Shown here: in pieces, positions 1-64,000 of the stretch
How positions within the stretch are numbered: position 1 is the stretch's first letter
Layout: every line of letters starts with the position of its first letter
Assembly: GCA_030998015.1 (NCBI GenBank)
Contig: JARWMV010000018.1
Location: 62,001 to 126,000, forward strand
Direction: 5' to 3'
DNA: 64,000 bases
From: Ceratorhiza oryzae-sativae
Taxonomy: Eukaryota > Basidiomycota > Agaricomycetes > Cantharellales > Ceratobasidiaceae
Translations under genes and position numbers: made by a program
The notes under the pieces: generated by a model
What the model saw: the letters and a program-made list of their open reading frames with translations, nothing else
The model's database searches: none
Told to the model about the DNA's origin: nothing

Positions 1-50
1 TCCGCTTCAATTCCTTTAGCGCGTTTTCTGCCTGTTGATCGCAACTCGAA

Positions 51-918
51 TCAGTTAGGATAAAGTAGACAATTCACGTCAAATACCTTCTTTGCATCAT
101 CCAAGCTCTCTCGAATCCTCTTGTATTGCTCTCGCTGCTCCGCCAAGCCAGTGATCGTTGCCAGAGCGAAATCAATACCCGCTTCTATGCTAGTCGAGAT
201 TTGATATAAGCGATCGATCTCGATTGTCGTGCGCACTTGAAGACCGTCAAGCCATTGCACCCAATCGTTCAGTGTCAAAACGGCTTCGTCATAACAGTTG
301 TGAAGCTTTTCGAGTGGGTTCTGAGAGTGACGATTGTATGCGGATGCCTTTTGCAGATTCTTGTGTATCGCGAGTGGGTTTTGAATCGCCCAAAGCGGTG
401 ATTGCCGAAGTTCTTCTTGAAGGCTTTCAGGCTCAAAGTTGAGCGAGGTGCCATCACAGTGCGTGAATATAAAGCCGACGTTGCCGGTGATCGAGCGGGG
501 AAACATGGAACATATAGTGTTCAGAGCATAGTCGGTCACGATATTCAATCGTTGTGAAGTTCCATTAGCTATGATAATGACGGCGTCAATCGAGGGAATA
601 AACTCCTTGATCGCGTTATTTATCTCGTCTTTGTGCGCCTTGTCTTGTCTGATGCCTCGTGTATCGGCTAGACCAGGCGTATCGAGAATCTGGAACGTTC
701 GGCCATCAGAAGCGGCGATCGAATAGAGTGTAGCGCTGGTCGTCTGGCTGTGAATTTTGCTCCGGCCCGACTCCTTGTTCTCGTCATGATAATCCTTGAG
801 CTCGAGCGGGCCACGGCCGTGCAGCAGATTGCTCAGCAGCGACATAAAGGCCGTCTTCCCTGAACCGGTTTCTCCTATTAGAAGTATTGTAAATATCTGT
901 TTGGATGTCTCGCTGAGT
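51..918 (-). CDS. P-loop GTPase (AIG1/septin-like G domain), partial
   Basis: Guanine-nucleotide-binding domain, probably a small regulatory GTPase. Seen: Walker A/G1 motif GETGSGKT encoded just before the first Met at 845 (about 852-875), G3 motif DTPGLAD, a beta-strand with AVIIIANG and a THCD motif in the G4 position. The open frame runs upstream of 845 to an apparent 3' splice site near 919 (ttgcag in the minus reading), so the true start lies in an earlier exon that I cannot identify. At the other end a good donor (AAG|GTATTT) near 86 suggests the gene continues past the window edge, so the stop at 51 may be intronic. Families with this G domain are common in Agaricomycetes and often carry C-terminal helical tails; the visible tail is Glu/Lys-rich. 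Family assignment to AIG1 versus other TRAFAC GTPases is uncertain. Confidence 0.6.
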
Positions 919-2719
919 CTGCAACTATATAAATATCTCGTAAGCAGCTAGATCGCCGCCCAAGAATGTGTGGCTCACTCATGTAAATGTTCTCGGTTGG
1001 GCAAAGGGCGGCGTTCGCTAGTGGAGAGCGAACCCATACCTGGCGTTATTGAAGCTACAGCGTCATCCGCTTGGTCGTGGTTATTCATGGCTGGAAAAGT
1101 GATGGTAGAGCTAGTGCCAACCATAGGGTGGTGCTATCGTTGGCGATCGGCCACGGTGGATGAGAGACGTAACTCATCCCTTGACCAGTCCCTATTGGTT
1201 TTATGTTTCGAAGTCCGGCCTGACGTGTGTGATGGTTGCCTCATGATGTGCTATCACTGCCTCGAGGGAATGGCTAGTTTTCCGAATACGGTAAGTGAAC
1301 CACCGTCGTTCGAGACGTTGGGTCAGGCTATTTCATATCTCCGCGGCAGCATCATCACACGTTGCCTGCTGGAAGAGCCAAGAGGAAACAAACTCGGTAA
1401 ACCATGGACGGTAATATGAACTCGATTAAGCCTAGATATAAGTGAGGTGTTAGGTTCTGTTTAGTTAATCATTCTGGATAGTTTGTTTTACTCACATTTT
1501 ATAGAAGTAGAAAGATACATGTCACATCTATTCAAACGAGCTTCTAATTGAAACATAATTCCCATCTCATCCGGGAAATTCAGAAACATCTGCTTGGTCG
1601 TTGTACCTGTTGATGTGCCCAGACTGATTGATGGGGAGCATGTCATTAGCATCGCCTGTAACAAGAAGAATGGCGTTCTAACGAAATGGGACTACTTCAA
1701 CTACGTCGAAAGTTATCTCGACATTTTTGGGGGGATTTTTATTCGTGCAAATCAGGTGTACCCTAAGTGAGCTAGGCGCATTGGTCGACGGATTTTCAAT
1801 TCACAACCAACCATGCTTAAGCAAAGGAACCCACCTGAGGGCGTCACAGATGACACCGTTAGTAGACTAGTGTTTGGCTATATTTAGATTCAGTGGGTTT
1901 CGGCCTCAGGAGTTGGTGCTATTTGACAAAACCCAGTTCCTCCAGCCCGGTCAATTTACCTGATCATATGGGTCGCTATGCTATCCTTGTTCGTAGTGAG
2001 GGTTGATGCGATCATCCTTGGCCACCTACCAATACAGGGCTCACCCATACGCACGACAAGGTACGAATCGAGCTGCGGGTGAGCGCTTCTGGTGCAAATT
2101 TCCATACACTCATGGAGATCACATTGGGAGATTGGCCACGGTATGCATGAAAGGATAGGCTGTCTGAAATGTATATCAATATACTGGCAGGTTCAGAAAG
2201 TCCTTGCTCATCTCAAACTGGTAACTCTGATTCAGTTAGGTCGGCGGCTGTTGGAAGCATGGTTGCATCGGGCGGGTCACAAATGCTCCCGCCAGCATAC
2301 CGGTAGTTGTATTCTAGGTGAAGAGCTAGTCATCTACTTTAATTTCATTTCGTCCACACACTTTTACCGTGTATTTTAAACAACTGGCTCACTGTATACT
2401 GCTGATGGATCAATCGATCAGGATTCAAATCAGAGCAATACGTGAGGCGTATATGCACACTTATTTCTTCGCCGGTGGTAGATCTACCAATGATCTGCAT
2501 ATCTTTTTATGCTGCCCTAGTTGTAGAACGCGAAGCCGCGCCCCTACGGCAAGACTACTCCGATTGGCCCGCACCGTGTGGCACATCAGCCAAACATGAA
2601 AGCACAACCACATCAAAAGTCGCCACTCTGCGCTTGTAGCCTCCTCGTCCGACCCTTCACTCTCCACAGTCACACACACAGATTTAAAAGCACTCAGAAC
2701 TTACTTGAATACTTTGGCT
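919..2719. other. No recognisable gene
   Basis: About 1.8 kb between the GTPase and the helicase gene. There are open frames of up to 149 codons on the plus strand (970-1419), but their translation shows no familiar domain, the frame is not continued by plausible splice sites, and composition looks non-coding. The segment just before 2720 should contain the helicase promoter; no clear TATA box or other site could be assigned. Confidence 0.4.
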
Positions 2720-5700
2720 ATGGACGCCCTTCCAGCGGGAGATCGTTGGCCCATACTACTTGGGACAAGAGCATACGGCCAGCTGCGCAAGCTGAGTCGG
2801 GACCGAAAGGTCCTAGACATAGTCCACAACCACATAAAGTACGTTCAAAGTCCCATAGAAGAGGGATATGGATAAACCTGTTTCATCTATAGACAGCTAT
2901 CCCGAGGGGGATTCAGTCACGACAACCACCGAATGATCATCGGAACCGCCGACTACATTCCAATTTACCGAGCTAAAGTTCCGGTCGATTTGAGGATAAT
3001 CTATCAAATTTCTGTCGAACCCGACGCCACAAATCAGGTGTGCAGTTATATTTACTTCTCGCAATGGGAAGATTGATAGTCGATGCTTGCCGCCATCTGG
3101 TTTAGTACGACTGTCAAGGTAAGTCTTGTTACTCTCGCACCCCAAATAATGTCTCCTCATTGAGTATCACATCGAAAGTCGTCAAAGTTTTCTGGATCGG
3201 AAGTAGGGCCCATGTAGACTATCGATTCTGGACCAAGGTCTCTCGATTTCTCGCAACCAAGGGGCGGCAATATCAAGATCGGTAAGACTTATCTGTGCTT
3301 AAACACAACAAATATGAGTATTAAATCTGATGAATTAAATCATGTTTCATCAAATAAGATGTAGACACCGGCTATCCCCCAGGAACGGCATTGGTAGTCT
3401 CCCGGCTAGGTTTCCAGTGGATCCATATTCGAACTCTACGACATTCAATGAGGATGAATTTTACGAGTACGAGAACAGGAAGAATACCAACCTGGAGGGT
3501 GGAATTACGGCCGAGGAACAAGCAGAGGTAAAGATCCTAAATCTATTTTTAGCCTCTTAATTCCACTCGTTAATGATTGCCTAGCTCCAAAACGCTGTCC
3601 AGTAAGAGCCATCCATTGAAGTATTTCTTGAGTTCAGGCTACCTGGAATTGTCACAGATTAGAGCGTTTTTTCTCGTTTTCGAAAGCGCTCTATCGTTGT
3701 GAGTTTTCATATGGTTATCGCCGGGCCAATAACAAACCAAATCCACCTGAAGCAATCGTAGCTGACCTCGACATCGCCCTGCCAATGTTATTAGAGTGAG
3801 CCACCCCGATTCATTGCATTCATTCTTTGAAACATCTCGCCACTGTTAGCACCCATGAACGAGAGGTCGTTAATCACGTTGGTGCGTCTATTGTTGTAGG
3901 AAGAAGCGGTACAGGTAGCCTTTTCATCATATGCGAGTATGCCACATCTATCGTACTAAGTCCATTGTACAGGGAAAACCACAGCACTTTTATACAAAAT
4001 GCGAGTGTTAAATCAAACATTTAAAAGTACTTACGACGGAAATATTCGCCAAATGTTTGTAACTCGATCTCACTTGCTAGCCTCCCACGTGCAATCCAGT
4101 TTTCAGGGGTTGATCAAATCGATGGATTTAGCACAGATGAGGAGAGAGGACCTCGATGACCTTGCAGAGCGCTCCTCAATCAAAAGACAGAGAATGTTGT
4201 CGGATTTCGATACTGAGTTGGAAGAGCGGAAAGATCTGCCCACTCGCTTTTCGTTACTGGAAGACTGTCATTTCCCGTTGTTCATTTCCTTCAACATGGT
4301 GAGGGCGTTGTTACGTATCTCACTGACATAACTCATAATAAAGCTACTCCAAAGCTTTGCACCCTACTGGAGGGGGACCTACCAGAACTTGACCAAATTA
4401 CCTGCCGCAAGATCGTACAGCGTCCCAAAATTGAATTTAAGTAAGCGAGCCCGTTATTGGTGTTAGATAAACTCGGTGATCAATTCTAATAAAAAAGAGA
4501 ATTTCGAGAAAATTACTGGCCTCGGCTCGACCGGAAGCTGACCTGCGCCGTCGATCCCGCACTAGCATATTCAGAGATTCTCGGCGTCATCAAAGGTTCT
4601 CCCGAGGCGATGGGAGTTGGCGCAGGATATTTATCATTTGAACAATATACAGAATGTCTACCGCGTCAGGTTTCTCGGCAGCTGCCTGTTGAAACTCGCG
4701 AAATCATTTACAGAATTTTCGAGAAATACCGAATCATGAAAGCCCAACGATTCGAATGGGATCATGCTGACAGGCATTTGATGTTCATTAATCCACTTTT
4801 TAGCTTTCTAACGACCATATATCCGTAGGACAAGAGAGATTCTCAAAAACTACATAACTAATGCCATTCATTCAAAGGTTGATTTTTTGTATGTCAAATA
4901 AGGTTCATTTGGGAGAGCCAGTGCTCTGAAAAACTGCATATTACTAAAAGATACGTCGATGAAGTCCAGGATAATCTGATGCTCGACGTGCATCGTGAGT
5001 ACTAATATGCCTATTCTTCGCCCTATAAAATTTGAGAATCCTTTTTCAGTGCTGCATCACCTGTGTCGGAGTATACAGGGAACCTATTGGAGTGGGGATA
5101 CCGCACAAACCGTAGTCGCTGGAAGTGCTTTTCGTATTCGAGACTTAAAGACGTATCTGTACCATGAAACGGTAACGATTGAGTCAATTATCTAGCGCAT
5201 ATATATTGACCGTAACCTGCGAGGGGGCTCACAGGATTCAGCCTCCAACACGGCTGGCAACAATTTCTCAACGTTTAATCTAACCGTGAATTTCAGAAGC
5301 CATACCGGAATTGTGGAGTGCGCTGCTTCAGTAGTGGATCTTATTTATCGGCTATTTCCGAACTCAATCGATCACTTACCCAGAGAGGAGGCTCGAGTAG
5401 CTGGTCCCTCGCCGGTCCTCCTGGAAGATTCCACAAAAGATGAATTAGTATTTCGGAGCTTCATTCTGGGATCCAAGTGCGTAATTTTGGCTTGTATTTG
5501 CTTGAATAATTGATTTTACGCCTTATAGTCCAAATAACAAATGGGGGCTCGGAGCTCAACAGGCAATTCTTGTCCGTTCCGAGGTGGCAGCGGAGAATGT
5601 AGAAGCTGTATTGGGCGGCACTTGCCCCGTCCTTTCCATCCCAGATAGCAAAGGTTGGCCTCGTTTGTTTGCTATGCTCGATTTGAGATATAACCCGAGT

Positions 5701-8700
5701 CCTCGATTGTGGCAGGCTTGGAATACGATGATGTCCTGCTCTACAATTTTTTCAGCGACTCGTCTGCACAGTTGAGAGACTGGAAGGCCATTTCGGACCA
5801 GGCCCATTCTCGCAACGTTTTAAACGTTTCCCCTGCTCTTTGCATTGACTTGAAAATGCTCTATGTGGCAATAACTCGCGCCCGGAAGCGATGTTGGATA
5901 TGGGATTCTGGCCCAATTACAGATCAGATGAAGGTTCGTCTGCCTTTGCGTGTATCAGCATCGAAGTTGAATCATAGGATCCATAGCAATATTGGCAATC
6001 CCGAAATCTCATAACCACATCTTCGATATCCGCCATGGCTGGGTGTATCGCTGGCAAGTGGAAAACCCCATGGCCTATGACATTTCATGATGAAATTTTC
6101 TTCGTAGCGTCTTCCACAGCGGATGAGTGGGTTGAAAAGGGGCAAGAATACTTCGCTCATAGAGTATACAGGGTGGCCGCAGTTTGCTTCAAACGGGCAG
6201 GGCAAGAGCTACAATCCAAGATAGCTTCCGCGTATCATCAAATGAATCGTGCAAAAATATCTTACAACGGAGCACACGAGAACTCCAGCTACGAAAATTG
6301 GATGGCTGCAGCCCATAGTCTAAAGCAGTGCGCATTGGAATCAAATGCCCAAGATGCCGAGCACTTCTGGTCCCACTGTGCCCGTTGTCTTCATATGGCT
6401 GGTCAGTTCATCCAGGCCTCCGAAGCATTTATAAACGGAGGTCATTATAAAGATGCCGTCGAACTGCTCGTGGACAACTGCTTTTATGACGATGCCGTTG
6501 CACAACTCTTTTCGTTGTCGAACTTGATCGAACCCGAGACTCACAAGTCCCTACTCGAACGTTGTCGCAAGCATTTTTAAAGTTTGTGACTATTCGTGAG
6601 TAAGCCAGCATGCAGAATTGATCGCTGGGAACCAAGCATAATTTTAGAGGTATCGCATATGCTTTTATGGACAATGTAGACGATCAAGTAGCCTACGCGC
6701 AAGCCCACGAATACAAAGTCCAGCACAGGCACATTCTCTTCATCAACAAACGCTATAACGAACTCGATGAAATACTCCGGCAAGAAGATTTTGTGGCTCC
6801 AAGGGTGGAATGTGCACTAGCGGGATACGAAGCTCAATGCGAACCCTTTGATCTTGAATTTGCAACCACACTCATCCTTGATCGCGCGCATATAATTCTA
6901 ACGATAGAAGGTCAACAAAAGAAATCTGCCCGGGAGGACCTGTGTCGTGCTATCGCACTGATGTCAAGCTACCGATCCACCATCAATTCGGAAACGCTGA
7001 AGCTGGCAAGTACCCAAGGCGGCTATTGAACTATTTGCTAACATAGTGGTGCCCATTTTGAACAGCTCAATTCGTTAATGTCATTACTGAAGTCGCAGCC
7101 CGAATCGCTGAACGTCGAGGTGACATGGAATGAAGGAACCCTCTCACTCCGAGCCTTCAACATTGTCGCTTTGCATGAGAATCTGATGGATCTCAAATGG
7201 ACAAAAGATACTTCAGCAGACACCCTCCTGCGCCATTTGAACGTCTGGCAAGACCACTCCACAAGGATCATCAATTTTACCGAGGATCCGAATTTTATTT
7301 CTTCCAAACTGTCTGAGCTTCTTTTTGGATACCGATCATCCGTAGCTGGAGATGATGGATCCTTCCAGTTGATTCTACTCGCCGACTCATTCGCATTGGG
7401 CGCAGCTCGGGGGCAAAATCAACAAGCGATCAATGGCAATCCCGCCGGAGAGCACTTGGTTGATGCGACAACATTACGCGGTGCTATTCAGTCGGAATTG
7501 TCGCGCGCATGAAGCAAAGGCTTCAGAACCTGCATGAAGCCTTGTTATATGCCCCTTTAACCCAACCGTCCTACCCGCATCTCCAAATGACGAGCTCAAA
7601 GTCCCAAGCCAATGATTCTTCAGCCTCATCGGCACCGTTAAGGCGACGCCTGGACATCGTTTCCAAAGCGATTTCCACTCTAGACACCACTCGGTATCCT
7701 GTCGCCACGGGAATCCGGAGCAAATTTGTTATCAGGTGGCTTCGAAAAGTGCATAATCTGGTCTATCTCCGTCATGGCATGCACGAGGGCCTGGCCTTCG
7801 TCCTCTCACCACCAAACGATCAATCCCTGGTCGAGACCATGACTAGTTGCTTTACTGATGCGATTCGTCGAATAACCGAAGATCGCTCCGGACATGCCAA
7901 CGAGTTTGTCTCAACCCTCGTGTTAGTCTTGGGTGTGGCGAGACATCTCAACCCTTCGATTCTGGAGGTGTATGCCCGAAATGAATGTGTCATACATCGA
8001 CGCTCAAGAATTCCTACCTCGGATGGGGAAGGGGCTACTCGAGAGAAACCCGTAACGATTGGCCTCGTAGATTTCTTTCGGGGTAAACGGCTGGAAAGTG
8101 TATGGGCTGTGCTTTCAGCGCTACAGTAGTGAGTCCCTTGCCTACTCGTTTACGTGATAACTATATTGATGCCTCCGAAGCTGTCTTGTGCGTAACAATG
8201 ACGTAGTCGATATCCCAACGCTGGTTCACTTGGTGGAACTACTTACAGCGAGTGTAATTGTTGGTCTAACAGCGAAGCAACCGACCAATGAGGGACCACC
8301 CCCTCGCTCAATCCTGCCAGAGTCGTGGGCAAGGTCGCTTCCGTGCGATTGGAACTACGAAGAGTGCTTGGAGAGCACCAATCAGGTTGATCAGCTGCTG
8401 AACATTATAGCTCGCCTTCAACAGTGCATCAGGTCCAGTTCTCCCCGTGAGCCTTTTCTTTGTGGAGCTAACCCCGTTGAGATTCAACGATATAGGAGCT
8501 CTAAGTAACGTTATTAATGCAACGTGTGGAAAGCAAGATATCCTCCTTATGATGACTATGCGACTGTAAGAACCCCATGCATTGAACTATAATGTTCGTA
8601 ACAACATCTTATTGTTTCGATTGCTAGCTGCTGGTGTACCACATTTGGTATGTACAATAGGCGGCTTGGAACCCTTAGATCGGCTGACGCTTTTATGATT

Positions 8701-9086
8701 AGTTTGCGTGAATCTGGGCTCTGGCCATCCGCTGCTCGCTGCGGCTTTCGAAAATTTGAGTCGTTTCAAGGATTGCAGCTCCTCAAAAGAATATATCAAT
8801 CATTATAAGATCACAGACAAACCGTTCAGGCCGTAGGTCGCCACTGTAGGCTGATACCGAAAATGATACTAATAGTCTACATCTCACGCCCTTGCTCCTC
8901 CAAAGATTGTCTACGGGATCGGGACTAGAACATTGTGTTCAAATCCTCAAGTCGTCCTTTGCCCATGAAAAGATTGCGCTATTCAGTCCACGATATATCA
9001 GGGTTGACTCGAGTAGCGCACGCACGAATGTCGAGGTGATCCAGCGTGGGGATTTGGGTGCCCGTATTTGCCCCAAGGGGGTGTAA
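2720..9086 (+). CDS. TRANK1-like UvrD/SF1 helicase with TPR region
   Basis: Large multi-exon gene of the TRANK1 type (TPR and ankyrin repeat-containing protein 1), a superfamily 1 helicase-like ATPase followed by helical repeats. Start chosen at MDALPAGDRW, where the first exon (about 2720-2837) splices to an exon beginning KQLSRGGF. Motifs in order: Walker A GRSGTG|KTT, split by an intron at about 3915-3972; Walker B VDEVQDN (about 4955); motif III SGDTAQT (about 5095); motif IV region NFRSHTGIVE (5289); motif VI LYVAITRARKR (about 5860). From about 6080 a long alpha-helical, TPR-like region follows (WVEKGQEYF, CFKRAGQE), then a C-terminal part of unknown fold with exons to about 8508, about 8593-8803 and 8892-9086. 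Introns are about 50 nt. The ATPase motifs look intact. The protein is probably over 1,600 residues. The role is unknown in fungi; nucleic-acid remodelling is inferred from the family. Exact exon borders in the last 600 bp are uncertain. Confidence 0.8.
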
Positions 9087-9651
9087 AAGTGTCATGTGTT
9101 AATGAATGAACGATTAATCGTGCATGAAGCAAGGGATGAAATAGTGTCGTCTCGAATTTTCTATCAAATTAAGTGGTAGGGTTTATTCAACTCCAGTTTA
9201 CCATGTTCATGGCTGCGTCGGGTAGAGGATTCACAGAACCTCGTCGTGCTGAGACGTGTATGAAAGTAAATGGAATCGGGTCAGAGGGAAACTGAGAAAA
9301 CATTAACGTTTTCGACCGTTGGTTTTGACGTGCGGTGCGGTGCTTCCATAAAAAGCTAGTTCAGCCGTCTATGAGGTTGTGGCGCAGTGTGCCCTGTGAT
9401 TAATTACTTGTAGGCAAGAGTCATTTATTCGTCGGAGCGAGCATGTTCAGTTGGACTATATGCTCATGGCAAGACGGGGGCTCTATCTGATGCCTCTAGC
9501 GCCAGATGAGCCGCCCAGATTGCATAAGCTGCTCTGGACATGAGGCAGCCACGTGACATGATTGCTCTTCACTCTGATCCTCGATGAGCTCCGGCCAGCA
9601 CTCGCCCGCGTCTTCGCACGTCGAAGAGCGGCCCACGATCATCCCCCGCCG
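9087..9651. other. Intergenic region with no recognised gene
   Basis: Separates the helicase gene from the Ser/Pro-rich gene. Composition turns GC-rich and CpG-rich after about 9490. The minus-strand open frame 9496-9936 is antisense to the plus-strand exon and is taken as a shadow. Confidence 0.4.
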
Positions 9652-10884
9652 ATGCACGCTCGGGGGCCTGCACGGTTTGCGCGCAAACCGTCGTTTGCCG
9701 TCGTCAAGCGCGAGGAGATCATCAAGCGGGAGCAGCCGCATGACGGCGACGACGGCGAGCAGGCACCTGTCCGGGACGAGGACGCCCATCTGCTGCTCAG
9801 CCTCCAGGTGGCGTCGCCCGTGGCTGGTAAGCAGCGCCAGCGCGACTGTGAACGTGGCTGACGCATGGATGTAGCACACCCGACGCTGCCAACGGCACCG
9901 TCTCGACTCGCCATCTCGTCGCTGGTCAACCCCCACGACGTCCCCGTCAGCGCACAGACCTCGCCGCTCTCTGCACCACCCCAGACCACTCGCTTTGGCT
10001 CCCCGCCGATCCGGCCGATGCGCGCCCGCTCAGACTCGCCTGGTTCGCTCCCAGCGCTAAATCCCCCCGCACCGCCCCGAATACATGCCCAGGAAGGGCC
10101 AGGCGCTCATCCCAGCCGATCCGCCACTCGCTCGATGAGCATTTCCGTCGAGCCCGAGGATTCACCTGCTAGGTTCCAGATGAGAGAAGCACCCCCTGGT
10201 TCGAAACCCCGGCTGCCCCGTATACCCAAAAAGAATGGCTCTAGTTCGACCTCTCTTGCGAAGAACTCGTCTGCCTCGTCTCCTCACAAAACTGTTTCAT
10301 CGTCACCTGGGAAGGCTGCCTCGACTCCCAGAGCTCCGTCATCTCCCGCAAAGTCTGCATCTACGTCCTCGCCAAACAAATCACTCGGTTCCCCCGAAAA
10401 ATCAACCCTAGCTAGTTCACCCGCAAAGTCTGCACCTTCACCTGGAAAACCTACAGTCTTGACTACTCGAAAGCTTCTCGCATCTAGCCCCTCTTCTTCT
10501 TCCCCACTCAAACCCCGCGGCCGCGTATCCAAAGGCCCGAAAAAGCGAGAAGGCCCAGGATGGATCATCGAGAGCTGTACGACATCCGGATGCGCCTCGG
10601 ACGACGAACAACGTCCCACGTCACCACCCTCCCAGGCGACCATTGCTGCCAAACTCCAAAATTTACGAAAGGACGTGTTTGGAGGCGACAGCGATTTGTC
10701 AGACCTTTCGAGTTCCGACGAAGAGGAGGAGGAAGAATATGATCCTGGCCTCGCTGGATTGCCAGCTTTGCCAGTGTCTAGCGAGAGCGAGTACGAGCCC
10801 CTGGCAAGGAGAAACGCAGATGAGCCTGTAACTTCCCGAAGGAGAAGTCGGAGCGGCGTCAATTTTTCCGGTGCGTTTGCATGA
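9652..10884 (+). CDS. Ser/Pro/Lys-rich intrinsically disordered protein
   Basis: Two-exon gene: exon 1 9652-9826, intron 9827-9874 (GTAAGC...GTAG), exon 2 9875-10884, about 394 aa. The start was chosen at MHARGPARF because it keeps frame across the intron (SPVA|AHPTLP); an open frame upstream to 9562 allows an earlier start. The protein is low-complexity: repeated SPAK, SPGK and SPNK motifs around residues 180-270, a basic stretch (KGPKKREGP), then an acidic Ser/Asp/Glu run (SSSDEEEEEEYD) near the C-terminus. SPxK motifs are typical of DNA-associated or CDK-phosphorylated tails, so a nuclear role is possible, but no folded domain is visible and the function is unknown. A GTGCGT donor-like sequence just before the stop means another exon cannot be excluded. 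Confidence 0.55.
9672..9691. repeat. 20-bp perfect palindrome
   Basis: A perfect inverted repeat centred on GCGC, core GGTTTGCGCGCAAACC, inside the 5' end of the Ser/Pro-rich gene. It could extrude as a hairpin or bind a dimeric factor, or it may be chance in GC-rich coding DNA. Confidence 0.6.
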
Positions 10885-11484
10885 ATTTCGACTCAATCTC
10901 GAAAGAAAACTAACAAGGACATTTCCAAACAAATTAATCTTGCTCGAAATATGGGATTTTCGGACATGTCGGACTTGCTAATCCCTCCGCAAATGACTCG
11001 GATCTCTGCTGGTTACGCGGCCTTGCTCGCACGTTGGATGTGGGCGGTCTTCCATTTGACGCTGGTCGCTCTTCTCTGGCCCTTGCCTGCTCATTATGCC
11101 CCTGACCTGCCGTGCTCATCGCTCTACCCTATCTTGACTCGGCAATTCCCTTGCCTCGCCCTTGCCTCGATGCATTCTCTTTGATCCTGAACTGCCATCT
11201 TGCCTTGCTGGACCCGCCTGCGCGCCTACTCGATGCGCTGATCTATCGCTCTATCCGATCCTCACCACCCACACGTTGGGGTCGATCCCTTTCGGAACAC
11301 GCGTTGACGCTGGTCGTTTGTGTCCCAAAACGGCACACAATATCTTTGACACGTTACTCTTGTTGGACACGGGCTTCTGGGCTGTGGGGGGGTGGGTGCC
11401 TAATGCTTCTGGTTCCGTATCCGGTGATTCCTGTGGCGCTTGTTCTGCTCTCTGTCTCTCTCTTTTCTCCGACCACCATCGGAC
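10885..11484. other. Intergenic and presumed promoter of the KDM3-like gene
   Basis: About 600 bp with pyrimidine-rich stretches directly upstream of the KDM3-like start (ctctctgtctctctcttttctcc just before 11485), typical of fungal promoters and 5' leaders. The open frames here overlap one another and show no domain. Confidence 0.4.
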
Positions 11485-14400
11485 ATGTCGTCTGAAGATT
11501 TCCAAAATTCGGCGCGTATTTCTGTTCGACTGGCTCAGCGCTCGGCGGGGAGTCCGACCAAGAGCGAGGCCGAGACGGACAAAGCTGAGGAGACGGACAA
11601 CCCGGGGACGGGGACGGGGACGGGCGCGGGGTCCAACAACGCACGAGGTAAAGCCAAGGCGCGGGGACGCGGAGGAGGTGCGAGGGCACGCTCCGCGTCT
11701 CGCGCGAGCCTGCCCCCCGACGAGCACGACCAAGATCCCGATGCGGAGCGGGGTGAAAAGATCCAACGCCGAGGCGGATCGCGTGGACGTGGTGCGCGCG
11801 GGCGAGCGCGACGTGGATCGGGATCGTCGGAAGCCCCCGCTCGCCGATCAAGACGCGTGCGTCGCGCACGCGGGATGAGGGTCGTGTCGAAAGTGACGAG
11901 GAGCAGTCTAGACCGAGCGCACGTGCGTCGCACCGCCGTCCGAGAGCGAGGCGGATTCAGGCCCGCGTCGTCGTGGTGGTCGTGGTCGTCCGGTATCGGA
12001 ATCGCGCCGCGGTGGTGGGGTATCGCCGGGCTCGCGCAGTCGGCCACCGGTCTCGAACTCGTCGTCGGTCTCGCTGGGCGGAAACTACGAGAGTGTGTTG
12101 GAGAGCGTCGTGTCGGCGCACAGTGCGCTTGGACCGCGGTTGCGCCAGCGGGCGGTCGAGGCACGGACGACGACTGGCTCGCCGTCGTTGGGCGGGAGTG
12201 TTGGTTCACCGGTGTTGGGCGCGGGTGTCGGTTCGCCCGTGCTTGGTGGAGTCGCGTCGATTTCGTTGAGCGGGACCCGGTCGGATGCGGGCACGATTGT
12301 CTCTGAAACCACGGGCGCTGGTCTGGATGTCGAGATGGTTGGGGTGGGAGCTGCGGACGATGCGGTGTCGTTGGGTCGAGAGGTTGGGTCGCCTAGCCGG
12401 CGAGAGGCTGGGATGTCTAGTTGGAAAGGTGACAAGTCCCCTGTTCGAGAGGATCGACAATTGCCGGTACGGGCGGACCGAAACTCGCCCATTCGGAAAG
12501 ATTTCAAGTCGACTTCTGGAAAGGATTGGCTGTCGGTTGCCACGCCGATCAGGCTACTTGATCCCGATCGGTCGCTTTCTCCGCAGGAGGTGTTTTTGGT
12601 TATCCCAGACGTAGGGTTAATTCCGCTGGCGAAAGCGGAAGAGCGTGAGCGCAAGGCGGGAACGAGTCGGAGGCGCTTCAGAGGAGATCAGGAGCGTGAC
12701 CGAGAATCGCCTGCGAAAAGGTCCAGGGTGGACAAGGGCAAAGGGAAAGCGATTCCGGGTGAGCCACTTGGCAGACATCTTGTGTGCCTATTAACCTCTA
12801 GCGACAGATGACAACGATATGGACTGTGAGACACCGGCTGCCTCGGTTGTGGATCGACGCCAGTCTCGTCGTCGGTCTAAGCCTACGGCTCGCGCGATCG
12901 AGTCTGCGCAACAGGAGCGAGAAGAAGACAACAGGCATGGCTCTGTTGTTGATGCAGGCGAGGGTCGGAGTACTGGTTCGTCGGTTGTGTCCGAAAGTAG
13001 TATGGACACAAGGCCAAGCGCAAGCAAGAGTTCGAGGAAGAGTTCCAAGAGAAAGAAGGAAGAGTCTGAAGACCCCTCAAGTAGGTTTTTTTTATAGATA
13101 GTAGGCGTCCTTCTAAAGTTCCGTAGATCATTTGAAACGACAACGAGCAAGCACAGAAGTCGAATCAATCAGGAGCAAATCGACTCCGAGCAAGACCCCT
13201 GTGGTTCAGCTTCGACGAGGCGATTTCGTTCTCCGTAAGCATATACTCACCTTTACTGATCCTCTTTGCTGAGTTTTGTTCCAGGTCTCCAAGACAAGCG
13301 ATGCTTCCACTACAACTGGGACCAAGCGATCGTTCCCCGTTGTCTCGCCTGCCGAAAAAAGCAGGCTGGGGACACTTGCCGGTTCGTTGGTATACGGTAC
13401 TTTAAGCTCACGCCCGATTCTCCAGACGCGATTGGAGTCTCGTTTGATTCGAGACAGAGAGCGATGAGCCTGAATACCATTTGCCTCCGACTTGGAACGT
13501 GGTCCCCGAGATTGCACAGGTGCAGCGATTAAGGGTATGTGAGCACAGTCGTTTCGTGATGTTATCTTCGCTGACTAGCGCAATAAAGAGTGTCATTGCA
13601 CGAGCACTGTACCCAATTTTGGAGAAAGAGCTCGAACATGCTCTCAAGGCGAATTCAATTTGGCGTCCGGTCGAGATCGAGGTTCGAGCCACATGCGGTA
13701 AATCTATCTCATGCCAGGTGAACCCCGATAGCTTACTCGAACGAATGCAGACGTTTGTGCAACCTCGATGTTTGCGAGTTGTCATGTGTACGCAGTGTGG
13801 ACGAGAATTGTGTGGCGGCTGCTACCAGCAAGTGGAGGACATGTGTCCGGCCGGTACCCCGAGCTATTATGGCCACACGAAGCGCAAGGACTACCAGCTG
13901 CACAAGTACCGCGCTTGTGCTGGCAACAGTATCTTCCATCTCCCGAGCAGCTTCCGGCCCATCACTCGATTTGTGCATAGGGAGCTCGCAGAGATACTGA
14001 AGGATATGTCCGACACCATACAAGGTGGCCTCCCTGCATCAGAACCCGCTCGGCCGGGATCGTCTCGAATCGCAAAGTGGGCTTCCCGGGTATTCCCCGG
14101 GCGACCGTTTTCCCCTCAAGCGTCGACTGAACCTCCTGCGCTGTCCGAAGCTGGCTCGTCGCACGATGTCAGCAGTCTGCGTGGAACTCCAGATCCTCAG
14201 CTTGCGCCTATGCCGATTATCGCTTCACCTACCATGTCTCCTAGTCACGAAGAAACGTTTAGTCCTGAAGTTGGCGTCGAGGCTGGGAAGCGACCCCCCG
14301 CTCCTCAATCGGCCTACGTAGACCCAGCGGGCATTCCCAGTCACCCGATCGACTACTTTTCAGCGGATATTACCGAGGAGGTGTTCAAACCGATTTGGGC

Positions 14401-15545
14401 CAAAGGGCATGCGTTGGTCGTTCAAGGACTGCTAGATTCGTTCAAGATCAAATGGACACCCAAGTACTTTATCGAGGAATACGGAGAGCAAGAGTGCTTT
14501 GTTGTTGATTGCAAGACTGATACTTCGAGTATATCGACGGTTGAAGAGTTTTTCTTGCAGTTTGGTAACCCAGATCGGGGCGACCAGATTCTAAAGCTCA
14601 AGGTGTGTTGAGCGCCTAGATAATCCCAATCGTAAACTAACCGTTGCGTTCAGGATTGGCCAGCTATGGCTGATTTCCGCGACGACTTCCCCGACCTCTT
14701 CCAGGACTTCATGGACGCGCTGCCGATACCCAATTATACGCGCCGAGATGGGATCTTGAATGTGGCTTCGCACTTTGCCACGAACGCCATTGCACCCGAC
14801 CTCGGTGAGTCTATGATGATCGAATGATTGATTTTTGCTTATATATGCGCCCAGGTCCAAAGATGTACAACGCATTTGTCAGTTTCTTGGCCTTATTCTC
14901 TGGGTGCCACTAATCATTTCTATAGGCCTCGGACGAAGGCCCAGGTGGCCAGGGTTCTACACGACTCCACATGGACATGGCTGACGCCGTGAACATCATG
15001 ATGTACGCCAACGATTGTAAGGACGGACGACCTGGTACCGCCGCGTGGGATATCTTCCGGGCGTCCGATTCCGACAAGATCCGAGCGTATCTGCGACGTC
15101 ACTTTGACAACAAGACTATCCAGTATCGGGATCCTATCCACTCGCAGCTCTTTTACCTTGATAGTGACCATCGAAGGCGGTTGTACGAGGAAGAAGGGGT
15201 GTATAGTTGGAGGATTTATCAACGGCCGGGTGATGCTGTTTTCATCCCGGCAGGGTGTGCCCACCAGGTTCGTCTTATCATCTTGGATGAAAGTTGAAGT
15301 TGACGTCTAATCTTGTCCCCTAGGTCTGCAACTTGGCCGACTGCATCAAAGTTGCGATCGATTTCGTTAGCTTGGAGAATATTGACCGCTGCGAGAAGCT
15401 AACAGCCGAATTCCGAAACGAAAACGATACCTTTACGTGGAAAGAAGATGTTCTTCAACTTCGTACTATGATGATGTATGCTTGGTATTCGGCCACCCAA
15501 CTGCATAAAGCGTGGGTCGACCGGACGGAGACGGCCGAGGCTTAG
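11485..15545 (+). CDS. KDM3-like JmjC histone lysine demethylase
   Basis: Fe(II)/2-oxoglutarate-dependent demethylase of the KDM3/JHDM2 type (family activity: removal of H3K9me1/2). Start at MSSEDFQNSA. A long disordered Arg/Gly/Ser-rich N-terminus (11485 to about 12760) is followed by short exons. A Cys-rich module around 13310-13400 (CFHYNWDQAIVPRCLACRKK) and a second zinc-binding stretch at about 13780-13850 (CTQCGRELCGGCY) match the KDM3 zinc-finger region. The JmjC domain spans about 14340-15440. Iron ligands are visible: HMD (His 14968-14970, Asp 14974-14976) and the distal His in GCAHQ (15262-15264). The domain continues through an intron at 15268-15324 into VCNLADCIKVA, as in KDM3. 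Introns lie near 12760-12808, 13081-13126, 13236-13285, 14606-14653 and others. Anomaly: between about 11870 and 11960 the N-terminal reading frame changes from frame 1 to frame 2 with no obvious intron; this is either an unrecognised intron or an indel. Confidence 0.85.
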
Positions 15546-15625
15546 ACCACGATGGACGCTGGGAGTGTATTGTATATGTTATTATGTGTACATTGTTTCA
15601 TGTTTGCTGAAGTCCAATTAATTAC

Positions 15626-16084
15626 CTAGTATTGACAGTTGTATATGACGATATCTGTCATTGGTATTAATCGCATCTCATCAGCGTGGGAAGCTTGGCC
15701 TGCTGGAATAGACTGCCTGTGATGGTCTGAATTGAGTCGCGAAAACGTGTGACTCTCTCGGAAATTAGGGTGTGTAATAGACAAGTGACAGGCTGACCCA
15801 TGGGTAAGCACGCATAAACATAACCAAATAGCCCCTCTCCTTCCAAAGTAAGAGAACAAAATCTTTGATTGGATCACACAGTCGAAATTGTTGGTGTAAA
15901 TGGCGACCATGACATCGTTTCCGCAGCAGGAGAAGGGAATTTGCAGTTCAAATATCCTCGAGGTTGTACTCACTCGTCCCGAAGATGCGGACCATACTCC
16001 TTCAAGATCTAGCGCATGCTTGTAGGCGCACTTGAGTACGAACTCCTCACATTGCTTGCAAGTCATCACTTTATTCTCGCTCAT
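15626..16084 (-). CDS. Hypothetical protein, 152 aa
   Basis: Open frame starting MSENKVMTCKQCEEF, convergent with the KDM3-like gene and 96 bp before the GH7 gene end. It has a Cys pair near the N-terminus (CKQC) and another (SCC) near residue 54, but no recognisable domain. A GT donor could truncate it after about residue 80. The coding status is weakly supported. Confidence 0.3.
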   Translation of the reverse strand: MSENKVMTCKQCEEFVLKCAYKHALDLEGVWSASSGRVSTTSRIFELQIPFSCCGNDVMVAIYTNNFDCVIQSKILFSYFGRRGAIWLCLCVLTHGSACHLSITHPNFRESHTFSRLNSDHHRQSIPAGQASHADEMRLIPMTDIVIYNCQY

Positions 16085-16179
16085 TGAATGTGTACGTGTG
16101 TCTTGCCGCCGGCTGGAGAAAGCAGAATTAAAACGTCACAGATATTTCTAATTGCAGACCAACTCAGGATACACGTTCG

Positions 16180-17550
16180 CTATATCCCAGCCACAGTTGA
16201 TCCTACATCCCCGAAACGAATGTTTGAAAACGTGACTCGGTAACCTCCCGGAATATCTTGAGGTTGGCCTCCTAAGCGAGGGCACGGTCCCCGCGCGACA
16301 CCCGGCTTCGATGGATCGGCCTTCAATGGGTATATGCTATCTAACCAGCGCATATTTCCTACAGGATCATCCCGCACCGACATTGCCAGTACCATCCCAC
16401 TCTCGAGAGCTCGACTCAGACTTGTGAACCCTCCTTTGGCAGCGAATACATTCTCGTCCCCAAATGCAGCCTTTTGTGCAGTGCAAAACTCCTCGGTGAT
16501 GGAGTCATAAGGGGCCATACCCGGAATATTCGCCTTCGAGTTTTGGATCACCTGCCCGTTCTGTACGTACAGACGTCGAATCTCGGATAGTTGGCCGGCC
16601 GAAGTCCCATCCGATGTGATGAACCGAGTTATCACAGTAATCGTCTGGTTGGTATCAACCGTGCGCCCAGGGCCGTAGAAGGTTTTGTTGCCCATTCGAT
16701 ATGAGTTGAAGTCGCACCCAGCGGCATCGCAGAAGCCAGATGAGCAGTCTGAACCGGAGCAACGAGTCTGGCCAGTGGTTGTGCACGGTTGCGCGATGTA
16801 TGCGGCAGCGGCGGTGTTGGATTCCCATACATCGATATCGGTACAACATGAGCCGTATTGACCCGTGCCAGAACTATCGACGTCTAGATTAGCCTGGTAT
16901 ACTATATTAGTTGTGATTTCACCCCAATTCGGAACATTCCTCACCTCGCCATTGATAAACTTCAGGTTCCTTGGACACTGAGCATCGCAGTATCCGGTAC
17001 CAAACCTTGCGCCGGCCCTATTGCCCGAGTACTTGGCCATTCCCCCATCAGCATCCATCCCAGTGAAATAGAGCGCTCCGCTCAGTCCGCACGGCAGGTT
17101 AGAAACATCGACGTCAAACGCAATCTCCTGGTTCTTGAGCTTGAACCTTTGATACGTCCTGTCGTCCGACAGAAGGTAAATTCGGCTCCCTGTGCCGTAA
17201 CTGGTTGTAGATAACTTGAGAGTGACCGAATTTCCGCTCGTCGATATACCGAATGTGTTCTTATAGTCTACTCCCTCCAATGCACAATTCTTGGCGCAGA
17301 TTTGGGGATCGGAGCAAATTGCAGGGTTCCACGAGTCTTCCGTGTAGCAATTGGTATAACCCTGAACCGAGTGAGCCCAGCGCCAGTTTGAGTCAAGAAC
17401 AATCTTTCCTGAGGCCTGGGTTACACAACCCCCGGACCTTGTACACTTTTGCCATGTGAGGACAGGATGGATCTCGGCTACAAGATCACCGGCCTGCTGG
17501 CCAATTACAGAGCTCAACAGAAGCAGAAAAGGGAGTGTTTTGAAGAGCAT
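16180..17550 (-). CDS. GH7 cellobiohydrolase-like secreted protein
   Basis: Glycoside hydrolase family 7, usually a reducing-end cellobiohydrolase or endoglucanase acting on crystalline cellulose outside the cell. The start at [10 protein letters not shown] (17550) gives a clean signal peptide ending near VIGQQ; an in-frame ATG at 17577 is less likely. About 439 aa after splicing, catalytic domain only, with no C-terminal CBM1. Family landmarks: HPVLTWQKC near the mature N-terminus, [24 protein letters not shown], many conserved Cys. Oddity: the GH7 active-site motif is normally E-x-D-x-x-E; here it reads TDIDVWE, so the position of the nucleophilic Glu is Asp while the second Asp and acid/base Glu are kept. 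A 51-nt intron (16894-16944) keeps the frame open if retained. It is the intact member of a tandem pair; the partner at 19860-21262 is decayed. Confidence 0.85.
16894..16944 (-). other. In-frame 51-nt intron in the GH7 gene
   Basis: Donor GTGAGG at 16944 and acceptor CCAG at 16894 in the minus reading. Removing it joins FINGE to ANLDV, matching the GH7 consensus NG(Q/E)ANV. Retaining it would insert 17 residues without a stop. The paralogue has a 52-nt intron at the same place (20601-20652), which supports it being real. Confidence 0.8.
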
Positions 17551-17577
17551 AGTCGTATTGAATGGTTTTAAGTCCAT

Positions 17578-18484
17578 TAACCGACTGGTTGATTTATATC
17601 CAAGGCGGCGAATTTCCGGACCTCTTCCTCTCGTCTGCGGATCAAATCACGGAACCGAGCATGTCTCCCGACAGCGCACATAATCTAGCCCTGGTCTAAC
17701 CCAGGCAGTCCCACTCGCACCTACGGGGAATTGAGGACATATTAATACTGCCAAGAATGATCTCAGTGCAGAATTCTCGACAGGTGATCGTGCCTGAGCC
17801 GGGTTAGAACCTGAAATCTGTTGCGACGGCGGTGTTTGACAGTGGTGAGAATCCTGTCCGAATCTCCACGGCGTAGATTATTCCAGGTATAACTAATTAA
17901 GAGCGACGCCCTGGTGGTGTGGTTCAAGTTTGTGCACCCCACCTCACAAATCTAGAAAGCAGCATCCCTAGGTTTTTCCGGAGCAAGGCCGTGTAGCATC
18001 AGAAGGATTAGACAGCACAGATATCGGAAGTGAAATTGATTTCGATAAGGTGGAGACGATTTTGTCCAACTGAGTAGTTATGAATCAAATCAATGCTGAC
18101 GTATGCACGGATATCCAATCTGTTCAAGTAGCTTGGGCCGGTGTCGACCTCGAATTTGGAGGGAATTGCTGCTAGTACACATAGCGTACATTGCTTTGCC
18201 TGATTCGGCGCCTCGTTTTTGCAGTTCATGCGCAAAACCGGGTAAGTGAGTACAATTGGATGAGAGCATAACTCACACAGAAAATTTTACCGACGCATGT
18301 AAGCGATCAGCACTGTACAATCAATCCACACAAATCCGCCGTAAGTGCCATAAGAACCGAAATCCAACGCTCATGACTTTCTCACGCTCATATGCATGGA
18401 CACGCTATCGCAACCACTGTTCTCCCCAGTTTGCATTAACCGCCGCAGCTTCGAGCTATCAACACACCAGATTTTGCCCTTGAT
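17578..18484. other. Intergenic: GH7 promoter region
   Basis: Divergent spacer between the GH7 gene and the F-box remnant. A run rich in A/T at 17580-17600 (tgatttatatcc) could act as a TATA-like element about 40 bp upstream of the GH7 start. No gene seen; the short open frames at 18008-18235 and 18256-18483 show no domain. Confidence 0.35.
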
Positions 18485-19449
18485 ATGAATCAAATCGATC
18501 GCTGGGTTGTAGCAGAGTCCCGTCTCAAGCCGGCAGTGGAGAAGTTCATGGAGTCCTGTTCTGCGCTCCAGAATATCGATCCAGATGACGTGCAGAATGT
18601 TGGTGCAGAGGATGAGGTTGATCAAAAGATAAGTCAAATCCGCGCTCGCAAGTCGACAATTGCCAAGAGCGCTGCTTTTCTTTCCGGGTCACCGCGCATA
18701 ATCAATCACGCCCTGGCATCATCTCAGTCTCCGGCGTCTTTGCAGTGGCTACCTGCCGAACTGGTGCACCATATTATTTTACATGCAGCTCCCAGAAACT
18801 ACCGTTAGATGAATCCCTTTCGTAGAAACCTGACTATTAATTTAGCATTCATATATCACTAGTTGCAGGAAATCGCCACCCGGACTCCTCGACTATGGTC
18901 CCACGTCGATTTCCATTTGACCAATTATGAACAATATATCCAACGATCGCATTTGTAAAAGATGTATCTCAAGCATGCAAAGAGCCCTCCACTTTACATT
19001 TATTTCTCTTGTTCAAGCATTCTTGGAGATGAGGTTCATCCAGCGTACATCCCCTGTGTGTTTCGACTTCTGCAAACGGCGGGCGAAATTATTCCGTATA
19101 CGACCCAGGTTGTCGAGTTGAGTGTGCGAGGTCTTCTGACATGCCATGTGTTTGAAATAATCGCGGGATTACTCTCTTAATGAATGGGGAATTCAAAAGG
19201 TGCAATACCGATACACCGAAACAAATCATGGTCAAATATTCATTGAAGAAGCTCGTTTTACTAGGCCCTGAGCGTAGAATTCAATCGTGGCCATACGGTA
19301 ACGAGCGGAACAAGCGTGCTTATAAAGCGATGCTTAAATGGATGCCCCAGTATATTCCGAACTTTGTAGTGGGTCAAGGACATCCTTTCGATGCGAATGG
19401 ACCCTGGTCTGCGCTTCTGCAAATCGAAAATTCAAGCTTAGTAGAATAG
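18485..19449 (+). pseudogene. F-box-like protein remnant
   Basis: The first part (18485-18808) has a coiled N-terminus with DEVDQKISQIRARKSTI and then LPAELVHHIILHA, the typical F-box helix of Agaricomycete F-box proteins that recruit substrates to SCF ubiquitin ligases. After an intron-like gap comes EIATRTPRLWSHVDF (about 18870-18920), the usual second F-box signature, followed by fragments in other frames with leucine-rich character (19022-19180, 19180-19449). Stops interrupt each segment and no set of consensus introns joins them, so a decayed gene is the most likely reading. It sits between the two GH7 copies and may be misread if more introns exist. Confidence 0.45.
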
Positions 19450-19859
19450 TTGGCGTTGTGCGTTCCTTGGTCTATATGTTGCCAGTGGCAATTTAAATGA
19501 TATTGAGGTGATGGGTGTAGTGGACGAGATAAGCAAACCCGTGGATAATGGTGCTCAACGTCAGAGAAAGTTTGGACCTGGGGAGCTCATTGGTGTGCCC
19601 TGCTGGTGGCCATGATATATCGTCGTACACTGAAAGTGATTTTGTGTTGTTACATTTCTTCCCCCATTCAGGCTCCGTTTCCTTCAATCATTTATGTAAA
19701 ATTATTAACTTAGATCTCTTGCAGGATAACTAATTGAGAGCCATATGAACATGTGCATGGCCCTAACGTATCAGGGAGAACTATTTACTTGATCCAAAGA
19801 GGGAGAAATGATATTGAAACAGATTTGTGAGATGGAGAGCAACTGAGAATATATGTTCG

Positions 19860-21262
19860 CTATATCCCGGTCACAGTCGAACCTAGATCCCCGAAACGAA
19901 TATTCGAGAAAGTCACTCTATAACCCACGCCAATAACCTCCAGATCCTGAGGCTGGGCCCCCGACTGAGGACATGATCCTCTAACGACTCCTGGCTTTGA
20001 TGGGTCACCTGCTTTCGGGTAGTTACTATCCAGCCACAGCATGTTATTCGTATAGTCGTCCCGTATCGACATCGCCAGTACCATCCCGCTATCAAGCGCT
20101 TTACTCATGCTCTTGAAGCCACCCTTGACGGAAAATGTGTTCTCTTCTCGAAAGCAGCCTTTTCTGCAGCGCAGAACGCCTCGGTGATGGAGTCGTATGG
20201 CGCCATGCCCGGAATATTCGCCTTCGAGTTTTGAATCACCTGTCCGTTCTGTACGTACAGACGTCGAATCTCGGATAGTTGGCCATCCGAAGTCCCCCGA
20301 TGTGATGAACCGAGTTATCACAGTAATCTTCTGGTTGGTATCAACCGTGCGCCCAGGGCCGTAGAAGGTTTTGTTGCCCAGTCGATATGAGTTGAAGTCG
20401 CATCCCGTGGCATCACAGTAGCCGGATGAGCAGTCTGAACCGGAGCAACGAGTCTGGCCGTTGGTTGTGCACGGTTGCGCGATGTATGCGGCAGCGGCGG
20501 CGTTGGACTCCCAGACATCCATATCTGTACAGCATGAGCCGTATTGACCTGTGCCAGAGTTGGGATCAACCGGGGATGGTGACCAGTTAAGGACATTGGC
20601 CTATGAGAATGGAATCAATCGCTGTTGCGTTTTCAGATGAATCATTCAGTACCTCGCCATTGATAAACTGGAGGCTCTTTGGACACTGAGCGTCACAGTA
20701 CCCGGTGCCGAACTTTGCCCCAGCCTTGTTGCTGGGGTACTTTGACATTCTCCATCGGCGTCCATCCCAGTGAAATAAAGTGCTCCGCTCAAACCACACG
20801 GAAGACGAGAGACATCGACGTCAAACGTAAACTCCTGGTTCTTGAGCTTGAATGTTTGGTACGTCGCATCATCCGAAAGGAGATATATGCGACTCCCAGC
20901 CTTCCTGCCCGTCCAGCCGTCAGCTATAAGCTTGAGGGTGACCGAGTTTCCGCTCGCAGATATGCCATATGTGCCACTATAATCGGCTCCATCTAGTGCA
21001 CAATTTTTGGCACAGGTTTGAGGGTCGGGGCAAAGTACGGGGTCCCATTTATTGCCCGTGTAACAGGAGGTATAACCTGAAGCCTGGTGGAGCCAGCGCC
21101 ATTCGCGTCTAGAACAACCTTGCCCGACGTTTGAGTCACACAACCACTGGATTTCGTACACTTTTGCCATGTGAGCGAAGGGTGTTTCTCAGTGTAATTG
21201 TACCAGCCTGCTGGCCAAATGCATAGTCCAGCAGAGAAGAAGAAGGAAAAGTTAAGGACCAT
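19860..21262 (-). pseudogene. GH7 cellulase pseudogene (tandem paralogue)
   Basis: Tandem copy of the GH7 gene at 16180-17550, reading from MVLNFSFFF to [16 protein letters not shown]. Alignment by eye with the intact copy shows frame-breaking small deletions: a frame change in the signal-peptide/N-terminal region (about 21200), 1 nt near 21110 (after LDAN), 1 nt near 20750 (FTGMDADG), 2 nt near 20295 (before [10 protein letters not shown] in the other copy) and 1 nt near 20145. A 52-nt intron is preserved at 20601-20652 (GTACTG...CATAG). The active-site motif reads TDMDVWE, with the same Glu-to-Asp change at the nucleophile position as the intact copy, so that change predates the duplication or was shared by conversion. 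It is unlikely to make a full enzyme. Confidence 0.85.
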
Positions 21263-22110
21263 GGTAACAATGAGTGGATTTCGAAACGTGGCGTCTAGCT
21301 TTATATGTAGGCAGCGCGGCAAATATGCGGTCTCTCTCTCTCCTAGACGGATCAAGTCAAGGAAGACGTTTAATGTCCCACGACCAGCAAAACTGCGCAC
21401 CCGATCTGCGCAAGGCCAAAGTGCTCGTTCATGAGATAGATAGGATACGTAGAAGTCAAGCCAAGAGATTCCTCCACCCATAAATATCAGCATGTGATCC
21501 CGTCGCTAGAGGCCAGAATCCACCGCGGAGCTATTCGAGACAGTGATTAGAACGATGGCCGAGTATCCACGCTGTCGTGCGGATCACAAGTCTAGGGGAC
21601 AGAACCAATAAGGGGGAACACCCCGGCAGTGTGACTATAGTTTGTCCTTAGGATCTAGTTGAGAATCGACTCCTGTAATGTTTTCCCGGAGCAAAGCCGA
21701 ATGTTATCAGAACCAGTCAGCGCGAATTTTGGGGGTGACACGCCTGATGTGTCATCAGATCCGTAGCGGTGTTGGGCTTGACGCAGTGGAAGAGGCGGTG
21801 GGAACTGGGAGTCCGGGCCTGCGGCACTTGCCAGGCCGCGTGGGTGGATAAGGGCAATCGCGCCAAGCGTGAACCTCGCTCGAATCCTACATCAATTCTC
21901 ATAGCTACCCGGTCAGTTTTCAAGTGCGTTTGCAGCAGCGCCGTCTTATCCACTACAAGAAATCCGTCAAATGGAAACTATTTCTTTGCGTCCATTGCCA
22001 CGAGCTTGTTGACGGTTCGACCGTTGATTGTCAAGGACGGCACCTTGAACAACGCGCATGCCCACGATTAAAATTGAATACCAAATAAAATAAAATCACC
22101 AACGAGTGTT
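21263..22110. other. Intergenic, no recognised gene
   Basis: Upstream region of the GH7 pseudogene. The open frames at 21717-21953 (-) and 21769-22071 (+) show no domain and overlap each other. AT-rich tract at 22070-22100 (aaataaaataaaatc). Confidence 0.35.
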
Positions 22111-22401
22111 TCAGAGTCTCCCGAGGGACACCCGAACGGGGCCGGTTTCAAGGTCGTAGAGTTGCTCGGAACCCTTGTGGCTGTCGGCAGAAAGCTGTAG
22201 AGCCTTTTTGCCTAGCACAGCCCCAAATTCTCGAAATCTCCCAGTTACCCAAACGCGCCAGACCAACATCCATACGCCCACCCAAGGGAACATGGATTCT
22301 GCTACTTTTGTGGATCGGCGCCGGGTCTCAGCTACAGCATGTACTTGTCCAATCATGGGCAGCCGCGTTTTCGTACGAACAGAACTCGCCGATATATCCA
22401 T
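22111..22401 (-). CDS. Hypothetical protein, weakly supported
   Basis: Open frame of 156 codons from 22581 on the minus strand; an internal Met at 22401 (MDISASSVRT) gives about 96 aa. No domain, signal peptide or membrane segment is clear apart from a Trp/Val-rich stretch (WVGVWMLVWRVW). It ends 660 bp beyond the 3' end of the DUF3533 gene. It may be a chance frame. Confidence 0.22.
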   Translation of the reverse strand: MDISASSVRTKTRLPMIGQVHAVAETRRRSTKVAESMFPWVGVWMLVWRVWVTGRFREFGAVLGKKALQLSADSHKGSEQLYDLETGPVRVSLGRL

Positions 22402-22774
22402 AGCAGTCCCACCTTGCGGCTGGATATCTTCACTCATATGGTGGTGTGCAGGGTCCGGGATATGCCAGTTTTGTAGTTGGAGCCAGCCACTAGATCGGCT
22501 GGGATGTGTGGCACTGTTTGACCGATTATGTCTCCATTCGGGATGACGGCAATCTCCAAACCTGCAAATATCGAGAAACATTCGTAGCAGCTAGTATATA
22601 TATATGCGTGAGCCACTTCAACTCGAGGACCACAAACCATCCCACAACACAGCCAAAGCAGACTCGAATCACAAAAGACACATTATTGATTGGAATAAAA
22701 AATAAAAAAAAAGACGGAGAGAGCGTAAACACTTTGACTCAACCAACCCTTAGCCATCCAGCCCAACCCCGCCC

Positions 22775-24647
22775 TCACGCCTTTTCACCATCTTCCTTTC
22801 CTTCCTCCCTCATCGCTTTCTCGTGCTCTCTCATATCCCTCTTCCGGACCCAAATCGTGAACAACGGAATCGTCACCAGACTCAACGCACACCACCCAAG
22901 AATCACACCCGCATTCAGACCCAAATGGTTCTTGGTATTGAACAAGATCGTCCGGACCGACTGGGTATTGTTGCTTTCAGATTCATCATCCACCATCAGC
23001 CTCGATCGAAAGCCAGACCTAAAATATATATAAATGTACTCACAATACCGGAAACGCATGTCCGTACTGATAAAACCACGGCTGGAGTTCAAACGGAAGC
23101 GTTGCCACCGACACATTCGCAATGATCAACGGGATCAAAAAGAACGCCATGAACCTTGGTGTGAGGATCGTCACCATGGCTTCGGTCGAGAGTCCGAGTG
23201 CGGCCATGCCGATGTAGGTGAAGATAAAGTACATGAAGAATCCGCCGGCGTACGTGTACTTGGCTCCAAACGGTGCGTGGAACGGGAGGGAGATCATGGC
23301 AAACGCGAGCGAGAGAGGGACGTAGAGGGCGAGTGGCACGAGGACGCGGAGCCAGAGGTAAGAGCGAAGAGTGAGGAACGGACCGAGGATTGCGCGGGCC
23401 GCGTCATTGGACATGGTCTACAGGGTATGTTTCTCAGCGAATGGCCATAGCCAAAGACAAAGAGCGCATACAATGATGAACGCAAAAATGCACAGATAAA
23501 TCTGTCCCACGAGCGTCAAGGCAGTAGCGACCGGCGCACTGCGATACATCAGCAGCCTTGAACCATGTTCCAACAAGAGGCACTCACTTGTACGGCCGCA
23601 GATTCTGAGTAGCCCACCAGATCCCGGGCGATATTGTCTGGGGCGCAGCACTCAACGCAGCCACTGCCGTAGCATTTCCAGCTACACGCCTCAAGTAAGC
23701 AGCTGCCGACCTAGCATTGTACTGCTGCAAGATCTGGGAGATATTCAGCCAAGAGAACGAATCACAAGGATCCAGGACCGACCTGGGTAAGAGCCTGAAC
23801 GGTCAAAGGATTGACATATGACCCTGTAGCCTGCTCGTTGCGTGCTTGAGCAAAATAAAACGTAATAGCCGACGTGGGGTTGTAAGCCGAGTTGCCAGCA
23901 GCTCGAGCCGCAGCCAGTCGAGCCGTCGCACCAGCATTCACTATAAAAGCGTAAATATATTACATAGAGGTACAGGTTCAATAGACTATACCCACCCACG
24001 ACTGCACCCCACGTTTGCTCATCAACCACAGCATACGCCACATTGTCGACTTGATCTGCTGGGACCTGGCGCCACCCGAGATGTTGCTTCGTCCCGCTCT
24101 ACAAATAGTCGGCCTCGATCAATCCAATGGATATGGATGCCCCAGACCAGGACTTACCCGAGTAGTGGCAAGCAGCCCTTGAACAACAGTCTGGCCAACC
24201 TCGCCGCCGTCGCGGTCGATAACCCACATTTTGAGCGACGGGGCATGAGTCGCGCTGCGTGCCAGAGAACCCCTATTCTTGATATCGTCAATTTCAATAT
24301 CAAGATCCAAGAACAACGCAACCCCACCAGAACACGGGCACAAAAAGCCACATGACCACAATCGTTACCACCAAGCTACCAAGCATAATCTTGGTATACA
24401 GCTGGCGCAGATGCGCAATCCTCGGATCAAAGACTAGAGTCACGCTTGAACACAGACACCCATACGAGAGGGCAACGCACTGACCTGTGTGTGCAAACTT
24501 GTCTGGGGCAGGCACCCACGCACCAGGTCCCTCGGCCGGACGCCAGCGGTCGGGGTTTCCCGCGTCGCGCTCGTTTTGCTGCTCCTGCACCTCGTTCATG
24601 GTGTGCTCGTCGGGTGGGGGGGCATGTGCGCTCGCTGGTGTCGACAT
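22775..24647 (-). CDS. DUF3533 (SNG1-like) membrane protein
   Basis: Multi-exon gene whose product resembles the DUF3533 / nitrosoguanidine-resistance SNG1 family of plasma-membrane proteins. Order: a polar Pro/Glu-rich N-terminus (MSTPASAHAPPPDEH), a first membrane segment (IMLGSLVVTIVVMWLFVPVF), an extracytoplasmic domain with KMWVIDRDGG and NVAYAVVDEQTWGAVV, then a cluster of membrane helices (LTLVGQIYLCIFAFII; YLWLRVLVPLALYVPLSLAF; GGFFMYFIFTYIGMAALGL; FMAFFLIPLIIANVSVATLP; ending with GWCALSLVTIPLFTIWV) and a charged Lys/Glu tail. This one-plus-five helix layout is the family pattern. Introns near 24440-24490, 24100-24165, 23940-23990, 23660-23780, 23530-23590, 23415-23475 and 22990-23040 are inferred from GT-AG sites and protein continuity. 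The transport or stress role is inferred from the yeast family member. Confidence 0.75.
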
Positions 24648-25068
24648 GGTGTGGTCGGATAGGGGTTTAGTCGGCTTGGCGCAGGGTTATATACTTGTTC
24701 AGGCACATCGCTCGAGTCCGCAGGTCGTGCGGCGATGGCTGCTGATCGGCTCTGGGCCCACAGGCACAGCGCAGGGGCCCGGCGAGGACGCGCAAGCCTT
24801 CCTACACGGGCATCCAGAGGTCCGATGACACCCAAGCCAGGCCGATGATCGTCGACTCCAGCGTCCAGCACAGCCTCACGGAGATAAGCTGGCGCCAAGA
24901 CCCGTTCCATGAGATGATCGTAGTTCACGCTTATATTTAGACGGCTACAATTACCATACACTTCAGTCAGCAGCACAGAATTGGGTCTCGCATAAAAATA
25001 TACAGAGCAAATAATGAATCGAAACAAGCGAACCGCACCAAGAACCAACGCCTCACTCGTCTAGCCTA
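24648..25068. other. Intergenic region upstream of the DUF3533 gene
   Basis: Separates the DUF3533 start from the 3' end of the F-box gene. The 150-codon minus frame 24596-25048 overlaps the DUF3533 first exon in another frame and shows no domain; treated as a shadow. Confidence 0.4.
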
Positions 25069-27829
25069 CTACCATCCAAACTCGTCAAATATATCCATAC
25101 CGTCATCAGACGACCAGTCATAGCTCGGTGCCCAAAACACAGAATCTCCATAATCGTTGATCCCGTCGAACATGTCTGTGATCCATAACGCCGGGGTGTA
25201 GTGCTCTGGTGACGTCGGTTGAGAAATGTTGTGGCTGGAATCTCAAGTCAGCACCAGCCCAGGACAAACTGTCAGCACAATGACTCACACATCCATCAAA
25301 TGAGCAATCATCCCTTGTTGCGACATCCTCACCTCGGGCAAAAAGCGACACTCGAGCATACCCGGCACACCTTGTCATTCAGACTGATCAGCCCGTTCAT
25401 GTCTCCGAGATCGAAATTCGGCTCGTCCGTCGTCAAGCGCTTAATCAACGGCTTGTCTGTCTCAAACGCTGGATCGTGCACGTTTCGAAAAGTGACCCCA
25501 CGCCTTGCCAACGCGGCCTCGTGCTTCTGCACGTTTTCCCAAGCGTGCTGTTTGGACGCAAAGTGATCCACCTGCCAATAACAGTGAGAATAGTTTCATA
25601 AAAACATAGCAACTCACAATCTCTTCCCAAGTGTACACCCCATGGACTTGACACCGTCCACATCGATAGCCTATTCCGGTTCTCATCTCCAGGAACGTTG
25701 CTTTGGGCTTGCCTAAATATTCGAGTAGTTTGCGGGCAGCCTGTTGAGCCTCGACATGTCGTTTACACTTGGAAATATCAACTGGCTGCTTGGAACGAAA
25801 CTCCATCGAGAATAGATCATAGCTCGGCGCAGGGTAGGTATCTGCTACCGCCGCATCGTATACAAGTGGGGGGCGAAGCTTCGACTTGGTCGATTGGAAA
25901 AGGCTATCAGCCCGAAGCAGGATCTTCAGGTTTGGCGACACATTCTCGAGTAGGTCATCGGTACCTTCGGGACCAGAAAGCGAAGCATCTGGTAGATCCG
26001 ACCCAAGTCCGTCCTCGATGTAGCCCTCGCGAAGCAGGGCGGCGAGGTGATCTTGGATGTCCACCGTCCATTGGGAAGCACGCTGCCTGAGCTCCGGGAG
26101 ATGTTGCTCGACCTCTGCCTCCATCGCTTCCACTGGCAGGTCATCCTCAAGGAACTCCTTCATCCGATCCCACTCGAGCGCGTCTACGATATCTGGGAAT
26201 ATGCCCTTGTGGATCACCTTGTAGGTAGAAGGCGCGCTACTGGAAGATGCACTTGAGCCAGGGATCGCAAATGGGGCAATGGTGACGTCCAGGATCGGCT
26301 CCCGCGCATCCTTGATTTCGGTGAGATGGCTGGTGAGCCGCACCCGTCTGTCGCGCTTCCTTTGGTCCCTTTCTCGTTGAAGCCGGTCCTGGCGGTTTGC
26401 CTCTAGAATCGGAATGAGCTTTGGCTGGAGATTTGCCCAAGCTTGCAATGGACGTCAGCAGTCCGTGTGACGTGGAGAAGATGGGGCTTACTCCGGTCAG
26501 TCAAAACCTTGGGTTGATCAACAAGACTAGACCACTCCCTGTTTCGAGGATAACGAATAACCAAGTCTTCGGCTTCCCAGCCCATTCCGAGTAGCCGGTT
26601 ATTGATACTGCTCAATGATAAATATGGTATCGCGAACAATTCAAGAAACACGTACTCTTCACGTCGGCGCTTCTTGAGGTCTGACAGTTTGGACTCTCGA
26701 TTTTCCTCCATCTCATCGAGGAAAAGCGTCAGCTCTAGGGCTTGCTTCCGTCGGGTGTCCAATTCCTCTGAACGAGCTGCCTTCCACGCAGCCAAACCGG
26801 TCGAGTCACCAGATATAGCAAACTCGTCGAGCCGATTTTGAACTTCGTCACCTCGCTCTTGAATGCGTACAAATCAAATCCCCAGCGTCTCTTTGGGTAT
26901 GATTTCTTGAGACAAGAGTCAGCCAACACATCCAACAACTCAACATGGGAATCGACATACTGCTCGAGCTCAGAACCAGGCTGCGAACTTCGAGCGGAAG
27001 AGTGATTGTGTTCACGAGACTTGGAGGACGTGAGAATCGAACAAGAATAACTCGCCAGACCTACCTTGAGCTACGGCAAGATGGGCACAATCGAGCCCGT
27101 AACATCTCGTCCATGCGGCGACTGGCGGTCGTGCCGCACATCTAATAGTGTGAATATCAACCAACTGGACTTTGTACAAACCGTCGATGGTAGGCTTACC
27201 GAACAATTATGAGCGTAGATCAAGGACAAATAGTGAGGCTCGGATAGGTCGGGAGGACACAGCGCGATGCCTGGCACATTACGCATGGCGGCGTGCCAAA
27301 TATGGATCGCAGATTTATTCATCAACAGCTGGCGGAAGAACTTGTTGGAACGAGATAGAGTGATGATATCCTTGGGGAATAGGTGACGTGTGATCTAACA
27401 GAATTGAACGAGCAGATTCGATTCGGAAACGGTGTGAGCGTACCTCGGTGAAGATATCAACCGGCATTTTCATCAACCCCGCAAGCCGCCCTTGTTTCCC
27501 GCGAACGTGCTTTGTACGAGGTGCAGGCTTGGCCCTGCGAGTAGTTCGCGCTCGCTTTCGCTTTGGTGCAGACGTTTCCTTGTCTTCAAACTCGTCTTCG
27601 TCGTCTTTCGAATCGTCTGCAAATGGCATAAGCTGATTGGCGCGCCCATCAATCTGGGGGGCTCACCAAAATCCGACTCGTGCTTCTCGGCCTTTGGCGG
27701 GGGCGATGATTCAAGCTTGTCAAACATGAGCGGGTCTGTTTTCTCGTCGGGCTCTGTTTTAGTTGCCCTGGAAAGGCGGGCACTAGGAGCCGAGTAAGCC
27801 ACAGGCCCAGCGCGAGTTGAAAAATCCAT
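25069..27829 (-). CDS. F-box protein with zinc-binding Cys motif
   Basis: Multi-exon gene starting MDFSTRAGPVA and ending DEFGW (stop 25069-25071). The N-terminus is acidic and basic (DEDEFEDKE, KRKRARTTRRAK). The F-box starts at KMPVDIFTEI and continues across an intron near 27395-27440 into SRSNKFFRQLLMNKSA. This is followed by YAHNCSMCGTTAS...RLCPSC, a Cys pair arrangement commonly seen after F-boxes in Agaricomycetes. A coiled, charged middle follows (RRKQALELTLFLDEMEENRE; RQDRLQRERDQRKRDRR), then a helical C-terminal region with CGRCQVHG. Predicted role: substrate adaptor of an SCF ubiquitin ligase, binding SKP1. It lies 1.6 kb from a SKP1 gene cluster in the same window; linkage is suggestive only. 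Confidence 0.75.
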
Positions 27830-28719
27830 CGCACCTCGAGCGTGTCTGTCGCATGGTCTGCCAACGCAGCAAATCCAAGTATGAAACGAGTCGATCTGCG
27901 CCGGTGGTGGTGGTTGGGAGCTGGAGTGACAGTGGCTAATCAATTAAATGATCTCCGTCGGCACGTGATCCGGCGCTAGGAACTCCACACCGGCACTTGC
28001 TCGAACGTTCTGCCGGCTCGACCTCACGCCGGGTAACCAATCAAGCTACTTTCTTTGCGGCCCATTGAATTGCCCCTATCGCGAATTCATAAAAGACGAA
28101 AACGGTCCGCACCAATCCACAACTCACTCATCGGCACCCAAGCGGGTCCCATTCGTGACTGTCCGGCGATCGCCCTCAATGTCTTGTCACTCCATGAACC
28201 CTGTACCGGAATTTCACATATGGGTGGCATCACATCGATGCTTTTTCACTTGAGATCGCAAACCACTCCCTGCGGCAAATCATCGATGAAGTGACATTGG
28301 CGTTTTTCACGAGGAGGGTTGGGCGAGAGTTGAACGGATCGGTGTACGCCCGTTCAACACCCCATTCAATCGATTTGTGAGCAAAATTCCATTCAACGTT
28401 GCGTTCAACGGTCCGTAAAATCGCCCTTGTGAAACCGCTAATGTTAGTGGGAACAAGAGGGGTTTTCACCAGGACGACTGCACAGGGCGCTGAACGGCAC
28501 TTTGATTACAGATCGACTAACTAGAGCGTCGAGCGAGCGTGCAACGATCAGTTCAACGCCAGCCCAACGCCCCCATGAAAAGCACTATCGGTACCCGTTA
28601 CGTTGGTGGCCTTTGCTACGGGTGCTCATTAGGATAGATTTCAATCGACAAATTAACGAAGCAGCACTGTTTTGTCTCACGCTTGTGCAATACACCGATT
28701 TGAAATAGTGTGATTGTAT
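27830..28719. other. Intergenic, no recognised gene
   Basis: Promoter side of the F-box gene and spacer before the SKP1 duplication. Between 28300 and 28560 several imperfect gttcaac/attcaac words recur (for example gagagttgaacgg, cgttcaacacccc, cgttgcgttcaacgg); they do not form a regular array. Confidence 0.35.
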
Positions 28720-28722
28720 GTG

Positions 28723-30597
28723 TGACTCTCTGGACCTAACAAGACAGGCCGGCTATGTTATATTGATAATGCCCATTCAGAAGTCGACATATTGCCACAT
28801 CCTCGAAGCGTACGTTCTTCACGATAGCTGATCCAACCGATTCCGCCCAAACCTGGATCCTAGCGCCGCTATTGGATGCGCTCTGACCCTTGCCCACTAA
28901 CGTCACGTTCTTCTTTTCACCTTTTGAGTAACCATCGTACTAGACCCAAAACAACATATGCACCCACCATCATAGCAAGGTTCGTTAAGTGGCATGGGCA
29001 ATAAAATGTTGAAATCAACGCTTGCTTGGTCACCGGTTCGCGGCTCCCTCGAGTCCATCTGCATTGGCCGGTACATTCTTCCTCCAGGATAGCGCGTCAA
29101 GTCGAATGCGAGCATTGGTCACGTACTGCGTGTCGGTAACCCAGTTGGACCCACTCCTAGGATCCTTCATTGCGGGGCCGAGCAACAGATGCCCAGAACG
29201 GCGAATTTATTTCATCCAAGTCTTATGAGTACTCTGTAGAACAACGCTTGGGGCAATGAAGCAATCGCCAATACACTAAACTTATATCATCACCGGGCAG
29301 TGCTCCGATCAGATAGCCGTCACTTCAAGTCTATCGATGAGCGCCGTTGGATCCGGATATAAGCCAAGGCCCTCAAGCACTCTTCCACCCTTACCCACCA
29401 ACACAATGCGAGTAGTTACAAGCGACAACGAAGAATTTACGGTCGACGGAGATATCATCCACCGCATGGGGATATTCGCCGCCCACCCTGGTAAGTGTAG
29501 AGTTGGTCAGAGTTGCAAGCGCCGGCTTAAACTATTATCCCCAAGACGAGCAGTCAAACTCGGATGGACCCCTCCCTTTGCCAAATGTCTCGTCTTCAGT
29601 GTTCAAAAAGGTTTGAATCGTAATCGATTCTTCGATCAGTCTACATAATTCTACCAGGTCCTTGAGTATTGCGAGTATCATCGAGACGAGCCCCCAGTCC
29701 TTGCTTCCGACGAAAATAACGACGATCCTCGGAAGCGTCAAGTCATCGTAATCGGAGAATGGGATCAAAAGTTCTTTCAGGTCGATCAAGAGATGCTGTT
29801 TGAGATTATTCTAGCAGCAAATTACCTGGACATCAAGCCGCTGTTGTAAGTCGATAATAACGCTCGTTGTGTTTATCTATGCATACCGTTGCTAGGGATG
29901 TTGGTTGCAAAACGGTAGCGCAAATGATTAGAGACAAAACACCAGGAGAAATTCGCAAATTATTCAACATCACCAGTGGTTTCACACCTGAAGAAGAGGT
30001 ACGAGCGCAAACGTTTTGATGCGTACTCGAGATTGACGGCTCTCAGGCCCAGATCTTGAAGGAGAATGCAAGTCCTCCACGGCCATGAGATTGATATTAT
30101 GCTAAAGCATTATGTAGGAATGGGCAGAAGATCGATGAAGATTCTATGATGGACTTTGGTCATAAGGGCTGACCCAAAATGAAACTCTACTATCGTCATT
30201 CAACACCACACAACTCATCCAGTAATGGTTCACTGCGTCCTGATTAATTAATATGGTGCATTTCAATGTCATCTTGGCTTGGAAGATATGCATACCATTA
30301 TAAATCCATAGCACAGCCTGCAGGAATCCATCACAATGTTCCAACTTGCACACCTCCGATGGGTCAGCCACCCACCAAGCGCCCGATTACACCGAGCATA
30401 AAACCAGCCACAATGAATCCAATAAATTGCAAGCACACCCACCAACCATGGTGGCATCCTTGCCCAAAGTCAAACTTGTCACCAAAGACAAGCAAGGGTT
30501 TGGCATCGACTGGGGAGTGTTTCAAATGTTTGGCATGTTTGTGCCCCAGGATGGTACATGTTGCATTGTGCAAGAGATCAAAGTGTACTATGAATTC
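28723..30597 (+). repeat. Direct repeat unit 1 of the SKP1 duplication
   Basis: About 1.87 kb, nearly identical to 34991-36862, from ctctggacctaacaag to the shared end at tgaattc. It carries a complete SKP1 gene with its introns and upstream region and the first exon of a second SKP1-like gene. A minus-strand frame at 28903-29115 (FDLTRYPGGRMYRP...) is conserved in the second copy (35171-35383); I do not recognise it. The unit stops abruptly at the border with the transposon island. Confidence 0.85.
29406..30138 (+). CDS. SKP1-like SCF ubiquitin ligase subunit, copy 1
   Basis: SKP1 bridges F-box proteins to cullin in SCF ubiquitin ligases. Six exons: 29406-29490, 29546-29610, 29658-29845, 29896-29998, 30047-30067, 30118-30138; total 160 aa, the usual SKP1 length. 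Start [14 protein letters not shown] matches the SKP1 BTB-fold N-terminus. [59 protein letters not shown] and FTPEEE are canonical SKP1 blocks. The C-terminus EWAEDR is only reached by splicing a GC-AG intron (30068-30117, donor AAT|GCAAGT); without it translation ends in an unrelated short tail. All other introns are GT-AG, 47-56 nt. Near-identical to copy 2, differing by a few substitutions and one codon. Confidence 0.88.
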
Positions 30598-30609
30598 AAC
30601 GCACTATGA
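30448..30609 (+). pseudogene. Truncated second SKP1-like gene (copy 1)
   Basis: The first exon of a divergent SKP1-like gene, starting MVASLPKVKLVTKDKQG with FGIDWGVFQMFGMF, aligns with SKP1 N-termini (KLVTSDG...F.VD). Its sequence matches 36713 onwards until tgaattc at 30597, where the transposon island begins. The rest of the gene is missing on this side. Confidence 0.65.
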
Positions 30610-30835
30610 TTAAGAATACACCTAAAGTTAGGGGGGTTCCAACACCCAAGTCCAATGTCACTATAGGACATACACCTAAGTCCAACCACCTAAATCCTAG
30701 GGGTGGTTTTGGATTTAGGTGTATGCATTGCACTAGGGGGGTCTTACACCTAATGAGATTTTTGGATTTAGGTGTTCTGTTGCACAAGGTGACACTTATG
30801 CCTAAACAATCAAGATAAGAGTTAGGTGATGTATT
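30604..30835. repeat. ACACCTAA/TTAGGTGT repeats with an imperfect hairpin
   Basis: The word ACCTAA or its complement occurs at least eight times in about 230 bp. TACACCTAAGTCCAA (from about 30669) pairs with TTGGATTTAGGTGTA (ending about 30723), with an inner ACCACC/GGTGGT stem, giving a nested hairpin. It marks the left border of the CpG-poor transposon island and may be a terminal region of a DNA element. Confidence 0.55.
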
Positions 30836-30852
30836 AAAGGTGTTAAGTACAA

Positions 30853-31191
30853 CTAATCCTCTATTGGCTCAAGCTTGAGCTGTTCCTGGTGGAACACTGT
30901 CTGAACAAGCAAGCTGCTCCAATTGACAATCACCCACTCCCCTCCAGACTTCTTGCCTTGCATCTCCACTTGACCTACCATGTGCTTTACCACTGTAATG
31001 TCAAGAACAAAGGATTGGCCAAGTTTTGTATAGGACACCAATTCAGTTGTAGCATCACTGTATGCATCCCTTGCTTCAGTTATATGCACCAGGATGTGGA
31101 GTTGATCTTTGTTAACTCCAAATTGGGGGTTGGCAGGGAGGACAAGGGTGAGGATAAAGTTGAGGTGGCCATAACCAGTCACCTGGACCAT
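30853..31191 (-). pseudogene. Transposon-associated ORF remnant (possible Plavaka/CxC-type C-terminus)
   Basis: A 112-codon frame on the minus strand starting MVQVTGYGHLNFILTL, with SFVLDITVVKHMVGQV and GEWVIVNWS. The arrangement (a YGHL.. block, then DI..V..VVG.., then a W.IV..S block) resembles the C-terminal segment found beside basidiomycete DNA-transposon proteins such as Plavaka. The identification is from memory of the pattern and is weak. The upstream part is missing. Confidence 0.35.
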
Positions 31192-31364
31192 CTCTACTTT
31201 GGCCCTCTGACAGCTTGCATTCCTGTCAACCTTGTGTACAAACTATAGATTTGTTAGTAGATAGAATGAAATAAAGTGATAGCACTCACCTGAACAAACA
31301 AAGCATCTCAACTTCCATACAATGATAGTTTGTTTGTCACACAGGCACTCCAAATGTGGTCTCC

Positions 31365-32544
31365 TGTTATGGATCACTAACATTTTTCTATTATTTTAGT
31401 CTGCTCTGCCAACCTCAATTGATGCCTCTGTAATTAAATTGTGAATTACTTGAATTTGTATGTGCCTCAATTGTACTATTTTGCATTCCATTAAGTATTA
31501 CAAATTATCAGCTTTCCAATACATATTTCATTAAGTTTTTATGATAAGATCTCAGAGAGATACAGAGGTTGCAATATTTCCTCTTATCAGGAGATATTGA
31601 TTACAACATTGCACCACTCATATCTTGGCAACCACTTACACTATCAAAGCAATCTTATGCTCTACTGATAGCTAATCTTTGGCAGTATCTGCTGCCTGAA
31701 GATTGTTGTGATCCACCAAATCCTCATGCTGGAATGGCCTGAAGATCATTAGAATCTTACTGGACCATCAATCAAGATCTAATGACTCCAGTGAGTCAGG
31801 AGAGCCTTCCAAATTCATCCAGAAGCTTCTCTGACTCACTTTATGACTCACAAGGTGTAGCCTCCATTCATTACATGTATATACTATGATGATATGATCT
31901 ACAAGCCAATAGCAGGTCTCAGATGCATCAATGCCTTCAATCCACACCCTGTCTTTACTCTCATATCCTATACTGGGCTAGGGTGTACCCCAAGTATAGC
32001 AGTACCCTCTTTTGATGATTGCACTGGCATGCATGTATCTATTTGGCTGTGGAATGCCCTCCTCAGGGTATAAAAGGACCTCCTCTGAGGCCCTTCCAGA
32101 CCACCCTTCACTCCTCTACTCAACCCAGACCAGTTATTGGTTTCCTTTTTCTCTTTCTATTTCTCTTGTCTGTGTGTGATTTCTTATATAACTAGTACTG
32201 AAGAATATAGTACCATATTAGTTATATACTGTCTGATTCATTGTATCTTATATACAGAGTTATATAAGGATACAATACTGCCTGATTGAGTGTGACATTA
32301 AGTACCAGCTATTAGAGGAAATCTAAGTACCTGTAGCTGAGGAAGTACATGCATTAGGCAACCCACCATCTATCCTATAAGCTATTGCTTAAGCCTAGTA
32401 TTAAGATTAGTATCAGTTAGTCCAAGCAACTAGGGCTGAACTACATTTAAGATATCTAAGGGAACCTGAGCATAGTAGTCTTGCTCTTTATACCTATAAA
32501 TTAGTCAGTTTACACTGTGAAAGATTAAGACTACCTTGAGTGTT
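31365..32544 (+). mobile_element. LTR, forward, 3'-truncated
   Basis: Begins TGTTATGGATCACTAAC and follows the solo LTR at 57306-58614 along almost its full length, but stops at GAGTGTT, about 125 bp before the expected TAACA end. The next base starts a complete LTR in the opposite orientation. CpG sites present in the 57.3-kb copy are TG or CA here. Confidence 0.8.
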
Positions 32545-33852
32545 TGTTACAGGTCAGGGTACACTTGAATATCCAGAGCTTAAGCAAATGTAGATATGTT
32601 AGTATACACTAATTGTACTCAATACTTCTTAGACTAGAGTAAGAAGGCTCAAAGTAGTTGCAATGCAATCAAGTAACACTCAAGGTAGTCTTAATCTTTC
32701 ACAGTGTAAACTGACTAATTTATAGGTATAAAGAGCAAGACTACTATGCTCAGGTTCCCTTAGATATCTTAAATGTAGTTCAGCCCTAGTTGCTTGGACT
32801 AACTGATACTAATATTAATACTAGGCTTAAGCAATAGCTTATAGGATAGATGGTGGGTTGCCTAATGCATGTACTTCCTCAGCTACAGGTACTTAGATTT
32901 CCTCTAATAGCTGGTACTTAATGTCATGCTCAATCAGGCAATATTGTATCCTTATATATCTCTGTATATAAGATACAATGAATCAGACAGTATATAACTA
33001 ATCTGGTACTTTATTCCTCAGTACTAGTTATATAAGAAATCACACACAGACAAGAGAAAATAGAAAGAGAAAAGAAACCAATAACCAGTCTGGGTTGAGT
33101 AAGAGGAGGAGGTGGTCTGGAAAGGCCTCAGAGGAGGTCCTTTTATACCCCAAGGAGGGCATTCCAGAGCCAAATAGATACATGCATGCCAGTGCAATCA
33201 TCAAAAGAGGGTACTGCTACACTTGGGGTACACCCTAGCCCAGTATAGGATGAGAGAGTAAAGACAGGGTGTGGATTGAAGGCATTGATGCATCTGAGAC
33301 CTGCTATTGGCTTGTAGATCATATTATCATAGTATATACATGTAATGAATGGAGGCTACACCTTGTGAGTCATAAAGTGAGTCAGAGAAGCTTCTGGATG
33401 AATTTGGAAGGCTCTCCTGACTCACTGGAGTCATTAGATCTTGATTGATGGTCCAGTAAGATTCTAATGATCTTCAGGCCATTCCGGCATGAGGATTTGG
33501 TGGATTGCAATGATCTTCGGGCAGCAGATACTGCTGAAGATTAGCTATTGATAGAGAATAAGATTGCTTTGATAGCATAAGCGGTTGCCAAGATATGAGC
33601 AGTGCAATGTTGTAATCAATATCTCCTGATAAGAGCAAATATTGCAACCTCTGTATCTCTCTGAGATCTTATTGTAAAAACTTAATAAAATATGTGTTGG
33701 AAAGCAGTAAATTTGTACTATTTAGTGGAATGGAAAATAGTACAATTTGGAGCACATACAAATTCAAGTATTTCACAAATTAATTACAGAGGCATCACTT
33801 GAGGTTGGCGGAGCAGACTAAAATAATAGAAAAATGTTAGTGATCCATAACG
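32545..33852 (-). mobile_element. LTR, reverse, full length
   Basis: Reads as the reverse complement of the solo LTR at 57306-58614: begins TGTTACAGGTCAGGG and ends GTTAGTGATCCATAAC, about 1.31 kb. With the forward copy it forms a palindrome of about 2.5 kb, arms about 1.18 kb around a unique centre of about 130 bp. No 5-bp target duplication is seen. Confidence 0.8.
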
Positions 33853-33959
33853 CCTCTGTACCATTGCTTTCACATTGATGTATCTCCATGTTCCCACTCT
33901 GCTTTATCCATTGTGCTGCATATATAAATCAATGTATGGTCACCTCAATACAAAACAAC

Positions 33960-34205
33960 ATCTTACCCCTCTCACTTGCAATACTTGCACTACTGAAGAG
34001 CTCAATCACATATATTTGCTGTGCTATTATCCATTGAAGTGCATACACATTGTTCTGCTTCAGCACATGTAAAGTACCATTTTATCTGCAAATTAATCAC
34101 TCTCAAAGAAGTTGACCTCCAATGGATCCCTACCAAGGAGTAGGTCACAGATGTGCTTACTAAGCCCCTAGGACACCTCAAATTCACTTGCTTTGTTTTT
34201 GCAAT
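33960..34205 (+). pseudogene. Ty1/copia RNase H 3' remnant
   Basis: The plus-strand translation contains SASAHVKYHFI, VDLQWIPTKE, a stop, then VTDVLTKPLGHLKF. These are the hallmark end of Ty1/copia polyproteins (H..VKYHF.., Q.IPT.EQ.AD..TKPL...F). In-frame stops and the absence of the remaining pol show it is dead. It ends about 80 bp before a possible LTR. Confidence 0.75.
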
Positions 34206-34286
34206 GGGAATGGCTTGATTCCTGTTTCTTTTTCTTTTATATTTTCTTTTCACCTGCACATTCACACACAAGATTGAGTGGGTGTG

Positions 34287-34635
34287 TTGAATTTACAATC
34301 ATATCTGTTCATGTATGCAGTGTGTTTGTATCAGTTTACTTATCTCTGATATCATGCATATCTCTGTGAAAAAAATTTCTCCTTAGTTCTCTACCTTCAT
34401 AGTTTAGCTAAGGTATAGTTTTTCTTTCTTTTCATGTGTTTCTCTTTCTTACTGTACACCATAGAATGATTTGTATTTAAGTATAGTATATACATGAGTT
34501 CTCTACCTTTGTAGTTGAGCTAAGTACAATTTGCATTTAGCTCCCCTGAAACCTCCCTGTGTAAGAAATGAGGCCCAGCAAAGCATGTAAGACTACTTTT
34601 CAGGGGTGCCCAGATGCTTGACTATGTTTTTACAG
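34287..34635 (+). mobile_element. Possible copia 3' LTR
   Basis: After the copia remnant and a purine-rich gattgagtgggtg tract, the sequence starts TGTTGAATTTACAATC and a matching end TTTTTACA occurs near 34635. A GTTCTCTACCTT..AGTT.AGCTAA segment is duplicated within it. The borders are inferred from the TG...CA convention only; no partner LTR is in the window. Confidence 0.35.
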
Positions 34636-34990
34636 GTGTTTGTTGCTCAGGTTCTAGCGTTAGAGTTGAAATTCTCACAATGCAGTGGCTATATGCGGGA
34701 GCAAAAGAAGCAGAAGTCATCATTGTGTTTGCTGAGCTCTTGCCAACAACTTTTTATAAGTGTTGAAGACGCATTTCATACAAGGGGAACCGGGGACGGA
34801 GGCAGGGGACTGGTTTACAAAGTTTCTCATGAGCCTGGCTCTGCTTCCTTGTGAATCAATGGGGGGTCAGGATCTTGATGAGGGTGTTCCCAGTCTCTGA
34901 ATTTGCTTGTCTGTCCCCACCCGTTTTGGATCTGGGATTGCAAATTCAGGGACTGGTCACGAGTCTAGGAATCTGCAGTGATTGGTTATG

Positions 34991-36862
34991 TGACGCTCTG
35001 GACCTAACAAGGCAGGCCGGCTATGTTATATTGATAATGCCCATTCAGAAGTCGACATATTGCCACATCCTCGAAGCGTACGTTCTTCACGATAGCTGAC
35101 CCAACCGATTCCGCCCGAACCTGGATCCTAGCGCCGCTATTGGACATGCTCTGACCCTTGCCCACAAATGTCACGTTCTTCTTTTCACCTTTTGAGTAAC
35201 CATTGTACTAGACCCAAAACAACATATGCACCCACCATCATGGCAAGGTTCGTTAAGTGGCATGGGCAATAAAATGTTGAAATCAACGCTTGCTTGGTCA
35301 CCGGTTCGCGGCTCCCTCGAGTCCATCTGTATTGGCCGGTACATTCTTCCTCCAGGAAAGCGCGTCAAGTCGAATGTGAGCATTGGTCACGTACTGCGTG
35401 TCAGTAACCCAGTTGAACCCACTCTCAGGATCCTTCATTGCGGGGTCGAGCAACAGATGCCCAGAACGGCGAATTTATTTCATCCAAGTCTTATGAGTAC
35501 TCTGCAGAACAACGCTTGGGGCAATGAAGCAATCGCCAATACACTAAACTTATATCATCACCGGGCAGTGCTCCGATCAGATAGCCGTCACTTCAAGTCT
35601 ATCGATGAGCGCCGTTGGATCCGGATATAAGCCAAGGCCCTCAAGCACTCTTCCACCCTTACCCACCAACACAATGCGAGTAGTTACAAGCGACAACGAA
35701 GAATTTACGGTCGACGGAGATATCATCCACCGCATGGGGATATTCGCCGCCCACCCTGGTAAGTGTAGAGTTGGTCAGAGTTGCAAGCGCCGGCTTAAAC
35801 TATCATCCCCAAGACGAGCAGTCAGACTCGGATGGACCCGTCCCTTTGCCAAATGTCTCGTCTCCGGTGTTCAAAAAGGTTTGAATCTTACTCGATTCTT
35901 CAATCTGTCTATATAATTCTACCAGGTCCTTGAGTATTGCGAGTATCATCGAGACGAGCCCCCAGTCCTTTCCGACGAAGATAACAACGGTCCTGGGAAG
36001 CGTCAAGTCAGCGAGATCGAAGAATGGGATCAAAATTTTTTTCAGGTTGATCAAGAGATGTTGTTCGAGATTATTCTGGCAGCGAATTACCTGGACATCA
36101 AGCCACTCTTGTAAGTCGATAATAACGCTCGTTTTGTTTATCGATGTATACCGTGGCTAGGGATGTCGGTTGCAAAACCGTAGCGCAAAGGATGAGAGGC
36201 AAAACACCAGATGAAATTCGCAAATTATTCAACATCACCAGTGATTTCACACCTGAAGAAGAGGTACGAGCGCGAACATTTTGATGCGTACTCGAGATTG
36301 ACGGCTCTCAGGCCCGGGTCAGGAAAGAGAACGCAAGTCCTCCACGGCCATGAGATTGATACTATGCTAAAGCATTACGTAGGAATGGTCGGAAGACCGA
36401 TGAAGATTCTATGATGGACTTTGGTCATAAGGACTGGGCCAAAATGAATCTCTTCTATCGTCACTCGGCACCACACAGCTCGTCTAGTAGTAGTTCACTG
36501 TGTCCTGACTAATTAATATGGTGCATTTCACTCTCATCTTGGCTTGGAAGATCTGCATACAATTATGAATCCATAGCACAGCCTGCGGAATCCATCACAA
36601 TGTTCCAACTTGCCCCACCTCCGATGGGTCAGCCACCCACGAAGCGCCCGATTACACCAAGCATAAAACCAGTCACGATGAATCCAATAAATTGCAAGCA
36701 CACCCACCAAGCATGGTGGCATCCTTGCCCAAATTCAAACTTGTCACCAAAGACAAGCAAGGGTTTGGCATCGACTGGGGAGCGTTTCGAATGTTTGGCA
36801 TGTTTACGCCCCAGGATGGTACGTGTCGCATTGTGCAAGAGATCAAAGTGTACTATGAATTC
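34991..36862 (+). repeat. Direct repeat unit 2 of the SKP1 duplication
   Basis: Second copy of the unit at 28723-30597, offset by about 6.27 kb, with scattered substitutions and small indels across genes, introns and spacers alike. Unlike unit 1, homology to the SKP1-like second gene continues into a longer downstream part here. Confidence 0.85.
35674..36403 (+). CDS. SKP1-like SCF ubiquitin ligase subunit, copy 2
   Basis: Same six-exon structure as copy 1: 35674-35758, 35814-35878, 35926-36110, 36161-36263, 36312-36332, 36383-36403, giving 159 aa. One codon shorter than copy 1 in exon 3 (PPVLSDED versus PPVLASDEN). SKP1 blocks are all present ([56 protein letters not shown]). The last intron is again GC-AG (36333-36382; AAC|GCAAGT...GTAG) and gives the C-terminus EWSEDR, closer to the canonical SKP1 ending than copy 1 in the preceding exon (RVRKEN). 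No lesion is seen, so both copies could be functional subunits with different F-box preferences. Confidence 0.88.
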
Positions 36863-37335
36863 GACGGTGCTGTAGACGAAATAGAGTGACCCACGGGTCA
36901 AATACCGCTCTCGGGAATCTCTTCAGCCGTTTTCCAACAGGTACGTTCTCCCAAGTCCAAATTCGAGATCCAGAACCAACCGCGCTGCAAGTCCTCGAGT
37001 TTTGCGAGCACAACAAAAATTACTCTGAACTCTCGACCGATAGGAGGTGGTTTGTGAAAGTTGTCCGGACAGACTGGAATGTCGCGTTTATATCCACCGT
37101 AGAGGAAAAGATGGTGTATGATATCATACCGGCTGAAAAGTATCTCTCGATAAGAAGCCTGATGTACTACTCGCTCGCTGTCTGGAATATGAAGCCGACT
37201 TTGACGATCGACCAGGGAGTTGGGGTCACTTCGATACATATGGCCAAGCAGATTTGTACGACTTGTCTGCCAAGAAACCGAGCCGGGCTCGCTTATAGGG
37301 GTACCTTCATCCGCCGTTACATTGTTGGGCTCTAG
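36713..37335 (+). CDS. Divergent SKP1-like gene (complete side)
   Basis: Starts MVASLPKFKLVTKDKQG with FGIDWGAFRMFGMF (SKP1 N-terminal block). After an intron beginning near GTACGTG at 36820 or close by, continues in a plus-strand frame to 37335 with LQVLEFCEHNKNY, TVEEKMVYDIIPAEKYLSIRSLM, which align with SKP1 VLEYCEHH and [20 protein letters not shown]. Beyond that the SKP1 C-terminal blocks ([22 protein letters not shown]) are replaced by unrelated sequence, so the F-box-contacting helices are absent or unrecognisable. It may be a fast-evolving paralogue or a decaying one. Exon borders are uncertain. Confidence 0.5.
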
Positions 37336-37517
37336 TCGATCCTCGTAGCGAAATCCACGAACGAGCTTGTGCTCGATTGGCTGAATATAACCGATGCGTC
37401 AAATTGCAGCTCGGCTCCGCGGCACGGAATATGAATCAAGGCCAAATAGCCATAGCGGTGAATTGTTGCGACACCCAACCACGCTTATAGCGCTTTGCAA
37501 GAGTACATGCCGGTTGA

Positions 37518-38452
37518 GGTTTCAAGCGCTCGAGTCGGAAGCAAACCAAGGGAGTCCAAAAAGCGAAAAACACGCGTGGCACAATGAGGTGAAGCTCAAA
37601 GAGGGGTTTAGAGCCACATTCTGAATTGCAGATGAATTGCGAACATTTCTATGTACATATTGTTCGAAAATGCTATGGTTGAAAAACAGCCTCCTCAGGG
37701 TGGAATCGTATTTTGCATAATTTATTTGAGCCCAACTGGAGCCCAATCTGGTAATGGATAGAAAAAACAACAAAGTCGGAGGTGGACGCTTTCGCCAAAA
37801 TCTCGACAACAGTTATCCCTGGAAAGTCACCCTTTGTTTCTTTCGACAGCAAAGCTCCAGAGAAGCTGAGCTTTGCGCATACACAGATAAGTTCCTTCCA
37901 TATGTTCTGAAAATTTTTTATCCAATCGATGCCAATAGAGTGGCGTGTATTAATACCGCTAATGGCAAACTGCTGCCAGCCTTATAAGCGCACAGCTAGG
38001 GCACCTTTAAATCTCAAATTTTGAAAGCAGCTTCACTAACAAGACCATAGCAAATCAGCAAAAATCGCCTTCTCTGGAGCTTAGCTATCGCAAGAAACAA
38101 AGGGTGACTTTCCAGGGGATAAACCCCTGTTTGCCTGTTGTCGATATCTTAGCGAAAGCGTCCACCCCCGACTTTGTTGTTTTTCTATGTATTACCAGAT
38201 GCCCAACAATTGCCCTTGCCAGATTTGGCTCCAGTTGGACCCAAATACTTTGTGCAAAATACGATTCCACCCTAAGAAGAATGTTTTCAACCATAGCATT
38301 TTCGAACAATATGTACATAGAAATGTTTGCAATTCGTCTGCAATTCAGAATATGGCTCTAAATCCCTCTTTGAGCTTCAACTCACTGTGCTATGCGTGTT
38401 TTTCGCTTTTTGGACTCCCTTGGTTTGCTTGCGAGTCGAGCGCTTGAAATCC
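37518..38452. mobile_element. Foldback (MITE-like) element with long inverted repeats
   Basis: Left arm from GGTTTCAAGCGCTCGA (37518) and right arm ending CGAGCGCTTGAAATCC (38452) are reverse complements over about 370 bp (shared words: gagtccaaaaagcg, gtacatattgttcgaaaatgct, gactttgttg, ccctttgttt). The centre near 37985 is unique. The open frames inside (37522-37809, 38085-38447) are mirror images of the repeat and not genes. No transposase. A target-site duplication is not obvious. Confidence 0.8.
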
Positions 38453-38739
38453 GGACAGACAACTACTTTTTCAAATCGCTGTAAACTCGGTTCATTTATT
38501 TAGCCTAAAACATAAAAATATAGACGTAGATTTTCGCATTTCCGAGGGGGGTCACTTTTCAGAGCTAGAGACCATGGTGATTCCACCATCGTGACATGTA
38601 ACGTAACGTAACGCTTGATCGGGCTGGAGCCATCAGGCGGTGCGTCCATCTCGTGTCATTCGCCACGTCAAGCACTCGGCTTCGTCCACCCAGCTCAGAC
38701 CAAAGATTCAGCGCGAATAAAAAAAAAACACGAAAAAAG

Positions 38740-39311
38740 ATGGCAGCTGTGTTTCTGTCGTACGGAATCTCGAATATTGCTATGGGCCTTGTGCTCATGG
38801 TTCAACCCGAGGCGTTGTACGATAGCTTGCTTGCGCATTATGTCCACCAAAAGACAGGTTTCGTATGTGTTGTCTTTTTCTCGTCAAATGGGATGAATTA
38901 ATTCAAGTGGTGTGGATAGCCCATGTCGAATGTCCGAGCCGCACCTGGATTCAACAATGCGCTGGCATGCATGACTATAGCAGTCGGCGCAGGCGCCACT
39001 CGCGCGAGCTTAACCGGCTCGAGGACGGCCCAATCATGCATCAGTATGTATTCCTTTTCATGCATCACCATCCGAACGACTCACGTTACGCACGACCAGC
39101 TCTGATGTCGCTCGTCTGGACGATCGCCATGCTCGCGACCATCGTCGTCACGCCCAATATCGTATCCGCCACCCACGTCATTTCTGTGGTCCTCGATGTC
39201 GGGCTTACGATTGCCTTGTTTGTTGCTGGCGGGTTCTCTGTTCCCGAGTTGGTTGGGTTGGGTCAAAAGCCGACGACCCCGAGGAGGGTGTCGAGTTCAA
39301 AGAAAAAGTAA
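38740..39311 (+). CDS. Small multi-spanning membrane protein
   Basis: Three exons: 38740-38862, 38920-39043, 39100-39311; both introns start GTATGT and the coding length is 459 nt (152 aa). Start MAAVFLSYGISNIAMG. Four hydrophobic segments: residues about 2-20 (VFLSYGISNIAMGLVLMV), about 55-75 (ALACMTIAVGAGATRASL), about 85-103 (SLVWTIAMLATIVVTPNIV) and about 108-128 (ISVVLDVGLTIALFVAGGF). A basic tail ends SSKKK. It looks like a small fungal four-helix membrane protein of unknown function. It lies 240 bp upstream of another small membrane-protein gene on the same strand. Confidence 0.65.
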
Positions 39312-39550
39312 AGTTGGAAAATGGCTGTGTGTACTTCGTTTTCTGTGGATAATTGATGCGCTCGATCGGAGTTTCGATCGATTGAATGTGTGGAGAGATG
39401 CGTGGGCCGCGGGATCGACGTCATTGGCGCGGGTGCATGAAATCGAGCATCGGGGTGGCTGAAATCAAACGCTATAAACGCCAGCATCGGGTTGAATTTC
39501 TGGGCATAGCTCGAGTCCTCTCCCCGACGTACCCGCACTCAAAAAGAATC

Positions 39551-39932
39551 ATGTCGTCGTTGCCGCCCCGTATGCCTGCTGTACGCTGTATACCTCGCTG
39601 TGAGGCATCTTTACTAACGGCGACGATAGCACGAAGCGCAGACCGTACCTAAACATCTGAATCGCCTCGCCAAGCGTGATCCCCAGTTGTATCCCGTACG
39701 TGTTTGCGCCTTTTTTTCGTGGGCGCTCGCTGACAGGATCGACTAGCTCGCCGCGATCGTCCTCGCCACCGTCGGCGTTGCGGGCTACTTTTTCAGTCGA
39801 AACCCGACGGGGGCGGACAAGGGCCATATTCCATCATCCATGCCCTCGACGCTCAAGGCTGGGGTGGACAACTACAAGTCGGACGGGCTGCCGAGTATTT
39901 CAAGAGGCGAAAAGGCTCCTGGATCAAGCTGA
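39551..39932 (+). CDS. Small single-pass membrane protein (intact copy A)
   Basis: Three exons: 39551-39580 (MSSLPPRMPA), 39630-39695 (HEAQTVPKHLNRLAKRDPQL to P), 39747-39932. Total 93 aa. A membrane segment near residues 33-50 (LAAIVLATVGVAGYFFS) is followed by RNPTGADKGHIPSSMPSTLK. A paralogue with the same exon structure, split by transposons, starts 295 bp downstream (40227). Conservation of phase-0 introns and of RDPQLYP, SRNPT and SSMPS in both copies supports coding status. Function is not recognised. Confidence 0.7.
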
Positions 39933-40452
39933 GAACGCGTAAAATGTAATATAGAGTATTCTACATTGAAGAGACCCCGGCGAGAAGTCGGGCCTCGTCA
40001 CGCATTTGTATGTTGCCGGTGATCATCGGAACTGTGGCGGGAATGAGCCGGCGGGACGAGGATGATGAGTGTGTGACGTCACCTGGCGGCCGCTGATCAA
40101 GCCAGAACCAGCATATAAGAGAGCCGCCATGGGACGACAACGGTGACCCGACCATCGCCACTTCTGTCGTACGTGCGGCCCAAGACGTTGATCTGATACC
40201 CGCTGACGACGACGCCAGATATTCAAATGTCGCCACTACCGCCTCGCCAACCCGGTGTACGTATTGCCCATTTGTCATCGCGGTCATGCTCATGACGTGA
40301 AAGGATAGAGAGGAGACCACGATCGGCACCGCTAGGACCCCGGAATCTGCTTGGCTCGCTCTTTTCCTCGACTTTCCCCCTCTCGGTTTTCCACTCTGTC
40401 TCTCTCAATCTACTCCCTCTGCTTTAGCCTCTGTCTAGTTCTAATCTTGTGC

Positions 40453-42387
40453 ATGGCCTCTCGAAGGGCAACCTCCTCTATGCTGTCCTCTGGTCCAACA
40501 ACCCGAGGAACAACAACCAAACAGAAGACTCTGCCACCTGCTGACCCTGCGGCCCCTGCAAACCCCCCTGCCTCTGTGCCTTGCCCCCTCTCTGGCAAGC
40601 CAAAGATGTTCCTGACCTCAGTTAACAGAGCCTGTAGCTTCCTAAGGCAGCAAAACCTCCTAGACAACAAAGACGACATCATCACCCCTGGTCTCATCCT
40701 CAATTTCCTCTCACACCTAGTCAACCGCCCAGATGTGTCATCCAATATTGCCGCATACATCGCATCCATCGCCCTTGTCCTACTGCCCGCCCTCAAGCTC
40801 AGGCTCAGCCAAGAAAGCAAATTATCTGAGTTGACAGATAAGATAGACAAAGTTCTGGAAAAGGGCGAAAAGTCCAGTGAGTCCATAGAGCACCCTGACC
40901 TCACCAAGAAGCTCGCCGGACTGGAAAATAAGCTTGGTGCCCTTACCAAGCTAGTCAAAAAACTGCAGGTTTCTACAGATGTGGCCGAGAACGCGGCCAC
41001 AGAGACTCAAAAGTCCATGTTTGAGCTGCACCAGATGCTTGTGACAGATGGTGCAGCTGGTATGGACGCTCCGGGCCCCGTGTTGCCCAGCCCGCCTACC
41101 TTCGCCGCCGCCGCTAGGGGCCCGCCTGTAGCTTCTGTTGACGCATGCACCAGGCCCCTATCGGCCAAGCAGGCAGTCACTTTGGCAAAGCGAACACATT
41201 CGCAAGGAGCGTGGATCACCATCCAGCCCAAGACAAAGACAGTCAGCAACCAACTTGGCACTTGCTCAGCCCGTGACCTAGTTGAGAGAGCACAGACAGC
41301 CGCAGACAAAATGTGGACTGCACTAGCCCCCACTCTGGATTTTGTCAGCAAACCCTGCCCTATCCTTACCTTCCACACCGCCCGAGTCCTAGCAAAAGGA
41401 GGAGTCCACTTCGACATGGCAGACCGAGCTCAGGCAGCTTTCCTGAGCCATGCAAGCATCGCCTCCGCCTTTGAGAAAGCTTTCGGGGATGTCACCTGCG
41501 ATGGCCAAGGAGCGGTGGTTCTACTTCAGTGTGCCCCAGTCAAGTGGACCCTGGAAGACCCCTCCTCCCTTTGCACGCTAGAGAGGGAGAACCAGCTCGA
41601 ACATGGCACCATTGTCTCAGCAGCCTGGGGTAAAGCCCCTCACCTCCAGAAACACAACCAGCTCACCAGCACCGTCAAACTCTGGCTCCGGTCACAAAGG
41701 ATAGCAGACAACCTCATAATCCTTGGAGGTCAGCTCCTGAATGCCCCAGTGCTCTTCCGGATGCTCTGGCAAGAGCCAACCCAATGCTACAAGTGCCAGA
41801 AATACAGACACAAGGGGGTGAAATGCAAGGCTCTCTACGACACCTGCAGTGGATGCAGAGGCCCGCACAGGGGAGGTGACTGCGATAAGCCTGAGGCCTT
41901 GCACTGCGTTAGCTGCAAATTGGATGAACATTGCTTGTGGGACCGGAAATGCCCTGTCTTCAAGGTGGAGCTGGAGAAGCTCAAACGACATGCTGGGTCC
42001 AACTCCCTCCTCTACAACACCATGCGTGAAGCAGAGCTCACTGCCCCCCAATCCCGCCCGATTTTCCATATGCCCCCCACTGTCGGTGAAGCCCGGTCCT
42101 CCTTTGCCACGGGTAGCAACCTCTGCCCAGTGAGGAATGCGAAAACTCACCAATCCCATCTGACTTTCACGGCTCGCGAAAAGGCTACAGCTGAAACCGA
42201 AGTAGAAACTGCCCCTGCGAACTTGAGCAATTGTCCTTTCCCCCTGCACATCTCAAGCCCTTTGCACTTCGCGATCCCACCGCCCAGCCCGCACTACCAG
42301 CTCCGCAACTTTGATCCTGCCCTAGACTCCCCTGCCTCGACAGCCCCATCCTTGCCATTGTCAGCCTCCCTCACCATAATTGCGTAA
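40453..42387 (+). CDS. LINE ORF1 (gag-like, CCHC zinc knuckles)
   Basis: Nucleic-acid-binding protein of a Tad-clade LINE. Start set at MASRRATSSML; the frame is open further upstream to 40351. Coiled region near residues 130-190 (LTDKIDKVLEKGEKSSES; LAGLENKLGALTKLVKKLQ), a central domain with conserved Trp, then three Cys/His knuckles: CYKCQKYRHKGVKC, CSGCRGPHRGGDC and CVSCKLDEHCLWDRKC. The last few residues overlap the ORF2 start in a TAATG arrangement. The frame is intact over its whole length, unlike ORF2. Confidence 0.8.
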   Translation: MASRRATSSMLSSGPTTRGTTTKQKTLPPADPAAPANPPASVPCPLSGKPKMFLTSVNRACSFLRQQNLLDNKDDIITPGLILNFLSHLVNRPDVSSNIAAYIASIALVLLPALKLRLSQESKLSELTDKIDKVLEKGEKSSESIEHPDLTKKLAGLENKLGALTKLVKKLQVSTDVAENAATETQKSMFELHQMLVTDGAAGMDAPGPVLPSPPTFAAAARGPPVASVDACTRPLSAKQAVTLAKRTHSQGAWITIQPKTKTVSNQLGTCSARDLVERAQTAADKMWTALAPTLDFVSKPCPILTFHTARVLAKGGVHFDMADRAQAAFLSHASIASAFEKAFGDVTCDGQGAVVLLQCAPVKWTLEDPSSLCTLERENQLEHGTIVSAAWGKAPHLQKHNQLTSTVKLWLRSQRIADNLIILGGQLLNAPVLFRMLWQEPTQCYKCQKYRHKGVKCKALYDTCSGCRGPHRGGDCDKPEALHCVSCKLDEHCLWDRKCPVFKVELEKLKRHAGSNSLLYNTMREAELTAPQSRPIFHMPPTVGEARSSFATGSNLCPVRNAKTHQSHLTFTAREKATAETEVETAPANLSNCPFPLHISSPLHFAIPPPSPHYQLRNFDPALDSPASTAPSLPLSASLTIIA

Positions 42388-43653
42388 TGTCTATCACACC
42401 TGAACCTCATACACCAGCACAGAATAATGTTATCATTTGGCAATTGAACACGAACAAGTTGGACACGGCGCAAATAGCATTTAACCATGACCCCAATACC
42501 CTTAAAGCCACTATAATCGCCATACAAGAACCATACCTGGACCACCTTGAATTGTTGCGCACCCCAGTGGGATGGCGGCCACTATACCCATCGACCCACC
42601 GCTCCCCAAACGCCCCTAGATCTAGAGTCTTCTTTGCAGTGAACCCAAGGACCTCCACAAACGAGTGGGAACAAGTGGAATCCCCATGCCCGGATGTAAT
42701 TGCCCTTTGCATTAAATCCTTGATGGGCCCAATTTTGGTGGTCAACGTCTATAACCCATGTGACAAAAACTCCTTGCTCCCCCATGTACAGAATCTGCTT
42801 AAAGCGGCCCAACCGGAAGAGCACTGTGTCCTCCTTGGGGATTTCAACTGGCACCACCCTGAATGGGATGAAGCCAGAAATGCTCATCTCTTCACCACCG
42901 CAGCCTTAGATCTGGCCCAGCCCCTACTAGATATAGTAGGCAAGTTCGGGCTAAAAATGGCCCTCCCCAGAGACATCCCAACACTCAGGTCCACCTCATT
43001 GGACAACCTCACAAGACTGGACAATGTCTTCATGTCAGCCTCACTCCTCGAAGCACTAGTTGCATGTCAAGTTGTCCACAAAGCACCACCGCCCTGTACC
43101 AACCACTTCCCTGTCTACATGGAATTCAACACTTCAGCAAGGTCCGCGCCCAACGAGTCCAAACGTAACTTTTCAAAGGCAGACTGGGAGCTATACCGAT
43201 CATGCCTAGCAGTCCATCTGTCTGGTCTGCCTGGTCTCAGATACATACATGACCAAGAGGCGCTGGACACCTGAGTCAAGGGTATTAGGGAGGCAATACA
43301 ACGTACTGTGGCAGAATCGGTCCCCCTGCTCCACCTGGACATGAAATCCAAGCGGTGGTATATCAAAGAACTGAGGGTGCACCGGCAAGAAGTCAGGAAG
43401 CTAGCTGGCTTGTCCTACCGAAACCAATGGCACGCAGGAGCCGAGGTCCACAAAGACTACCAGGTACAAAGAAACAAGTACAAGCAGGCTATGCAGGATG
43501 CACGTCGGCAGCACTGGGAGGAGTTCCTGAATGGGCTAGACGAAGATACAATGTGGATAGCGGCTGGGTACCTTAAGGAGGGGACCTCTGATGGGGGTTG
43601 AGCAAGAGTCCCCAACTTGAAATACACATGCCCAGATGGATCCAAGGCGGTAG
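42387..43653 (+). pseudogene. LINE ORF2 5' part: AP endonuclease
   Basis: Starts ATG at 42387 overlapping the ORF1 stop. Endonuclease motifs: IWQLNTNK at the start, IAIQEPY (catalytic Glu), LLGDFNWHHPEWD (Asp and Asn), RLDNVFMS and TNHFPVY at the position of the usual SDH motif. In-frame stops at 43272-43274 and 43599-43601. The frame then runs into the chromovirus insertion (GGTAG at 43649-43653), and reading resumes after 54213. Confidence 0.8.
43649..43653. repeat. Target-site duplication GGTAG (left copy)
   Basis: Exact 5-bp match with 54214-54218, flanking the chromovirus LTRs. Confidence 0.9.
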
Positions 43654-44322
43654 TGTCGTGACCCTCTGGAGGCTCCCTTGTGGAGCACTTAAGTAGTGGC
43701 TGCGTTGACGGTTTGGTGCTATGGGGTATGTATTGGGTGTTCTAGTTACAGTGTTTGCTATGGTCTATGGTGGTTGACAAGATAAAGCAAGCTGAGGCGT
43801 CCAGTCTTGCTTTATCCTCCTTATATATACCTGTGGCTGCGGTGGCTGCGGACATATTATCTAAGCACACTCCGCAGTAGGTGTAGGTTATGTATAGTAC
43901 TATGGGTTAGGTAATTGTTTGTCTTAAGTTTGTGCGGCTCCGAATCTTATAGAGCCGCGCGAGGTCCGAGGGGTAGGCGCTGAGGTCACGTGATCCTGCC
44001 GTAAGCGCCAAGATCACGTGACAACTCGCTCCTCGCTCCAAGTAACATGGGAGAGAAATGCTGGAGCGAGTTCAAGGTAACCACCGTAAGCGCTGAGGTC
44101 ACGTGACCCTTCTGTAAGCGCCAAGATCATGTGACAACTCGCTCCTCGCTCCAAGTAACAATGGAGAGAAATGCTGGAGCGAGTTCAGGGTAACCACCGT
44201 AAGCGCCGGCTAAGCGCCGAGGTCACGTGACCTTGTTTATGGCTTGTTTCGCTTAGGAAAAATGCCATAAATCTGTAGAAATATTTGGTTGTTTTGTTAT
44301 GTCCATTTGACGGGTCATAACA
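43654..44322 (-). repeat. Chromovirus 3' LTR (669 bp)
   Basis: Plus-strand limits TGTCGTGACC...GTCATAACA. Carries two copies of a 113-bp internal repeat (about 43974-44212) containing GGTCACGTGAC palindromes; the other LTR carries three. Confidence 0.9.
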
Positions 44323-44336
44323 TTATCCCCCCCTTT
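44323..44336 (-). promoter_or_regulatory. Polypurine tract
   Basis: Minus reading AAAGGGGGGGATAA immediately before the 3' LTR start, the usual second-strand primer site of LTR retrotransposons. Confidence 0.8.
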
Positions 44337-44388
44337 GGACATGTCTTGGGGGACCTCGAGACATGGTTTAGTTCCTTATGCAAAAGGA

Positions 44389-44513
44389 ATCTCATGCACC
44401 AAGGAGGTTAAGGGCGCTGGACTCGAACCAACAACCTTTCGGCTGATTCAGTATCGTTTGATGAGGTCAGGCTGAGTCAGGCTAGACCCCTTAACCTCTC
44501 CGTTACATGAGAT
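44389..44513 (-). other. tRNA-Leu-like sequence inside a long hairpin
   Basis: The minus strand carries a perfect B-box/T-loop (GGTTCGAGTCC with a GTTGG/CCAGC stem), a CCGAAAGG variable-arm-like segment and a TGACTCAG...CTGAATCAG arm reminiscent of an intron-containing tRNA-Leu. It is enclosed by two complementary pairs: ATCTCATG/CATGAGAT and GGTTAAGGG/CCCTTAACC. About 19 extra bases between the T stem and the outer stem rule out a normal tRNA. It lies 52 bp inside the polypurine tract. Confidence 0.35.
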
Positions 44514-44631
44514 TGTTTTTCTTTTCTTTGTTGTGGAGGTTATTTAGGGGTGAGGATTTGTCTGCTTCTTCTCAGAAAGCCCCAACTGTTTGGATGGGCA
44601 TAGCAGAAGTTGTACAGTACCATAAATTATT

Positions 44632-45918
44632 CTAAGGGAATACAAAGAATGGCTTTCCTCCTGCATACACCCATTCCACATTTCTTGATACCCATAGGTC
44701 CCCTTCTTCCCCCTCTATGTCTGACCAACATTTCATGATTGCCGACCAGCTATTTCCCAGAATGACTGTTGGCCATACCTTCATCGATTTCACATGCGCG
44801 TACCTGCCTGTGAAGTCCGCCTCGTACTGGCTCAGGGCCTTGAGCGAGTACTTCCCATTCGACTGGACCATGTCATCCAGGATCCAAATGTCGGCATCTT
44901 CCGACAAGTTGCCCATATTCCACACATTGCACATCCGGCTGTGGCAGCCCTTGGATCGTGCATATGCTGTTTTCCCCGTTCCAGTTTCTCCTTCTATCAC
45001 CAGGATGCGATGGCGCACCCCTCTTCCCTTCTTCTCGACTTCCTCAGCAAACCATCTGTCTGCTCGGTCGATGTGCTCCCGGTCTTCCGGGACCTCTAAC
45101 TCCACAGGGATTGCAGGCATGCAACCCCGGTCTTCCTTGTATGTGTACTCGGCATATGCTTGTACCAAGTTCCACGTCGTCACCATCTGGAGGGGGTGGA
45201 GGCGCTTGAACGCCTGGTAGTACTCCTGTTTTGTTGCTGAGGCAACAATCTCTGTCCCATCCTCCAAGTCTGCCTCCATCCTTGACCTTTTTCCACCCTT
45301 TCCCTTTACCAAAATCTCCTCCAACCTTTCCAAGGTCAGGTCCCCTGCCATCAGGTCCTCTATCTCCTCGCCATTAGCTCCAACGTCCTTCCAAAGATAG
45401 TTGAAGGCATCCCTTGCTGGGTTGCCTCCTGGTCCGTCCTTGAGGTCCTTCGGCAGGATGTTGGGGTGTTGCCCCTCGAAGTCCCAGAACCGGGTGTTCT
45501 GGGTGTTCCAGCTGCCCTTCTGCTCCTGACTGATGGAGAGGGCGTGGACATGGAGGGGCCGGGCTGGGTCGTAGTTTGGTTCCTCAGGGTTGTGGCGTTC
45601 CACCACTGCCAAAGTCGCCCAATGATTTGGCTGTTGGTGGCAGAACGCCTTGTATCAGGCGACAAGCCCACTTGAGGGCTGATCGTGTAGCTTCGACCAG
45701 GTTAGCAGCACCGCCCTGGTCTGGACGCGGAACCGAGGGGCCGGCACGGTTTCGGTCAGCTCTTTGGACCCTCGATCCGTCGGCGTAGGCTGCATAGAAG
45801 CGGGTGAGGGGGCTCGGCTTGATACCGAGGGCGCTGGCGATGGCAACGCCGACCTCTGCCCTTCGCTTGATCCGCTTGGCTGGGGTGTTGCCGCGTTCGA
45901 TCCATTTCCGCTTAGCAT
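44632..45918 (-). pseudogene. CRESS-DNA virus Rep-like gene (one in-frame stop)
   Basis: Resembles replication-associated proteins of circular Rep-encoding ssDNA viruses (geminivirus/genomovirus type), which nick and unwind rolling-circle replicons. One reading frame holds, in order: a Ser/Pro-rich N-terminus from Met 45918; motif I RAVLLTWSK (about 45717-45691); a TGA stop at 45655-45657; HUH motif II HVHALSI (about 45552-45532); motif III Tyr in YLWK (about 45399-45388); SF3 Walker A GETGTGKT (about 44991-44968); Walker B WILDD (about 44886); motif C VILGNS. The stop lies between motifs I and II; apart from it the frame is open for about 1.29 kb and no frameshift is needed. All expected nuclease and helicase motifs are visible. 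It lies inside the chromovirus, downstream of pol, same strand. Whether it is domesticated cargo or a recent viral insertion cannot be told here. Confidence 0.75.
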
Positions 45919-46520
45919 CGTTTACAGTTTTAGAGGTACTTGGGGACTGGGAAGAGAGCATGAGAGTGCAGGTTATCTTGGGCCTTGTGCTTGTCTATAT
46001 AAGCTGCAAGGTCTGTTCTAATTGTCACATGACTCCATCTTGCATTTGTTGTGATCACATGACCTTATTTTGGTGATGATGCATCTCCGAGGGGTGCCCT
46101 CCCATCCGTTCCTCCGCGTCGGCCTTGATCCTCGCTACGCTCGGGGCCTCCGCTCCCCCACTTCAGTCGGTGCCCCCTCTCCGACCCCTCCGGTAGTTAG
46201 GGGATAGCGTATATTCACGTGACTAGGCTAGGTCATGTGATTCCTGTGCTTTGTTGTTTGTTTTCTGGCATGTGGTCACGTGACTAGGCTAGGTCATGTG
46301 ATTCCCGTGCTTTGTTGTTTGTTTTCTGGCAGGTGGTCACGTGACTAGGCTAGGTCATGTGATTCCCATGCTTTGTTGTTTGTTTTCTGGCAGATGGTCA
46401 CGTGTCTGTTGGTGTCACCTGACCAGTCCTTGTTTTGATGTTTGTGCAAGTTATTGTGTTGCACTGTGATTTTTTAATGTTTGTGGTTTTGTTGTTTTCC
46501 TTCCTCATCCCGTCTTTACT
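45919..46520. other. Divergent intergenic region with 61-bp tandem repeats
   Basis: Lies between the Rep-like gene (-) and the Cys-rich gene (+), so it would hold both promoters. A GC-rich block at 46080-46200 precedes the 61-bp repeats (46215-46410). I looked for a geminivirus-type TAATATTAC nonanucleotide in a hairpin and did not find one. Confidence 0.5.
46215..46410. repeat. 61-bp minisatellite, about 3.2 copies
   Basis: Units start at 46215, 46276, 46337 and (partial) 46398. Each unit contains TCACGTGACTAGGCTAGG followed by TCATGTGATTCC and a tgctttgttgtttgttttctggca tail. The CACGTG core recurs in the LTR repeats of the same element. Confidence 0.85.
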
Positions 46521-47312
46521 ATGCGTGTTATTTCCCTTAACTACAATCCCCTTGACTGCACCTGCTGGTCTCTCCCTGAGGGGGAGTACTGCGCCTACTG
46601 TGATGCTGTGTGCGACGCCTCCCTTGAAGACTTCTATCAAGGTGTTGGGGACTGGTTCTTCTGTGGGGTGCCAGGTATGTGTGTTCGTTCTTTCATTCTC
46701 ACATAGCTAACTTGTTCTGTAGAAGAGCGCATCCTCCTTGATGGTCGGGCCCATGAGGCCACCCTTGAGCGTGTCTGGGCGCTCGTTGATCAGGACTACA
46801 AGTCCTTTGAGGAGCTCTCACCAGGCTGCTCTTGCCAATTCTTCGAGGAGGGCTCTGCTCCCTTGTTTGATGAGGCTTCGCCCTTTGCAGTGTCTGGTTC
46901 TGGGTGTTTCCAGAACTACATGGCCGACTTCCCAGGGGGGGAGGCTCCTTGGCTGCAGCCCACTACCTGGTCAGTTGTTCAGACCAATAAGAAGGATAAA
47001 GGGGCAAGAAGCCCTATACCCGGCCCCTCAAGGGCAAACGTAAAAATAGAGAGTAAAAGAAATGTATTAAGTTTGGTGTGTAAAAGAAAAATAAAACTCT
47101 TATACATTCGGGAGACAATTTGTGGGAGGCAAAGTGGTCATATGGGGGTTGGTTCCAACAGTGGCACCTCCTCCAGAGCTTCGACAAGCTCGTTTTCCCC
47201 CACTGGTCCCAGTCCTGTTTGGCTTCCTCCGCAGCTGGGTCCAGGGTGGGTTCCTTTATTTCTGGCTTGGCTTCTTCCTCAGCCACGACCAGTGATTCTA
47301 GGCTTGATGTAA
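46521..47312 (+). CDS. Cys-rich protein, antisense cargo gene with intron
   Basis: Exon 1 46521-46674, intron 46675-46722 (GTATGT...TGTAG), exon 2 from 46723 in a frame open to 47312. Product starts MRVISLNYNPLDCTCWSLP with a cluster of Cys (CTCW, CAYCDAVCD, FFCG), then an acidic stretch (EEGSAPLFDEASP) and a basic Lys/Arg-rich C-terminal part (KNKKDKGARS-like). The encoded frame overlaps the convergent 382-aa ORF beyond 47014, so the true 3' end may be earlier. It is transcribed against the retrotransposon. No known domain is recognised; a capsid or accessory role is only a guess from its position opposite the Rep-like gene. Confidence 0.5.
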
Positions 47313-48162
47313 GGCTTGTCATATCAGTGTCGTAATTGGTGTTTTTGTTTGGGTGCACCTTCACCCAATTTCGGAAGTCGATCATGTTTGCCTGCTTTGT
47401 CCTGATAGCAGTAAACATCTCATCAGTGGTAGTTGCTTCGAGCAGTCCCACATACGGTGCAGCTGGTGTCAACTTCCATTCTTCCAGCAATGCCTTTGCC
47501 CGGCGCTCCACCTCCCAGTCCCCTCCGTCTGCCATTTGACCTGTGGCCCTCCTCTGTTGTCTTGCTGCCTTGGTCACCACGTCGACTGTTGGTCCCACAA
47601 TATTGTCGACGACATACATTGGTGTTCTTAACAAGGCGTTTCTTGTTGTTGGCTTCCGGCTTCCATGCCATGTCAGGACCCCTAACCTGGGATCCAGGTA
47701 CTTGTCATCGTCAATCCAGTTCCTTTCATCCCTTAACTTCTTTGGGATGTATACTAGGTTAGCCCCTGGCAACAGTCGTTCAGCGTACCTCTGGGCGTCT
47801 TCCACACTGAAGCAGTACATCCCTGGTTTAGGACAATTTTCCCTGCCAGGGTAGGGTGCTGGCCGCCTGGTGGTGGGTGGCTGCTGAAGTGGGGCCACCT
47901 GATTTTCAGCAAGTGGGGTGTAACGGTTGGGATGTGCAACTGGGTGAGTGACGAAAGGCATGTTTTGGGGTTTCGCAGGTGTGTTGTGGTGCAAGTGAGG
48001 TGGTAGAGCAGGCTCTGGACTCTCTTGGGTATCCTGGATGGCTCCCTTTTTAAAGCTTTCCAGATCCTCGTTTGGTTCTCTTTGGCCTGCCTTTCGAGTC
48101 ACCTGAGTGCTGACTTGTCTTGACTGGCATTGGTGCATCTGGTAAGCGCCTTTGCAAGTCAT
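47014..48162 (-). CDS. Unknown 382-aa ORF downstream of the chromodomain
   Basis: Overlaps the end of the chromodomain frame by about 110 nt and reads in the sense of the retrotransposon. N-terminal third is Pro/Gln-rich and polar. The central part looks folded: YCFSVEDAQRYAERLLPGA, LVYIPKKLRDERNWIDD, TWHGSRKPTTRNALL, DIVG-like VVDNIVGPTVDVV, then VERRAKALLEEWKLTP and WVKVHPNKNTNYD. The C-terminus is acidic, then hydrophobic. No family is recognised; extra ORFs of this kind are known in some fungal gypsy elements, often after integrase. A later Met (NMPFVTHPV...) could be the real start. Confidence 0.5.
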   Translation of the reverse strand: MTCKGAYQMHQCQSRQVSTQVTRKAGQREPNEDLESFKKGAIQDTQESPEPALPPHLHHNTPAKPQNMPFVTHPVAHPNRYTPLAENQVAPLQQPPTTRRPAPYPGRENCPKPGMYCFSVEDAQRYAERLLPGANLVYIPKKLRDERNWIDDDKYLDPRLGVLTWHGSRKPTTRNALLRTPMYVVDNIVGPTVDVVTKAARQQRRATGQMADGGDWEVERRAKALLEEWKLTPAAPYVGLLEATTTDEMFTAIRTKQANMIDFRNWVKVHPNKNTNYDTDMTSLTSSLESLVVAEEEAKPEIKEPTLDPAAEEAKQDWDQWGKTSLSKLWRRCHCWNQPPYDHFASHKLSPECIRVLFFFYTPNLIHFFYSLFLRLPLRGRV

Positions 48163-48412
48163 TTAGAACCTCTTTCATGTCAGCAAACTTGCTGGCACGT
48201 TCCATTGTGTCTTCTATTGGGTCGTAGCCCTTCCATCTGATTTGGTAAAACAGCTCGCCATTCCGCCATTCATAATTTGCAATGTGGTCCACCTTGTATT
48301 CCTCCTCTCCTTTTTCCGTTATGATTGGTGGTGGTTTGGCCTGCCTTCTTTGGAAGTCTTTATCTTCTGTGAATGGCGGAGGAGATTTACATGGAATACA
48401 TTGTGTACACAT
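48050..48412 (-). pseudogene. Chromodomain at the integrase C-terminus
   Basis: Contains EYKVDHIANYEWRNGELFYQ followed by RWKGYDPIEDTMERA, a canonical chromodomain with aromatic cage positions (Y, W, Y), which in chromoviruses directs integration to marked chromatin. It is one frame off the preceding integrase frame (48319-48750), so a frameshift separates them in this copy. Confidence 0.85.
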
Positions 48413-49494
48413 ATGGTTTTAGGTAGGTCCAGGCGATATGCATGGGATGAGATCTTTTCTGTGATTTCAAAGGGCCCCCCTTTTCGGTTGTCCAGTTTCT
48501 TGGAGGGTCTCTTGGACGAGAGGTTTGTTAGGAGCAGCCAAACCTTGTCTCCTACCTTGAATTCCCTCCCTTTCTTTTCCATTTGTTGGTGTAATTCCAT
48601 TGAGGCTCTTGCCTCATCCCATACCTTTTCCATTTGATTACGCATGTTGTCTGCAGCGGGTGCCTCAGATGGTTCTTCTCTCCTCTCGGACAACCCATCT
48701 TGGGTTTTTTCCATATACTGTTTCAAATGGGGTTTGTCCTGTTGTAGCATTTACGTGGTTGTTATGGCAGAATTCGGCAATGGGTAACCATTTTACCCAA
48801 TCATCTTGTCTATAATTGCAGAAGGTTCTTAAGAACCCTTCTACCCATTGATTTGTCCTTTCCGACAGACCATCTGTTTCTGGATGGAAAGCAGTGGAGA
48901 ATCTGGGCTTTGTCCCAATTCCTTTGTATAGGGCTTTTAGGAATTGGCTGTTAAAGGTTGGCCCTCGGTCTGAGACAGTGGTTTCTGGGGTCCCGTGATG
49001 TCTCCATACTTCCCTTATGAATATTTCTGCCAGTTCTTCTGCATTGGTGCTCTCCAGACATGGTACAAAATGGGCCTGCCGGGAGAAGCGATCTACAACT
49101 GTCAAGATACTGTCGTACCCCTTTGAGACAGGTAATTTGACATGAAATCATATGCGACATCTGCCCATGGTTTCCATGGGATTGGTAAGGACTTCAGGGG
49201 AGTGCCTTGTTTGTGTCCTTTGCTTCTTTGACACGTTTCACAAGATTCCACGTATCGGTTTACTTGGGCCTTCATTCCTGGCCAATAGTAATCCCTTGAT
49301 AGTAATTCTAGTGTTCGGGCTTGTCCCTGATGACCTGCCACTGGGGCGTCATGGCACTCCTCAAGGAGACTCAACCTCAAGTCCTTGTCATCTGGGATGT
49401 AGAGCCTATCGTCATACCTTAATAGGCCCTCCTTCATTTCATACCGTCTAAATTCCTTCTGTACTGAGGGGTAGTTGTTCTTTATTTGCCACAC
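48319..49494 (-). pseudogene. Chromovirus integrase
   Basis: Zinc-binding HHCC part in 49494-49102 (HDAPVAGHQGQA...CETCQRSK), then the DDE core in 49105-48665 (MTVVDRFSRQAHFVP; SDRGPTFNSQFL; ETDGLSERTNQWVE) and the GPY-like C-terminal part in 48750-48319 (FKVGDKVWLL; RKGGPFEI). Each segment sits in a different frame, which indicates indels or missing bases. Confidence 0.85.
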
Positions 49495-51459
49495 TCAGCC
49501 TTAAGGATCTGATAGATTCGTCTTCTTCCTGAGCTTCTTTAAGCTCTTCCCAGAAATTCCCCTGTACTTCTGCCATGAAACCTATGAACCTTTCTTCTGG
49601 AATCATGATCTGTGGTTCCATAGGGGTATCCCCATGGTCGCTCCTTCTGGAAAGGGCATCTGGCTTCTGTGAGAGTTTCCCTGGTCTATACACAATCTGA
49701 AAATTGAAGGGTGCCAGAGTGAGATACCATCTGGCATGCCTTCTATTCCACATCTGGGCATTTTGCCAGTACTGGAGGTTCCTATGGTCAGTGTATATCA
49801 CTATAGGTTCCTCTGTCCCTTCTAAGTATAACCTCCAGTGCTCTAAGGACCTAACAATTGCAAGCAACTCCTTGTCGTAGGTGTCATAATTTTTCTCTGG
49901 TGGGGTGAAGCTCTTCGATAGGAAGGCAATTGGATGCAATTGGTTGTCATCACCCTTTTGGCTTAGTACCGCCCCCATGGCCACTCCTGAGGCGTCGGTT
50001 TCCAGTATGTATGGCCTGTTCGGGTTTGGGTGGATCAGGACTGGTTCTCTTGCTACTGCTTCTTTGATAGCTTCAAATGCTTCCTGTTGTTTTCTTTCCC
50101 ACAGGAATTTGACATCTTTTTGGGTGAGATCTGTGAGGGGTTTGGCTAAGGTACTAAACTTCTCTATCCACCTTCTATAGAACCCCACAAAGCCTAGGAA
50201 GGCTTGGACTTCTTTTACTGTGTTAGGTTCTGGCCATTCTAGAACTGCCTTTACCTTTTCCTTTTCCATCGATATCCCTTCTGGGGATATGACAATTCCA
50301 ATGAAGCTTACCTCCTTCACAAAGAACTGACACTTGTGTGGTTTGAGGAAGAGGTGGTTTTCCCTCATTCTTCTTAACACTTCCCTGACATGTTGTACGT
50401 GTTCTTCCCTGTTTCTGGAAAACACTAGTACATCGTCCATGTAGATTACCACATAATCGTCTATTATATCACGGAACTTTTCCATCATGAACCTGGTAAA
50501 GGTTCTTGGTCCTTCTTTTACTCCGAATGGCATGACCAAGCATTCAAACTGGCCTTCTCCTGTCCTGAAAGCTGTTTTCCATTCGTCTCCCTCTTTTACC
50601 CTGATGTTGTTGAACCCCCATCGAACATCCATTTTTGAATAGATGGTTGCATCCTTCAGTCTCTCAATCAATTCTATTTGGATTGGAAGTGGAAACCTGT
50701 CTGGCTTGGTGATGTCATTCATCTTACGGTAGTCACTACCAACCTAAGCCCTCCATCTGCTTTGTTCACATAGAAACAGGGTGCAGCTACAACTGACTGG
50801 CTGGGCCTTATTTTCCCGTTTCTTAGTTCCTCCTCTAGGTACTCCCTGAGCGCCTTTGTTTCTGCTGGCGACATACTGTACCTCTTTGCAGGCTTTGGCA
50901 GCTCCGCTCCCTCGATCAGGTCCATTTTGAAGTCTAGGTTACCTCGGTGGGGTGGAAGTTCTCGGAAACCTTCTTCCCCAAATAGGTCTTCAAAATCCCT
51001 AAATTCTTCTGGGATTTGTAGGCTTTCACTTGCTGCCCTTGCCTTGATTTCGTCTGGGTATGAGATGGTAAGGTCTTTCCAATCTATGATAGGTTCTGCT
51101 TCTTCAAGCCATTCTTTCCCTAGGACTATGTCTGTGTCACCTAGGGTCATTACATAAAGGGAGCATTTTAGTGTCTTCCCTTCCACTTCGATGTTTAGTT
51201 CTGCCCTTTCTTCTATGGCATCCTTGATTTCATTTCCATCAATGGCCACAATTGATTTCTTGTGTTTGAGGGGAGTGGTTGGAATCCCTTTTTCCCTTGA
51301 ATAGGCCTTATCGATGAAGTTGGTTGAAGATCCTGAGTCAATCAGCGTCTTAGCTGGTTCCATGATTCCCTCTACCGTAGTGTATATTATTGATTGATTA
51401 CTAGACTTCTTGAGGTAACATACATCTGCGGTAGGGGTTATATTGGGGTCCTCCAACAT
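49448..51459 (-). pseudogene. Chromovirus protease, reverse transcriptase and RNase H
   Basis: Protease active site LIDSGSSTNFID in 51459-50719, followed by the start of RT (YVNKADGGLRLVV). The frame shifts by one base near 50722 and RT continues from MNDITKPDRFPLP with FGVKEGPRTFTRF, VIYMDDVLVFS (catalytic YMDD) and FLGFVGFYRRW. RNase H motifs ETDASGVAMGAVL, DKELLAIVRSLEHWR and YTDHRNLQY follow. Apart from the frameshift the catalytic residues are intact. Confidence 0.9.
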
Positions 51460-51476
51460 GGAAGTGGTAGGACCAA

Positions 51477-53274
51477 TTAGTTTTCCGACTCAGAGCTGCT
51501 TTCTTCCTCAACTTGTCTGCTGGCCTTCCCTTGTATCTTAGCTTTGTCGTAGGTCCACTGGCCTCGGCACTCCTTCAGGACATGCCCTGATTTACCGCAT
51601 TTGATACAGAGTCCTTCTTTCCTTCGCCTGTCCTTTTCACTGTTTGGTATCCTTACCATGTTGTTGGTTTGGGTATTCCCCTGTTTGCCACTGGTCCCTA
51701 AAGGCTTGTTCCCCCCTTGTTTGTATTTTGCTGGTGCCCAGGTTGAATTTGATGAGTTGCTGGTCCTTGTATTCATTTTCTGGTTTGCAAACTGCATGTC
51801 ATCCATTTTGCAGGCAAAGTCAATTAATTGGTCTAAGGTATATGATGGACCTTCAGCCTCATTTGCCAGTACTTCAATCCTTAAGATCTCTTGTCGTACT
51901 TCGGGTTTTAACCCTTCCCTGAATTGGTCCTTGAGTGCTTCCTGGTTCCAGTCTACCTCTTGGATCAGGATCCGGAATTGGGTAGCATACTCCAATGCAC
52001 TCTTGGTCTGTGTTAATTTCCTTAGTTTCCGGATGGTCTTTTCCTTTATGACTGGGTCATTAAAAGCATCCAGGAATCCCTTCCTGAAATCCTTCCAGGA
52101 TGCAAGAATACCTGTGTGTTCGCCTGCTAGTAGTTTCCGGCGGTAAGGTTGTGCCCAGTTTGCTGCTTCCCCATCCTCCATGTTCATTAGCACAGCAGAT
52201 ATCTTTTTTCGGTCATCAAAGGCTGATTCGTCATAGTCAGCAAAGAAAAGTTCCATGCTGATTATGAAGTTCTCTGCTTCCTTCCCCTTTTTCCCATTAA
52301 ATTTGCTGGGTCTCCCTAGTCTCGCCTCCTTAGGAGTGTGGTTTGCAGCAAGGGTAGGTTGGTTTGCTTGGGATGGAGGTTCTGTTCGGGTCTTATTGTG
52401 GACTCAGCCTGGAAGGTTCTTCCCAGAAAGGGTGTTCGTACTGGGGAGGCTGAGGGGGATTGTGAGGGGCTTCCTATGACCACCCTAGTTCTTCCCCTGG
52501 TTTCTTCTGTCCTTTCCCTTGGCCTTCCTGCTTCAGTTGTTTTCCGGAGCTCATTTCCTAGATCGGTTACCCGTTGTTCTAGTGCGATTAGGATCTCCCC
52601 TGTGTTTTCGTTTTCTTCTCTAAGCTTTCGAGCTTTCGCTCTTGCATTCCCAGTACCCGGTTTATTTCCATGGAGATGTCCTTTAATTCTTTTATCAGGT
52701 TCCCCATTTCTGCTTTTAGGTCGTCCTGGTTCTTTGCCACATAGAGGACATTTTTGTTGGATGTTTCCATTGACCTTACCATCCAGTCCACGTTTCCTTC
52801 TTGTCGGGTTAGTGATATTTGACACTGATTTATACCTGTGATTGCCTTTTCTAGTTCCCTATGATTATTGTCTCTAAGTTCCTTGAGCCCCGCCCTGATG
52901 GCCGTGGCAATGGTGTGAATAGGGTTGGCAGTGGCTATGGTTCCGGGACCTGGCTGGGGTTGTGTCCTTGCCTCTTCCGCCAAGGCTGTGCCTTGTTCGT
53001 ATATGGTTCGGGTCATATCTTCTACCTCATCCCTCTCTGGATTTGAGATATCTTTTGGGTCTGGATTTATCAGGTGAATTGGCGGTTGAGGGCTGCGGAG
53101 TGGTATTCCCCCTATTTCCCCTCCCAGGATGGGGGCCCGAGTGGGGTTGGGTTGAGCCACTGGTCGTGGGTTTTGTGGCAACCCCCCTGGCATTCCTTGG
53201 AGGGTCTCATCTGGGTTACCTTCCGCCTCTGGGGAAGCAATGGGTTTGGGTGATTGTGGCCTACTATTTGCCAC
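51477..53274 (-). pseudogene. Chromovirus gag
   Basis: Three overlapping frames: 53274-52588 (Pro-rich start MANSRPQSPKP and a coiled part), 52825-52316 (RREEN-type charged region) and 52256-51477 (capsid-like MELFFADYDESAFDDRKK; FRKGFLDAFNDP; then zinc knuckle CIKCGKSGHVLKEC). Joined order matches a gypsy gag, but two frame changes interrupt it. Confidence 0.8.
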
Positions 53275-53431
53275 TCTGCTTTGAGATCAAGTTTGTGGTC
53301 TCTGTGACATAGTTTCTTTGTGTTCTCTTATGTATCACAGGAGTTAGCTGGTTTTCTCGTGTACTCAGCCCTTAGTATCTGTGCAGTATACTTATGTTCG
53401 CCACTAGTTAAGTTAAGAGCTTGCTTTATAA

Positions 53432-54213
53432 TGTTGTGACCCTCTGGAGGCTCCCTTGTGGAGCACTTAAGTAGTGGCTGCGTTGACGGTTTGGTGCTAT
53501 GGGGTATGTATTGGGTGTTCTAGTTACAGTGTTTGCTATGGTCTATGGTGGTTGACAAGATAAAGCAAGCTGAGGCGTCCAGTCTTGCTTTATCCTCCTT
53601 ATATATACCTGTGGCTGCGGTGGCTGCGGATGTATTATCTAAGCACACTCCGCAGTAGGGGTAGGTTATGTATAGTACTATGGGTTAGGTAATTGTTTGT
53701 CTTAAGTTTGTGCAGCTCCGAATCTTATAGAGCCGCACGAGGTCCGAGGGGTAGGCGCTGAGGTCACGTGATCCTGCCGTAAGCGCCGAGATCACGTGAC
53801 AACTCGCTCCTCGCTCCAAGTAACATGGGAGAGAAATGCTGGAGCGAGTTCAGGGTAACCACCGTAAGCGCTGAGGTCACGTGACCCTTCTGTAAGCGCC
53901 AAGATCACGTGACAACTCGCTCCTCGCTCCAAGTAACAAGGGAGAGAAATGCTGGAGCGAGTTCAGGGTAACCACCGTAGGTGCTGAGGTCACGTGACCC
54001 TTCTGTAAGCGCCAAGATCACGTGACAACTCGCTCCTCGCTCCAAGTAACAATGGAGAGAAATGCTGGAGCGAGTTCAGGGTAACCACTGTAAGCGCCGG
54101 CTAAGTGCCGAGGTCACGTGACCTTGTTTATGGCTTGTTTCGCTTAGGAAAAATGCCATAAATCTGTAGAAATATTTGGTTGTTTTGTTATGTCCGTTTG
54201 ACAGGTCATAACA
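53432..54213 (-). repeat. Chromovirus 5' LTR (782 bp)
   Basis: Same limits as the other LTR, but 113 bp longer because it has three, not two, copies of the internal repeat (about 53753-54110). Followed by target duplication GGTAG at 54214-54218. Confidence 0.9.
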
Positions 54214-54218
54214 GGTAG

Positions 54219-56836
54219 CAAACGACAATGTGAAGAAGAGCAAGATTCTACTGGACGCCTTCTTCCCCCCCCCCTCCGCCAGCACCTTCATGCGAACCAC
54301 AAAGGGAGAAGGGTCACCCAGAGGTCCAAGACCTACCTGACATCCAGCTTAAGGACATAGTGGAAACCATACTTGAAATGAAGCCTCATAAAGTGCTGGG
54401 CCCGGACGGACTCCCAGCTTGTGTATACATCCAGGGAGTACATTTATTAAAGCCACACCTCCTCCCAATCTTCTGCATATTGCTCCAACTAGGCATCTAC
54501 CTGACTGAGTGGCGTCACTCCAAAACAGCAGTCCTCCGAAAGGGGGGCAAACCCAATTATGGTATCGCAAAGGCCTACCACCCCATTGCTCTCCTGAATG
54601 TTATCAGCAAGGTTCTATCCTCCTGCATTGCAAAACGTCTCAACTCCCTTGCAAAGACCCATAACTGGATCCCGTCCCACCATTTTGGCAGCCAACCAGG
54701 GAAAACAACTTTGGACGCGCTCCACTTCCTCACAAAGACTGTAAAGGACGCCTGGGCAAGGGGCCAAGTCATGTCAGCACTCTTCCTCAACGTCAAAGGG
54801 GCTTTCCCCATGCACACCCGAAGAGGCTAGCCGAAAATATGCAGCTGCTAGGAGTCCCAGAGGCGTACATCAACTGGATGTTGGCAAAGCTGGACAGACG
54901 GACAACTTGCCTTACCTTCAACAATTTCACATTGGTAGCGCTCCTGGTACTAAATGGAATTGACCAGGGATGCCCGCTCTCAGTTATTTTCTACTTGATC
55001 TACAACAGCCCACTGGTGGAGGTCCTGAGCCCAAAAGCGAGGGAGCTATGCATTGCGTACATAGACAACATTACTTTTGTAACCTGGGGGCCTACTTTTG
55101 AGGACACCCACAACAGCCTGGTGGACATGATGACAAGGAGAAAAGGGGCTCTTGCCTGGTCCAAGTCTCACAATTCCACCTTTGAACTCAACAAAACCGC
55201 GTGCATCGACTTCTCCCTCAATAAAGCCCTCCACTGTCCGAAACTGAAAATCGGCGCCCAAGTGATCACCCCGGTCTTCTCACATATCTTACTTGGGGTC
55301 GCCCTGGACCAGGACCTCCGCTGGAAGACGCAGTGCAACAACGCGCTAGTGAAGGGGATGAATTGGTCGACCCAGCTCTCAAGGATTGCCAGGATGTCGT
55401 ACGGGGCCTCAACATCAGTTGCTCGCCGCCTATACCTGAGTGTGGCAGTGCTGTGTTTCACTTATGCTATAGACATCTGGTATGCACCAGTCGTGCTGAG
55501 TCACCAAGAGGGGGCAAGAAGCTTGGGGTTGGTAGGATTTGTGAAGAGACTAGCTAGGATACAAAGCATGGCAGCCCGAGCCATCCTTGGCACGTTACCT
55601 TCCACCCCAACACACTCCCTCAACGCCCATGCCAAACTCCTCCCAATGCACCTCCTACTCAACAAAGTGTGCCTCCAAGCTGCCGTCAGATATGCCTCAG
55701 TCCCTACCGAACACCCCCTCTCCAAGGCAGTCGCCTGAGTTGTCAACCGAGGCCAGAAAACGCACATCCCTCCCCTCCAACGCATAATGCTTTTCTCGGG
55801 CTGCAACCTGACAAACTTTGAAAGAAGGGCTATTACGAAACACCCCCCCCTCACGACAGCCAACCCATCCTTCCCATCCCGCATTCAAGGAATCATGGAT
55901 GTACGCACAGACCAGTCAGATCTCCAGATCTTTGCAGACAGGTCCCGTTCGGAGAAAGGAGTCAGGGCTGCAGCAGTAGTGATGGAACATGGAAGGGTCA
56001 AGGAGGTTTCAGGCTTTCGCCTTGGGACCCAGGAGAACCATTCAGCGCTGGACGCCAAGGTTGTGGCTGTCATGCTAGCACTACACCTCCTTAACTCAAA
56101 CAGGGGGGTAACAGAGGCCACTGTTTTCTCGGACTCCCAGCTGGCGATCAAAGGAATCCAGGGCGGTGTCATCAGTGTCGTGCCGTGGATGCTGAAATCC
56201 GCTAGGCGAAGCCTCTCTGCAGCCAGGAGGAAGAACAGAGGCACGGAAGTCCACCTACAATGGTGCCCAGGGCATTCGGGAACACTGGGCCAGGAGCAAG
56301 CAGACTCGGAAGCGAAACTAGCAGCACGGGGAAAATCCTACCCCAACTCCGCCATCCCGAAGGCGCTCCTCTTGCAGCACCCTCTGACAAATCCAGAAAC
56401 CTATAAAAGGCACCTGAAGGAGGAAAACAAAGTGGCAGCCGTACAATTCTGGAAAAACACCCCTGCTGGCATCAAATTCCACCAACGATATGCCCTCCTC
56501 TCTCCCTCGAATTTCCTAGCCCACACCCAAGGCCTCCCTAGGTCAAGGGCCGTCCTCCTCTTTTGCCTCATCACCGGTCACGTACAGCTCAACCAGCACT
56601 TGCACCGCATTCAGACCAACAACTCCCCTGACTGTGACCACTGCGGGGGCTCTCCAGAGACCGTCGCACACTTCCTTCTACGCTGCCCCCACTACGCCAC
56701 CGAAAGATACATCTATCTAGAATCTGCCAACCTTGGCCCGCTTTCCCTAGACTACCTCTTCTATGCCTTGGAGGCCCTCGCGCCCCTCTTCGACTTCCTC
56801 AGGGCCACAGGTTGCTTCAAAGACTCCCTCTGCTAG
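54219..56836 (+). pseudogene. LINE ORF2 3' part: RT, RNase H and CCHC
   Basis: Continues the LINE after the chromovirus. RT: LGPDGLPAC, NYGIAKAYHPIALLNVISK, SQPGKTTLDALHF, LFLNVKGAFP (catalytic Asp of FLDVKGAF replaced by Asn), IDQGCPLS, and AYIDNITF where the YxDD box reads YIDN. RNase H in the frame from 55787: IFADRSRSEKG, FSDSQLAIKGI, WCPGHSGTLGQEQAD. The C-terminal zinc motif CDHCGGSPETVAHFLLRC ends near the stop at 56836. Stops at about 54338, 54828-54830 and 55736-55738 break the frame. Confidence 0.85.
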
Positions 56837-57305
56837 TTTATCTGTTCCTCTCCCTTTTCTTGTGTTTCACCTCTCAGCTCCGGCCCTATGCCATCTTGCC
56901 TCTATACATAGACCTTAGATAGTTTTCTCTTTATTCTTAGCATGTTGTATTCAGTCTTGCCTCCTTGCTACAAGTTTCCCCTGCTCTGTTCCCCTCCTAG
57001 TACACCTCAGGCCGCTCGTCTGTACTGTCTTGCACGTTGCACCATGGGGCCTAGCCCTGAAATGACAATAAATATATCTGATTCCAAAAAAATGCTCATG
57101 ATGTGATTTGTAGCACAATGCCAAGAGCATCCCTAAACAAATGAATCATTTCACCCGACAAGATCCCCAACTCTATCCTGTGCATCTCTTTCCATTTTCC
57201 ATCACGCATAGGCCCACTCACCCTGCAGCTGGCAGCCATTGTTGTTGCAACCGTTGCGTTTGGCAGGTGGTATCTCTCCAGGAACCCTACCACCGCCAAT
57301 GGTGG

Positions 57306-58614
57306 TGTTATGGATCACTAACATTCTCTATTATTTTAGTCTGCTCTGCCAACCTCAAGCGATGCCTCTGTAATTAAATTGTGAAATACTCGAATTTGTA
57401 TGCGCTCTGAATTGTACTATTTTCCGTTACATTAAATAGTACAAATTTCCCGCTCTCCAACGCATATTTTATTAAGTTTTTACGATAAGATCTCAGAGAG
57501 ATACAGAGGTTGCGATATTTCCCCTTATCAGGAGATATTGATTACAACATCGCACCACTCATATCTCGGCAACCGCTTACGCTATCAAAGCGATCTTATG
57601 CTCTATCGATAGCTAATCTTCGGCGGTATCTGCTGCCCGAAGATCGTCGCGATCCACCAGATCCTCGCGCCGGAATGGCCCAAAGATCATTAGAATCTTA
57701 CTGGACCATCAATCAAGATCTAATGACTCCAGTGAGTCAGGAGAGCTTCCCAAATTGATCCAGAAGCTTCTCTGACTCACTTTATGACTCACTGAGATGT
57801 AGCCTCCATTCATTACATGTATATACTATGATAATATGATCTACAAGCCAATAGCAGGTCTCAGATGCATCAATGCCTTCGATCCACACCCTGTCTTTAC
57901 TCTTTTATCCTATACTGGGCTAGGGTGTACCCCAAGTATAGCAGTACCCTCTTTTGATGATTGCACTGGCATGCATGTATCTATTTGGCTCTGGAATGCC
58001 CTCCTCAGGGTATAAAAGGACCTCCTCTGAGGCCCTTCCAGACCACTTCCCTCCTCTACTCAACCCAGACCGGTTATTGGTTTCCTTTTTCTCTTTCTAT
58101 TTCTCTTGTCTGTGTGTGATTTCTTATATAACTAGTACTGAGGAATAAAGTACCATATTAGTTATATACTGTCTGAGACATTGTATCTTATATACAGAGA
58201 TATATAAGGATACAATATTGCCTGATTGAGCGTGACATTAAGTACCAGCTATTAGAGGAAATCTAAGTACCTGTAGCTGAGGAAGTACACGCATTAGGCA
58301 GCCCACCATCTATCCTATAAGCTATCGCTTAAGCCTAGTATTAAGATCAGTATCAGTTAGTCCAAGCGACTAGGGCTGAACTACATTTAAGATATCTAAG
58401 GGAACCTGACCATAGTAGTCTTGCTCTTTATACCTATAAATTAGTCAGTTTACACTGTGAAAGATTAAGACTACCTTGAGTGTTACTTGATCGCATTGCA
58501 ACTATTTTGAGCCTTCTTACTCTAGTCTAAGAAGTATTGAGTACGATTAGTGTATACTAACATATCTACATTTGCTTAAGCTCTAGATATTCAAGCGTAC
58601 CCTGACCTGTAACA
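57306..58614 (+). mobile_element. Solo LTR (1.31 kb) in exon 3 of the split gene
   Basis: Starts TGTTATGGATCACTAAC and ends CCTGACCTGTAACA, flanked by GGTGG (57301-57305) and GGCGG (58615-58619), a 5-bp target duplication with one C/T difference. Same family as 31365-33852 but with CpG sites largely preserved. Contains a TATAAAAGG box near 58009 that may be its promoter. Confidence 0.9.
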
Positions 58615-58732
58615 GGCGGCCATGTCGCGTCGTCCATGCCGTCGCGCCTCAAGGACAAGATCGAAAAGCAAAAGATTGGTCCTCCGCCACCGGCAGGAAG
58701 TGGAGGCAAGGCTTCAAAGCCAAATTAGTATA

Positions 58733-60320
58733 CACTGCACAGCAAAATGATTGCAGCACATGACAAAAATTTGATCATTCTTGACTCTGGAGACAGTTAC
58801 TAGATTTCATGTAGATACATTCATGCGATTCAAAAGAGTGATACAATAGACGCGTAGTGCAAAAACAACAAGCAAAATCAATAAGTGGGATGGCGAGAAA
58901 AAAAGGAAACAAAGTTGGATTTGCTGCAATCATTTTGCGTGATGTAAGCAAGCTGTCTTAACATCCAGAAAAAATTGATGAAGGTACTCACACTTGAACA
59001 AGCCACTTAGTACTTAGTGTGCCCACCTTTCGCTTTTACTAGTGCTGCAATACAGCAAGGCATTGATTTGTAAAGACCACGGATATACCGAGAGGGAATC
59101 CTGTACCATTGCTGCTCCAGAGCCTCCCAGAGTTCCCAATGATTTGTTGGCTGGGGCTGTTCAGCGCAAACAGCAGCGTCAAGATAAGACCAAACATGCT
59201 TGATTGGGTTCATATCTGGGCTGTTCGACAGCCAGGGAAGGACCCAGAGCCGACGATCAAGGAGCCACTTTTTGGTCACTCGAGCAGTGTGTTTTGGATT
59301 GTTGTCTTGCTGGAATATTATTGAAGATGGACAAGTGCAGGATTTAAGGAGGGGGCGAAAGAATTCATTGGAAAGTATTTCAGTGTATTTGATTGCTGTG
59401 AGTGTGCCATCTATAAGGTGCAATCAGCCAACACCATCTGGTGTAATATACCCCCAAACCATAACATGTCCTCCACCATGTTTGACAACCTGTTTCATAT
59501 GCTCTGGTTTCACTGGGTCACCAACCTTCTTATAGTAGATATCTGGCCCTCCAACTCCAAAAACAGGGAACTTTGACTCATCCAAAAAATGGACCTTGGA
59601 CCAGTCTACCTTGTCCCATGTCAAATGCAACTGCCCCCAGCACAGCCGCCTCCAACGCTTCTTGCAGTTAAGGAATGGAACCCTGCATCGATGATAGATG
59701 TGAAAACCGTGCTTGTGCAACTGCCATTGGAGTGTATCAGTGCTCACATTGGGGAAAAAATTGTGTTTAAGGTCAGCCGCAGTCTTGACAACACCACAAG
59801 ACATCAGCAACGCAGCCCAACAACCCTCAGATTCATCTAGTTTGGGTGGATGACCAGTGCTTTTCTTTGGTGTGAAGATATTGTTGCCTCTAAGATAGCT
59901 TGACCAGATTCAACCAATGGTAGTGTTGTGTACCCCACCCAGCCAATTTGCCACTGCATGGTCAGTCAGACCCTTCTGCTTCAAGAAGATTATATTGGCA
60001 CGCTTTGAGGGTGATATAGCAGCCACCATAGTGTAAAAAAATTGAGTGAATTGGCACTAGAAAAGAAACAGACAGTTGCAGAGAACCGTAAGCAGGTGAG
60101 GCTGCTTACATCATGCAAAATGATTGCAGCAAATCCAACTTTGTTTCCTTTTTTTCTCGCCATCCCACTTATCGATTTCGCTCGTTGTTTTTGCACTACG
60201 CGTCTATTGTATCACTCTTTTGAATCGCATGAATTTATCTACATGAAATCTAGTAACTGTCTCCAGAGTCAAGAATGATCGAATTTTTGTCACGTGCTGC
60301 AATCATTTTGCTGTGCAGTG
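58733..60320 (-). mobile_element. Tc1/mariner element with 218-bp TIRs
   Basis: Terminal inverted repeats 58733-58950 and 60103-60320 (CACTGCACAGCAAAATGATT...), flanked by TA dinucleotides (58731-58732; 60321-60322), the Tc1/mariner signature. It sits 2 bp after the stop codon of the split gene. Internal transposase is defective. Confidence 0.9.
59007..60029 (-). pseudogene. Tc1-type DDE transposase
   Basis: Reads from MVAAISPSKRAN (60029) with an HTH-like region (KQKGLTDHAVANWL), then WSKVHFLDESKFPV (first Asp), IFQQDNNPKHTAR (second Asp) and SPDMNPIKHVW, where the third catalytic residue (Glu in NPIEN/HxW) is Lys. Stops at about 59909 and 59424-59426 (end of PDGVG, where the family has Trp). 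Both catalytic loss and stops show it is inactive. Confidence 0.85.
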
Positions 60321-60322
60321 TA

Positions 60323-61594
60323 ACTGAATAGACTATGAGCATCCACTGTTTCGTATCAAATGAATTGCTCCTAGTCAACATAGCCATCTTTTGACACTTT
60401 CGACCTTGCGTGCGTTGTCAGTTGCATCAAGTTGTGCGGACTCAGACAGCCATTCTCAATTCGCTTCTCAAATGACCAAACATAAACCAACAATGCGCCA
60501 AACAAACGCCCGGCGGCCGCTAGTTGACTCCTTGAGGCATCCGAGAGCCATAAATATTGAGGCGCAATTAAGTAAACGTAATTTTTGTATACTTAGCAAA
60601 GCGCTTTAAGCCTGCTATGTAAGAGTGGTGAAAATGTCGCCGAGGTTCGAGCGACTTGTACATTCGTTTACATAGAGTACAACCGATAATAACAGGCGAT
60701 ACTGTTGATATCTATACTACGTGTATACGTGTATATCACGCTAGACGCGCGTAGCGCAGTGTGCTTAAGACGATTAAAAATATAATATATTCAAGTGTGC
60801 GGATGGCTACCTACGGAGCGAAATGGCGCTCCTTATAACACAAACAGAGGCGTTCTAGTACATCGTAGAGAGTTACAGTAAGTAAGCGATTTGTACTACA
60901 CGAGTCATGCGATTGCCAGTACATTCTGGTGTATACGATATATATTTATATATTTGTATATTTGTATTCTGCAGATACATTGGCGTGTATGCGGGTGAAG
61001 GAACGTAGAAAAGGAGATCAGCAATATGTCATCGTAGAGAGAACAAAAGAAAAGGAAAAATGTCGATATAGCATCTATGTATGCGTGGGATCGTTCAACA
61101 ATAGATGAAATAACTTCCAGGCCGTCACAGCTAAATTGATTTCGCAGCCAAACCTGGTCCGGTCGCCCGTCAGCTGATCTCGAAGTTGGTGAGTGGTGCA
61201 CTGAGAAACTCTGCATGTGGCAATCACCACGAGGCGGCGGCAGAGGCCCCAGACACCGCAGAACGTTGATTTCTTTCTTCAGCCATCGTTATGAATAAGT
61301 CCGCTCAAAAAGCTTACTTCATAACGGCCATCATGAAATACAGCGTGGCTACAATGTGGCTACTGATTGATTAAACTCTGTTTCGCCAACTCAGGTCCGA
61401 TCGCCGCCGATTGAGGAGAACAATAGAAATAAATGCTGCATGTAATTCTTTCGAGAGCCAAGAATAAAAAGTACTGGAAGATAAGGATGAAAGCTTTTTA
61501 GATTACTTCAAACCGCCAGGTATGACTGTTGCTGGCCCCGTCATTGTTTTACCCTGTTCAAAGCGGTGAGCCAAACATCAACTACGAGGGAAAG
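60323..61594. other. Intergenic, no recognised gene
   Basis: AT-rich at 60700-61080 with tatata and tgtata stretches. Open frames at 60391-60609 (+) and 60905-61216 (-) show no domain. Confidence 0.4.
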
Positions 61595-63915
61595 TTAGTT
61601 CTTTACATTTTCTTCCCATTCAATGAAAGCTGTCAATTCTGTCCCGCCAAACCGAATTCCAATTCGAAAGCTCAGGGTCCAGTACGAGCCGGTGATAGGG
61701 CTATCATGCTCAACCAGCATGCTGCTAACATCCTCCACCTGGGCTGACACCGTACACACACGGGTCCACCCTGGAAGGAGCTTGCCTTGGAATACGAAAT
61801 TTTAGCTTTTTGAATTTATAGGATTGTCAATTCGACGGCATACCGCGCTTATCGCACAAAAATTTAGAAGGTGATGATGAGGTGGTCGAGTAGATGCAAG
61901 CATTTATCCACCTTGAGGCGGAGTAAAACGTGTGAAACTGGTACCGGTAGTGATGTCGAAGACTAGAATCGTAAGAAAGTGAGGTTTCCTAGGTGTATGT
62001 GTTAGCAATTGTTATTGTGAACCTTTTCCATGTACACACACGTACCTTCTTCACAATCTCTGACCACCCATCCTCCACCGCATGTTCTCCCGACGGTAGG
62101 TAAACCCTAGAACGACCAATGTGATCTGCGTCATTCGCATTATAGGAGACAAAACAATCTGTGCCGAAGGAATAGCGAGTGACGCGACTAACGACACTTC
62201 GGGCAATAGCCCATATGGCAGCTCCGTCTGCGACGGCCTTTGCACTGAACGAGCATCTATGAGTGATGGGAGCCTCGACCCGTAAGCATAAAACATACCC
62301 TGGTTTGTTACTAGTCGTGAGTCTGTCGGAGATATTCATTTGCCTTTTGATCTCTGCCTTGAGATATGGACTGTCGCCGAAGCCTCCCACAAGGAAGACA
62401 TGCTATACTCAGTGAGTTTAGTTTATGATATGTGATCTGATGATACTCACGGGTAAATGGACACCTGAAAATTGGCTCCTTACGCTGGCGATAATCTGAG
62501 TCACACAGCGGTCGAACAAAAGCTTGGTAATAACTCTGTATTTCCGACACAAATGAGAAGGCACTCATAACGATGGATTTCCACTCACCCAGGAAGTTTG
62601 AGATAGCCGCTCTGAACGCCAATTGACGGTATACTCAATTTGCGTTTCCCCATCTTGATGTCGATATATGTTTCGGTCCCTGTAAAGTTTCGTTTGGCAA
62701 AGTTGATAAAATGCTCGAGCGAATCATTCGTGTATGTCTCGATATCCTCGTCGTCTAGACCCTCATGTTCTAACGTCCAGCGGATATAATCTTCGTATGC
62801 ATCGTCGACAAATATTGCGCCGGCTTGGATACCTAATGAATGCCGTTAGATGCGGGCGACAATGAATAATAGATTGACTTGCACGCGGACGCTTTAGTTT
62901 CCTTGAGTTCAAGCATTGGTTCTGTGCGCGTGACCTTGTAAACGGTAGTATCAACAGTAGAACCTCCAGCATCGCAAACAATAATATTCATATCCAGCTT
63001 TGAGTTCGATCAGAATTATGAATAATTATAATGAAGCGAATCACTTACAGAAAGAGAGGAGGAAGTTCGGCAGTCATCTAAACAGAACTGTATTGAGGCC
63101 TCGGCTTCTGTTACGAACGATATCTGCTTAGTTGCGTTCTCTGGGCAAGACCAACCAGCCTTTGTAGCCGCCGTACGGAGTACTCCTTGTTCGGGCGTCC
63201 CCCAACCATTCGGGTGAGCAATGATCACCTCCATAGTAGGAAAGAGGCACTGCCACTCTTGGTGACCGCGAAACGTTGTTTCTTGGAAGAACGCCCGGGT
63301 GTGCTTAAGCAAGTATCTGAGAAAGTCGAGGTAAACTTGTTGGACTCGAACCCCCGGCGGGAGGGCTGATATGGTGCCCGATCAAGCATAGAACAACTAA
63401 AAGAGGATTGTTACTCACGATCGAGCTTAAGCCCTGAGGATGGTGCCATGTTCGAGGGATGGAGGTGCAATTTGAAGTGTTTCGCCAAGGAGCAGCCTTG
63501 CTTGCGAGCCTCTTCAGCATCCTGATTGAAAGCCTCGGCGCCATATTTTACGGGCTTAATACATATAGAAATGAGCACTTCACAGCTTTGTTTCACACGA
63601 CACTCACCTCGTTCTCTGAGCTGTACCAGATCCAGCTAGGAACTTTACACATTTGCTCGCTTTCGATCTGACCTGGCCACTTAGTAACGCGTTGAACGTT
63701 GGGTTTCACACCTTTGATAGGTTAGGATAATTGATCCTGTAATCTCAAGCGGGAAGCTCACCAGATGTAAGATGGATATACGAAACAGCGCTACACGTAG
63801 TTCCAATATCGATCCCAACGACTAGTTTGGACTTTTGCCCCCAAATCCTGATAAGCATGTCCAAGCTTGGTCAGTGAAAAACAAAGGGAACGAGGAATAG
63901 GGCTTACTTATCCAT
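61595..63915 (-). CDS. HSPA12-like Hsp70 / actin-fold ATPase
   Basis: Fungal Hsp70-like ATPase of the HSPA12 type. Start at MDK (63913-63915); the first intron splits codon 3, giving MDKIWGQKSK. Phosphate 1 motif VGIDIGTTCSAVSYIHL (about 63770-63830). Then WPGQIESEQMCKVPSWIWY, AVKYGAEAFNQDAEEARKQG, LDFLRYLLKHTRAFF, a long exon with VIIAHPNGWGTPEQGVL, phosphate 2 NIIVCDAGGSTVDTTVYKV (about 62990-62930), RKLSIPSIGVQ, adenosine motif HVFLVGGFGDSPYLKAEI (about 62400-62345) and KAVADGAAIWAIARSVVS. Many short introns. The C-terminal part, including FQGKLLPGWTRVCTV and RIGIRFGGTELTAFIEWEE to a stop at 61595-61597, matches the usual tail of these proteins, but the exons between 61790 and 61990 are uncertain. 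Likely cytosolic; client unknown. Confidence 0.75.
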
Positions 63916-64000
63916 TGTGAGTGAATATTGCTGAAGAACGCGGAGGGTTTGGAGGCCAGGCCCGACGAACAGAGACAACGTACTATGCTAAGGCTTTATA

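Follow-up and report, generated by a model that had tools for sequence, protein, structure and literature searches.

A Ty3/gypsy chromovirus lineage of Ceratobasidiaceae that carries a rolling-circle Rep-like gene

A geminivirus-like Rep gene is amplified in the genome of the fungus Tuber melanosporum, where it is carried by a transposon present in dozens of copies (Liu et al. 2011, PMC3198968). According to the available text of that report, this transposon is bounded by 37-bp terminal inverted repeats, contains two transposase ORFs and lacks obvious target duplications, and other geminivirus-type Rep-like genes in fungal nuclear genomes are endogenous CRESS insertions that mostly number one to few per genome (Liu et al. 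2011, PMC3198968). Among retroelements, the Terminons of bdelloid rotifers include a gene for a rolling-circle Rep among their accessory functions, and the available part of their description suggests circular intermediates; these are giant, endonuclease-deficient, Penelope-like, telomeric elements of up to 40 kb in an animal (PMC6431247). Bdelloid rotifers also contain LTR retrotransposons with a captured enzyme gene as ORF3 after pol. In the available text on those elements, ORF3 encodes GDSL and DEDDy genes, and the terms "rolling-circle" and "Rep protein" have 0 occurrences (PMC5408684). LTR-element expansions are described for Rhizoctonia strains JN and LY in the accessible part of another report, where Rep is not mentioned (PMC7884421); from the RhiJN/RhiLY tags, we take these strains to be the source of the AG-Ba genomes. 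A CRESS-type Rep inside an LTR retrotransposon was not found among the titles and abstract openings listed by searches of an open-licence library.

Here we analyze a locus of Ceratorhiza oryzae-sativae within a 64,000-nucleotide stretch of DNA (the window; contig JARWMV010000018.1 of assembly GCA_030998015.1, positions 62,001 to 126,000). The minus strand at 43654-54213 contains a complete Ty3/gypsy chromovirus, with an LTR pair, TG...CA ends, a target-site duplication and the gypsy gene order (Table 1). The two LTRs are 98% alike (656 of 669 aligned positions equal, with the 3' copy extended 7 bases beyond its ends for the alignment). Pfam searches placed the domains in the order gag/Ty3 capsid, protease, reverse transcriptase (RT), RNase H, integrase and chromodomain; the N-terminal gag-region ORF is named by position and had no significant Pfam family match. 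We take the primer-site arrangement to be the self-priming of Tf1-type elements and the chromovirus subgroup to be Tf1/sushi-like.

Like other fungal Ty3/gypsy chromoviruses, this element has LTRs, a gag-PR-RT-RH-INT-chromodomain series, 5-bp duplications and an LTR-complementary primer site. Unlike them, it has two additional genes, ORFx and a Rep-like gene, located downstream of pol and ahead of the 3' LTR, in the "env" position, and its U3 contains arrays of hairpins and repeats with an octamer that is found again upstream of Rep. The order 3' of pol is ORFx, 61-bp repeats, a conserved non-coding block, Rep, the polypurine tract and the 3' LTR, so that Rep lies between the polypurine tract and pol within the LTR pair and its GGTAG duplication, as the preliminary description of this DNA had claimed. 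The chromovirus is inserted in a LINE-like element on the plus strand (window 40336-43271 and 54665-56833), the flanks of which contain an endonuclease ORF at 42315-43271 and RT-like and RNase H ORFs at 54665-56833. Elsewhere in the window, a glycosyl hydrolase family 7 gene is found on the minus strand at 16183-17646 (E 3.3e-175), which fits a plant-degrading fungus.

Table 1. Positions of the chromovirus features within the window
Feature	Position	Strand	Remarks
5' LTR	53432..54213	-	782 bases; three hairpin units in U3
U3 hairpin unit 1, 5' LTR	54027..54076	-	10-bp arms; loop with TGTTAC
U3 hairpin unit 2, 5' LTR	53914..53963	-	
U3 hairpin unit 3, 5' LTR	53801..53850	-	
Primer site ATAAAGCAAGCT	53418..53429	-	complementary to 12 nt of LTR (element 643-654)
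N-terminal gag-region ORF	52588..53274	-	named by position
gag, Retrotrans_gag / Ty3_capsid + zinc knuckle	51477..52256	-	Pfam
Aspartic protease region	50719..51459	-	RVP_2 3.2e-10
Reverse transcriptase + RNase H	49448..50722	-	RVT_1 6.8e-30; RT_RNaseH 1.6e-36
Integrase core	48665..49105	-	rve 2.9e-06, 27.9 bits, below cut-off of 32.6 for this piece
Chromodomain, 3' of integrase	48050..48412	-	4.6e-06; 26.9 bits against cut-off of 25.1
ORFx, second accessory ORF	47014..48162	-	homologues in Ceratobasidium sp. AG-Ba and sister copies
Three 61-bp repeats upstream of Rep	46215..46407	.	contain TCACGTGA / TCACATGA
Conserved non-coding block upstream of Rep	46070..46259	.	77-78% identical in sister copies L040, L041
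Reading frame overlapping Rep N terminus	45584..45961	-	resembles N terminus of several AG-Ba gene models
Rep-like gene, 429 codons	44632..45918	-	HUH motifs I-III, Walker A/B, motif C
Imperfect inverted repeat with presumed tRNA-like B-box GGTTCGAGTCC	44382..44520	.	between Rep and polypurine tract
Polypurine tract	44323..44338	-	adjoins 3' LTR
3' LTR	43654..44322	-	669 bases, TG...CA; two hairpin units in U3
U3 hairpin unit, 3' LTR	44136..44185	-	
U3 hairpin unit, 3' LTR	44023..44072	-	
Target-site duplication GGTAG	43649..43653 and 54214-54218	.	directly outside both LTRs

The minus-strand Rep frame had been described as carrying its nuclease and helicase motifs in the order of a CRESS-type Rep, and this is confirmed, in two pieces that are split by a TGA at 45655-45657. 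The piece at 45655-45918 terminates in ...RAVLLTWSKLHDQPSSGLVA, and the piece at 44635-45654 contains HVHALSI, YLWK, GETGTGKT, WILDD and VILGNS in order. The whole series reads RAVLLTWSK, HVHALSI, WDFEG-HPNI, YLWK, GETGTGKT, WILDD, VILGNS; HUH motifs I, II and III occur in order, and the SF3 Walker A, Walker B and motif C are all present, in forms that we take to be those of the CRESS HUH/SF3 series. A regular expression for the whole series, fitted to this very protein, matched the uninterrupted Rep of copy L012 and 9 of 10 near-full-length homologues (the exception is P0024), and 0 of 200,000 shuffled versions of the L012 sequence. Homologues (49 by protein search, 58 by profile search) are Ceratobasidium and metagenome proteins only. 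Walker A, Walker B and the second histidine motif show little or no variation across them, and homologues of 427-429 amino acids exist in other species.

When 40 of these homologues were scanned against Pfam, Gemini_AL1_M was reached in 10 with E 0.001 and 19.5 bits, below the curated cut-off of 24, and Gemini_AL1 in 1 with E 0.23; unrelated families reach E 0.0048 in the same scan. The Rep pieces of the window matched no Pfam family at E 0.1, PDB profile searches with Rep gave no Rep match, and nothing relevant was found in profile searches of PHROGs, NCBIfam and PDB. Two AlphaFold models derived from homologue alignments had pLDDT values of 36.5 and 39.1, too low to use. Because the profile match is only borderline, the identity of the protein rests mainly on the full conserved motif set, from which it is very probably a divergent geminivirus/genomovirus-like Rep. 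A scan of viral contigs with the Rep alignment produced 30 pattern matches, none of them confirmed; a degenerate HPNI-type pattern was present in 23 contigs, and none of these, at 8.1-156 kb, has the size of a CRESS virus; tblastn of plasmids gave 2 matches, both at chance level. Helitrons are recognized by a long RepHel protein that combines a two-tyrosine Rep with a Pif1-type helicase. The 429-amino-acid frame, the single tyrosine of YLWK, the SF3-type motifs and the lack of a Pfam helicase match rule out a Helitron (RepHel length from the available text of PMC6431247).

A 125-codon frame at 45584-45961 on the minus strand overlaps the Rep N terminus in a different reading frame, and several AG-Ba gene models (P0008, P0011, P0012 and others) have its AAYADGSRVxRAD stretch at their N terminus. 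This layout may be likened to geminiviral C4 over Rep, with weak statistics: variable sites in element positions 8296-8476 number 15, 31 and 25 per codon position, a mild excess. A larger positional excess was discounted, as changes private to the window copy had been counted many times.

Homologues of ORFx are limited to 6 proteins, found only in Ceratobasidium sp. AG-Ba, plus the sister copies described below. No known domain was identified in ORFx (the best match, RE_XamI, has E 0.0037 in one homologue, below cut-off), and no capsid gene, which would mark a complete endogenous CRESS virus genome, was recognized beside Rep, as the neighboring ORFx has no convincing family match. The dN/dS of ORFx is 0.459, with in-frame stops in 3 of 4 copies, these 4 being the only ones out of 21 with a 90% match. 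Between ORFx and Rep, the non-coding block retains 77-78% identity in sister copies L040 and L041, where the Rep-LTR stretch has 68% and the INT-chromodomain stretch 73%; this G-rich, possibly structured block is thus better kept between the families than the coding parts. Sequence similar to the repeat at 44382-44520 occurs at the same place in L040 and L041. No tRNA or structured RNA was found by ARAGORN in the whole window or by Rfam in 43500-54300 (E up to 1).

We searched the host genome (48.8 Mb) for Rep and for RT, obtaining 120 Rep matches from 119 scored of 225 candidates and 102 RT matches from 99 scored of 1104 candidates. The host therefore contains at least 119 Rep copies. RT lies upstream of Rep on the same strand within 8 kb in 57 of the 120 Rep matches, and 63 are without a scored RT. 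We fetched the 20 best-scoring copies after the window's own, a non-random sample. In these, the 3' LTR directly follows Rep in 20 of 20, and pol or its 3' part precedes Rep in 19 of 20 (L017 is the one without). Of nine of these copies examined at both ends, six had perfect 5-bp duplications (CCAGT, TGATT, CATAA, CAGGG, CACAA and ATCAG); two had no matching duplication, and the 5' end of one lay outside the fetched sequence. The shared place before the LTR, together with target duplications of their own, indicates that the unit transposed several times with Rep inside. Other copies of the element thus carry Rep, as the preliminary description had asked, and an assembly misjoin is excluded. 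From these results, we conclude that Rep spreads with the element by ordinary retrotransposition, as its LTRs and 5-bp duplications show.

The same comparison was made starting from RT, using 99 of the 102 RT matches, with three second pieces left out. The 43 of 99 RT copies without a scored Rep do not represent Rep-less elements, because only 119 of 225 Rep candidates were scored; Rep DNA was present downstream in 7 of 9 such copies that were checked, running through to the LTR in L029, L032, L036 and L038 and partial in L035, L037 and L039. The other two are interrupted, one by a Ty1/copia-like ORF (judged by eye) and one by another Ty3 pol. A tenth copy (C48) was outside this check, as the contig ends there. 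At G000:C3:357.5-364.4 kb and C17:36.7-43.7 kb, the distance from the LTR hairpin motifs to the Rep downstream of them is only 4.4-5.3 kb and no RT was scored, and these two loci are possible shorter, non-autonomous Rep-bearing derivatives.

These data also bear on whether Rep belongs to a DNA transposon of the Tuber melanosporum kind that lies within the retrotransposon and moves independently of it. In favor of such a nested unit, Rep is preceded by an upstream region of its own, and the ORFx and Rep segments have mosaic histories (see below). Against this, no inverted repeat of at least 16 nt brackets Rep in 44326-48100 (one imperfect pair lies wholly on one side), the LTR directly follows Rep in all 20 fetched copies, and the target duplications are outside the LTRs, making a nested transposon highly improbable. 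A Tuber-type element was in any case rejected, as neither terminal inverted repeats of at least 16 nt around Rep nor transposase ORFs were found.

We also traced three RT copies with 63-65% identity to the window element downstream (a fourth, at 67%, is at a contig end and was left out). Two of these sister copies, L040 and L041, contain INT, the chromodomain, ORFx (37-39%) and Rep in the order seen in the window, with Rep 69-72% identical in amino acids to P0001; L042 contains ORFx and a remnant of the Rep N terminus. The Reps of L040 and L041 are both interrupted by stops. These two copies are 94.8% alike over 5.65 kb, and their likeness ends close to or at the presumed end of the LTR, so that they resemble separate insertions. 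The presence of ORFx and Rep in the same order in sister copies places Rep in the lineage before the families split. In both L040 and L041, GLVA in Rep is followed by a 61-nt intron-like stretch, GTAAGC...CATAG, at a site without a break in the window family, and the metagenome protein P0024 has 24 extra residues at this site. The putative 61-nt intron was lost or gained later; the simplest reading is a loss, which would have come about by reverse transcription of spliced RNA.

The preliminary description had noted only one lesion in Rep, and this holds for the window copy (the TGA at 45655-45657). The full 429-codon frame is open in 9 of 21 copies, 12 have at least one stop, and 8 have a TGA at the same codon as the window copy. 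Across the genome, 31 of 120 Rep matches are free of internal stops, with 429 or more codons open. With 8 of 21 copies stopped at one codon, many copies do not need a Rep of their own.

Selection on Rep was estimated from 21 copies over the 340 codons after the TGA codon. The overall dN/dS is 0.142, and it is 0.068 for the 54 pairs with dS > 0.2, a value that rests on 3 copies compared with 18 and so in effect on one lineage split. Pairs with dS < 0.10 have dN/dS values of 0.33-1.27; at dS 0.06-0.10, dN/dS is 0.33 for Rep against 0.37 for RT (9 RT copies). Over all 429 codons, the Rep value is 0.244 (0.181 at dS > 0.2), and that of integrase is 0.586 (11 copies of very low divergence). Differences from the window copy in C-terminal Rep number 19, 13 and 93 at the three codon positions in L023, and 63, 52 and 157 in L041. 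Low dN/dS at depth with high dN/dS at shallow divergence is the pattern of genes that would be selected in source copies and free after insertion. The earlier proposal that the gene is either recent or under selection can be answered with both: a recent burst, and a gene selected on deeper branches (dN/dS 0.068).

The history of the family is mosaic. Its pol is 98-100% identical (L017 apart), ORFx exists in three variants (98-99, 86-88 and 72%), and the 3' half of Rep together with the LTR falls into two lineages. These separate segment histories suggest template switching within the chromovirus family.

The stops in 12 of 21 copies and the dN/dS of 0.33-1.27 in the closest pairs are what one would expect if Rep had been captured and copied along without function, decaying as it went. 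Such passive carriage is nevertheless highly improbable, given the dN/dS between Rep lineages, the third-position excess, the open 429-codon frames, the retention of Rep in sister copies and the proteins of 427-429 amino acids in other species. Based on the anatomy of the element and the signs of selection, we put at about 0.93 the probability that a Ceratobasidiaceae chromovirus lineage has Rep as one of its resident genes, maintained by selection. The presence of Rep within an LTR element, as first described, therefore stands, and the word "cargo" used for it is corrected to a resident gene of the retrotransposon lineage. For retroelements at large, a precedent exists, as the available text on rotifer Terminons places Rep in one (PMC6431247). 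Compared with endogenous fungal Rep insertions, the Rep described here moves within an LTR element, exists in many copies and is subject to selection.

A selected gene that many amplified copies carry with a stop could also act in trans, against host silencing, against competing ssDNA elements or by driving a replicative cell state, and selection of this kind would not need each copy to be intact. Geminiviral Reps do act on host cell-cycle proteins. We consider a trans function quite unlikely, as the cis repeats shared by the LTRs and the Rep upstream region point instead to the element's own DNA.

These repeats are part of U3, which is composed of 113-bp units in which direct TCACGTGA repeats surround a hairpin, AACTCGCTCC...GGAGCGAGTT, with TGTTAC in its loop. 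The TCACGTGA octamer has 14 occurrences in the element, 11 of them in the LTRs and 3 ahead of Rep, and none in the remaining 53.4 kb of the window. Exact matches to the hairpin motif number 526 in the genome (245+281), against 0 for the reversed control, and one lies at most 1.5 kb downstream of Rep in 12 of the 27 Rep matches on contigs C1-C18, the window's included. LTR copies contained 145 hairpin matches on both strands, 110 with a perfect 8-bp stem, and none in L018 and L036. In six diverged LTR copies (L023, L026, L028, L032, L038 and L042), the hairpin blocks are 90-98% identical, and the repeats beside them 74-97%, mostly 74-88%. LTR positions 471-782 are also 90-98% identical in most of these six (79% at 471-600 in two), so later parts of the LTR are often equally conserved and the conservation of the hairpins is not unique. 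In the sister copies, hairpins are 82-88% identical, repeats 72-81% and other LTR parts 79-84%, and two stem pairs of the hairpins are lost through point changes.

An array of hairpins and repeats of this kind looks like an origin with iterons, and we regard it as a candidate Rep origin. CRESS origins contain TATTAC, which is close to the TGTTAC of the U3 hairpin loop; the element contains no TATTAC, and TGTTAC is common, with 17 occurrences in the rest of the window. CACGTG is a common site for host bHLH proteins, and the hairpins and repeats may be plain U3 enhancers for such a protein. If Rep uses these sites, it would be made in the nucleus and act on the element's own DNA, binding repeats of the TCACGTGA type both in U3 and ahead of its own gene, and nicking the U3 hairpin with its TGTTAC loop. 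From the nick, LTR circles or other cDNA that has not integrated would be copied in rolling-circle fashion, and the copies could serve as extra templates for transcription or integration. Enhancer repeats would look alike, TATTAC is absent and stem pairs are lost, and for these reasons we propose only tentatively, at somewhat less than even odds, that Rep acts on the element's DNA by binding, nicking or both. That the element is a hybrid replicon, combining LTR integration with Rep-started rolling-circle replication of LTR circles at tandem hairpin/iteron origins that evolved in U3, we consider unlikely.

The restriction of one octamer, within the window, to U3 and the region upstream of Rep would also suit a Rep that is a DNA-binding regulator, setting transcription through TCACGTGA in U3 and in its own promoter with no part in replication. 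CRESS Reps repress their own promoters by binding iterons, which counts for this reading, but the nuclease and helicase motifs kept in the homologues go beyond the need of a pure repressor, and we judge it rather unlikely. A stronger form of the hybrid replicon, in which circles replicate long-term like plasmids and reintegrate occasionally via integrase, would share the anatomy described above, and the available text on the Rep-bearing Terminons suggests circular intermediates for them (PMC6431247); we hold it to be very unlikely.

Retrotransposons are conventionally classed apart from rolling-circle replicons, and a chromovirus with a selected Rep shows that they can be stably merged. This chromovirus lineage has carried a CRESS-type Rep since before its two families split, under selection and through repeated transposition, which provides a route for the replication genes of ssDNA viruses to spread in a genome by reverse transcription. 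The intron-bearing sister copies raise the question of how a spliced gene travels in a retroelement genome. LTR circles are usually regarded as dead ends, and the element is a ready test of whether they can be productive. One element may thus combine two copying systems, one RNA-based and the other a viral-type DNA replication gene.
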